In this document: positions 1-64,000 of the stretch, piece after piece
Layout of the letters: each line of letters opens with the position of its first letter
Numbering within the stretch: the first letter of the stretch is position 1
Program-made: the position numbers and the translations under genes
Source: Tetrahymena thermophila SB210
Lineage: Eukaryota; Ciliophora; Oligohymenophorea; Hymenostomatida; Tetrahymenidae
DNA length: 64,000 nucleotides
Assembly (NCBI RefSeq): GCF_000189635.1
Contig: NW_002476522.1
Location: 124,001 to 188,000 of the forward strand
Direction: 5' to 3'
Notes under the pieces: model-generated
Databases searched by the model: none
Told to the model about the DNA's origin: nothing
What the model saw: only the letters and a program-made list of their open reading frames with translations

Positions 1-1619
1 AGTAGCAACTTAAATGTCATAGACTCCGAATGACTCTTTTTTGCTCACGATCTATGATATTTATGTTTCAAAGTGCTTCTTCAGTTTAAATTTAAGCTCA
101 TCTACTTCAAAATCTTGTGGAAGATTTTTAATTTCCAACGTAAAGTAAGAAACGCCTACAGAATTTCTTTAATTAAAAAAGAAATTAAATGATTATTTTT
201 AAAAATTCAGGTGAAAAATAATTCATTTCAAGAATTAAAGTAACCCAATAATAATTTATCCATTTGTTTGAAATAGAAAAGTATTTTTATTTATTTAATT
301 ATTTAATTAATTACGAGATAACATTTTTTTCTGTTTAATTTTATGACATCTTTAATCTGATTAGAACATACATAAAACAAATCATAATAGCTCCATCTAT
401 AACTGAAGCAATCAAAACAGCTTGAGATTTTTCGAATTTCCACTTCACCTAATAATATGAATCTAATTTATATAATTTTTGAGATCATTTAGTTGGCTTA
501 ATAATAATGTTAATTTACTCTCACAAATTGTGCTTACAAATATTTTCTACTTTTTTGCTTTAGATTGACAATCTGAGTCAGAAGAAAATATAGAAGTATC
601 GAAGGCAACCTAACAACTAGTTTGGCCGAAACAAGGAGTTATAATAGCCTAAAAATTAGAGATAACACTCTAATTGCATGTCTGATCAATTTAGCTCAAA
701 TCTTAGAAAATACATGTATCAGATGTTTAGCCAGAACTCTTCGAAGTCACTATTTGAATTTAAATGTTTGTTTTTGTATGTTATGTTTGAAAATTAATTT
801 TCAAATAATTAAAAGTCTCCAATTATTAATTTTTTCTGTTTACCTAAACCGTAATAGTACATAGATGATTGGGTTGGTAAGGTTCCAGTAGAACATTAAA
901 GTGACAAAGTGTAATCACTAATTTATGAAGTGGTAGAAGATGAGCTTTTATTACCAAGTAGCAAATATTAACACTGAGTCCTATCTAAAACAAGAGATCC
1001 TAGAGTAGTAGAAACCAATTTTTGAGTGGCTGTAAACTATTTAACCTCTGATGAGCTCTCAGTAAATGCTTTTTAAGAATAAAAAAGGTATTTTAGATTA
1101 ATAAATTAAATGTGAATTTTTAAAGTTTAAAATTCAGGTTATATTTAATTCCTTTTTCTTTCAAAATTTAAAGATAAAATAATATTCAATACCTTTCATA
1201 TAAAACAAAATAGGCACAGCTGCTAAGATAGAAAAAAACAAAAACCACTCAGCAAGATTTTTCACAAACCTAAAATATAAAGTTGGTGTTAGACCCAGCT
1301 TGTCAACTTAGCTTTTTTCAGAAGTATCACCAAATAAACAGGAATGTCTTCCGGTTTCGAAACTGCACGTTTCGCATCGAGTATACTATCTACTATTTCC
1401 AGATAATGGATGAGTTTGCTAAATAAAATTCTCTAAATCAGCTAGATTAGGCTTCTTGAGCTATTTGACATCAGACAAATCAATTATATCCTCTTGTGTT
1501 TACATCGGCATAGCCGAGTCATTTAATTCCCTACATATTTAAAAATGTTTTCATTTGATAAGCATTGCATATTGGAAGAATTGAATAAGAATAATTTACT
1601 GAGGAACAACTCTATTCAT
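1..1619 (-). CDS. OSCA/TMEM63-like membrane channel with lectin-like ectodomain (N-terminal part)
   Basis: The gene runs off the left edge; about 365 N-terminal residues are present. Proposed exons are 1600-1619, 1193-1530, 844-1068, 538-749, 315-448 and 1-166; all five introns keep phase. Order of parts: a polar N-terminus (MNRVVPQELNDSAMP), a hydrophobic helix at about residues 92-118 (FFSILAAVPILFYM), and a Ser/Thr- and Cys-rich extracellular segment. That segment ends in CFGQTSCQV followed by an Asp-rich stretch and Cys, as in SUEL/galactose-lectin domains. A second helix follows at about 270-295 (ASVIDGAIMICFMYVLI). Then comes a soluble segment beginning YFTLEIKNLPQDFEVDEL, which resembles the RRM-like cytosolic domain of OSCA/CSC1/TMEM63 channels. 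The helix-ectodomain-helix-RRM order fits that family's N-terminus. The pore half lies outside the window, so channel function is inferred. A large ciliate-specific membrane protein is the alternative. Confidence 0.55.
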
Positions 1620-3349
1620 TTGAAATAATAATTTAAACTTTTTACTTACTTATTAATTAATTAATTTCTCTTTTAACTAATTATTTATAAGAATACTATT
1701 GTTTGAATTTCTATTAAATTGTGTGCATATGTATTTATCTGCTTAAATTTCTTAAATATCTGTATAACATAGTCAAAGATAAGTGGTTGATATAGTGGTA
1801 ATCAATCGTAACCAACAAATCCAAAAATAATTCTGAAAATAAACTATAAGTCATCAAATTTATTTTTTTTACATTTATTTTAGAAAACAGTAAAACTTAC
1901 TTATTGTTAAAATGGGCACCATTATATAATGAGAATCTATCAATTTATCTATATTTTATACACTCAATTTTCATTCATTTTTATTTTTTAATTTCTCTAA
2001 CATTTTTGAAAAATTTTATATTATTTCTATTTTTTACTAATTCTCTTTGAAGATTTTTGTTCTAATTAATTAAACAGTTCTTAGCTTGATTGATTGATTG
2101 ATTTATTTATTTATTTATTTATTTATTAAGGTTGATTAAAAATAATGAAGTAAGTTTTGTTTTATATTTTGAAGAATTAACATCGTCTGTCTGATTCTCC
2201 CATAGTGAAAATAAATAATAAAATTGCAAAATAATTCAAATGTATTTTTTTATTGATATTTATTTGTCAGCAGATAATTAATGATTAAATAAAATTACCT
2301 CTTTATCATTTTCTGCAAAAAACTTAATAGGATCTTTGAAATAAATACTTTTCTTTTTTTATTTTGAATTAGTTTTTTTAAATATTTAGAAAGAATTTTT
2401 AATATTAAATATATTATATAAAATATTGTTGTTTAATAATGAATTATAAAAAAATTAAACTGATAAATATTGCTTGCTTTTTAATATTTAACCTGTGATT
2501 TTAATATATTTATTTTAATTTCCTTATTTATTTTTTATTATTTAAATATTTCAAAAAAAACAATCTATTTTACAAATAAAATTCACTTATTGAAAATTAT
2601 ACAAATTTAAATTTAAAAAATTCTCATTTCTTAAATGGTAATGAAAATATTCTCTAAAAATTATTAAATAATTAGAGAAAAAGAGCAAAATAATTAATTA
2701 CTCTTTTCTTAATAATTTCTAAAAAATATTGCATGCTGAAATAAATAATAATCCCATCAGCAAATGAATAAATTATTTAATAGTTTAGAATAGAATCTAT
2801 TAGATTCATCAAAATTATTTTTGAAAAGTAATATTTTTTATCAATAAATAAATAACTTTTTTTCTAAGATAAATAATTTAAAAGCTTTTCTTTGATATTA
2901 TTTATTATTTTATTTTCTAATTAAAATTTTTCATTGTAGATTAATTTAATATGGCAATATCGTTTTATTTGTTTAGTTGTTTATTTTAGAATTGAGAAAG
3001 AAATAGGTTTATTTGTTGATAGATAATATGAATTAAATTACCTTCCCATTTACTTTTCAATAATTATAAATTTAAATTATATTTTCAAGGTTTCAAGAGT
3101 TCAATTAATTATTATATCATGTACTGTAAAAATAAAAATATGTCATTTATTGTTGGGTTTTTTATTCTAAATAAAAACAAATTGCATTAACCCTACTAAT
3201 ACAATTCTTTTGCATACTTATATAATTATCAGCTAATTTTTTAAAGTTAAGAATTATTAAATTATCAAATTGCTTTTTACTTATTAGTTTTTTACTATTT
3301 ACAAAAATCAATATTGAAATTAATACATAAATTAGAAATTAAGGAAAGA
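1620..3349. other. Intergenic spacer between two divergent genes
   Basis: I find no convincing coding frame here. The spacer lies between the start codons of the gene at 1-1619 (-) and the gene at 3350 (+), so it should hold both promoters. It is very A+T-rich and contains a tetranucleotide run (TGAT/TTTA units) at about 2087-2127. No TATA-like or other motif stands out from the background. Confidence 0.6.
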
Positions 3350-6300
3350 ATGTTGACTTTTGGAGATAGTTAAACTGAACCTTCTTCAACAGAAGAAGAG
3401 AAGAAAAAGAACATAAAAAATTTGAACAAAAGCAGTAAAGAGTTGAGTAAAAACTACACTAGAGAATTGACAAGGGATTCAGATGGATAAGAATAATAAA
3501 ATAGGGCTTTATCAGATACTAATAGCGAATAAGCCAATATAGATACAGTGAAGGACTCAAATAAAAGAAATAACAATTCAAACACAGGTATTTACTAAAA
3601 TTAAGTGAATGGTTTTGAAGCAAAAAGTTTTGACAATAGTTAGCAAGCTGAAGCAAATAATTCAGAACAGTAAACTATAAAGCTAAATATTATGTCACCG
3701 AAAGTGAATAGATAGATAAAATATGCAAATTTCGAAGATTTAACAAATTAGCAAAATCAAAAAGAGATTATTTAGGCAAAGCATGTGTCAAGGGAAGATA
3801 CCTTTAAGAATTCAAATATGATAAAAAGAGAAATTCAATAATAATAGCATATTAATTCTAGTAACGATTTGTTTGTTGATGATTTTAGCATAAGCAAGAA
3901 CATTTTCTAGTTCATAATATTGCAGTTAATGATAATATTTGAAATAGTTTCAACAATGTTTGTCAGCTCTATTTTTTTTAGTGAGGACTTACAATATAGC
4001 TTGATTATTTATATTTCACTATTCTTTTTGCTTGGACTTGCTTCAGTGATTCTTCCTAAAATCTAAAAATTAAGAAAACATTTGATCCAAATAATGACTT
4101 TCTTGCGTTTTATAGTGTTAATTATTTACATTGAAGGCAGAGTTATTGGTATGTATTCGAGTTTAGAAAGAAATATTAATAATTAAATAAAATCATAAGT
4201 AAACCATGCAGTAGAAATGCTAAATTAAGATAAATAGCAATAAGATCAGACGAATATTAACTACTAAATTCTTAACTCAAGGTATTTATTTACTTAGGCA
4301 GTTTATATTGGCTGCTTATTAATATGCCTTATCTCAACATCTTATAAGTCTGCTAGCAACTTTTTAGGTTCTACTAAAAACGCAATCCTAACGATTATAA
4401 CTATCCTTTATGTGCAACTAAGATTATGTGATTTTAGTGAAATTTCTTTGGTTCAAATTTCTTTAACATTTTTTCTAGTTGTAACGGTTTTTATTACTCT
4501 ATTATTCTAAAATTACATAGTCTTTTTTCTCTTCAAAAGTTTAAGCCCTTAACAAAATATACTTGGAATATAAAATTAAGATTCAAATTAGAACCCTTCT
4601 TTTATAGTTTCACCTAGATTTGGTGAAATACAAACAAATCAATAAAATGAAGTTAACTAAGAATAAATCATTAATTACAATTTAAAAAATTTGAGTATTT
4701 AAAAGGCCGCGCGTTTATATGGAATAAACTATTAAAATGAAGGTGAAAGTCAAAGATAGTCAGGACAGGATTTAGATGATGATGATAATAATAATAATAA
4801 TAACATATAGAATATCTAAAATTTGAACTTTCTTTCCCCAAAAAATAATATTGGAAGTCTTTAAATAATAACTCCTAGAGATGAATTAGACTCAAAGAGA
4901 GAGATGTATAATGAAATATAAAAGCAAGGCATAAATTTAAATCAAAATGGCTAATAAGAATAGTTTTCACCAACAGATGATAATCACTAAAATAATAACA
5001 ATATTAAATATAGTAGTAATAGGTAAGTTAATTGTTAGAATGATGTTTTTTTTAAGGTTTAAAGTGATTAAAAAATAGGCTCAGACACATTTAATCAAGA
5101 AAAATATCAAAATGATATTTAGCCTAACGAAGAAAGTATGAGAAAATCAATAAATTTTTATGATGAATAGATTTCAGACAACAACTAGTTTGAAAAGTAA
5201 ATGCAAGAGAATTACAATAATAATGAAGAATATGATATATAAGATAATGAATTACCAGATTAATCATTATTTGAAGGAGATAAAAGTGACATGAAAGTAG
5301 TTACTGATCATTCTACAATCTAGATTAACCCAAATAAAAAAGAATTGTCTCCAGTAGTATAAGTTGAAGCTGAAGGAAGCGAAGAACAGACTAAATGGAA
5401 GATTCTAAAATAAGCTAGAGATGCTTTGCAAATAAGGAAAAAACTAGAGTAGTAGTAGAATAAATTAAAGGTTTACAATAACATGACTTAAAAGAATGGG
5501 CTGGAAAAATAAATTTTAGATTTAGAGTAAAGACTTGAAATGCAAGACATGATATTAAATAATATTAGCAATGGTATAATCATAATATAGAAAGACACTA
5601 ACGAAGTTGTCTATGTTAATAAATAGGCTTGCTAAAACTTAAATTGCTCTCTTGAATAGGTTTTTAATACTCTGATGTCTTTGAAAAATGTGAATACTCT
5701 TAAAGATGAAGTATCTAATTTTTCAGAACTCCTTCAGTAATTTGATCATCCAATATAACTCTCGTAGCTTTCTACTTTGAAGGGGCTTTTCATTAATCAT
5801 GATAAATAAAGAGAAATAATGATTTGCATTCAACCTGATTCTTTTTAGAGCCATTAAAACTAATTAGAAAAGAGAAATCTAAAACCAGGAATCAGCAATC
5901 AAGCTCCAAATAACTAAATGACTGTTGATAAAAATGCTACAAACTTTACTCTCAAAAACTATTTAGATCAAACTTAATTCCTGCAAATTGAGGTAGATCA
6001 AGTAAGAAATCAAAAATAAAGATACATGGTTTTTAATATTAATATTATAACTTGGAACAATCCTTATAATGTTATTCACACAACAACATTAAAAATTCAG
6101 TATTTTATAAGAAAAATGATTTCTGAGCTTTCGTTAGATATAAATGATATCAGAGAATATTTCTAAGCTGTAAATAATTAATCTATTTAGAAGCTGGACT
6201 GCAATGGATGCATAGGAAAAGTTGATTGTATGTCAGAATTTTTGTAGGACTTTGCCACTTCATCATTATTGATAAGCAGTACTTTCATTCCGATAAAACA

Positions 6301-6884
6301 GCAGCTCAACCTTTAGCATCTAATTTAAAGTGTGCTTGAAAAGATGAAAATAAGATCTTCTTCAAAGCAATACTACTTTAGTTTGCAATATGATTCAGTA
6401 TGTCCATAAGTAGTATATTCAGATGTTAAGCGTTTAGATAGAGTATTTTACAATTTGATCTTGTACTTTATAGACACTAATGACAAAGCTTACATCAAAA
6501 TTAAAGTTTTACCCTCTTTCTCAAATAGTACCCCAAAGAAGAAGTTAAAAGTATATTTATTTTTACTTTTTATTCTAATTAAATTTCAATAAAAAATAAA
6601 TAAATAAATTTTAATAGATTTAAATAATCTGTTCAAAGAGTTAAACAGAAGATACTCCAACCAACTCAAGCGAAGCTTAAGGTTAAAAGAAAAAAATTAA
6701 TTCTGGTGTAAAATTTTCTCTATCTCAAAAGAAGGCATAAATAACTAATGTGTATATGCTAGAAAATATGCATTATGGAGTTCTTCTAAGTAATAGTATA
6801 ATCTAAAAGTTAGAGCCAGATGATTAAGGAATCGTTTTCTAATCTGGATCAAATACCACCTTTACTTTCTAACTCTCTATTTGA
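3350..6884 (+). CDS. Multi-pass membrane PAS protein with degenerate histidine-kinase-type ATPase domain
   Basis: The protein is about 1,141 aa, from exons 3350-5022, 5065-6550 and 6618-6884. Both introns (42 and 67 nt) restore phase exactly. Residues 1-175 are polar and charged. About six hydrophobic segments lie between residues 180 and 400. A long Asn/Gln/Asp-rich linker follows, with a coiled coil around 660-715. Next is a PAS-like stretch at about 715-755 (LNNISNGIIIIQKDTNEVVY, then VNKQACQNL). The C-terminus reads DVKRLDRVFYNLILYF and ends FQSGSNTTFTFQLSI before TGA, which matches the N-box helix and final strand of HATPase_c domains. The expected N-box Asn and a clear HisKA phosphoacceptor His are absent, and the glycine boxes are weak. 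It is therefore probably a sensor-like pseudokinase rather than an active histidine kinase. Substrate and ligand cannot be read from the sequence. Confidence 0.65.
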
Positions 6885-8134
6885 ATTATTTTAGCAAAAC
6901 AAAACAAATAAAAATAATAATTAATTAATAATTTATGTTTACTTTCTATTATAGATAAAAAAGATATGTTAAGCACAGATTAGTTAACTTAAATACTTTA
7001 AATTATTCTTCAATAAATTAAAATATTTTATTTAAATTATAAAAAATGAATCAATTATGAAATATAAATTCAAGTTGTTGCTAAAAATAAATAATGAATA
7101 AACTCAAATTAATAAGTATTTTATTAATTGTTTTTATTATTTTAATCTTTTTATATATCATTCTGAAATATAATTCATTCTTAAAATACTTAAAACAAAT
7201 GACCCAAACTAATTTATCCATTTAAAAAATAGTATGAAAGAAATATTTTCATTTAAAATTATTTGAGATATTTTTTTCTTTTCAGACTATTTTTAGATAA
7301 TTTAAAAAAAAAAAAATAAATATTTATATGCATTTTAAAAATAGTAAGAAAGAACCATTTTCATTTAAAATTATTTGGAATATTTTTTTCTTTTCAAACT
7401 ATTTTAGATAATTTTTTAATAAAATAAATTAATATTTTTTTGCATTTTAAAAATAGAAAGAAAGAAACATTTTCATTAAAATTATTTGGGATATTTTTTT
7501 CATTTCAAACTATTTTAGATAATTTTTTAATAAAATAAATAAAAAAATAAATTTTAAAATATTTTTTTTAAAAACAGTAAGAAAAAAATATTTTCATCTT
7601 GAATTATTTTAGATACTTTTTATAATATAAATAAATAAATCAATTAGATATTATTTTTTTATTAGCACATTTTATATTTAGAATAAAAATTCAAATATAG
7701 ATAAACATAAAATTAAGCAAATAAGTAATATCAATAATTGAATGATATTTATAAATCAACGAAATCAAATTTTGAATTTATAGAGTGTTTGTTAACTCTT
7801 TTTATATTTAGATTTATTTTTAATGTATTTTCAAAAATAATTACTACGCAAAAAATTTAACATACCAATTAAAAATCAAATTTTAATTAAAATTAATTAA
7901 ATTAAAAGGCAAATTGAATATATTTCAAATAAATTGAAAACAAATTTCGCATAAAAAATTAAAGATAATAGCTTGTTTGTTTGTTTTTTAATTTTTTTTG
8001 AATTTATCATAAGATATAATTAGCAATTAAAAGCAACACATTTATTACAATTTATAGGTAGAATAAAACTCTAAACAAATAAATAAATAAGCACGTTAAT
8101 TTATACAATTTGAAGTCAACTTTAGTAGATAAAA
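6885..8134. other. Intergenic spacer with tandem repeats
   Basis: No coding frame is convincing. The only structure is the imperfect tandem repeat at about 7220-7625, listed separately. The right part should hold the promoter of the RING/kelch gene that starts at 8135. Confidence 0.6.
7220..7625. repeat. Imperfect tandem repeat, period about 112 bp, three full copies plus one partial
   Basis: Copies begin near 7220, 7331 and 7443, with a shorter, more diverged copy near 7560. Each carries the same landmarks in order: an ATTTTAAAAATAGTAAGAAAG-like block, a TTTTCATTTAAAATTATTTG-like block, a T-tract, and a TTTCAAACTATTTTAGATAA-like block. The copies are not coding in any frame I checked. Confidence 0.75.
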
Positions 8135-11100
8135 ATGGAATGTGTAAACTGTAATGAAGGATTCAATATGATAAATAGAATTCCTAGGCTTTTAACAAAT
8201 TGTGGGCATTCTATTTGCGAAACTTGTTTAATGTAGTTTTGGAATCATTAAGAATATGTTTATATTTGCAAGGCATGCTAAACATCAAACAAGGCTGAGA
8301 CACTCTCTTTGTTTCCTAAGAATCTTGCAATATTAAGTCTCACTTAGTTTAATACTTCTGTTAATAATTAAAATTTTTACAAGAGTGCAAATGCTAATAA
8401 TTTTGCATCATAAGATTAGTTTTAGAGGGATTTTTCTACTCAAAGCATTCACTCAGTAAATCTTAGTCATAATCAATCACTTTAATAGTTTTATTAGCCC
8501 AACTAATCAATTAATTAGGTGCTACATCACCCAATACAAAATAGTCAAAATATTGGTAGATTTTCTTTAAATAATCTTACTAACGGAGTGATTAATAATG
8601 GTTCTACACCAAATTCAAATGGGTAGCTTAAGAGCGTTTAGGTCTAATTAATAGCAGAAAACATATCTGATTTAAAAAGAGATAATTCAAACAGCAATCT
8701 GATTAACTAAAATACTTGTAGCAGCCATTTTAAATAATTTGAGGCTTTCTGCTTATAAGATAAATAATTCCTTTGTATATAGTGTATTATCGATGCCAAC
8801 AGCACTCATAAAAATCATAAAATCGAAACTATTGAGAAAGCCGTTCAAATGGAAGTGCAAGAATTATTAAACTTTTAGATGTTTATTGAAAATAAAAAGA
8901 AAGAAAATGTTGAAAATCTTTAAAAAATAGAGTCCATTAAACAAGAAATTTTAGTGCAAGAGCAAAAATATGCAGGAATTATTGTTCAATTTTATAATTA
9001 AATATTTTAGCTTATAAAAGTAATTCTTTAATAAAATGAAATTTTAACTTTAAAATATTATTTTATATTAAATAAAAGGAAAGATAATAGACTTATTTAG
9101 ATAAGCTCTAGTCAGAAAAGCAATTGAAATTGCAGTCACTTGATGATTTGAGATAAAATATTATTGATTTTATTCAAAAAATTAATGATTATACTACTGC
9201 TAAACAAAAATTTGATGACTAATCAAGCTCTTTTCCATAAAAGTAATACTTAGTTAAGGTAAAAGAAATACATGCTTTGAAAGCAAATATTTCTCAAGGT
9301 GTAGATTAGTTAGAAACCTTCAAGAAGAACTCTAAATTTTTAAATTCTTAATAAACATGTTTAGGGTTTGAATTTAACAGATAGTAAGAAATACAAGCAA
9401 TAAATAAAATTATAGATTAAAACCAAACATAATAAGAAGCTAGTACGCCAAATAATAGTAAAGGATTAACAATCAGTCTCTCAAAAGAGAGAATTCTATA
9501 GAATCAAAGTAATAGCAGTGGTAGCAGTAATGGTAAAAAAAAGAATAACTAACAAAGTAACAGTGGATAAATAAATTTATCAAATTCTTCTTCTTCCAAT
9601 TTATAAAAGAAAGGTTTTTACAATAATGTTTCAATAAAAAATTAAAAAAGTCACATGAATGAAAGCTATAATAATACAAGTTTATAGCATGAAATATCTT
9701 TAAATATCTAAGAAAAAGAAAAAGATAACATTACCCTTTAATTGTAATAGCCACAATAAAGGAAACACTCCAAAACGCTTTAAGCAACAACTCTAAATTA
9801 ACTTATTTAACCTAGTACCGCATCAAACTAAAATAACTTCAACCCTTATTTAATTAATAACAACACAAGCACTTAAAATAGCTAACCTTAGAACAACTAA
9901 ATAGATTTTTCAAAATACAAAATAGAAATTACAAATATCAAGATGGTAAACAGGCAAGCTTCTTAGCCTAAAAAGTAAAAAAATTAAAGCTTTTAGCTGA
10001 TTATTTAATTTATATTTATTTTTTTTTAATTTAGATAGAGCTAAGCAGTAGATATCCCTATGTTTAAAAAAGAAAATATTAACACATTAAATATTATAAC
10101 AAATCAATAAAATGATAAATAAGCTAAGGAAACACTTTATTTAGAAAATAGGAGCAATAAAAACTTGCTAAGCAGCAAAAATTCTAGCACAAACCATAGT
10201 ACTAAAAATGTCAATACTCTGAAATATAAATCTCTTAGAAGTTAAAACCCTTATAATATTTAAACCACTGCATCTACCCTTAGTAACACGTAAGTCAACG
10301 AAAGAGGTAATAGCAGCAGCTCCATAGATAAAATGAAGGTTTTAAGAGGCTCAACTACAGAAACAGTAAAAAATGCTGCTAGGCATACAACCTCAGTAAC
10401 TAACTAATTTGTTTCTAAGCCCACTCCCCTCACAAATATTACAACTGATGGATATAGCACTAATATTTATAAGTAATTTAATTTCTTGAAATCAATAATT
10501 TTCAATGAAAACAAACACAAATCAAATAATTTTTTCAATAATAAATTATTTTTTAAAATGTTTTTTTAATAAAAATTTAAAAACAAAAATGAATATTTAT
10601 AAAAAGTGAAAAAGATCTACAGACTAATAGGACAATTGACAGCAACAAAAATATAGATTTTGATTCAGAAAGAAACATAATTGATACTGTTAAAATTGAT
10701 TTTAGTAGCTTAGCTAGCTAAAAAAGACAGTTCATCTTAACTATTGGTGGATTTACTGAAAAGTAGTAACATTCTTTATGTATGGAGAAGCTTGATCTCT
10801 AAAATACTTAATGGGAACCTTTTATAACATAAAACAACTTTAAGTCAAGAGTTAAATTCGGATCAATCATTTACAAGTAAAAGAAAGTCATCATATTTGG
10901 AGGTAAGTAAGAAGGCAAAAGGCTAGATACCTTTGAAGAAATAGATACTTAAACAAAAGAAGCTAAAATATTCCCAGGCATAAGACTCTCTAAGCCTAAG
11001 AGCGGCTTTGCTTTTACCCAAATTTCAGGTAAATAGACTAATTTAAGTAAATAAATTAAGGAAGTTTTTTTTAGATGAGGAAATTATAGTTATTGGAGGC

Positions 11101-11799
11101 AATGATGGACAGAATATCTTGAGTGATGCAGAAATATATAACTTGAATACAAAACAGGTCAGGAAACTTTAACCTCTTTCTTTTGCAAGGGATGAATTGG
11201 CTGTAGCTTTAAGCAATGACAAAAAATATATATATGCTTTTGGAGGATATAGCCAGAGCTTAAAGTAATTTAGAAAAATAAAAAAAATAAATATCATTTT
11301 TACTAAAAGATTTTATTTATTATGATTAAGGAATTCATTAAATGTTGTGGAAAAGTATGATATCTAAAAAAATAAATGGGAAACTGTAAAGCCGATGAAT
11401 CAATGTAGACGTTCACTTCAAGTAGTAACTTTACCAGATGGCTTTTATATATTAGGTGGCTTTGATGGATAAAACTACCTAAGTAGTGTAGAAAAATATG
11501 ATGATGCTAATGATTAATGGATTTAAGTTTAAAATATGCTAATGCCCAGAGCTACATTCTCAGCTCTAAAAAGTCCAGATAACATGGGAATCATAGTCTT
11601 AGGAGGCTTTAACAATCAACCAATTTAATTATGCGAAAAGTAATACATACATTTGTCAATATTTTCTTATAGTAAAAACATATTATTTAATAGGTATTCA
11701 ATATTTAAAGGAGCATGGGAACCTTTTCCAAGTCTTAACTAAAAAAGATTCATGCATAGCTCAATAATATTTGGAAACAATAGCAGCATGTATTACTGA
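8135..11799 (+). CDS. TRIM-like RING/B-box/coiled-coil protein with C-terminal kelch propeller
   Basis: The protein is about 1,081 aa in seven exons: 8135-9019, 9079-9974, 10035-10472, 10607-11028, 11075-11264, 11331-11639 and 11694-11799. The second exon could instead start at 9091, four codons shorter. Residues 1-50 hold a RING-type finger (MECVNC, then NCGHSICETC, then CKAC). A B-box lies at about 193-235 (CSSH, CLQDKQFLCIQC, THKNHK), followed by coiled coil to about residue 400. A long Asn/Ser-rich linker leads to six or seven kelch repeats from about residue 782; landmarks are LTIGGFTEK, VIIFGGKQ, VIGGNDGQN, YAFGGYSQ, YILGGFDGQNY and IVLGGFNNQP. RING plus B-box suggests a ubiquitin E3 ligase, with the propeller binding substrate. 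That role is inferred from the domains. Confidence 0.85.
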
Positions 11800-13003
11800 T
11801 AATTAATTAATTAATTTATTTAAACATTCTAATTAATTAGCTAAAGCTAACAAAAACCATTTAATAAATAAATTCTATTTCTTTTATATAAAATAATAAA
11901 ATAAACAATTAAAAAATCTTGAACAAACAAACAAACAAGTATTTATTTATATGTTTGCATTGTATTGTATGTAAATCTTTCAAAAAATAAATAAATAAAT
12001 ACATTATTTTTTAATTTTTCAGTATTTCAAAAATGTAAATAAATTAAATTAATTATCATTTATTTTCACTGATAATTAATTAATAAATAAATAAAATATT
12101 TATACACTAAATTAATATTAAATTGCCTAATTATTTCCATTAAATACCAGATAAGTGATATACCCTATAAAAAGTAAAATTTACCATTGAATTATGTTAA
12201 ATTTATGTTTTCTACTCTACAAAAAAAATTTTATAATAAATTAATTTTGAAAATTTTTTAATTTTTTGAGGTTTGTTAATTTGTAGTATATTTATTTATA
12301 TTTTGATATATGAAAATGCACTCTTTCTACATATATTCAAGCAATACACAATATATTTTTTAATTTATTTAAAAACTATATGCTTTTCATCAAATTTTTA
12401 ATCATTAAATGAATACTCTTTTTTAAACTAATCTTTATATTTTAAGAATTTAACTCCTGCATTACTTAAAAACTTCAATAGTATCTCCACACATTCTAAT
12501 AGTTTAAATATTTATTTAATAAGATAATTAGTTATACTAATGTGCCTATTCAAAAAAACTAAAAATATTTTCAATTAAATACCAAAAATTAATAATTAAA
12601 AATAATTAAGTATTAATCAAAAAAGGGAGTTGGATTATAACAAATTTTTTCTATTTAATTTATGTTAACTTTTACTCAAAATAATTAATAATAAAAATAT
12701 GTTTTTTCTTTAGCATTAAATTTGATATTAGTAAGATTTGCTAAAACCATAGATTAATGTAATCCAAAAAAGGTTTTTTTTTTTGCAATTATTAAAATCA
12801 AAAATAATTTTAATGAATTAAATTTTTTATTTAATGAAAAAAATAGTAAAGATTGATTGATTTATTTATTAATTATTTTGACTAAATTAAATAGTTTACT
12901 TAAAAATAAATAAACTAATATTATTTAATTTTTATATTCAGAGTTTTGCAAAAAAATAAAAAACTTAAAAGACACTAAAAATAAATTAAGAAATGAAAGA
13001 TAA
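11800..13003. other. Intergenic spacer
   Basis: This stretch is very A+T-rich, with short TAAA/TTTA runs and poly-T tracts. I see no coding frame, RNA gene or repeat family worth naming. Confidence 0.6.
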
Positions 13004-13303
13004 ATGTATTTTACTCAATTTCAAATTCAAAATATCTCAGATTAACGCACTTTGCTAAGGCAGAAAAGAAACTTTATTTAAAATTCATTAGATCAAAGTT
13101 ATAACTACTTTTAATAAATTAAAAATAGATTAATAAACTAAATGAAACTAAAGTAAGTAGATAGATATATAAATGTTAATTATCTTTTAAATTTTGAAAA
13201 AAATCAACCATTTATTTTAATTAGAGGAAAATTTTATAATTAGTTTGTAAATGAGTAATTAGGACAGACTTAAAATAAATTTAAAATAAAAAAATCAAAA
13301 TGA
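13004..13303 (+). CDS. Possible small protein (about 99 aa), unrecognised
   Basis: An open frame from ATG at 13004 to TGA reads MYFTQFQIQNISDQRTLLRQ and onward, polar and Gln/Asn-rich like other genes here. A strong GTAAGT donor lies inside at about 13155. An in-frame AT-rich stretch up to TTAG near 13223 could be an intron whose removal keeps the frame. It could also be the first exon of a longer gene that includes the coding-looking block at 13439-13914. No domain is recognised. Confidence 0.35.
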
Positions 13304-13438
13304 ATAAAATTTTATTGAAAATTAAAATTAAAATTAGAAAGTTGATTTATTTAATTCTAACTAAGCCCATTTATTTAAAAACTAGAAAAAAAATTACTAA
13401 AAAGTATAAATAATAAGAAAAACTAACTTATTTTTACT

Positions 13439-13914
13439 ATGGCTATGCAAAGAGTCTCAAACTTAAGAGATTACTATAACATGGTGTAAGAGGAATAAAA
13501 TCTGGATGAGTTTTCATTATTTTTGAAGGACATTATCTTATTTAAAAAAATCAAAGTTTGAAAAAAAGTTAACAAATTAATTAAAGCAAATGTTTTAAAG
13601 ATAATTTATTCTATAATAAATAATACATTATTAAATTAAACATAAAAACAAGCCATAATAAAAAAATTTAGAAATCAAAAACAATAAAATGAAATGAAGT
13701 AAGCTTTTATGAATATTATTATTAATGCATATCTGAAAATAATTTATATAGTATGAAATTAAAATTTTACGTAAAATTGATATCCAAATTCTAGAGATAT
13801 TTACTTTCAATAATAGTCGGTAAGTCCATATTTTACAAAGGATCAACATACCAACAATTACTTTTATAACATGTTTTAAAAATAGAATTAATAATATTAT
13901 TAAATAAAAATTGA
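13439..13914 (+). CDS. Possible small multi-exon gene, unrecognised
   Basis: The frame starting ATG GCT ATG reads MAMQRVSNLRDYYNMVQEEQ and looks coding. It needs at least two introns to continue, with candidates near 13558-13604 and 13758-13795. Later blocks read IIKKFRNQKQQNEMKQAF and IIVGKSIFYKGSTYQQ, then TGA at 13912. I cannot fix the splice sites, and it may be joined to the block at 13004-13303. No family is recognised. Confidence 0.3.
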
Positions 13915-14472
13915 ATTTCTATATTTTTGTATTTAATTAATTTAAAGTAAAAATTGAAAGAAAACCATTTAAAAATTATAATAATTTATTTTAAATTTTA
14001 TTTCTTTCATTTTTAGTTCAATTTAAAATTAATTATAATAAGTTGAAATATCTTGCTTATTCATTTCACTTATTGCTTGCGCAAAATTTTTGAGCAAAAA
14101 AAGTAACATTTTTATGGCTGCACACACTGCTCACTAACTATGCGCAGAAAATAAATTTGAATTAGATTTCGCATTTAGATGATTCAAGTTTAATAGATAT
14201 TAAATTTTGTGATTGATATTATCTATTTTTTTATTATATATGTAAGTATATTATTTCCATTATTTATTTTTATTACACTCATCTAAATTAAATAGAGAAA
14301 TTTTTTAAATCACAAAAGTTTTTGACAAAATAAGAAAAACTCAGACGTTTATTTAGAACTTAACAATTATTCTATATTATATATTTTAGCTTTTAGATTT
14401 TATTAAGTATATTTAAAAAATAAAAATCAAGAAATTATATTTTATTGTTAAATAACAAAATAATTAATTTTA
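13915..14472. other. Intergenic spacer with a small less-AT-rich island
   Basis: Most of the spacer is featureless A+T. Positions about 14070-14152 are clearly less A+T-rich, carry two TGCGCA-type words about 65 nt apart, and have no good frame. A small RNA or a regulatory element is possible, but nothing in it identifies a class. Confidence 0.4.
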
Positions 14473-14940
14473 ATGGAAGACTAACAACATTTTTAAAAAG
14501 CTTGTTCTTTTAAATGAATAGTTTAAAAAATTAGCATATTAGGCTTCGATTTTGAACCTATTTTTTGTCCTTAAAATCTCCCCTCATTGTAAATTCTCTC
14601 TTAAAAGCTATTATTAAGTTTCTCTTTATAAGCTGTTGTAAAAAAAGAATCTATTTGTAAACTTATGGAAAAAATTTGATTCCTCTCCTCAATAACTAAG
14701 AACAGTGTATCATATATCAACAATAATAGAATAGAATGTATTACACCTCAAAACCCAAATTGAATAGAATTATCAAAACTATTCAGATAGAGTACTGGAT
14801 ATTATATATTTAAAAAAAAGAATAATTCAAGTTAGTATTTATTTCTCTCTACTTATTTTTTTTTTTGATAAGATATGAAATAGTTAAAAAATAAACTAAT
14901 GATTTATGTAATATAAGAATAATTTATTTATTAATGTTGA
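14473..14940 (+). CDS. Possible small protein of unknown function with a frame problem
   Basis: A frame from ATG 14473 begins MEDQQHFQKA. A 31-nt GT..AG segment after it (about 14502-14532) could be an intron. Downstream, a frame reads DSSPQQLRTVYHISTIIEQN and continues to RVLDIIYLKKRIIQ. An intron at about 14821-14882 follows, and a short exon ends at TGA 14938-14940. Between about 14540 and 14670 two overlapping frames both look coding. They would fuse smoothly into KLMEKFDSS if one base of the A-run at 14669-14674 were absent. The strand is also uncertain, because the opposite strand is open over part of the region. The gene converges on the coiled-coil gene ending at 15083. Confidence 0.4.
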
Positions 14941-15082
14941 GGCTAGGATTGGTTTATAAATTTGAACATTCATTTAAGATTATAAATTTATAAGAATTAT
15001 ATATTGCTAGTTAATTAATTAATTTAAATATATGTTTTATTTAATTTATTTTATTTTATATTATAAGTAAGAATTAATTATT

Positions 15083-16739
15083 TCAGATGTAGGATGTGCT
15101 AAGAGAATGTGAATTTTATATTTTATTCTAATAATTATACTAATTTTAATTAGTTTATTACATTTTTTTTTAGCTTGATGATAATAACTTTTTATGGGAT
15201 TTTTAAGGAGTGAAATCCTCTCTACCAGAATTTTATAATGAGGATCTTCTTTTATTTTCTTTTTAATTCATTAATAAATTGATGTAAGAATCTCGCTACT
15301 GTTTTGTTCCACTCAAATATGCATCTTACGTTATGTTAGGCTGATACGTTATTTCTCTTAAAATTCTATCTTAGTCATAGCTGGGCATCCTTCTAGACTA
15401 CTGATTTCTATCAATCGTGTTGCAAGTGTTGTAAAATTAGGAAACTAAATTATAAAATAAATTATTTCTTAATTTAAAAAACGATTAATAATTTACATTG
15501 TGTAGTTGTGGTATTAAGCCTATTCTATAATTGTTCTATTTAAGAATTCTTGTTTTCAATTTCTTTTTTATTGACATATAGTATATATCTTAATTCAGAC
15601 AGTTCATCAGTTAATAAGGAAACCAGCAACTTTAAATCTTAAGTTTCTATTTAATTATGTAATATTTACTAATATTATTTTTTATATAAAATTTAAATAC
15701 AGTCTTAGCTTTCCTGGCTGTTGACAGTTTATTCTTTTGCAAAAGTTCTTATTGTAAGATTTGTACTTTTTAGCTAAAGATTTAGATATTCATCTTAAAA
15801 ATTAACGATAACATTAAGCTTCTCTTAAATTCCTGTTAGATTTTGTTTAATATTAAGCAACTATTTAGGGTATTAAGACAAATATGCATTCAGTTAATTA
15901 AACTCATTTGTGGCAGAGATAAGGAGATTTTCTATATTTTTAGTTATCCCTTTAAGATTTTATTCATCTTTAAGCATATTGGAAGCCTAAATGAATTAAG
16001 TTGAAACAATATTAATAAAATTCTACATAAAAACTATCAATAAATAAATAAATAAGTTAGTAAACCTTTTGCCATTTCTGAAGCAATTATTTCTTTTCTG
16101 ATTCTAATTAGTTTACTTTTAACTATAAATCTTTATTATATTTCTCAATTTAGGAATACTTTCTTTAAAAAGCTGCATATCTTAATGTTTATTAATTATA
16201 ATTATCTTCTAATCTTTTCTTTTGAATCTAAATTTAAGCATTTTCCTTCTTTAGGTAATCATTCAGTCTTAGCATATTATCAAGCCTTTCGTTAGCTTAC
16301 TACAATTATTATTCAATTTATAATTCTTTTCCATTTGGATAACTATATTGCTGTTGCTATACTGCTGCAATGTAGTTTTAATTCTTCTATCCGAATTAGA
16401 AAACATTTTCTCTTTGAGAGTTCATATTACTTGGGCTTATTTTAAATGACTATTTATTTACATTTATATTAAATCAAAATTAAAATGCTTAAAATATTTG
16501 CAATTATTTTAATATAAGAAATTTTACCTAATCTTCTTCCTCGATGTGCGTGCATTTAGCAGAAGATAAATTTAAAAATTTTTGTTTGACATCACTTAAT
16601 TATATTTCAGGTCCCTCAGTAAAGAATTGAAAATCTTAATCAGTTTGTTACTTCTCATTAATTTACTACCTAAAAAATGTAAAAAATTTAAAGAATAAAG
16701 GACATTAGAATTTAATTACTCTTAGCAGCTTTCAGACAT
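15083..16739 (-). CDS. Coiled-coil protein, unrecognised (about 430 aa)
   Basis: Seven exons are proposed in coding order: 16704-16739, 16528-16665, 16066-16449, 15701-15986, 15497-15646, 15162-15444 and 15083-15098; all phases close. The N-terminus reads MSESCQEQLNSN and continues with an acidic segment (THIEEEDQ). Coiled coil starts near residue 105 (QQANERLDNMLRLNDYLKKE) and continues through NQLESEKKQLLQKWQK and NKKEIENKNSQIEQLQNRL. The C-terminal third is basic and polar (RRMPSYDQDRILREITY; ENKRRSSLQNSGREDF) and ends SSSQKKITSYI. No catalytic domain is visible. The composition suggests a cytoskeletal, basal-body or scaffold protein, but only as inference. The first intron uses a weaker GTCC donor, so that exon is the least certain. 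Confidence 0.7.
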
Positions 16740-17693
16740 TTTATGAAACTTTAAATTTAAACTAAGCTGTTAGATTTATTTAAAAAGCTTAAGTTAAATA
16801 TTTGTTGTGATAGTACAAATTATGTTAATATTTTTACAAATAGTATTTTCAATAATTTATTTGTAAAGATTTTTAATTAATCTAACAATGCATGAGTTAT
16901 TAATAATAACATATATATAATTTTTGTTTGAAAATAGCTGTTAAAGATTCATATAATCTAAACTAGTAAAGAAACCAAATACTTTAAAATCATAATAAAA
17001 GTAAACAGAGTGTTTATGTTAGAAATACCAAATATAGTTTTCATAGCGTTTGTTTCATTAAAGCTTCATTTTGTGTTTTTTACAAATAATTAATAATTTT
17101 CTAATCAAAATGACCACTTTTCAATCAGAAAACAGCTTAAATGTATCAAAAATAATCAGTAAAGCATGATTTTATAAATAAATTAATTAAAAGAAATTAA
17201 AAAAGGATTATGAAAATCTTATTTGTTAAATCCTAAATTATTTCATTTAATCTATTTATGTCTAATTGTTAAATATTAAATATGTTGCAACAAGTTTAAA
17301 AGTTGTCTATTAATAATAAATCTCCTCAGAAAATATTCTTATTTAATAATTGATAAACCTTGCTTATAAAAAAATGTAAATAAAAATCATATGAAATAAA
17401 TTTGTTTGTTTGATTGATTTAAAAAGTACTAACGAAAATTTCATAATTTTTACTCATAAATATTATGATCAACTGATATATAAAAATTTATATATGTTGT
17501 TAAAAATAGAGTTTAATATAAGAAATTACACATAAAATAAATAAATAAATATTGGAAGACAAAGAAGATTTATAACTTAATTGCTAAATATCTAAAATAA
17601 ACAAATGATAAATACATAATAAAAAATATATTTCTAGATTTATAAATTATTAAAATTTTTAACAATTAATTCATATTATGAGAATCAATCTTA
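16740..17693. other. Intergenic spacer between two minus-strand genes
   Basis: No coding frame or RNA gene is recognised. The stretch lies downstream of the gene ending at 17694 and upstream of the start at 16739, so the promoter of the coiled-coil gene should be here. Confidence 0.6.
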
Positions 17694-19192
17694 TCAGAAT
17701 AATTCTGCATTTACTTTTCTATGTATTTAAAGCTTAATATCGGCCTCCTCTACCTTTTAAAATTCTCTGTTTAAATTATTTTGCAATATATAGAATTCGT
17801 CATCCTCCTAATTTCTTTTAAGTCTTCCTTCTTTTCTTTCTTACTATTCAAAAGATTTTTTCCATTCATCTATCTATTTTTAGTTAAAATTTATTATTGT
17901 TACAAAAATTAGAATAATCATTTATTTATTTACTGATTATTGGTTATCTAAAGAATCTATGTAATCTATCTCTGTTGGATATCTTTATTTTAAGATCAAT
18001 TTCAAAAATTCATTTCTCTCGTGTAGCATAAGGATTTCCTGTTAAAGAACGCTTTTAAATTCATTCTGTTGGATTTAATTTTGCATGCTATTAATATGTT
18101 TTTCATATAAATCTGTGATTTATTTCTCCAAATTTTCTTTAAGTCTATCGTCATAATTTTTTTCTTCCTGTTGTTAATTGTATTGCTAAAAGTGGTTTTT
18201 GATTGCTTGTGATTTTTAAAAGTTTTCTTCCTCATTCTTTTATATAAACCTGTCAATAAGTTGCTACTCTTATTCAATTTTTTACTTAATTTACTCATAT
18301 TTAAAAGCTTACTGTTTTAAGAAATCTCTATCTAATTCTTGATAATTCCCTTATACGTACATACCTTGGAGTTCAGCATTCTTTATAAACCCCTCATCTT
18401 TTGTTTACAATTTTGTAAATATATTGTTCATAGGTGTACTGTTATTAGTATTAGTAAAATTATTATTATTAATTGCCGATCCAAAACTATTAGCATTATT
18501 CAATAAATAATTAGGATTTCCATACTAAACAGCTCCAGGATTAATCATGTGTGAAGGTGTGTCGATAATATTTATAGAATTGTTTTGACCTTATTACATA
18601 GCAAAGTGGTTGAAATTTTGATTACTCGAAATAGTATTACTTGATTTTTATCTTTGTAATTCTTGGATTTATTGCTATTGTTACTATATTTATTGCAAAA
18701 GCAGCTAATTTTGATAATCTGTGAGCTAATCTTATTTACTTTTTTATGATTATTATGTAATAGGTTGAGCTTATTAGAAACTACTCTAACCTGCTTTTAG
18801 TTTTTATTCTCTCTCTAAGAAAAGCTTTTCTTCTTAAATTTACTACTGTTGTGATTTAACAGGACTATCATCATTCATCTTTTAACTTATATTCTCATTA
18901 ATTGGCGTTGCTATCTCTCGTATAATATCCATTTATAATTTCTATTCAATTCTTTTTTTTACAGGGAAAATTTGCTTAAATTTATAAATTTGATAGTCCT
19001 TTTGTTCATGCTCTGAAAATGAAATCAGCTTTATCAGTTCATACAAAAAGTTGTAGTCCTTTTTAAGAATAGGGTCAACAAGATACATGTTGTAAACATC
19101 AATATGTCCAGAAGATTAAGTAAACTAGTGATAATTAGTTACTATCTAATATAAAATTAAAATTGTAAACAAGTTAATTCATATTTCTAGTA

Positions 19193-19227
<35 letters not shown>

Positions 19228-21054
19228 AAAATACCTTTGAGAAGCAATCCTATATGATAGAATTTAGTTTTAAAAAGAAAGAATTTTAGCTCTGAAATTT
19301 ATCTTATTTCGAGTTATTGTAAAATAATTTACTGAACCAGTTAAGAGCTTCAACATAATCCTTTTCTTTTTCTTGGCTTATAGGAAGCAAAAAGAGTCTC
19401 AGATGGGGATTAAGGAAAAATCTATTAACAAAAAGCTATTTAACTGGGAAAAGGTCATTTAATTTATCAGAGAATTGTTCATGATTCTCATATATAATCT
19501 AATAAAATTGTGTGAAAAAGTTGCAAAATTCAATAGGCAAGTTCTAAAAGAAGGGTATTATAAATTATGTTGTCGTTGAAAATATCTCTGAGTAAAATTA
19601 TTCTTGGTTTTTGGTGTACTTCTCCATAATGTGTTTATCAAATAATTCTTAGAATTGATTGTAAATTGGCATAAAGAGCAGCTACAGATAATTTAATATG
19701 AATGCTGGAATTGGGTATTTTTCTGTGTCTTTCTAGCTACAAATTTAGGTTTTTTATTTGTCAGGAGATTAATTTACTACATAGTGTCTTTAAAAATATT
19801 AAATAAAACGATTAAATACAAAAATTTATAAAATATTTATTAATGAAAAATATTTTTGAACATTATTTTCATCAATATTTTTGTAAAATTTTTACAAAGG
19901 TTTTACCTGATTAAATTATAAATAAGGTCTTTTCCAGTGTGCTTTATTTGCTTAAAGGCATTTCTGTTAAAATTACTTCTGTTTCTGCTGTGGGCTGCAA
20001 AATAAATTCTACCAACTGCAAAATGCACCTCTTGTTAGCTTCCTATTATTTCCTTAGATGTTAGAATACGAACAATTTTGTCTAATTTATTTCCAAAGAG
20101 GATTTTGTTCACTTCATCAATCTAAACTTTTATATTTGGCAGCTACAAGTTTGTGGTATAAAGAGGAGTCAAGGGTTTAATATTTTCATCCAACTATGAA
20201 TTTTAAAAATCCTCTTTTTGTTAAATATATACAATTGTCTTTATGAGGCTTTTTAATGCTGATCTCAATTCGCTTTTGGGTCTGTGCTATAAAAAAAGCT
20301 CTTCAAGATTCTAAAAAAACTCTTTGTTGTTTGATAATTCTTGAAAGAACTATTTAAAATTTTATATAAATTGCTCATTTATCTAATTCTAAAAATTAGC
20401 CACAGTCACACTTGATATTTCACTATTTTGGAATCTGCTCATTACACTTTGCTGAGATCCTTCATAAATATCATTATTAAAAATTTATCTTTCTTCTTTC
20501 TTTTGTTTTGTAAACAAATTAAATAATATTGTGTCCAAAACATGGAGTGTATGTTCGCAAATGTGGGAGTTTAGAAGATCTTTGCATGACTAGAAATCTT
20601 AAATAAGACCTTTTATAAAGCTAATTAATGACGGCACTAATCCTTATTTCAAAGCATCTTTGCTTTCGTAGGAACTCTTTATGACTTCAGAAAGCGCTAT
20701 TTTTTATTTGTGAATTTATAATTATAAAAAATTGTGAAATTAAATGAAATACATCCTATCTCAAATGTTCTCGTCATTACAAGGAAATTCTTTTATAATT
20801 TTATGTTTGTTTATAGTGTCTCCATTATATTTGCTAAAATAATTTCTTTCTACTTTACTATTATTATTCCAATTCTTTAAAATTTAGAAATTCTATTTAA
20901 GATTTTGATTGCTTTAAAGATAAATAAATAATCCTGAGTTTATTATATATATGAAATAAGAATATAATTAGTAATAATTTATTTTTTATTTCAAAAATTG
21001 CTAATAGAAGTAAAAACCTAAGGAGTTTGATAGGATTTTTAAATTAAAATTCAT
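17694..21054 (-). CDS. RasGAP-like protein with C-terminal Gln-rich and coiled-coil regions
   Basis: The protein is about 963 aa. Exons in coding order are 21018-21054, 20781-20933, 19907-20696, 19235-19787, 18365-19145, 17934-18331 and 17694-17873; every junction keeps phase, and the fifth intron is only 33 nt. Residues about 320-540 resemble the C-terminal half of a RasGAP domain. An LPIEFCNFFTQFYQIIYEN block is followed by VKQLFVNRFFLNPHLRLF, at the place of the conserved FLRFINPAI motif. A late block of the type SFFLKLNSIIQDCF comes after that. I cannot find a clear arginine finger, so GTPase activation is unproven. A Gln-rich segment (about 620-690), an Asn-rich segment and a long charged coiled coil (about 760-900) follow. 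A role in small-GTPase control at a scaffold is inference. An unrelated helical protein is the alternative. Confidence 0.6.
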
Positions 21055-21797
21055 TTTTAAAAATAATCCAGCAAATTGATTAGAGTTTTAATCACATGTA
21101 AATCTAATATTTTAAATAATAGCGTAATTAATTATACACCATAAATAGTTACATAAATGTTTTCTAAAATAATTCAATGAGTGAGTGATTAAAATTTTGC
21201 TAAAAAAACTTTTTAAATTCAAAAATTAGTCTTATTTATTAAAATCAATAACAATAAAATTCAAGATAAATCTTTCTTTCTTTCATTCATTCATTTATTA
21301 AAATGTAAAGTCAAAACAAGCAAAATTTGAAATATGAAATTAATGCAATATTTATTTTTTTTGAAATATTCCTAACAACTATATTACATATTAATTATTT
21401 GATTAAAGAATTATGTTGAAGATATTCATTCATTTTAGCTGAATCACATTATCAAAAAAATATAGATTCTATGTATTGATTATGCTTGCTAAAAAACAAA
21501 CAAAAAAAATTTGAAAATAAAAGAAATCCTTTAAATATTGAATAAAAAAATTTTTGTAGTTTAACTTGGATTTACTCATTATTATTTAATACATACAATA
21601 AGAAGGATTAAAAAATAAGAATTTGTTTGTTTATTTGATAAAATAAATAAATAAAGGATACTTAAATACATTCATTTAATTCAAAAATAAGGTTGTTTTT
21701 TAAAAAGAAAGTAGAGGCAAACTAAATTTATAGCAAAAGTTGTCCAACCAATCAATCAACCATACAATCAACTAACAACAATTCGTTCATTTTTTTT
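21055..21797. other. Intergenic spacer between divergent genes
   Basis: This is the shared upstream region of the RasGAP-like gene (-) and the giant Asn/Gln-rich gene (+). It is A+T-rich with short CAAT/CATT repeats near 21281-21300 and 21745-21770. No defined promoter motif can be named. Confidence 0.6.
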
Positions 21798-24700
21798 ATG
21801 TTTAATCAATAAAATTTAAATACTGTTTTTCAGTAAATATCTATACCAAATGTAATTGAGAAGGGACCACGATTATCTCAAGCTTAAACATTCTTAGATT
21901 AAAAAGATTTAATAACTGAATAGTCGTTAGATCGACTCACAGTAAAATGCAGTTAATCGCAACTTAATTATGACACTCCCTCTCCTTAATAAAAGTCTTA
22001 ATAGAACACTTACAAAAGTTAGGAAGGGCTAGCTCGATCAAACGATGACATGCTAAACATTATCAGCTCAGACCCAGCTGCATCTTCAAATAATTTTAAA
22101 TAGAATTTAGCAATAATAAAAAATCCAAACTTAAGTAACCCTTAAGCGCTGTACTTAGGATCTGATTGCTTTATTGAAAACATATAAAGAAGTTACCCTT
22201 ACTCAGGTCCTTAATCGCTTGAGTCTTCATCAGCAGCAGTTGTCCATTTGCCTAATACTAATACTGCTACTTTGACAAATATGAATTAAAAATATATCTT
22301 ACCATTTAATGGAACTCAACAACTACATTATGGATAATAAATAAGCAATATTAGGCCTAACTTTTAGTTAAATCTTAACTAAGTATAAATGTAATAGCAA
22401 TTAATTGGTAATCAATCTAATTTTAAAAATTTTTAATAAAATGATGTGAACTTCAATGCTCCTAAAGAAAATTATTCTATGGTGCAATAGTTTGGTATTC
22501 CTCCAGTAGTAAATTATAACTCGTAATAGTTACAATAGTATTAAGCTATAAAGCAACCTATGGTTGGTTAAAATTTCTATGACATAAGCAAACAAATCCA
22601 AAATTAAAACTCAAATTAGTCATCACCAATAAAATTTTTAGTTACTCCAATACAGTAACAATTAAATTTATAGAATCAAGTATTTAATTAAGATATTCAA
22701 AATAATAATAACAATAGATAGCATTCACCTAATTTTTTACATAAATAGCTATTCAATGGATATTAGGGTAATTTCATTTAAACAAATTTAGTGGCTACTC
22801 CTAGTAAAGATGGAAATTCTAACATTTATGAAAATAACAGCAGGAATGTGTCACCTGATAACTAAATTAATAATATCCATGCTCTCAATAATAAATTATA
22901 ACCTAATTTATCTCTTATTAGTGCATTAAACAAAGATACTCAATAAAATGCAAACATCAATTATATTTAGAACTAAAATCCAAATTCAAATACTTAAAAT
23001 ATTAACAAATTCCAAGTTTACAATCTGTAGAATGTTTAAAAGAAGTTGAATTAAAAAACCTAAAACTAGCAATAGTAATTAGCTCCATACACTATCACTT
23101 TTGGAAGTTCAAACAACCTTAATACAGTTTAGTCAAACAATAATAATTCTTCTACAATGTACCAATTACTTTAACCATATCAAATTACTAATCAAAGCAA
23201 TAATAGCTAATTAAATGAACTCTCAAACGCTTCAAAGGGTTCTTCGTAAATTGAAAGTCAGAATTATAGAACTCATGAAACAAATAAATAGCATAATAAC
23301 TAAATTCCTTCAAATGTAGAGTTTAATTGCATGCTCTCTGCTAAAAGTCAGCTCTCTTAATTCCCTTAACTATTAACTCCTTATGCTTAAAATTAATAGT
23401 AAATTAATAATATCTCTATGTAGTAGCAGGGAGTTACAGATGTATAGAACTAATCTTAAAACAATTAATCAAAAGAATCTTATCAATAGAATATTAAAAA
23501 TTAGCTTAAGCCATAAAATGAGCAGCAATATCACTTTTACCCTATTTCTATGTAGAGGAGAGGTAGTTAATCTTAATATGTGTCTCCTAAAGAATCAAAT
23601 TCTACTGCTCTTACTTCACCTATTGATATTTAAGTCAGATAAAATAAACTCGGCTCTTGTCTTTAAGGTGAGAGTAATCATACTACAATGAGAATATGTG
23701 AAATCTCTTCGACTATGAATCCTTTATAAATTCCGTCAGAAAATACTAGCTAAAGAGATGAAAATATTATATTAAATTAACATGCTCAAAACAGTTCATA
23801 CTAAACTTAAGATAAATATATATTTTAAAATAATAATAAGTCAGATTTAAATCAGAAATAGTCAGACTAATCATCATCAGTTACAATGTACCAAGCAAGT
23901 TCTTAAACAGGACAGAGCAGTAATTAATTTGCTTAATCTAATAACTCACTTAATAGTTAAAAATCAGGAAAAGGTAATTAATTTAGCGGGCTTGTTTAGA
24001 TTAAAGAAGAATTAGACTCTGATAATTAAATGAAGTAAAATATATAAAATAAAAAATAATAAGAAAATAACCAGTTATCTAACACAAATCATTAAATTTA
24101 CTACTATAAAACAAACAAATAAGATAATAATGAAGAAACAAAAAAGAAAAGTAGAAAATCAAATTAAAGCTATGATTTAGCTGCTAGTTATTATAATAGA
24201 ATACGCTAATTTAATGAGTCTTCGCATGAGGAGAAAATAGAATTATGTCTTAAAGGTAATCACAAGCAATGTTTAATTAATCCCAAAAGACTTTCTTTGA
24301 ATAGAACAGATAAAAGTCTAGATGGTTCAAATATTCATGAAAGTCATTGCAATTCTTCAAAGTGTAATTCCAACAGCTAATTAGCTAGCTCCACTTAATT
24401 AAATAATTCTTAAAATGTTAAAACTTAGTTATCTAAATCAAAAGAAAGAAATTCGAGTCAAGAAAAGTAAAACTTAGCCAAAAAACCACCTAAAATTATG
24501 TAAAACGACAACCAATTATAATAAGAAATCGATAATAGCAATTCTTAAAAGGTCAACGAAGAAAAGCTTCTTTCTCTACTATCTCCATCTTATAAAAAAG
24601 TTCAATAGATCTAGTAATTAATGAAAATAGAGCAAGAAAGGCTCCAAAAAGAAAAAGAAAAATTCACAGAAATATAGGAAAACAAAGGCATTTTCACATT

Positions 24701-27680
24701 CAGCAATCAAAGAAAGTAAACTCATAGCAAAGAAACTAAAGTAAGTCCTAATAAGTAAGGTAAAAATAGTTCCCCTAATTCATAGTTGTCTTCAGATGTT
24801 AATAGCCCAATAAAAAAAAAGCATTCTAGCAAGAAGTAAGAGCTTGAATAAAACTTTTCCGAAACAAAATCTGCTGATTAGTATCATCAATAATAAAACA
24901 ATTTAAATTAAGAGAGTGAAAACACTGAAGAAAAATAGAAAAAAACTCCATTTAATTAACCTTTCAAATAGAAACCAATTGTATAAGCTGCATTTTAAGT
25001 AAATCCTTATTTTGTTGCTGACAAATACTTATCTGCTTAAGAAATTTAAGCTTACTAATAAGATATATAAAATATTCACTCAGATTTATAAAACAATGAA
25101 GTTTAAAACTATGAGTAAGATGAATAAAATTATTAGCAAGGCATGCAAAATAGTCATATAGAGTTATAGAATTACTGCTAATAAAATGGCGATTATCAGG
25201 AACATAGATAAATTTATCATCAAAAAGATTTGCTATGCTACAATTAAGACAGATAAGATGATGATCATAAGCAGAATCCTAACTAGTAATTTTATAAAGA
25301 AGAGTAATAAAATAATGATGAATTAAATAATTCTTAAAATTAATAATTATAAAATTTTTCATTAGCACCTCACCATTTCAATAATTTCCAATAAAATGAA
25401 AATACATCCCAACAAATTAATGATTAAAATCCAACTATTGAATAATAAAATCATGAATAAGCTAATTCAAAATAATTCTTTAATTAAAAATAAGATGGCC
25501 TAGCAACTTAATAACCAAATAGCAATTATAATAAGAATTATTATCTTAATTAACAAATTAACTAACCGAAAAAAGGTAAATTAATAAACACAATTTTTAT
25601 TGATATGTCTGAAGTATCAGAAAACGGTTCTAAGATACCTGTTTTCAAAGGTTGCTCCTTGACAACTACTAACAGTAGCTATTAAAATAAATCAAATTAA
25701 TTTTAATTATTAAACTCAAAAGATGATAGCGATTAATTTATTAGCACAAAAAAATTCTAAAAAGAATATCAATAAAAAAAAGAAATATTTATTGATTAGA
25801 ATTAAGATGAAAATAACTTTTAAATTTAAAATAGTTATTAAACACCTTCAAATAATTAAAATAATATTTATTAAAATACAAAAAATATTAATTTTAATTA
25901 AAACCAATATTATTAGAGTCCTGATAAAAGCGATACGAACTTAAATTAAATTGTTATATTTGATACATAATTTTAAACTCAAGAAGATTTGAAATCTGCA
26001 TAAAATTTGAATTAAAAAAATTGGAGCACATTATAGGGAATGAATATGGTTACAGTTGAGAGTTAGAATGGTGGATATGACAACATTTAAAAATTTTAGT
26101 TTTCGCCTTAAACTTTATAAACTGAATAGGGAATCTATGAAAACGTTTACAATAATAATAGTAATAAAAAAGTCCATGAAAAAAAGGAAGAAAATACTAA
26201 TAACGGCTTTGATAATGTTGTATCTTTAGAAAAATCTAATAGCAAAAGCAATCAAAGATATTCATGTAATTAAAATCTAGATGAGGAATCGCCAGACAAC
26301 TCTTATTACTACTTACAAGATTCTCCTTAGATAAAAAACAAATAAATTAGACCTACTATCGTGCCTTAACTAAATCTTTAGAAAAGCTTTTAAAATACCC
26401 TCACAACTCTAAATTAAAATACATCTTTTAACATTAGCTAATCTCCAAGCTCTCACAAAAATATTTAACAAAATTTCAAATCCTAACTTTCTAATTTAAA
26501 TTAAAATTACAAAGAGAAATAATAAATTCCTAATTAAGTTAACAATAACAACTATTAAAATCAAGAAAATGATGAAAATATAAATTACATTTAATAACCT
26601 GATTATTAACAAACATGTTCAAACAAGTAAAGCTTTAAAAGACATGCTTCCCTTTCAAGTTTTAATTAATTCCAAAATAATAATAATATTCAATCTTTTT
26701 AAATAAGCAAACAATCAACTCCTGTAAATAATAAAATTTATCTACCTACTTAACCAAATAGTTTAACTAACTCTTCATTTTTAAATGCTACAGCAAATCA
26801 GAAAAAATAAAACAAAAACTAGACTAGCAATTCTAATGTAAAAACAATCCAAAGAAATAAATCCCTTGGAAGTATTGTTGGCAATGTTGGCTATCAAAGT
26901 GAAGAAATGGGTCATGAAATGTTTTTAACAAAAAAACTTAAAAATTAGTTAAATAGTCATTTGCAATTTTTAGAGAATCGTATCAAATTATTACAAAGAG
27001 AGGAAGAATAAATTAGAAAAAAAGCAAGTTCCTCAAAAAAATAAGCAGAAAATGCAAAGAAAATATACTAGCAAGTCCAAGAAGAACATTAAAATCATCA
27101 CACAATTATTGAAGCTCAATAAAAAAATTGGATAGAAGCTAAAAAGAACTATATTTAGAATGTCAAAAAAGAGCACAACAGCAAAATTAAAAAAGTGATG
27201 AGTTAGCAATAAAGAGAAAAATAAGAAATGGCTCGTTCTATAAAATTTAACTCTCATATTAATAAATCAGTTGCAGAAGATTTAAAATAAAGTCATTTGA
27301 TAAAAACAAGTGAAAAAAAGAATTAGATTAAGTAATCATAACTGAAATGTTAAGAATAAAGACATCTTTAATAATTATACAACCAAACTTCATAAATGCA
27401 GTAATTCCTTTTGAAAATAAAAGACGAAAAAGTAAAAAAAGAAGAATTAGAGTAAAAGATATAAGCCCTTGAATAATTAGAAATGTAATTAGTTGAAAAA
27501 TTACAATAAACCTATGAATCAAATAAGCATTACTTGAAAAATTCAAACATTTAATCTTAATTATCAGTTCATTAATCTAATTTTATCGACCACTAATAGT
27601 AAGCGAAAAGAGAAAGTTTGCAATCAAACACAGAAGTTGTTAACACAAATACATCATTTACTGTCTTCAATTAGTATTGA
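21798..27680 (+). CDS. Giant intronless Asn/Gln-rich (prion-like) protein, about 1,960 aa
   Basis: One uninterrupted frame runs from ATG 21798 to TGA 27678, with very many TAA/TAG glutamine codons and no intron. The N-terminal 1,650 residues are low in hydrophobics and dominated by Asn, Gln and Ser with scattered Pro/Tyr motifs (for example IPPVVNYNSQQLQQY), so they should be disordered. Short charged islands occur (KIEQERLQKEKEKFTEI near residue 940). The last 250 residues become a charged coiled coil starting near FLENRIKLLQREEEQIRKK and continuing through KVKKEELEQKIQALEQLEMQ. No enzymatic domain is seen. Long Q/N-rich proteins with terminal coiled coils can act in RNP granules or as scaffolds; that is analogy only. 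Being intronless at this length is unusual among its multi-exon neighbours. Confidence 0.85.
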
Positions 27681-28979
27681 GCTTGAATATTCAGAGCTCT
27701 CCGTCTTAAAATTTAATTATTAATTTATTAAATTTTAATGAACAGAAACAGATTAACTAACTTAATAAAATTTTACTAAAATAAACTAAATAAAAATTAA
27801 TTAAATGAATATGCATTAAATTATTTAAAATTAAATAAAATTTAATCAAAAAGAATTTATGCTATTTTAAAAAATAATTATTATTTTTTATTATTAACTT
27901 TATAAAAAAAGTTAATTTATGTTTGTTTTTATTAGTATAATTATTTATTTTTCTTCAAAAAAAAAAATTATTGAAAATTAATTATTCTATGCTAAAAGAT
28001 AATTAGCTTTTTTTGAAAAAAAACAGAAATTTAATTTATTGTAGTAAATTAACTTTTTTAAATATATTAATAAGTTTACAATTCAATAAATTTATTTTGT
28101 TGAAAAAAGAAATTTGTTTGTTTGTTTTATTTTGAGAAAAACAGAAATTTTAATTTAAAAGAAAGGTAAATAAATATTTTTAACAAAAAAGTAAATTTAT
28201 TTATTTTGAAATTACCACTAAGCAAAAATATTTTTATTGGGATTAGCATAAATTTTTGATTTAATTTTAATTGATAAATTGCTTTATTTTTTGTGAAAAT
28301 AATAAAATAAAAAGATATTTAAAAATTTGATAAGAAAAACAGTTATTTAATTTTCATAATTTATTTAATATTTAATGGATAAATGAATTTATTTCAAGAA
28401 TTAAAAAAATAATTTATGTAAATTTTAATATTAAATAAAATCAATTATTAAATTCTTTAAAAAATTTTAATATTATTTTAAAAGGAGCGAGCATACTTTT
28501 AAAATTCATTTAAGTAAATTGGATGAATTTTTTAGATAATGAAAACAAAACAAAATTTAAATATTTTTTTGAATAATTTATTTATTTAATTAAATAGATA
28601 ATTTTTAAAAAAAATAATATGAAAGGTTTTTTGTAATAAAAATAACAAGATATAAAGCGAAATAAATTAAACTAACAGATAAATAAATATCATCAATTTA
28701 ATTAGTATAAAATAATTTTAACTAATTTATTTATATAAGTAATTAACTAAGTAAGTAAGTAAGTTATAAAGTAAATATAATTTTTCTAATTTCTTTATCT
28801 TCTTTTTTGTAACTAAAAGTAATAAATATAGGACTAACTTTTAAATGTTAGATAAGGTAAAATTTTAGGTGACTCAAACCTATTTTAATAGTTATTTTAT
28901 AATTTTAAAATAGAATTTAAAATTTATATTAAACTATAAGTAAGTAAGTATTTAAGTAAGATTTATTCTGATCTATTTG
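27681..28979. other. Intergenic spacer; right end belongs to the 9-kb duplication
   Basis: There are no coding frames. From about 28610 onward the sequence matches the spacer at about 37490-37862, including a run reading CATCAATTTAATTAGTATAA and the block TAGGTGACTCAAACCTATTT. This places the downstream border of duplication copy 1 here. Confidence 0.65.
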
Positions 28980-31900
28980 TCATTGTAACTAAAAATATTT
29001 ATTTATATTTATTTATTAAGAAAGATTTAAAATAAAATATGAAAATTTATTACATCCATAACCTTTTTGAGAAGGAACAGAGTCATAGAATCTATATATA
29101 TTTATATACAAAAAATTGTTTTATTTTAAATATAAAATTTATGTTAAAGTTTTTTATAAATAAATAATGAATGAATGAATAAATGTATACCTTCAGTAAG
29201 TCTCCTGTATGGGACAAGTTAAATAGCTTTCTTGATAACAAGATACTCTCTTTTAAGTTTATTGAGATAAATAGCTATCACAATAAAGAATATTAAAACG
29301 TAAACTAAACTTCCTAATGAAAGAATCAGGAGAAGAATATTGAGATAGTTATCTTTGATATTTACGTTTTGATTTTCAAACTAAACTACGATATAAGTCA
29401 TTACGTTAGTTAAGAGTTATTGAACAATCATACCATCTTGGTACTCTTGGCTTTAAATGAACATATTAAAATTATTATCAATATTCATTTCATTTTGGAT
29501 CTTTTGAATGATAGTTGAAACAGTTGGTTATAGCCCTTATGTGAGTATTCCTTGAAGAGCTGACTTACAGTAATCAATATAATTTTAGTCTAATATATTT
29601 TGTTCACATATATTTTATTAGCTTACTTTCACAATCATGTTTTAAAATTGGCTGGTACTTCCTTGCTATTGAAGTAATACAAATTACTAAGAAAAATACT
29701 GCTGACTTTATTACAATGATTGAGCTCTCAATTCAATCAGTTCATTAAGTTTTTCATCTGTTAAATACTCCATATTATTTTCTTTTAGCAGATTATTAAT
29801 TAAAATTGAGTTATGACTACTTGATGCTGTAGTGAATTGCATCGAACCTTATATAAACTATTTATACTAATTAGCAGGAGTACCAAATATGGATTCGAAC
29901 TGATTCAAGTAAATAAATATCTAATTTTTAAATAATAAAATTTGTCATCCAATCAAAATAATATTTTTAATCATATTTATTTAAAAATTTAATATTGCAA
30001 AAGTTAACTTACAAGTAATATTTATATTGTAAAATCGAATACATAGATAAAAGTTAAATAAATTTCCAAAGTATTTCATAAATAAATTTTGTATTAATAA
30101 TTGAAAGTAAAAATAAAATTACTATCAAGAAAAACAAAACTGAAAGAAGACAAAGGAAGATGAGGATGATTATGAAAGACCAAAACTTGAGTTTATTATC
30201 AAATATTCTATCATATAAATAGTTCTATCTTTGTTTATTTTTCTTCTTTTTTGCTCTTTGCGATTATTCAAGCTCATTTTCCTCTCTAAGAGCAAAATTG
30301 GAGAAATCTATGTGAAGATACTCATCATCATCTGAAAAGAGCTTGGCTTGTATTCCCTTTAAGTGGAATATAATATCACTAGTCTCTTCTTGTTTTAAAC
30401 GACTTACAATCATTAAAATTCTTTCAGATTTAAATTTTAAATTATTATAAGATGGAATAATGAATCCAAAGGATAGAATGATTAGAACAATAGCTAATAC
30501 AATACTATAAGTATTAACTACAATAATACTTGATTAAAGGCTACTAAGATCATCGCTTATGCTCTGCATTGATACAAGAAGATATGACTATGTACTGTTT
30601 AGATTGTTCACAAGAAGATACTTTTCTTCCAGAAAAACAGTAATTTAATCTAATTTTATGTTTTTTAAAATTAAAAAAAAAAAAGGAAAAAAGAAAAATT
30701 ACTTTAGAAATCGTTTCTGTTTAAGTTAAATAGCGAAGTGCCTACTTATTTTAAGTACTCTGTGAAATATAATTTAGTCACCAAATTTTATCTAAAAGAC
30801 ATCAAATAAGCATTTATCATCATGTTAAAAACAATTTTTTAATATTAATATTAAACTTATAAATCCAAGAAGTTAAATAAGTTATCAGAGTACTACTAAT
30901 ATCCACTTCGAGTTACTTCTTCCATAACATTCATATAGCTTTGAGAAGGAAGTGGACTCAGTTGATTCATATTTTTAAGAGAAGTTATATCTGATGTCAT
31001 CATAGCTTAATTTATAGGAATAAGCATTTTTGACGAACTTTAAAAAATAAAAATGATAATTATTTTAAGTTTTAAAATATTTTAATTTAATTAATTTCTT
31101 TCATTACCTTCCCATCCTATTTAGTGCTATTTTTATTTTAAAAAATTTAAATTAGTTTATAAATTTATTTAGAAAAATTAAAAAATAATTAATCATTTTT
31201 CAATACTGTAATTAACTTTATTTTTAAAAATTCAAGGTTTTATTAATTTTTAAGAAAATTCATTTTTAAGAAATTTTAAAAAAATAAATTTTATTAAAAA
31301 TTTATTTCATGAATATTTTAAAGATTTGTGTAAATATTAAAATCTAATAAAGAAATAAATTTGTTTAATAAATTTAAATGAATATTTGGAATAATAAATT
31401 AATACCTTAAGTATAACTGTTAAAGGAGTTAGAAATAGTAACTGATAGCACGACAACAACAGTTATGAATACAAAAAATTAAAATACAAAAACTCCATAA
31501 AGTATAACCAAGAAAGGAGGAGTAGACTTACTAGTTGTATTATCTATGATATGCTTTACAATGCTTGAAGATGAAGACTGCATAGAAGACTTAGAACCTT
31601 AATCAAATGGTAATTCGTTATTTCTTCCCATCTGTCTAATTAAATCATTTCCTATTTCTTTTTTACCATCATCAAATACAGATATTGATTCTTTTCCGTT
31701 ATTTTTAGAATCATGACCTTGAGAACTATCGTCGTCTTTTTTATATTTATCCATTTCTGCCTTTTGTTATCCCTAACTGAGATGCAAACCTGTTTCTTAA
31801 TTATCTTAATTAACTTAATTAGTTTATGAAAATTCACAATTTGTGGTATCTTCGACTTTGCTATACTTCATCGTTTTTGTTTTATTCAACTAAGCAACTA

Positions 31901-34900
31901 TTTCTTTTTCATCTTCATATTACTATGTTGTCATCATCAAAGTATTATTAATTGCATTAGTATCTAGTATATTCTCTTCCAATTTTTTATTGTCTAAAAT
32001 AGGCATATTTGAGTCATCTAAGTTGGCATAGTTTTGTAGTTTAGGTTGCAAGACAGTAGACTTAAAATTAGGATTCTTTTTGTCTAAATTATCGCAGCTA
32101 TCAATCTATGCACTTTTCGATCCTTAAATCTCGTTATCTTGCTTTAAGTCAATATGTTAATCTGTATTCAACAGGTTTATATTATCATGCTAACTATGTT
32201 AACTGTTAATTTGTCCCACTAATTAATGTGCCATAGTTTCTTAATGTGTAATTTAATGGTTTAAGTTATCTAGCTTAGCTATTTTTATTTAAACATTTAA
32301 TTCTAAAATTTATAACAAAAGCTATTTACTTTTATCGCTCTGTAAAACCCTTTAAGATTGTTTTGACCTTCCTCCAGTGCTGTTTGAAAACTCTGATTAT
32401 AACAAGTCATCCCAGTTAACATATTATTGAATTTCCAAAACATAGATCAATACGTCATCTCCATTATCTTAAAATAACTCATGTCTTACATTTAAAGTAA
32501 GTTCATAGCTACATAGCTTTTGCTAAACTCTCGTGTTTAGAAAAGATGAAACATTATTTTTCCATTCAGAATTGCTTTTTGTTGTCTTTTTCATTTCACT
32601 TCTACTTGAATTTTCCTTCCCTCTTTCTGTAGTTTATTAAGAGCTGTAGTAATTTGAATGATGGAGAATAAAAGTCTGAATTAGTTTATTCATATCTTTT
32701 ATTTATTAAAAATGAATTGAATCATTATGTTAAAAAGTAAAATTTTAAAGTTAAATAAATAAAAAACCTTTTGGCACGTCTAACTTGAATTTTAAGAATG
32801 AATATTCCTCTTTAAGGTTGAATTCTTGCATGAATTCAATGAATGAAGGAATAAGTGCAGATATGTTAAGCTTTTTGAAATATATGCTCTCAACATTTTC
32901 TCCTTAAATTAAATGTGCAAAACTCTCACTCATTCCTTCAATGTAGCCTTTTGAATTAAGTAAGACATACATATCATTTGAAGGGCAGTTAATAACTAAT
33001 GAGCTGAAAGCAAAATCATCCTGCTTGATAAAATAAAAATTGATAAAAAGTTTAACTCTGAATATATAGCCCATTTTATCTTTTGCAAACATAGTCCTAT
33101 AGTTTCTTACAGTTTTAGCTACACCTGTGTTAATAAGCCTCATTAAAAACTAATCATGCAACCTTCCTATACAATCAGGTATTAAGTCAGTCACACTTTC
33201 CTAAAATATAAAAATAACAATTAACAACTTTAAAATGATTTTAATTTAGCAAAGTTAGCATTAAAATTTACCTTTGTTTGGAATTCTCCTTTGTTGTATT
33301 TGAATATTTAGGGAATTTTTTCAGAGAATTTTAAAATCTTTCCATTTTCTTTGACGTTTTTAAAACTAGCAATAATGCTCCCAACATTACCTTACAAAAT
33401 ACTTAAGCTTGTGATAGTAGTTGTTTAATCAACTGACCTTTCTCTATTGATAATTTCTTCAACTGCAGCTTCTGTATCCCTACAATTGATTGGATCAAAT
33501 AATATGTAAGCCTTTAGCAATGAACTGAACTTGAGAAAATAAATGTTTTGCTTATTTTAATTCATTTAATGTTTTAAAATCTTCTCAAAATATTCTACTA
33601 AAAATAAAAAGTTAATAATCTTTTAGCGCATCTCCTCCAAAGATTTAAAGCCCTTTATCATTTCATCCATAAATGTACATTTTTCAACAATCAAATTGCC
33701 TAATTTATATTTTTTTTAGATGATAATAATTCAAAAATTATTATTTTAGTAATAAATTAATAAATAAATACCTAAAATTTTTTTTAATCTATCTTTTTCT
33801 GTTTCTGATTACACCATTTTATCAAATTTAATGTTATTAATAGCATCTTATCTATCTTTTTGGCTAATAAAATAAAAAGTTTAATCTCCTTTACCATACA
33901 AATTGTTATTTGTTTACCTGTAAGAATAGAAATGTGCTTTGTCTTTTTCTTTAATCTTACTTTCTATTAAATTAGTTAAACTTCTTTCTACAGTTTAGAA
34001 AAAGCTGTCTTTTCTCTTCAGCATTTGGTTCATAACTTTATTCTAGTAGAGTGCTTTAATTTAATTCTTTTTAAACTTAATCAAAAAAAACCAATATCTC
34101 AAGCACACCTCCTATATTAATATGAAACAATAGATAAATAAATAATTGCTATTTGCTTTTACATTTAAATAAATTAATTACTTGAACAATAACTTCTTGA
34201 CCTTTTTTAACTAGATGGCTGATTAAAACCTCAAATTAGTAATCGATGAAGAGCATAAACCACTTTTCAAATACAGCTTACTCATCACAAATTCTAGCAA
34301 AATCAACTCCCTTTATTTTAATGTCTTTTCCTAAATCAATAACCATTCCTCCAGAAATAGTTGGTCTTTCTTCGCCTTTATTTATTTATTTATTTATTTA
34401 TTTATTTGAATTTTAATAAATTTTAAAGTAAAATCGTACCAGCTAACTCATTAAATTAGGTATCTTTGCAAGGACAAAGAGTATCTCTGCAATTATTCTT
34501 ATGTAGTTAAAGCGAACCAAAGAGTATAAGCTTGCTGGAAAGTGTTGTACTGCTTTACTCAAATTGTTCACAAAGTTTCTCAAGATATAAGCAAGAAGCC
34601 TAAGGGAAATCTGTAAATTTATTTTAATAATATTTATTTATTTGTTATTTTATCTTTTAAAGAAAGCTGAATTAATAAAATTATTTTTATTTTTTACCTC
34701 CAAGCCTATTTGGATCAACTGTCATTGCAAATATAATCTTGTTATTCCAAAAAGTTTTGAGTATGCCATACAAAATAGAAATGATGAGTAAGAAAATAAT
34801 GGGGAAGTTTGCATCTTTTATGCTAGTTGTGTATTCTCTAAAAAGAAGCATTGAGGCATATGTCTGATATACAATTACCATCCATCCATAAATATCAGAT

Positions 34901-36142
34901 ATATTTTTATCCATGAGGGGGAAATGATAGAAATATTCAATTAGTAAAAATATACCAATAATCTATCCAAATGAGTAGATTACAATCGTGTTGCCGAAAT
35001 AAGTAAGGAGGACTAATCCAATTTCCAGTAAGGGTTCTATCTGCTTAAATTGACTGTACCTAGATTTTAGCTAATTTACACTACTTAATTCTGATGAATT
35101 GAAAAAAAATAAATTAAATCTTAAATTTTATATTTCAAAAATTATATAAAAAACCTGGATTATGATAAATTAGAACAACAATTATATTTAAAATTATTGT
35201 TGTCATCAGCAAGAAAATGGAACACACTATATTAAAGTAGAAAATCATGCCTTAGCTGCTTGGGTTTGTGACAGATAAGCTGCATCTTTATAGGTGGCTG
35301 CTACCATCACAAAATAAAACGCTAAAAATTAAATCTAACTTGGGTAAGCAGTAAATCCACTTTTAATGCTCATAGTAGAGCTATACAGCACCTATTTAGT
35401 TTGCTTGTGTTTTCAATATATCAACATCGTCTTAATTAATTTTTTGTTAAAAATTTTATGTTATATTCAAAATTTTTTTTTTATGTAGAGTTTCAAACAA
35501 AATAAATGCATTAAAAAAAATATAGTAAAAATAATAAAGTTAATTAAAATAAACAGAAATTTATTAATTAGCTGTTTTTTCAAACTGAGCTAGTATAAAG
35601 AAAGGATTTATTTTCCATATCTCGCTCTTAATTAAAATAGCGGCATATTCTAAAAAAGAATATTCTATTTTACATCAAATATTATAAATTTTATGATCTT
35701 ATTTTTGGCTTCTATTTGTAGGCTTGAACAAAGTTCTACATTAATTAAAGATATATATTGCTAATGAGTCAGTACCTTTTATGTTGGCGAAACTCAAATT
35801 TATGTTAAACAATATTAAGACAACCTCATATAAGCATAAGCAGAACAATATTACAGCGACTAGTATCCCAGAATCAACAGATTTCAGTAGGTAAGTTATC
35901 CTTACTGACTAGCAAAGCTCGAATAAGTATTTTAAGTAATCATCAGTTACATTGACTTGGCTAGCAGTGATAATAAAGCCGGCAATCTAAGAAAAGTAAA
36001 TTGAAACTAGTCCGACATAGTAAATTCTCTCTCTATTACGTTCGCTATCTTTTAGGAACATTAAAAGAAACAAATTTGAAAGTGCTTCATATAGAACATC
36101 TTTAGTTGTTCTCTTTTTCTCAAGCTCTCTTAAATTTTTCAT
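28980..36142 (-). CDS. Giant multi-pass membrane protein with PAS-like core (tiny-macrocysts-like), copy 1
   Basis: About 16-17 exons encode roughly 1,800-1,900 aa. Confident exons include 35776-36142, 35155-35430, 34698-35090, 34440-34610, 34182-34375, 33918-34111, 33772-33863, 33272-33699 and 32768-33203. The last exon is only TTA CAA TGA at 28980-28988. The N-terminal quarter has several TM helices. Next comes a Cys-rich motif, LHKNNCRDTLCPCK, and soluble helices. A PAS-like unit (LIPDCIGRLHDQFLMRLINT; YVLLNSKGYIEGMSESFAHL) lies about midway. A polar linker and at least three further TM helices near the C-terminus follow, ending near LVPYRRLTEDSMTLFL. This layout matches large ciliate PAS/transmembrane proteins annotated as tiny macrocysts (TmcB/C-like). 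A sensory role at a membrane is inferred. Between copies the last coding residues differ only synonymously, which supports the chosen C-terminus. Confidence 0.75.
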
Positions 36143-36310
36143 TCAATCAATATCAATCGATCAATCAATCTATACATTTATGATTTTACATAAATTAGAG
36201 AGAAAAATATTTTTTAATGCGAAAAAATATTTCTAAAAAAGTAAGAAATTATGAAGTTTTTTTTATAAATTCATTCTTACTTGCAAAAATGAATTACCCA
36301 ATAGAAATCA
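36143..36310 (-). promoter_or_regulatory. Conserved upstream region (5' UTR/promoter), copy 1
   Basis: Immediately upstream of the start codon, about 150 bp match copy 2 (45165-45315) far better than the sequence beyond. A CAAT-repeat leader comes first, then a block containing AAATTAGAGAGAAAAATATT. Stronger conservation than the introns suggests a promoter or leader under constraint. No known ciliate promoter motif can be named. Confidence 0.45.
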
Positions 36311-37862
36311 AACTTTTTTTGTTTTTAATTCGTCTTTTTTCAACGAAGCTTTTATTCCTACTCCTACTTCAATAATTAATTTTTTTAATAGAACTTTTTA
36401 TTATTTATTATTTAGTTATCTTTTAACTATTTATTTTTCTTCTTTAGTAAATTAATCAGTACTTACTTATTTTCTGCATGAATTTCTATTTCCTCAAGTA
36501 AAACCTTAAAAAATACAATCAAATTTCAACAAAGTTCCCCATATTAAATTATATACTCTTAATTTTTTATCTAAAAATTCATCTAAATCTGATAGTTATA
36601 TCATAATAACAAACAATACAATGAAAATTTATTTAAATCACAATATCATTTAAAATGCATAATTAATGCCTTTATAAATTAAATTTTATCAAAAGAACAC
36701 TAATTCCTTTTATCATTATTTAAATTTGCCATTCTCATCTATTTTAAATAATTTATAATCAATAAATAGCTACAGTCTTCTTCATAATAATATTTTTATG
36801 CAAATATTTTTTAGTATTTTATAATTTAAAAATTAAATTAAATATTATAATTTGCTACTAAATATATTTACACTATTTTAATAAACTAGATTTTATATTA
36901 AGCATAAAATTAAATTCCCAAATGGAATTCATGCTTTTTAGTCATTTTTTATACCATAATAAAATTATTAACGGCTTTTTATTTTCAACATGTGTATTAA
37001 TTATATAAAGTGTAAATTATCTATTAGAAAAATAAGAATTCTTCATTTTTAACTTAAAAATTAATTTATTCTTACAAATTTTATTTGATAAAAATACTTT
37101 AAAAAATATATTTTATTAAATTAAACATTTACAGTCGATTATGGAAAATAATATGCTCATTATGTGAAAGTATTTTTAATTAAAGGTAGGTGGTAAGAAA
37201 TTCAAAATAAATATTTTTATATGATATGAAATTTTGATTATTTTATGCGAAAATATTTAAAAATAAAAAGATAATTCAAAATTTTGTGAGAATTACAGAA
37301 ATCTAATTTAAAAAATTTATTAAATATTCAATAAATAAATAAATAAATAAATGGAATTTAAAAAAAGTAAAAAAATAAATTTAGATAAATATAAATATAA
37401 ATATTAAATAAAATCTATCATAAATTACTTTTAAAATTTATTTAATTATTAATTTAATTAAATTGATATCTTATTTTTTTTAAATAAAAAGAAATATATT
37501 TTGTAATAAAAATATCAAGATATAAAGAAAGAGTAATTAATTAAACTAACAGATAAATAAATATCATCAATTTAATTAGTATAAAATAATTTTTAATTTA
37601 TTTATTTATATAAGTAATAAACTAACTAAGTAAGCAAGTAATAAAGTAAATATAATTTTCTGATTTTCTTCTTCTTCTTCTTTTTTTTGTAACTAAATTA
37701 ATAAATATAAGGCCAACTTTTAATTAAATGTTAGTTAGCTAAGGTAAAATTTTATTTAGGTGACTCAAACCTATTTTAATAGTTATTTTATAATTTTAAA
37801 ATAGAATTTAAAATGTATATTAACTATAAGTAAGTAAGTAAGTTTTATTCTGAATCTATTTG
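36143..37862. other. Spacer between the two duplicated genes
   Basis: The left part (36143-36300) is the upstream region of the first gene and is strongly conserved with 45165-45310. The right part (from about 37490) is the downstream region of the second gene. I see no coding frame. A conserved 25-bp block at 36918-36942 is listed separately. Confidence 0.6.
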
Positions 37863-40800
37863 TCATTGCAACTAAAAATATTATTTATATTTATTTATAA
37901 ACAAAATTTTAAAATAAAATATGATTATGTATTACATCCATAACCTTTTTGAGAAGGAACAAAGTCATTGAATCTATATATATGATAAATTGTTTTATTT
38001 TAAATATTAAATTTAGGTTAAAGTTTTTAATAAAAATATTTAATGAGTGAATTAATGCATACCTTCGGTTAGTCTCCTGTATGGGACAAGTTAAATAGCT
38101 TTCTTAATAACAAGATACTCTCTCTTAAGTTTATTGAGATATATAGCTATCACTATAAAGAAAATTAAAACGTAAACTAAACTTCCTAATGTTAGAATCA
38201 GCAGAAGAATATTGAGATAGTCATTTTTGATATTTACGTTTTGATTTTCAAACTAGACTACGACGTAAGTCATTACGTTAGTTAAGAGTTATTGAACAAT
38301 GATACCATCTTGATACTCTTGGCTTTAAATGAATTTATTAAAATTCTTATCAATATTCATCTCATTTTGGATCTTTTGAATTATAGTTGAAACAGTTGGT
38401 TGTAGCCCTTATGTGAGTATTCCTTGAAGAGCCGACTAACAGTATTCTATATACTTTTAGTCTAGAATATTTTGTTCACATATATTTTATTAGCTCACTT
38501 TCACAATCATGTTTTAAAAATTGCTGGTACTTCCATGCTACTGAAGTAATACAAATTACTAAGAAAAATACTGCTAACTTTACAACAGCGATTGAGCTCT
38601 CAATTCAATAAGCTCATTAAGTTTTTCATCTGTTAAATACTCTATATTATTTTCTTTTAGCAGACTATTAAGTAAAATTGAGTTATGACTACTTGATGCT
38701 GTAGTGAATTACATCGAGCCTTATATAAACTATTTATACTAATTAGCAGGAGTACCAAATATAGATTCAAACTGATTCAAGTAGATAAAAATCTATTTAT
38801 TTTTTTTAAATTAAATTTACCCTTAAAATAATATTTAATATTTTTATTAATATTTATTTATTTATTTATTCATTCATTCATTCATTCATTCATTCATTCA
38901 GTATTGTAAAAATTTAAATAAAAAGTATATTTTTCTCTTTTTAAATTGGATAAATATATTGATAAAACAAACTTTAGATATAACTTAAATTTCCATAAAA
39001 GAAAATAAATAAATAAAATTGTAAAGAATTATTGAAGGAATAAATAAAATTACTATCAAGAAAAACAAAACGGAAAGAAGACAAAGGAAGATGAGGATGA
39101 TTATGAAAGACCAAAACTTGAGTTTATTATCAAATATTCTATCATATAAATAGTTCTATCTTTGTTTATTTTTCTTTTTGTTTGCTCTTTGTGATTGTTC
39201 AAGCTCATTTTCCTCTCTAAGAGCAAAATTGGAGAAATCTATGTGAAGATACTCATCATCATCTGAAAAGAGCTTGGCTTATATTGCCTTTAAATGGAAT
39301 ATAATATCAGTTGTCTCTTCTTGTTTTAAACGACTTACAATCATTAAAATTCTTTCAGATTTAAATTTTAAATTATTATAAGATGGAATAATGAATCCAA
39401 AGGATAGAATGATTAGAACAATAGCTAATACTATACTATAAGTATTAACTACTATAATACTTGATTAAAGGGTACCAAGATCATCGCTAATGCTTTGCAT
39501 TGATACAAGAAGATAAGACTATGTACAATTTAGATTGTTGACAAGAAGATATTTTTCTTCCATAAAAACCGTAATTTAGTCTAATTTTATTAATTTAAAA
39601 TAAATAGAAGATAAAAAAAGTAAATACAAAAATTAATTACTTTATTAGTCATTTCTGTTTAAGTTAAATAGCGAAGTGCCTGCTGATTTTAAGTACTCTG
39701 TAAAATATGAGCGAGAAACCAATTTTTATCTAAAAGACATCAAAGAAACATCCATAATCATGTTAAAAACAATTTTTTAGTACTAATATTAAACTTATAA
39801 GTCTAAGAAATTAAATAAGTTATCAGAATACTACTAATATCCACTTCGAGTTACTTCTTCCATAACAGTCATATAATCAACAGAAGGAACAGGATTCAAC
39901 TGATCCATATTTTTAAGAGAAGTTATATCTGAAGTAATCATAGCTTAGTTTATAGGAATAAGCATTTTTGATGAACTTTTTTTAAAAAAAATTGTATTCA
40001 TTTTAAGTAAAAAGAATAATTAAGTTAATTAATTAATTAATTTCTTTCATTACCTTCCCATCCTATTTAATGCTAATTTTATAATAAAAAATTTAATTAA
40101 TTTATAAATTTATTTTAAATTTTTTTAAAAATTAATCAATAATTATTCAATACTGTAATTAATTAAATTTATATAACATTAAACTTTTACTAATTAATTT
40201 TTAATAAAACCCTTTTTTTATTTTCGATTATAAATTTTATTAAAAATTAATTTATTGTAAATTTTGAAGTTGCAGTATAAAAAATAAAATAAAATAAATA
40301 AATTTATTTATTTGTTTGTTTGTTTGTTTGCTAACAGAAGAAAAATGAAAATTTGGAAAAATAAATAAATGAATGAGTGAGTGAATACCTTAAGTATAAC
40401 TGTTAAAGGAGTTAGAAATAGTAACTGACAGCACTATAACTACAGTTATGAATACAAAAAATTAAAATATAAAAACTCCATAAAGTATAACCAAGAAAGG
40501 TGGAGTAGACTTGCTTGTGGTGTTATCAATGATATGTTTTACAATGCTTGAAGATGAAGATTGCATAGAAGACTTAGAACCCTAATCAAATGGTAGTTCG
40601 TTTTTTCTCCCCATCTGTTTAATTAGGTCATTTCCAATTTCTTTTTTAGCATCATCAAATACAGATATTGATTCTTTTCCGTTATTTTTAGAATCATGGC
40701 CTTGAGAACTATCATCTTCTTTTTTCTATTTTTCTGATTCTAACTTCTGCTATTCTTAACTGAGGTGCAATCCTGTTTCTTAATTATCCTAATCTTAACA

Positions 40801-43800
40801 AGCTTAATTAGTTTATGAAAAATCGTATTTAGTGGTATCTTCGACTTTGGTATACTTCATTGTTTTTGATTTATTCAACTAAGCAACTAATTCTTTTTCA
40901 TCTTCGTATTATTATGTTGTCATCATCAAGGTATTATTAATTGCATTAGTATCTAGCATATTCTCCTCTAGTTTTTTATTGTCTAAAATAGGCATATTTG
41001 AGTCATCTAAGTTGGCATAGTTTTGTAGTTTAGGTTACAAGACAGTAGACTTAAAATTCGGATTCTGTTTGTCTAAATTATCGCAGCTATCAATCTATGC
41101 ACTTTTCTATCCTTAAATCTCTTTATCTTGCTTTAAATCAATGTATTAATCCGTATTCAATAGGTTTATATTATCATTTTGACTATGTTGAGTATTAAGT
41201 TGTCCTATCAATTAATTTGCCATAGTTTCTTAATGAGTGATTTAATAGTTTAAGTTATCCTGCTTAGCTATTTTTTAATAAAAATTGAAAAACTTAAAAT
41301 GAAAGCTATTTATTTATTTCTTTACTTTTATCGCTCTGTAAAACTTTTTAAGAATGTTTTGACCTTCCTCCAGTACTGTTTGAAAACTCTGATTATAATA
41401 AATCATCCCAGTTAACATATGATTGAATTTCTAAAATATAGATCAAAACGTCTTCTCCATTATCTTAAAATAATTCATGTCTTATATTTAAAGTAATTTC
41501 GTAGCTACATAGTTTTTGCTAAACTCTTGAATTTAGAAAGGATTAAACATTATTTTTCCATTCAGTGTTGTTTTTAATCGGCTTTTTGATTTCACTTCTA
41601 CTTTAATTTTCTTTCCCCCTTTCTGAGGTTTATTAAGAGCTGTAGTAATTAGAATGATGGAGAATAAAAGTCTGAATCAGTTTATTCATATCTTTTATTA
41701 AAAGTCAAGTTAATATACAAATCCTTCTATTAAAAAGTAAAATTTAAGGTAAATAAATAAATAAATAAAAAACCTTTTGGCACATCTAACTTGAATTTTA
41801 GGAACGAGTATTCCTCTTTCATGTTGAATTCTTGCATGAACTCAATGAATTAAGGAATAAGTGCAGATATGTTAAGCTTTTTGAAATACATGCTTTCAAC
41901 TTTCTCTCCTTAAATTAAATGCGCAAAACTCTCACTCATTCCTTCTATGTATCCTTTAGAATTGAGTAAGACATACATATCATTTGAAGGGCAGTTAATA
42001 ACTAGTGAGCTGAAAGCAAAATCATCCTGCTTGATAAAATAGAAATTGATAAAAAGTTTAACTCTGAATATATAACCCATTTTATCTTTTGCAAACATCG
42101 TCCTATAGTTTCTTACTGTTTTAGCTACACCTGTGCTAATAAGCCTCATTAAAAACTAATCATGCAACCTTCCAATACAATCTGGTATTAAGTCAGTCAC
42201 ACTTTCCTATAGATGTAATATAAAAATAGTGATTAACAGCTTTAATTAATATTACTTTAATTTCGCAAAATTAACATTTATTTATTTACCTTAGTTATGA
42301 ATTCTCCTTTGTTGTATTTGAATATTTAGGGAATTTTTTCAGAGAATTTTAAAATCTTTCCATTTTCTTTGACATTTTTAAAACTGGCAATAATGCTCCC
42401 AACATTACCTTACAGAATACTTAAGCTTGTGATAGTAGTTGTTTAATCAACTGACCTTTCTCTATTGATAATTTCTTCAACTGCAGCCTCTGTATCCCTA
42501 CAATTGATTGGATCAAATAATATGTAAGCCTTTAGCAATGAACTGAACTTGAGAAAATATATGTTTTGCTTATTTAAGTTCATTTATTCTTTTAAAATCT
42601 ATTCAAAATATTCTACTAAAAATAAAAAATTAATAATCTTTTGACGCATCTCCTCCAAAGATTTAAAGCCCTTTACCATTTCGTCCATAAATATACATTT
42701 TTCAACAATCAAATTGCCTAATTTATATAAATATTTTAATTATTTATTAATAATTATTCACAAATTTATTAATAAATAAAAACCTAATATTTTTTTTATT
42801 CTATCTTTTTCTGTTTCTGATTACACCATTTTATCAAATTTAATGTTATTCATAGCATCTTATCTATCTTTTTGGCTAATAAAATAAAAAGCTTAATCTC
42901 ATTTATCAATTATTATTTGTTTACCTGTAAGAATAGAAATGTGCTTTGTCTTTTTCTTTAATCTTACTTTCTATTAAATTAGTTAAACTTCTTTCTACAG
43001 TTTAGAAAAAGCTGTCTTTTCTCTTCAGCATTTGGTTCATAACTTTATTCTAGTAGAGTGCTTTAATTTAATTCTTTTTAAATTTAATCAAAAAAAACCA
43101 ATATCTCAAGCACACCTCCTGTTAATTTGAAATAATTAATTAATTACTTTTTAATTTTTCATTTAATAAAATTAATTAATTACTTGAACAATAACTTCTT
43201 GACCTTTTTTAACTAGGTGGCTGATCAAAACCTCAAATTAGTAATCGATGAAGAGCATGAACCACTTTTCAAATACAACTTACTCATCACAAATTCTAGC
43301 AAAATCAACTCCCTTTATTTTAATGTCTTTTCCTAAATCGATGATCATTCCTCCAGAGATAGTTGGTCTTTCTTCACCTGTATTTATTTATTTATTTTTT
43401 TAATTTAAAAAAATAAATTTTCAACTAGAATTATACCAGCTAACTCATTAAATTAAGTATCTTTGCAAGGACAAATAGTATCCCTGCAATTATTCTTGTG
43501 TAGTTAAAGCGAGCCAAAGAGGATAAGCTTGCTGGAAAGTGTTGTTAAGCATTACTCAAATTGTTCACAAAGTTTTTCAAGGTATAAGCAAGAAGCCTAA
43601 GGGAAATCTATTTATTTATTTATTAAAATGTTTTTTTGCTTATGCTATGTTTAAAACTAATTGAAATATTAAATAAATTATTTTATTTTACCGCCAAGTC
43701 TATTTGGATCAACTGTCATTGCAAAGATAATCTTGTTATTCCAAAAAGTTTTGAGTATACCATACAATATAGAAATAATGAGCAAGAAAATAATTGGGAA

Positions 43801-45164
43801 GTTTGCATCTTTTATGCTAGTTGTGTATTCTCTAAAAAGAAGCATTGAGGCATATGTCTGATAAACGATTACCATCCATCCATAAATATCAGATATATTT
43901 TTATCCATGAGTGGGAAATGATAGAAATATTCAACTAGTAAAAAAAGACCAAACATCTATCCAAATGAGTATATTATAATTGGGCTGCCTAAATAAGTAA
44001 GCAGAACTAATCCAATTTCGAGTAAGGGTTCTATCTGCTTAAATTAGCTGTACCTAGATTTTAGCTAATTTACACTGCTTAGTTCTTTGGAATTAAAAAA
44101 ATAAATTAGTCTAAAAAAATAATTTCAAAAAGAGGGAAATATATATATAAATAAATAAATAAATAAATAAATCAATAAGTAACCTGGATTATGATAAATT
44201 AGAACGACAATTAAATTCAAAATTATTGTTGTCATCAATAAGATGATGGAGCACACTATATTGAAGTAGAAAATCATGCCTTAGTTGCTTGGATTTACCA
44301 TAGATAAACTACATCTTTATGGGTGGCTGCTTCCATCACAAAATAAAACGCTAAAAATTAAATCTAACTTGGGTAAACAGTAGAGCCACTTTTAATGTTC
44401 ATAATAAAGCTATACAGCACCAATTTAGTTTGCTTGTGTTTTCAATATATCAACATCATCTTAATTTAATTTTTTATTAAAAATTTTATGTTTTATTTAA
44501 AAATTTTTTTTGTTATTCAAACAAAATGCATTTAAAAAAAGTAAAATAATAAAGGTAAGTAAAACAAGCAGAAATTTATTAAATAGCTGTTTTATCAAAC
44601 CGGGCTAGTATAAAGAAAGGCTTTATTTTACTTATATTACTTTTAATTTAAACAGTGACATATTCTAATAAAGAATATTCTATTTTATCTATAAGATTTT
44701 AAGTTTTATGCATTTATTTTTGACTTTTTTTCTATTTTTGGGCTTGAAAAAAGTTCTACAATAGCCAAAATAATAAATATTGTTAATCAATCAGTACCTT
44801 TTATGTTTGCGAAGCTTAAATTTAGGTTAAATAATATTAAGGTAACCTCATATATGCATAAACAGAACAATATTACTCCAACTAGGATCCCAGAATCAAG
44901 TGACCTAAGTAGATAAGTTATCCTTACTGACTAGCAAAGCTCGAACAAGTATTTCAAGTAATCATCAGTAACAGTAATTTGACTTGCAGTGATAATAAAA
45001 CCAGCGATTTAGGAAAAGTAAATAGAAACTAGTCCAACATAGTAAACCCTCTCTCTATTTCGTTCACTATCTTTTAGGAACATTAAAAGAAACAAATTCG
45101 AAAGTGCTTCATAAAGGATATCTTTAGTTGATCTCTTTTTCTCAAGCTCTCTTAAATTTTTCAT
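37863..45164 (-). CDS. Giant multi-pass membrane protein with PAS-like core (tiny-macrocysts-like), copy 2
   Basis: This is the paralogue of the gene at 28980-36142, with the same exon order and intron positions. The PAS-containing exon at about 41773-42210 differs from copy 1 by one residue over 79 (MRLISTG in place of MRLINTG), while adjacent introns share little beyond splice sites. The TM, Cys-motif, PAS, linker and C-terminal TM organisation is unchanged, and no disabling change was noticed in the exons read. The start is at 45164 (MKNLRELEKKRTTKD, slightly varied after it). The final mini-exon TTG CAA TGA ends at 37863. Both copies therefore look functional. Nothing in the coding sequence shows a difference in role. 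Confidence 0.75.
38856..38901. repeat. Microsatellite (TTTA)n followed by (ATTC)n
   Basis: A perfect tetranucleotide run lies in an intron of the copy 2 gene. The matching intron of copy 1 lacks an expansion of this size, so it arose after the duplication. Confidence 0.9.
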
Positions 45165-45786
45165 TCAATCAATCAATCTATACATTTATGATTTTACATA
45201 AATTAGAGAGAAAAATATTTTTTAATACGAAAAAATATTTCTAAAAAAGTAAGAAATTATGAAGTTTTTTTTTATAAATTCATTCTTACATACTAAAATG
45301 AATTATCCGATAGAAATCAAATTTTATTTTTTTTTCGTCTTTTCAACGAAGTTTTTATTCCTACTCCTACTTCAATAATTAACTTTTTAAAATAGAACTT
45401 TTATTATTAATTAATTTATTTATTATTTAGTGAGTCTTTATTTTTTCAATTTTCTTCTTTAGTCAATTAATCACTGCCTATTTTCTGCATAAATTAGTTT
45501 CTAATTCTTTTAATGCAAACATATCTCAACAAAGTTCGTTCACTGTATAAAGTAATAAATAAAAACTCTTAATTTTTCTTTAAATTCATTTAAATCAGAT
45601 AGTTATTACATTGATAATAATCCAATCAAAATTTATTTAAATAGTATAACCATTTAAAATGCAATATAAAAGCCTTTTATAAATTTAATTTATCAAAGGA
45701 ATACTCATTCCGTTTATCTTTATTTAACTTTACCACTCTCAGCTATTTTAAATAATTTGGGATCAATAATTAGATTAGCAACAGTA

Positions 45787-45830
45787 TTCTTTCTTTCTTT
45801 CATTCTTCTTTCTTTCTCTCTCTCTCTCTC
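45787..45830. repeat. Pyrimidine microsatellite (TTTC)n and (TC)n
   Basis: An uninterrupted pyrimidine run of 44 bp, apart from one A, ends in a dinucleotide (TC) tract. It has no counterpart at the equivalent place in copy 1. Confidence 0.9.
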
Positions 45831-46425
45831 CATAATAATAATTTCATGATATTAAATTTTTAGTATTTTTTAATTGAAATTAAATATGATTATTTGATGC
45901 CAAAAATATGTAGTCTCTCATTTAAAACTATATTTTATATTAAATAACATCCCATCCAAATGGAATTCATGCTTTTTAGTTATTTTTTTATAATAACAGA
46001 ATCATTTACGGCTGTTAATTATTAATATGCTTGCGTACTCAATCCACTTATCAAATAAATAAGAATTACTCATTTCAACTTAATATAAATTAATATTTAC
46101 ATATTTAATTTCACAAAAATACTTGTAAAAATCAAGTTTATTGAATTTAATTATTTTATTTATAATTTAAAGTAAAATAGTTACCATCGATTCTAAAAGA
46201 TTTAAATAAAGTGCTCTTCTTAATAAGATGTTTTTAATTTAAGGTGGTAAGAATAAGATAATAATTATTTTTCTTTCTTTTTAAACTTTTAGAGAATGTT
46301 TTTTTAAAAATTAATAAAAATAGCTATTTATTTTTTAATTATTTTATTTTGTAAAAATATTTTCTTTCCTTCTTATTTAAATGTTAATTAATTAACCAAA
46401 AATATTTCTTGAGTTTTTTATGCTT

Positions 46426-46433
46426 TAAAAAAA
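46426..46433 (-). terminator. Pol III terminator of the tRNA gene
   Basis: A run of T on the minus strand follows directly after the discriminator base of the tRNA gene, as expected for RNA polymerase III termination. Confidence 0.7.
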
Positions 46434-46507
46434 TGCTCCGGGAGGGGCTTGAACCCTCGACCTTGGGTTTATTAGACCCACGCTCTAACCAACTGAGCTA
46501 CCCGAGC
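46434..46507 (-). tRNA. tRNA-Ile(AAT)
   Basis: The 74-nt cloverleaf starts GCTCGGG. The D arm is GCTC/GAGC with AGTTGGTTA in the loop. The anticodon stem is TGGGT/ACCCA with loop CTAATAA, which gives anticodon AAT (Ile). The T arm is GAGGG/CCCTC with loop TTCAAGC. The acceptor strand CCGGAGC plus discriminator A closes the molecule. There is no intron. A-box and B-box promoter sequences are within the D and T arms. One acceptor-stem pair is G-G (position 5 with 68), which a working tRNA may tolerate. Confidence 0.93.
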
Positions 46508-46751
46508 TGCTTGATTATTATAGTATGAACCAGATTAAATTTTATCATTTTTGAGTTTAATAATATTCCAAAGTATGTTTTTTTGATTTAGTTTGAATAT
46601 GAATATGTATATACATACTATCTAACTCAGTTGCTTTAAAATAATTAATGTATGTTTGTATGCTAATTAATCCTTTTGTTAATAAAGCAATAGATGAAAA
46701 ATAAAGAACTAACTACGTATAATTAAAAAGATATTTTTTATTCAAGTTTGA

Positions 46752-48037
46752 ATGATACATTAATTAAGGTAGAAGTTGACAAATTTGGCTTTTTTAGCAA
46801 AACAAAGATAAAGGAGCCTACTTTTTAGATCAACTAACTATTCATTCTTTTCAAACATAAACAATTAGAAGAATGAATCTCTATTGAACGCCAAAGTAGA
46901 TTTTAAGTCTTTAACTAAAATAGAAATAGCTGATTATTTGAGGAAGCTAAATTAAGAATGCACTATGACTGACAAGAATAAATAAGTGTTAGCGAATAAA
47001 CTAAACAATATAGAATAACAAGCAGCTAATCATATTAGTTTAAATTAAGATGATTTAACAAGTCTTATCTTAATTCTTTAGATTATGTTTCAAAACTAGA
47101 GATAGAGCTAAAATATCCTTAATTTGGCTCATACTGTTTTATTGAATTATTTTTCAAAATAAATGAATATGTAGAATACATCTGCATAAAAATTTATGGA
47201 AAGTCTCCATGTTTTCCAATAAATAGTTCCTTTGATAGCAAAAAGCGATAAATTTGAATATGAATTAGTTCAAAAATTGCATTTATTTTTTAGCTAAGAT
47301 TAAGTTTTAAATTAGTTTACTCAAACAAGCTTGCTGCATTTGATTAAGTTTTTCTTTTCAAAAGGTATAATTGAGATCCCCTTAAAAATAAATATCAACC
47401 CAGAAAGCTTACCATTTTAAGAGTTAGTTGAGTATATATGGATGACTTCTCTTTCTGGTGCATAGATTACTCAAGATTAAACTAAAATATTGTGTAAGTT
47501 TTTATAGGAACAGGTAAAATTTATAGGTTTACTTCAACAAAACATAATTTTTTTATTTTATAATAGCCATCTATTAAGAATATTCCAAAGGCTATTTAAT
47601 ATAAGCTAAAAGAAATATCAATTAGCTCTGATTTGGGTGAAGCAAGCAAATATATTTCTCAATTTGATCATTTTTACACCTAAGAAAGCTAAGTATCTCC
47701 AATTCAAGAAGACTGCGAAATTATTTTAAAAGTTCTCAAGTGGAATTTTAAATCAGAGGTTAGAATTGATCCATATACAGTAGATTTTTTAATTACTTTA
47801 CCAAGCATTAAAAATTAAATAGTGCTTGAAATGAATGGGCCATCTCACTATCCTTATTTTTCAAATAAAGATGTATTTTCTGCTAAAGAACAAATGAAAG
47901 TTAAAAACTTAAAGATAAAAAATTATATACCCGTTCTAATCCACCATCAAGACTGGAGTTAAATTAAAGGAGTCACAGGAAAAATAGATTTCATACAAAA
48001 TTTAGTTTAAAAGCACATTAAATAAACAAACTTATGA
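46752..48037 (+). CDS. RAP-domain protein, probably mitochondrial
   Basis: Two exons (46752-47513 and 47567-48037) give 410 aa. The start is chosen because this frame gives an Arg/Lys-rich, acid-free leader (MIHQLRQKLTNLAFLAKQRQ), typical of mitochondrial import. An earlier ATG at about 46692 is in another frame that soon stops. The middle is a helical, leucine-rich region. The C-terminus holds the RAP domain: DPYTVDFLITLPS, then IVLEMNGPSHYPYFS, then YIPVLIHHQDW, matching the family's VDF and E-x-DGP-x-HF signatures. RAP proteins bind or process organellar RNA, so a role in mitochondrial RNA maturation is likely. The gene converges on the Leo1-like gene with 186 bp between stop codons. Confidence 0.85.
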
Positions 48038-48223
48038 CAGAAATAAAAAATCTAAACTAAAAAACTCATTCAAAATTATATCCCAAAAAAAAAATATTAA
48101 AATAAATAAATTATTAAATGATTTGTTAATTCGAAAACAAACAAATAAGCGATGAATCTTAAATTAAATTACATGTATGCATATAATAAATACCATTTTA
48201 ATTATTAAACAATTAATAGTAAT

Positions 48224-48918
48224 TCATTTTACATTTTTCTAAATTGTACCAATTTTATCTACAAAAATTTAAGGAATTATTTGATCTGTTAAAAACTTTT
48301 ATTATATAAAAATTAATATTGAGCCAAAATATTTTTTATATCTAATTTACTGATTATTGATTTATGTTATTAGGTCTTTCGTATAAACTGCAGCCCTCTG
48401 CTTAGAAATCTTTGAGATTTAATTTAAAAAATTAATCGCCAACCATTAAATGATATGAGCCATCATCCCACTCAATAATTTTGGCATTTGATTCAAGATT
48501 TCCCTATAATAATAAACAGATATTATATTTTAAATTAGCTTTTAAAAGTCTACTTCATTATTTTTCCTATATCTGATGGTGCTTGATTCTTGAATACCAA
48601 ATAATTATTTTGAATGCTAATTTTACAAAAAAAAGAATATTTAACTTTGTTAAAAACAATTAAAATTACTTATGATTTAATATTATATTCATTTTCTAAA
48701 TATTTAATATGTTCTTCATTATATTCTTTTGCGCAAAATCCTACAGCCTGCTAATGCTTCAAATACCATCCCTAAATAATATCCAAAATAACAAATTTAT
48801 GAATAGGAATCTTCCAAAAACTAACTAATACCTTTTAGTTTTTATTAAAGGTGAATTGTTCCTTTGAAACTTAAAATTCATTTTCAGAAAATAAAACATC
48901 CTATTCTTCGTCCATCAT
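48224..48918 (-). CDS. LEO1: Leo1-like subunit of the Paf1 transcription elongation complex
   Basis: Exons 48670-48918, 48554-48616, 48351-48503 and 48224-48295 give about 178 aa. An additional 60-nt in-frame intron inside the first exon (about 48772-48831) is possible and would shorten it by 20 residues. The diagnostic part is STIRYRKNNEGNLESNAKII followed by EWDDGSYHLMVGDQFFKL, which matches the Leo1 motif TIRWR..(x)n..ESNARIVKWSDGSxxLHLG. The acidic N-terminus (MMDEEQDVLFSENEF) also fits. The protein is much shorter than fungal or animal Leo1, lacking their long acidic and Ser-rich tails. The expected role is nuclear, with RNA polymerase II. Confidence 0.8.
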
Positions 48919-49841
48919 TTCTCTTTTTCTTTTTCAATGCAACTTTAAAATTTTATTGACCTTAAAAAATGTTTGACTTATTTATTACTTAATTAATTGA
49001 TTAATTCAAAATCCTTTGAAATTCAATAAAAATTATAATTGCTTTTAAGCTATTAAATAATAACAAAATATATAAACCTATAAATAAAAATTGATATGAT
49101 ATATATATTTATCATTTCATAAGATAAATGCAATTAGATAGACAAATACAAATAATTAATCTATAAATCATAATTTCAGAGTGAATGACTATCATTAATA
49201 AATAAATGCATAATAATACATTAAAGAATAGAATATTTTTTTTTAAATATTCATTATCTTTTACTGTTATAGAATAACTTTTTACTGATATTTAAAAGCC
49301 TTTTTTTAATATTAATGTGTTAGGTTTCATAATTTAAGTCAATATAGACTTTTTGAAGTTTTTCAATAAGCTTTGTAAGCAACAAAAAGTTAACAATCAA
49401 ATAGAGATTATTGTCTGTAATATTCCTTAAAACCAATCAAGCATTTAATCACCTCAATTTAAAAAAATTAATTAAAAAATTAGCTTTTAAATTTAGTATA
49501 ATAATAAATATTAATCCAATCAAGAACTTAATCTTAAAGAGGATTAAATATCATATTACGAATCTTCATTTTTATCTAGCTAGTATTCAAAAAAAATAAT
49601 TTCGAACCAAATTTTCAAATATGTATTATTCTTTAAGTATATTATAGCTTGGCTTGCAAAAATTTAGAGGATTGAAGTATATAAATTAATGTAAAATACA
49701 ACTATCTTTTATTTATAAAAAACATGATAAATATATAAAATTTTAATCATGCATGTATGTATGTATGATTAATAATAAAATAAATGAAAATAAATAATTA
49801 CAAAAAAACGGGAAATAAAACTTAATATATTTATTTATTTA
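48919..49841. other. Intergenic spacer
   Basis: No supported gene is seen. A frame at 49411-49599 is lysine- and isoleucine-rich and looks like background. (ATGT)n and (TTTA)n short runs occur near 49750 and 49870. Confidence 0.55.
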
Positions 49842-51600
49842 TCACTGCTCTTTTAATTTATTTACACTAGAATTTGTATTTATTTATTTATTATAATTTT
49901 TATTTATGAATTACTCAGTTTCAAATTTAAGATCCAAAGACAATCTTTCATATCTAAAAACTAAAACTAAAATTAATATCAGAGAAATATTTGATTAGAT
50001 TAATATTATTTGTAAGAGGGTAATAGATGGATGCAACATTTGCTCAGCTCTTTTTAAAAATTATTAATTAAAATTAGAAAATTAATTTATAAAAAGAATA
50101 AATAAATACCCTGGAAACTAAAGTTCACCTTGGAGTGGATTGAATATTATACTATTCTAAATTATTTGTCTAAATCCAAAAAGCAAATATGATGAAGAAG
50201 TATTAATTTAGCACTACCCTTAATAGCCTATAAACATAAACTCTGCCAAAGGGATGCTAATCTTATACTGGCTAGTATATATATATAAACTTGGAAATTA
50301 TGATGCACATTCACATGAAAAACAATTAGTTAATTATGTGTATGAGTTTGAAAAGTATTCACTGTATTTATCCTTTAAATATTTAGCTATTTCTTATTTT
50401 AATTTTAAAAGAATTTAATTTTGACCGGCGATTTAAAATAAAATGTATCTACTTATAGGAAGAGCTGAGTAAGTATAAGTTTGAATTATAAAATTTTTAA
50501 AATGAGCAATAGCTGTCATGTCAGTATCTCCTAAAAATATTCCAGCCATTTATACATCCTAGAGTAAAAAAAATTAATTTTATAAAACCTCTAAATTAAA
50601 TAGATGTATGTATGTATGCATAAATGTATAAATTTACCCAATTGTTACTAGAATAAGTCTTTAATATAGGATAAGAAATGTTGGTTGTAATATTATAATT
50701 TATTTCAAATAAATCATTTGAATTGAAAGTGCTTCCACTTATTTAAAAATTAGGACTCTAATAAATTAATAAATAAATAATAAAATAATTTAACGTAGTT
50801 TATTTGATAATTTGTTAAATATAATTTACAATTAGTTAGTTTTACTAGTATCCTTATATAAAAATGTTATTTTTATTTCCATTTGCTAAATTTAGAAGTC
50901 CATTTCCTATCTATAGAAATTGATATGAAAAAAAATAAATATTTTTTTAAATGTTACACATATTTTTTGAGTAAGTTCATTGACAGAAATAAATTATAAT
51001 TAAATAGAAGTGTCGTTATCTTCAGAAAGGATAAAGCTTTCAGATTCTAAATCTCCTTTGATAATGAATTTTTCTTGAAAATTCTTTAGAAAAAAAAAAT
51101 TAAAAAAAATATATTTAATTAATTAATTAATTAATAATGAATGGATGAAGAACTGTATACTTAAGTGTAGTCTTTTTGTATTATTTATAAAGTTGTTGAT
51201 TATTCCTCTTCAAAATACCAAACTGGCTAGTAATTTAGTGGCAATTAATAATCTGAATTCAAATCACAGTAGCCTTAATATGGTAATCTTGAATTGAAAA
51301 CAAAGTTCATAGTGTCTGCCAAGGGTATTTATATAATCTATAATATTTATATATCATTTTTATTTTTAGTAGATTATTTATTTATTTTTTGTTAATTACT
51401 GGATTAGAAAGAATGAAACTAATTAAGATAGTTTACTATGGATATCCTATTCTAATGCTAATCTAACAAATAAGAACCATTTAATCTCTAAAGTCTTTTA
51501 AAGTTTTGCATTTTTCAAAGGAAAAGGGTATTTTATTTGAAAAGGTGCTTTAGATAACACATATAAAAATAAATACTGTAAGAAATAACTAACTACGCAT
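49842..51600 (-). CDS. Secreted, membrane-anchored A1 aspartic-protease-like protein, probably inactive (array member 1)
   Basis: About 8-9 exons encode a protein of roughly 400-430 aa. The signal peptide is MRSQLFLTVFIFICVIQS. The pepsin N-lobe landmark IRIGYPQQTILIS is followed by FILSNP instead of FDTGSS, then a Cys-containing strand after MNFVFNS. The C-lobe reads DVQMAGIFLGD, AHFKNFIIQTYTYSALP (pepsin has AIVDTGTSL here), and CFSCECASQFPSLYIYT. It continues with YKISIPLAEF, GQCQI, and LLFGFRQIIQNSIIFNPLQ, the place of WILGDxFLRxYYxVFD. A C-terminal TM helix (IILIQSNISLILILVLVF) and a short charged tail follow. Both catalytic Asp-Thr-Gly motifs are missing, so peptidase activity is unlikely. 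Neighbours at 53005, 56465, 59733 and 61745 are homologues on the same strand. Confidence 0.75.
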
Positions 51601-53004
51601 TCAATATGTTAGCTAACTAATGTTAAATTAAAATTCTAGACTACAAAAGCTATTTATCTAAAATGTAAACTGTGATATTTACTTATTGCCTATGATAGAA
51701 CTTAAAAAAATTTATTAACTGAATAGTATATTTGTTTTTATATTGATTGTAATTTTTTTTCAATAATTTATTTATTTTAATTTTTTTTATGAATTTGCAA
51801 ACTTGTTTTTTATTTATATTATTGTGTATTATTTCTAACTCTGGAAAATAAGAAGTTAATTTTTTTAATTAATATATGAATAAATAAAATAAAAGTAGAA
51901 TTTATCAGAAATTAATAATTTAAAAAACTTAATGACACTAAAATTTTATTGCTTGCAAGTAGGTTTGATTACAATTTTTATAATTGTTTTGTGCATATAA
52001 GTAAAAATAATTGATTCAAGCAGTGTTTGATATATATTTCTTTTAGAGTAAATGAAGAAAAAGCTTTGATAGAAAAGTATAAAAATAGATTTTCAACTAA
52101 GATAACTAAGATAAACTAAATATGTATAATAAAAATCCTTAAAATATAATTAATCATTTAAAAATTACTCAATTTTTTAACAACTTTAAATATTATTATT
52201 TCATTTTTAATGAACTAATCATGCTTGTCCTAAAAATACTGATGAAAATTGTAAGCTTTTAGTTACATTTATTCAATTGAAAGAAAGGGGAAAAAAAATC
52301 AAATTAATTTATAGCTAGTAAATGTATAAATATTAATGTAATGAAAATAAAAATACTTTGGATTTATTTTTCTTATTTTAGAATCTATCATAAAAAAAAG
52401 ATTATTGATAGTAAAGAAATCATAGTTTTATAAATAAAAACAAGCAAAATACACTGACTAAAATATAATTTGTAAAAGTAGAATATCAAGATTTTAAAAA
52501 ATATAATTATAATTAAAAACTTTTCAATGGAATATCACCTTTTGTTAGGTATTTAGGTTATATAAATTAATTTTATTAATTTAAAATTATTTAACTGAGA
52601 AAATCTAAACCGTTTTCACTTTAAAATTTGGTTTTTATTAAATTTTATTAATTCATTTTTTAGCTTAGTTAATCAAGATAAGTAGAAATAAGAAAAGTTC
52701 AAAAAGTTTTTAAATTTGATTAAATAAAAATACTAAATGATACTATAGGCACATTGGGAATAAATTAAACTTTTTGGGTTTGGTTTGAGTCTGTGACTAA
52801 TACTTTTACAAAACAAAAAAATATTTTTATTTAGGGTGTCAATAAATTAATTAATGAGAATTAATTTACAGTTTGTTTGTAATAAATATCATAGCATTTA
52901 TTTTATTATTGGACATTTTTTTTTATGATTAAAAGTTTTTGAAGAAAACATAAATTATAAAATGAATAACTATTTTATACAAGTAAAATATAAATGACAT
53001 AATA
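51601..53004. other. Intergenic spacer within the protease-like array
   Basis: A+T-rich with no supported frame. It separates array members 1 and 2 and should hold the promoter of member 1. Confidence 0.55.
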
Positions 53005-54704
53005 TCATTTTTGTTATTATTTAGCAATTCTAACAAGTTATAAATAATTATTTTTTTTATCAATATATTATTCAGTTTCAAATATAAGGTCTAAAGAATT
53101 TCTTTCATATTTAAAAAGTAATCCTAAAATAAATATAAGCCAAATATTTGATTAAATAAATATTATCTATAAGAGAGTAATAGATGGATGCAACATTTAT
53201 TTAGCACTTTTTTAAAAAACATTATTAAGATTTGATAATATATTAAAATTAAGAATAATTAATTACCCAGGGAACTAAAGTTCACCTTGAAGTGGATTGA
53301 ATATTACGCCATTGAAAAGTATCTGTCTGATACCAAACAATAAATTTGAAGAAGAGATATTAATTTAACACTAATTATTTGTGTTTGTAAACAGAAACTC
53401 TTCTAATGGAATATTAATTCTATACTCGCTTGTATATACATATAAATTTGGGAATTATGATGCACACTCACAACCAAAACAATTTATCAATGTAGTGTAT
53501 GAATCTGAAAAATACTAACTGTATTTATTCTTTAAATATTTTGCAATGCCTAATTTAAATTAAATAACTAATAAATATTTACTAGTTGAAATAAAAATAA
53601 AATTTACTAATAGGAAGGGCAGAGTATACATAAGTTTGAATAATAAAAGTCTAGTAATGAGCATAGGCTACCATATCCATATCTCCTAAAACCAATCCAG
53701 TCATTTGCACATCCTAAAGCAATTAAATATAAATTTTTAAAGATTGTTATATTAGAGGAATATATTTATTTATTTATTTACCCATTTATTAGTCGAATAA
53801 GTTTTTATAATTGGATATATAGTATTGCTTGTTATATTATAATCTATTAATAATTTAGCATTAAAAATGTCAACACCAAATTAAAAAATAGGACTCTAAT
53901 AAAAAAAAATTAATTTTAATTTTTGTTTATATTAAATAATTAATTTTACTATTAGCTTATTCTACAGATAGCCTTATATAAATATACCATTTTGATTTCC
54001 ATTTACTAAATTTATAAATCCATTTCCAACCTAAATAAATAAATCAATAAAATAAATTTAAATAAAAATATTTATTTTAAAGAATATTTATTACATATTA
54101 TGTAGTAGTAAAATTGTAGACAGAGATAAATTCCAATTAAATAGGTGAATCATCTTGAGAAAGATAAAAATTGTCTGATACTAAATTGCCTTAAATAACA
54201 GAGTATTCATCTAAGTCCTATATAAAAGTCAAATATATAAATGTTAGAAAGATATTTTAATTAAGTATTATTTACTTTAGTGTAGTTTTTTTAAATAGTT
54301 TATAAGCTTAGTGACAGTTTTTCATTAAAAAAGTGTAATTATTGAGGCTATGGATTCTCAAATTCACTTGAAGCATATTTGCACTTATTTTAAAGTGAAC
54401 ATTCTGTATTGAAAACAAAATTCATTGTGTCTGCAATAGGTAAGCTCAACTATTAATGTTAAAAATTATTATTGATGAAATTAAAGATAATTTTTTTGAA
54501 TACAGGATTTGATAAAATAAAGCTCATAGGCTGTTTTTACTTAGGGATTCCAATGTAGACATTAGACATGCAAGTAAAAACCATATTGTCTCTGAAATCT
54601 TTGAATATTTTACATTCTTAGATAGAAAAGGATATTTATTTTGTATAGGCATATTAAATAGCTAATATAAAGGCAATCATAGCAGAAAAAAACCAAGTAC
54701 TCAT
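53005..54704 (-). CDS. A1 aspartic-protease-like membrane protein, probably inactive (array member 2)
   Basis: It has the same exon layout as its neighbours. The start MSTWFFSAMIAFILAI is a signal peptide. The N-lobe carries VYIGIPKQKQPMS and FILSNP, then after a phase-0 intron LSLPIADTMNFVFNTEC. The C-lobe has DVQMTGLVLGDMD and TFIIQTYVYSALP, so Gln again stands at the second catalytic Asp. A C-terminal TM helix (IIFIQSNIWLIFILGLLF) and a charged, Gln-rich tail end at TGA 53005-53007. An ADT triplet near the first active-site region occurs here and in member 1 but not in the members at 56465 and 61745. It is displaced from the usual spacing and not followed by Gly, so I do not read it as a working catalytic Asp. 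Confidence 0.75.
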
Positions 54705-56464
54705 TTTAATAACTAATTCTATTTTAATAAGAAGTTTTATCAGTTAATAATTATTTTTAAAAATCAAATGTTATTTAAAAATTTCTTATTGTTTGATTGT
54801 ATGTATGTATGAATATATGAATGTAATCATTTACATTAACTCTTCGTTTGTAGACTTTTTATGAATCCAATTAATTTGGATTGAGTTTATTTGAAATTTA
54901 AAAATGTAAATAAATTAATCTTATACAAAATTTATTATAAGATTAATCATATATAAATATTAGGGCTGAAAAATTTATTTTTGAAAGAATATTTTTGCTA
55001 AATTAGTATTTGAATAAAAAATTATATATGATATAGAGTGTAATCAATTATTCATAAAAATTAAAAATGTTTAGTTTATTTTATGTATTTAGTAATAGTT
55101 GCATAATTTACTTGTTTTTTTGCTATTTTAATACATTCATAATTAAAAATGTCAAATTATATAGAAAAAATAATATAGAATGTATCTCAAAGAAAGTATT
55201 GGGGAATCTTTTAAAAAGCGAAGAAAAGAAAAAAAAATCAGAATTAATTAAAATTGAGGCAAATTTTAAATTAAAAAAAGAAAAAATTTATCAGATTAAC
55301 TTTTTATAGAAAAATTAAATTTTGTTACAATTTTTAAAAAGAGTCTTATTTACTTTTAAAAATGAACAAAATATTTAATGAAGCTCTATACAATAGACAA
55401 AACTTTTTCATAAAAAAATTTAAATTTTTCAAAAAGCTTTTTTGAAGTGAAAAACACTTTTTAAACTAAAAACAATAGACCAAATTACATGTAGAGCAAC
55501 AAATGAATTTTACTATTTAATAAAAACTAATTGCTACAAACTGAGTCCACAAAGTTTTTATAAATATTTCACATAAAATATAAATAATATTTATTGGATT
55601 AACTTAAATATATTGGCTAAGCATGAATCTTCATTACTAATTAAATAAATAAATAAATATAATTTCGCTTTATATAAATAAATGAAAATAATCTCTACAT
55701 TATATTTTAAACTTTTTAAAAATATTTAGAAAAATAAGACATTTTTTATCAAATAAATTCAGTAATATCTTCAAAGCTAAAATTTAAAGCACTAAATGAT
55801 GCTTAATATTTTAAATGTGTAAAAATTTATAGTAATAATAATGAACAATGTATACTCTTATTATAATTGAGAAATACTAATTTCAAATTTAATAAAAAAT
55901 AGCCTAAGAAATTAGATAAAATAGAAGAAAGTATTAAGAACCGAAGTAAATAAACAAACAAGTTAAATTTAAAAAAAAAATAATTTATTTTTTATATAAA
56001 TCTATGAGACAGACTAAACAAGTCGTATAAGTATATAAATAATTTATTTATTCCTTTAATTTAGAAAAAAGCATTAATTATATAAACTATTATATGGTAA
56101 GCTATTTATTTATTTATTTATTAATCTAATAATGATTTAAAAAGATATGCAGAATTTATATTTATGCTTTTTATATTAGTTAAATAAATACATAAATTAT
56201 TGTTTTACTACATACATATAAAGGGAAATAGAGGTAAATATTAAATTTTTTATTTAAAACTTGATTAATATTTGTATTTCGAATGTAACTTATAATTTTT
56301 ATTAAAAACATACAAAAAAACTGATTATTTTTTAAGATAAAATTTATGTAAATAATTAAATTTTATGTAATATAAATAATATATTTTAGCAAGGATGAAC
56401 TTTAATAATTAATTAATTAAATGGAAGTTTACAGTGAATATATTAATTAAAATAATATTAATAC
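54705..56464. other. Spacer within the array; a weak 104-codon frame at 55067-55381 (+)
   Basis: The only frame worth noting begins MFSLFYVFSNSCIIYLFFCY and continues Lys-rich to TGA at 55381. It has one hydrophobic N-terminal stretch, no recognised domain and background-like codon use, so it is doubtful as a gene. Sequence from about 56365 to the right belongs to the 5.3-kb duplication. Confidence 0.35.
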
Positions 56465-58900
56465 TCACTTTGCCTATTCTTTAATTTATTTAACTTATTT
56501 AACGATATTTTATAATTCGATATATTTTTTAATATCAAATTGCTTAGTTTCCAATTATAAATCTGTTGATACTCTCTCGTATTGAATCAACAAAGCTAAA
56601 AGTATAGCTATACAAACATTTGATTATATTAATATTATCTAAAAGTAAGTTATGGATGGATGCTACATTTGTTCAGCTCTTTTTAAAAAAAAAAAAAATT
56701 TATTAACATAAGCTAAAAATTAAATATTTGAATTACTCTGGAAATTAAAGTTCACTTTGTAGTGGATCAAAGATAACATTATTCAAAAGTATTTATCTAA
56801 TACCAAATAGTAAATTTGACTATGAAATATTAATTTCGCATTAACCTTAAGTATTTGTAAATGTAAATTCTTCAATAGGGATAGTAATCTTATATTCAGT
56901 TGTGAATATTTCTAAATTAGGAAAATTCTTTTCACAGTTACATTAAAAGCAATCTAACAAAACATATGCATCATCTTCGTTATCAAAATTTTCATTATAT
57001 TTATTTTTTAAATATTTAGCAATTTCTTTTGTTAAAAAAAAATAAATTATAAAATAAATAAGTCTAAATCTAATAATTAATTACTTTTTGGAATAGCTGA
57101 ATAAACATATGTCTGTATTATAAAAGTTCTATAATGAGCTATTGCTTCCATATTTTGGCCTCCTAAAGAAATTCCAACCATTTGCACGTCCTAGAGAAGA
57201 ATTAAATTAATATTTTAATTATCTAAATAAATTGTTTAAGAAATTACCCAAATATTATCTGAATATGTTTTTAGTGCTGGAAAAGAAGAATCTCTAGCAA
57301 AATTGTAATTTATCTTTAATCCATCTAAATTATTACCACGATTGAACTAAAATAGTGGAGACTTTTTAAAGTAAAGTAAAATAATTTAATTTTTTAAAAA
57401 AATTAATTAAAAATGATTTACAATAAACTTTTTCTGAAGATAACCCTGCAAAAAAATGCTGTTTTAATTACCATTTTGCAAATTAAAAACACCGTTTCCA
57501 ACCTATATTAATGGATAATTAATTAATTATTTAATAATATAAAAATATATTTTTTAGAATAGTACATATTGTTTTTAAGTGTAGTTGCGAATAGAAATAA
57601 ACTGCAATTAAATTGGAGAATCATTTCTAAATAGGTAAAATTATTCTGTATCTAAATCACCTTAAATTATTTGTCCTTCTAGTAAATTCTTTTATTAAAT
57701 TATTTAATTTTTTATAAAAATATAATTATTAAAATTAATGTTACATTTGTGTAGTTGGTTTATATAACTTATAAACTAGTTGAAATTCTTTCTTGATAAA
57801 AGTGTTGCGCATACTGTAAATTATGTCTAGCATATGTGCAATTATTTTAAATAGAGCACTTTGAGTTAAATACAAAATTCATTTTGTTTGCAATTGATAA
57901 ACTCAGCTTAATTTAAAAAATAAATTTTAATAAAGTTAAATATTTTTATTAATTAATTAATTAATTAATTTACTGGATTTGATAAAATTAAACTAATTGG
58001 TTGTCTTTGCTTAGGATTACCAATAAGCATTTCAAATGCACAACTAAAAACTTACTATCCTCGAAAATCTTAGAATATCCTACAATTTTATTATGGGAAT
58101 TATATTGATCTAGACTCAACATATTCAATAGTTAATATAAAAGCCAGTAAAGCAGATGCAATCAAACGAATCATTAAATAATTCTATTTTAATTTTAGTT
58201 ATTTTTTTTTATTTGAGGCTAGCAATCTTATTTTTAAAAATTTAATTACAAAAATATTCATGTTTGCTTATTTAGCTTTTATACTTGCTTTAAATTTCTA
58301 GCTAATTTATTTATAGATCTTTTGTTCTAATGAAATGAAATCGATAAATTATATTTCTGAAATTTAAAAGTTTTCTTAGATTTTTAAGGTAGAACATAAT
58401 TAGTTTGGTACTTTATGATTTTCATTAATAATTAATGAATAACTAAACTATTTATAGTTATTAAATTAAAATCTGACTTACTATTAAGCTAGAACAGGTA
58501 TATTTTAAACATAAAATCATTATAGTTTTGTAAGTTTTATTGTTTATGTAACAAAAATAAGAAAAATTTAAATTTTACTTAAATCAAGATGTTATTTATG
58601 GTAAAATATATATTGTTAATTCATTTAAATACATTTAATTATATGACTTATCTTTAAAAACAAAGAGTTCATTTACATTTCTTCATAGTAAATAAATTTT
58701 CAACCAATTATCATACTAATTAGATTTAAATTAAATTAATATCTAAAAATAATTATCAATGAAAATCTTTATAATCAATCATAAAGAATATGTTTATACT
58801 TTAGATAAAATTAAAAATTAAACCAGTTATAATTATTTAATTAGAAATATACTTATTATATAGAACAGTAGAATTAAAATAAATCATAAAAGTTCTATAA
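56365..58900. repeat. Recent direct duplication, copy 1 (about 5.3 kb offset)
   Basis: From a block containing ATATATTTTAGCAAGGATGA at about 56380, the sequence is nearly identical to that starting at about 61665. Coding, intron and upstream spacer sequence are all included. The match continues to the right edge of the window (64000 matches about 58740). Confidence 0.9.
56465..58174 (-). CDS. A1 aspartic-protease-like membrane protein, probably inactive (array member 3)
   Basis: The signal peptide is MIRLIASALLAFILTI. The mature part starts near RSIQFPQQNCRIF. Landmarks follow pepsin order: MLIGNPKQRQPISLILSNP, then LSLSIANKMNFVFNSKC, GQIIQGDLDTEQFYL, and VGNGVFNLQNGNQNSIFLQG. The C-lobe continues with DVQMVGISLGGQN, YRTFIIQTYVYSAIP, CFQCNCEKNFPNLEIF, EYKITIPIEEF, GQCEI, and LLFGIRQILLNNVIFDPLQ. 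A TM helix (LIQSNVCIAILLALLI) and a charged tail follow. No DTG motif is left in either lobe. Secretory-pathway or cell-surface placement follows from the signal peptide and TM segment. Function is unknown; a binding or scaffold role for a dead protease fold is inference. Confidence 0.8.
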
Positions 58901-59732
58901 ATTTTATAGCTTATGTAAGAAAAATAGAAAAATAATTTTAAATAGGTCAAAATTTTATTTATGATTAAGAAATAAATTTTAATTCATTTTAGATACATTT
59001 TTATTATTTAATCTAAATAAAAAAGCAAAGAATTAAATTCCTTTTTGTTTAATATATAAATAAATTATCTACTATCTTGCTTAATTTAAAATAAGCTTGG
59101 AAGATTTGAATTAAATTACTGATCTCTTTTTGCTTACTATAGTTTTTTAAGAAAATAATTAAAGATTAGAATTAATCACAAATAAGAAATAAATATCAAT
59201 ATCACAGAAAAACCATTAATTAATTTATCATATTAACTAAAAATGATAAAGAATCTTGTAGAAAACATTAATAGCTTTATAAAGTATCTAACTTTGATTT
59301 ATTTATTTATTTATTATATTGTATCTATGAAAATAACATTTGAGCACATTGTATTAACAAAAATAAAAGAATAATAAATGAAATTTATATATGAGCATGC
59401 ATGAAGTTTTTCATTTGTTTACAATATTTCTTCAAACTAATTATTATTTTCATATCTATTAAAACAATTTTTGCAATTTTTACATAAGTAAGATACGTTT
59501 GTTTTTAAAAAATCTATGATTTATATATTAAAAGGATAAAAATATATATATATTTGCAAGATTATTTAATAATAAATTATTATTTTTGAATTTTAAATAC
59601 TGATTCAAGCAAGTATTTAAGATTCAATCAAGAATATAGAAATTTATTTAATTAATTAACATTTATAATTAATTTACAAAATTATTTTAAGTTTAATTTT
59701 AAATAATTTAGAACTTATTTTATTATTCCCTT
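58175..59732. other. Spacer within the array
   Basis: No coding frame is seen. The left part (to about 58900) is repeated at 63440-64000. A weak internal repeat relates about 58490-58700 to 58862-59045; both begin TAGAACAG and share a TTTAxxxTTATGTAA block. Confidence 0.55.
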
Positions 59733-61330
59733 TCAAACTATGTTACTAATTATTTGGTTTTACTTGCTTGAAAAACATAGATTGCTAAAGTTTTCTATAC
59801 ATATTTCTTTTTATAACTACATTAACTCACTAATAATTTAATTTTTTTAAGCTGATATTTTTGATTGATCAGATTCCATTTATTTATCTTAGCTTTATTG
59901 TGTTTCTATTAATTTATTATTTTGATTGAAAATTTATTTCATTTTATCATTTTCTTCCAGTAAAGAGATATATTTAGTATTTAATTTAATAAACAGTAGA
60001 ACTAAAAGGCATATTTAAGTCTATCCAATAAAAAATATAGGATAATACAAAAATATAGAAAGGTACTTCATTGAATACTCTCTTTAGAAATTATAATTAA
60101 TAAAATTAAAAATCGCATTATAGTAATTATTTCGGGAACTAAAGAGTGCTATTTATTTAGTGGGTCAAATACTATGTTTTGATTTTAGATTTATTAAATG
60201 CCAAATAATAGATTTGTTTTTGAAACATTTATTTTGCATTCTTAATCACCATTTTTATAATAAAAATAACTAATAGGTATAACAAGTTTATATTCCTTTG
60301 TATAAATAACTATGTCTACAAACGATATTTCTTTTAAACATAATTCTAAGATTAGTAAATTATATCTTCCACCCTTTAAAAAGTATTTGCTTTATTCCTA
60401 GTTAAGAAATTCAAGTACTTCTTTATTTAGATAAAAATGTATGGTCTTTTATAAAATTCATTAATAAATAATTAATTTACTTCTTGGAGAGCAGAGATAA
60501 CATAAAATTTAATGATAACTGTCTGAAAGTGTGCTAACGGCAGAACATTTACGTTTTCAATATACATTCCTACCATTTAAAAATCCTTTATGCAAATTAT
60601 AATTTATTAATTAATTAACACTTCTGAATTATTGATCTCACATAATATATTTGAAAAATTCTATTCATAAAATGAATGTAAAATTTAGAATATTCAAAAT
60701 ATATTTCTGATATTTTTATTCTAATTAAAGATATTCTTTGATCACTGTTATAAATATAATTATTATAATTTTTACCCAAAGTTATTTGGAATATGTTGGT
60801 AAAGCAGGTAGTTGCTCTAAGCTTTAATCAGTATAATTAAATCTTAAATCAGTTACTCCTGATTTATCATAGCTGAATGAAAATTTTGGAGTCTTTATTA
60901 TAAAACAAATCAATTAATTTAAAATATTTTTAATATAATTTACAATTAACTTTTTCTATAAATATCCTTAAGTGAAAATGTTATTTTAATTGTTACTAGA
61001 TAAGTCTATGATACCGTCATTCAGCTTATTAAATGTTTACTTTTTCTTATAAATTAAAATGACTGACATAAACAAAATTCAATTCCATTGATATATCACT
61101 TGGAGAGAATTTAACTTGGTCAGCCACAGTATTTCCATTAAAGATTTAATTTTCTATTCTATTCTTTAAATATTAAAGAAATTAGTAATGCGATTTATAA
61201 TTAAAAATACAACATTTGGGCCTTTGTTCATTATTGACCTAAGAGTTGATGATTTTTTTTCTTCATAGAATAAATTAGCAATCGCTAAATTGCTCAAGAT
61301 TTTCAGAACTAAATTTATAGACTTTTTGTA
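59733..61330 (-). CDS. Divergent, apparently 5'-truncated A1 protease-like gene (array member 4)
   Basis: The C-lobe is intact and recognisable: DFQMVGMYIENVNVLPLAHF, TVIIKFYVISALQ, EYKLVIPISYFYYKNGDQEC and LLFGIQQIQNQNIVFDPL. Here Lys rather than Gln stands near the second catalytic position. After the TM helix (GQTQICLLVLLFIKL) the frame runs on to a much longer charged coiled tail (LEENDKMKQIFNQNNKLIE), ending at TGA 59733-59735. At the 5' side, FYEEKKSSTLRSIMNKGPNV matches the middle of the N-lobe. No signal peptide or IG.PKQ segment is found to its right, so the first exon seems lost or too diverged to see. The 5' boundary given is approximate. It may be a pseudogene or use an undetected upstream exon. 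Confidence 0.5.
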
Positions 61331-61744
61331 AAATATTCATTCAGTTTTTCTCTTTAATTAAGAGTAAATTGCTTTAAAGAATTATTAATTTAAAGAAAAT
61401 CAGAAGTAAAAAAATTATATATAAAATTAGAAGATATTTAACAGAATATTTATAATATAAAGAATAAATTAAAATATAACAAATTGAATAATTATAAGAA
61501 TAATAAATAACATTATAAATATAAAATGAAGATAAAGATAAAAAAATTTAATAATAGTTATAATAAAAGATGATTTAACAAAATAAGCATATTAAATTTA
61601 TCAAATTGGTGGTGGTTAAAATATTCATTATATTGGTTAAATAAAAGATTTTATGTAATATAAATAATATATTTTAGCAAGGATGAACTTTAATAATTAA
61701 ATGGAAATTTACAGTGAATATATTAATAAAAATAATATTAATAC

Positions 61745-63439
61745 TCACTTTGCCTATTCTTTAACTTTTTTAATGATATTTTATAATTCGATATATTTTT
61801 TAATATCAAATTGCTTAGTTTCCAATTATAAATCTGTTGATAATCTCTCATATTGAATCAACAAAGCTAAAAGTATAGCTATACAAACATTTGATTATAT
61901 TAATATTATCTAAAAGTAAGTTATTGATGGATGCAACATTTGTTCAGCTCTTTTTTTAAAAAAAATATTTATTACCGTCAGCTAAAAATTAAATATTTGA
62001 ATTACCCTGGAAATTAAAGTTCATTTTGAAGTGGATCAAAGATAATGTTATTGGAAAGTATTTATCTAATACCAAGTAGTAAATTTGACTCTGATGTATT
62101 AATTTTACATTGACCTCTTTCATTTGTATATGTAAATTCTTTAATACGGATAGTAATCTTATACTCAGCTGTGAATATTTCTAAATTAGGTAAATCCTTT
62201 ATGCAGTTACATTAAAAACAATTTGACAAAACATATCTACTAGCTTCGTTATCGAAATGTTCATTATATTTATTTTTTAAATATTTAGCAATTTCTTTTT
62301 TTTAAAAAAAATAAATTATAAAATAAATAAGTCTAAATCTAATAATTAATTACGTTTTGGAATAGCTGAATAAACATATGTCTGTATTATAAAAGTTTTA
62401 TAATGAGCCATTGCTTCCATATTTTCGCCTCCTAAAGAAATTCCAACAATTTGCACATCCTAGAGAAGATTTAAATTAATATTTTAATTATCTAAATAAA
62501 TTGTTTAAGAAATTACCCAAATATTATCTGAATATGTTTTTTGTACTGGTAAAGAAGAATCTCTAGCAAAATTGTAATTTATTCTTAATCTTTCAAAATT
62601 ATTACCAGCATCGAACTAAAATAATGGAGACTTTTAAAGTAAAGTAAAAATAATTTAATTTTAAAAAAATAAATAAATAATTAATTAAATATTATTTACA
62701 ATAAACTTTTACTGAAGATAACCCTGCAAAAAAATGCTGTTTTAATTGCCATTTTGCAAATTAAAAACACCGTTTCCAACCTATGTTAATAAATAATTAT
62801 TTATTAATATAAATATATATTTTTTAGAATAGTACATATTGTTTTTCAGTGTAATTGCTAATAGAAATAAACTGCAATTCAATTGGAGAATCATTTCTAG
62901 ATAGGTAGAATTATTCCGAATCTAAATCGCCTTAAATTATTTTCCCTTCAAGTAAATTCTTTTATTAAATTATTTAATTTTTTATAAAAATTTAATTTTA
63001 AAATTTATGTTACATTTGTGTAGTTGGTTTATATAATTTGTAAACTAGTTGAAATACTTTCTTGATAAAAGTGTTGTCCATACTGTAAATTATGTCTAGC
63101 GTACTTGCAATTATTTTAAATAGAGCACTTAGAGTTAAATACGAAATTCATATTGTTTGCAATATGTAAACTCAGCTTAATTTAAAAAATAAATTTTAAT
63201 AAAGTTAAATATTATAATTAATTAATTAATTAATTTACTGGATTTGATAATATAAAACTGATTGGTTATCTTTGCTAAGGATTACCAATAAACATGTCAA
63301 ATGCACAACTAAAAACTTCTTATCCTCGAAAATCTAAGAATGTCCTACAATTTTATTATGGGAATTATATTGATCTAGACTCAACATATTCAATAGTTAA
63401 TATAAAAGCCAGTAAAGCAGATGCAATCAAACGAATCAT
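61745..63439 (-). CDS. A1 aspartic-protease-like membrane protein, probably inactive (array member 5)
   Basis: It is a near-identical copy of the gene at 56465-58174, with the same signal peptide, exon borders, TM helix and tail. Small replacements occur (for example in the GQN/AHY loop and around the Cys-rich C-lobe strand), and the frame stays open in all exons read. The second-lobe active-site region keeps the FIIQTY type of sequence. Member 5 is the right-most complete gene of the array in this window. Confidence 0.75.
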
Positions 63440-64000
63440 TAAATAATTCTATTTTAATTTTAGTTATTTTTTTTATATTTGAAGCTAACAATCTTATTTT
63501 TAAAATTTAATTACAAAAATAATCATGTTTGCTTATTTAGCTTTTAAATTTTTTTAAATTTCTATTTAATTTATTTATTGATCTTTTGTTCTAATCTAAT
63601 GAAATCGATAAATTATATTTTTGAAATTTAAAAGTTTTCATAGATTTTTAAGGTAGAACATAATTAGTTTGGTACTTTATGATTTTCATTAATAATTATA
63701 AACTATTTATAGTTATTAAGTTAAAATCTGACTTACTATTAAGCTAGAACAGGTATATTTTAAACATAAAATATTAATAGTTTTGTAAGTTTTATTGTTT
63801 ATGTAACAAAAATAAGAAAAATTTAAATTTTACTTAAATCAAGATGTTATTTATGGTAAAATATATATTGTTAATTCATTTAAATATACTTAATTATATA
63901 ATTTATCTTTAAAAGCAAAGAATTCATTTACATTTCTTCTTAGTAAATAAATTATCAATCAATCATCATGCTAATTAGATTTTAATTAAATTAATAGCTA
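63440..64000. other. Spacer at the right edge
   Basis: This is upstream sequence of array member 5, nearly identical to 58175-58740. There is no coding frame. Confidence 0.7.

What the first reader, a model, noticed from the sequence alone, without database searches (positions are those of the whole stretch)
49842..63439. Tandem array of five pepsin-like genes that lack both catalytic motifs
Five minus-strand genes share signal peptide, IG.P.Q strand, Cys-rich C-lobe, LLFG..Q...N..F.PL block and a C-terminal TM helix. Together these trace a complete A1 aspartic protease fold with a membrane anchor. No member keeps a DTG/DSG in either lobe. An expanded family of membrane-anchored pseudoproteases could be a surface-binding or ligand-recognition system and appears undescribed to me.
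Basis: partly seen in the sequence, partly recalled or inferred. Interest (0 to 1): 0.82.

Follow-up and report, generated by a model that had tools for sequence, protein, structure and literature searches.

The report
Dead membrane-anchored pepsin-like gene array
A ciliate genome carries a tandem array of membrane-anchored relatives of the digestive enzyme pepsin that have lost both catalytic residues and are probably kept as proteins that bind rather than cut.

Summary
Four complete minus-strand genes (A, B, C, E), each with eight exons and seven matching introns, encode 426-433-residue proteins with two pepsin-like lobes and one C-terminal membrane helix. The fifth, D, is a 5'-truncated copy at a duplication junction. 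The array runs past the window end (two more genes and a decayed copy), and six more members lie on two other contigs: 12 in all, not counting D. None has D[ST]G in either lobe, and no minus-strand frame of the array encodes that triplet. Pepsin (A1) family membership rests on profile comparison with nine active paralogues (E 7.6e-13, score 102; 30 shuffles at most 20), Pfam hits at or above cut-off in 5 of 9 members scanned, and BLAST similarity of the contig-C129 members to an active membrane-anchored protease. A second inactive lineage (12 loci) groups with it, and two further genes lost the second motif separately. Selection is mostly purifying. Structure jobs never returned, so the fold is not confirmed. 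Ligand binding in the dead cleft is inferred. Ten literature searches found no description of the family. Dead A1 proteins are known elsewhere, so this is a new variant of a known kind.

The parts
49842..51600 (-). Gene A: complete, 8 exons, 433 aa, A1-like pseudoprotease with C-terminal membrane helix
   Evidence: Spliced model and exon list; no acidic residue at either mapped catalytic position
53005..54704 (-). Gene B: complete, 8 exons, 427 aa, same layout
56465..58174 (-). Gene C: complete, 8 exons, 429 aa, same layout; PF00026 21.3 bits over the C-lobe
59943..61315 (-). Gene D: 5'-truncated copy, lacks signal peptide and IG.P.Q exon
   Evidence: Aligns from guide residue 91 only; DNA similarity to F stops at 61296
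61745..63439 (-). Gene E: complete, 8 exons, 426 aa, same layout; PF00026 19.9 bits (equal to the cut-off)
56349..58745 (.). Duplicated block holding gene C, 91.2% identical to 61638-64000
61638..64000 (.). Duplicated block holding gene E (partner of 56349-58745)
58648..61296 (.). Duplicated block holding truncated gene D, 89.6% identical to C51:187903-190492 outside the window, which holds gene F

Best explanation
The genes encode type I membrane proteins that descend from a pepsin-family (A1) aspartic protease and are catalytically dead: both catalytic aspartates are replaced, while the two-lobe sequence pattern, most disulphide cysteines and a membrane anchor are kept. Inferred step: the old substrate cleft serves as a pocket that binds a peptide or protein on the cell surface or inside an endolysosomal or secretory compartment, held there by the C-terminal helix, with tandem duplication supplying variants. 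Shown: gene models, family membership by sequence, loss of both motifs, hydrophobic C-terminal helix, separate losses of catalysis in this genome, mostly purifying selection. Not shown: fold, location, ligand, expression.
For: psA profile against nine active A1 paralogues: probability 97.8, E 7.6e-13, 290 columns, score 102; 30 column shuffles at most 20.2, reversed 18.2; the four window genes alone E 2.8e-6, score 52.9 against at most 25.9. PF00026 at or above cut-off in 5 of 9 psA members scanned. BLAST of the five C129 members against active C160: E 4.9e-8 to 4.4e-6 at database size 1e7. No acidic residue within three of the mapped lobe-1 Asp, and no Asp around the lobe-2 position, in 12 of 12. 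C-terminal hydrophobic stretch in 12 of 12. dN below dS in 8 of 8 pairs, significant in 4 of the 5 pairs tested. C160 itself is active by motif and has the same C-terminal hydrophobic stretch.
Against: No structure: both jobs were unfinished. A, B, D and K give no PF00026 match, the genome-wide PF00026 search lists no match in the array, and E, C, F and G have no BLAST hit to the nine active genes. PDB profile hits are all A1 proteins but not significant (E 0.14-0.33). No data bear on binding, location or expression. J/K does not differ significantly from neutral (p 0.10).
Confidence: 0.5

Rival explanations
1. They act on the active A1 proteases of the same cell, as decoys, assembly partners or regulators, rather than as receptors for other ligands.
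For: The same genome holds active A1 genes, one of them (C160) with the same membrane-anchored layout; inactive enzyme homologues that regulate active cousins are described for other peptidases (abstract start of PMC11266112, seen in the listing).
Against: No co-location, co-expression or contact data; psA and the active genes lie mostly on different contigs.
Confidence: 0.2
2. They are a displayed surface coat or antigen family, where the fold is only a stable, disulphide-bonded scaffold and nothing is bound in the cleft.
For: Tandem copies, membrane anchor, conserved cysteines, 2-6 N-glycosylation motifs per protein.
Against: dN is below dS in all eight pairs, with no tested sign of diversifying selection; location unknown.
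Confidence: 0.15
3. The array is drifting: recent duplicates with little or no function.
For: D is truncated and a copy near C51:193000 is decayed; recent pairs have dN/dS 0.46-0.66; J/K is not significant.
Against: Four complete genes with intact splice sites and frames; dN below dS in C/E (p 0.003), F/G, I/J and A/B.
Confidence: 0.1
4. They are still proteases using other residues.
For: In the five C129 members a Glu lies one residue before the mapped lobe-2 position.
Against: No acidic residue within three of the mapped lobe-1 position in 12 of 12; the window genes have none at either position.
Confidence: 0.03

Closest known systems
Active membrane-anchored A1 protease of the same genome (C160:491193-492569)
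   Same: IG-strand start of lobe 1, the cysteine-rich LP-x-I C-lobe stretch, C-terminal hydrophobic helix; BLAST E 4.9e-8 with member K
   Different: Keeps DTG and DSG, one open frame without introns; AU test rejects psA plus C160 as one clade (p 0.0125)
Pregnancy-associated glycoproteins of mammals
   Same: Multigene A1 family with members presumed inactive that keep a peptide-binding cleft (passages of PMC6221303)
   Different: The isoform read about keeps both catalytic Asp; secreted, no membrane anchor (recalled)
Bla g 2 of cockroach
   Same: [quoted passage not shown] two of the four PDB sequences hit by the psA profile (E 0.3)
   Different: Soluble and secreted (recalled)
TAXI-type xylanase inhibitors of plants
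   Same: A1 fold turned into a binding protein (recalled)
   Different: Neither TAXi Pfam model matched any of the nine psA members scanned; soluble plant proteins (recalled)
Second inactive lineage of the same genome (psB, C5 type)
   Same: Two lobes, no D[ST]G in the four used in the tree, C-terminal helix; groups with psA at 100/98
   Different: Open frames without introns where read in full; lobe 1 YFGT/FFGT/QFGQ; an Asp kept near the lobe-2 position

Membership tests
Peptidase family A1 (pepsin-like), as a homologue | Sequence similarity to A1 over both lobes | tested here: met
   hhalign 290 columns, E 7.6e-13 with controls; PF00026 at or above cut-off in 5 of 9, over both lobes in F and M
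Peptidase family A1 (pepsin-like), as an active peptidase | One D[ST]G in each lobe | tested here: not met
   0 of 12 psA members have either motif; 9 of 9 active comparison genes, chosen because they carry it, have both
Peptidase family A1 (pepsin-like), as a homologue | Bilobal pepsin fold | not tested
Membrane-anchored A1 pseudoprotease | Signal peptide and one C-terminal membrane helix | tested here: inconclusive
   C-terminal hydrophobic stretch in 12 of 12; N terminus passes the same cut-off in 3 of 12 (E, C, A); other starts hydrophobic by eye; start not modelled in H and M; no signal-peptide predictor
TAXI-type inhibitor (TAXi_N / TAXi_C) | Pfam TAXi match | tested here: not met
   No TAXi match in 9 psA members at E up to 10

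The most novel reading that the evidence does not exclude
A ciliate has turned the pepsin fold into a large receptor system: two related lineages (12 members and 12 loci) of membrane-anchored dead proteases, with the catalytic centre of the window lineage replaced by mostly hydrophobic residues, that bind peptides from prey, mates or other cells, with tandem duplication generating specificities.
Probability: 0.12. Interest if true: 0.75.

Novelty: new variant of a known kind. Interest (0 to 1): 0.5.

Why it matters
Dead proteases kept as multigene families let one ask what an old active site is used for once cutting is lost. This family sits in what appears to be a genetically tractable ciliate, beside active relatives, one with the same membrane-anchored layout. 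Catalysis seems to have been lost more than once here (one inactive clade rejected, p 0.00056), so cause and consequence can be tested by tagging and gene removal.

Tried and rejected
Rejected: (a) alternative exons restoring DTG: no D[ST]G in the three minus frames of 49842-63500. (b) Five equal genes: D is truncated. (c) Chance profile similarity: shuffles and reversal score far lower. (d) One clade of all inactive genes: rejected, p 0.00056. Led nowhere: PDB searches with protein K (an unrelated terpene synthase at E 0.83) and with alignment A1 (nitrogenase and candidapepsin-2, E 0.37 and 0.91); structure prediction (both jobs unfinished), hence no fold search; the CTH3 aspartyl cathepsin paper is not held. 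Relatives outside this genome were not sought: the collections offered hold prokaryotes, viruses, phages and plasmids.

Limits: the 12 counted members leave out D and the decayed copy near C51:193000. H and M lack a modelled start; F and G have an uncertain exon boundary near residue 230; the tails of I and Lx were cut at an early TGA. For F, G, I, J, K and Lx the typed proteins use exon junctions that I chose by hand and differ from the script's own output (marks them DIFF); dN/dS used the script's output, which may hold some intron codons. C51:324401-325572 is cut by the locus edge. The nine active genes were picked because they carry D[ST]G. The lobe-2 Asp maps to I, F or L without gaps from the conserved Trp, but to Gln in gene E in hhalign's gapped alignment. 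Site counts for the Fisher tests were worked back from rounded proportions.

Full report
SETTING. The window is positions 124001-188000 of contig C51 of a genome of 101,022,631 bases in 445 contigs. Its genes read through TAA and TAG as sense. A RIB43A protein of this genome matches PDB 6u0u_A without a substitution across the core of its two aligned stretches, exon edges apart. I recall that entry as Tetrahymena thermophila, so I treat the organism as that species or a very near relative; no call names it.

THE GENES. Gene E was spliced by hand and the others by a spliced-alignment script. A, B, C and E each run from ATG to TGA with seven GT-AG introns of 47-79 nt. Exon 1 is 201 nt in all four; exons 4 (81 nt) and 6 (106 nt) also agree (coordinates). 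The proteins have 426-433 residues; C, B and A are 86, 56 and 51% identical to E. D aligns only from residue 91 of its guide sequence.

ARRAY HISTORY. Window 56349-58745 (gene C) is 91.2% identical to 61638-64000 (gene E), and 58648-61296 (gene D) is 89.6% identical to C51:187903-190492 (gene F). I read this as tandem duplication of a unit of about 5 kb holding a C/E gene and a D/F gene, with D cut short at the junction. Past the window the array goes on with F (C51:190883-189091) and G (196666-194838) and a decayed copy near 193000.

OTHER MEMBERS. Searches of the same genome with C, A, K and H add H on C220 and I, J, K, Lx and M on C129. With A, B, C, E, F and G this makes 12 members, called psA. 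Intron places were compared in 10 of the 12: the seven of the window genes coincide in place and phase (A's first by one column); J and K share all seven within one column and have three more each; H and M share six of seven; F shares four and G five exactly, with the rest 6-10 columns off in models whose boundary there is unsure.

CATALYTIC MOTIFS. None of the 12 has D[ST]G; the nine active comparison genes, chosen for having it, have it in both lobes. Counted without gaps from IG.P.Q, the lobe-1 Asp is I in A, B, C and E, F in genes F and G, V in H, and A in the five C129 members, with no acidic residue within three positions in 12 of 12. Counted from the Trp before lobe 2, the second Asp is I, L or F, with no Asp nearby in 12 of 12; the five C129 members have a Glu one residue earlier. 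hhalign places a gap there and aligns a Gln of gene E with the Asp. No minus-strand frame of 49842-63500 encodes D[ST]G.

FAMILY MEMBERSHIP. Profile against profile, psA (12 rows) and active A1 (9 rows) align over 290 columns: probability 97.8, E 7.6e-13, score 102. Thirty column shuffles reach at most 20.2, the reversed alignment 18.2. The four window genes alone give probability 88.4, E 2.8e-6, score 52.9, against at most 25.9 in shuffles. PF00026 reaches its cut-off (19.9) in C (21.3), F (29.1) and H (21.8) and equals it in E and M (19.9), but is absent in A, B, D and K: 5 of 9 scanned. The genome-wide PF00026 search at E 0.001 lists 65 matches, none in the array. BLAST against the nine active genes, database size set to 1e7, gives 4.9e-8 to 4.4e-6 for the five C129 members with C160, 0.015-0.063 for A, B and H, and no hit for E, C, F and G. 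A profile of 9 of the 12 lists four PDB sequences at E up to 10, all A1 proteins (candidapepsin-2, Sapp2, Bla g 2 twice), E 0.14-0.33, not significant alone.

CYSTEINES. Eight cysteines outside the helix recur in E, C, B, H, J, K, I, Lx and M; A lacks one of them. F and G keep four, matching 84, 90, 291 and 325 of E. That 31/45 and 288/293 are missing together suggests disulphide pairs; this is inference.

TREE. With 27 proteins, psA is one side of a branch (100/99), so are the four psB rows (100/100) and psA with psB (100/98). psB was found with C5 as query: 12 loci at E under 1e-20 on C5, C153, C180, C313, C134, C17, C127 and C328, and a weak thirteenth. The four read in full (C5, C180, C313, C17) lack D[ST]G; lobe 1 has YFGT, FFGT or QFGQ, and an Asp stays near the lobe-2 position (FDQ, LDQ, IDQ, FDE). 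psB aligns with active A1 at E 3.7e-10 (score 81.2; 30 shuffles at most 22.5) and with psA at E 3.6e-15. Two genes in the active cluster of C51 (324401-325572, cut by the locus edge, and 329236-330572) keep DTT in lobe 1 and have lost the second motif. Holding all inactive genes together is rejected (AU p 0.00056), as is psA with C160 alone (p 0.0125). Taking activity as ancestral, catalysis was lost at least twice. Long branches (C85, C9, C122) leave single active genes loosely placed.

SELECTION. dN/dS (NG86, code 6) is 0.54 C/E, 0.33 A/B, 0.27 B/C, 0.48 F/G, 0.66 J/K, 0.46 J/Lx, 0.53 I/J, 0.56 K/Lx. Fisher tests on five of these eight: C/E 0.003, F/G 3e-5, I/J 3e-4, A/B 3e-17, J/K 0.10. Three of eleven 40-codon windows of C/E (codons 201-320) exceed 1 on very few synonymous changes; I conclude nothing from them. 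C/E introns are 82-98% identical.

FOLD. Neither had finished. The fold claim rests on sequence.

WORKING. Two lobes, a membrane helix, a short tail, a dead centre and kept cysteines fit a binding protein made from a membrane-anchored protease. Binding in the old cleft, and the place in the cell, are inference from other dead A1 proteins: passages on pregnancy-associated glycoproteins describe a member assumed inactive with a peptide-binding cleft (PMC6221303); passages on Bla g 2 call its function unknown (PMC9541408).

LITERATURE. Ten searches of the open-access library listed no paper on this family by title or abstract start; most listed papers were not opened. I saw passages only of PMC3341644 (protease counts in ciliates), PMC9159632 and PMC4978903 (references to the aspartyl cathepsin CTH3), PMC2636879, PMC6221303, PMC8621943 and PMC9541408.

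VERDICT. Dead A1 proteins are known in mammals and insects and plants (recalled). What differs here is the membrane anchor, the loss of both catalytic Asp in every member, the tandem array and the related second family in one genome.

Noticed in passing
G000 contigs C5, C153, C180, C313, C134, C17, C127, C328; L061-L066: A second inactive A1-like, membrane-anchored gene family (12 loci at E under 1e-20), apparently without introns where read in full, related to the window family.
   Followed up: partly
L054 and L055 (C51:324401-325572 and 329236-330572): Two genes in a cluster with two active A1 genes keep an Asp in lobe 1 (DTT) but have lost the second-lobe motif: a separate loss of catalysis on the same contig.
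   Followed up: partly
window 58434-58704, 58809-59072 and 63688-63956: A stretch of about 270 bases upstream of genes C and E is itself repeated, about 73% identical.
   Followed up: no
window 31263-33320 and 41595-42338, minus strand: Two long frames begin with nearly the same residues (KNSLNIQIQQRRI) and have no Pfam match: another possible duplicated gene of unknown kind.
   Followed up: no
window 10593-11796 (+) and 47432-48034 (+): Kelch-repeat exons and a RAP-domain exon.
   Followed up: no
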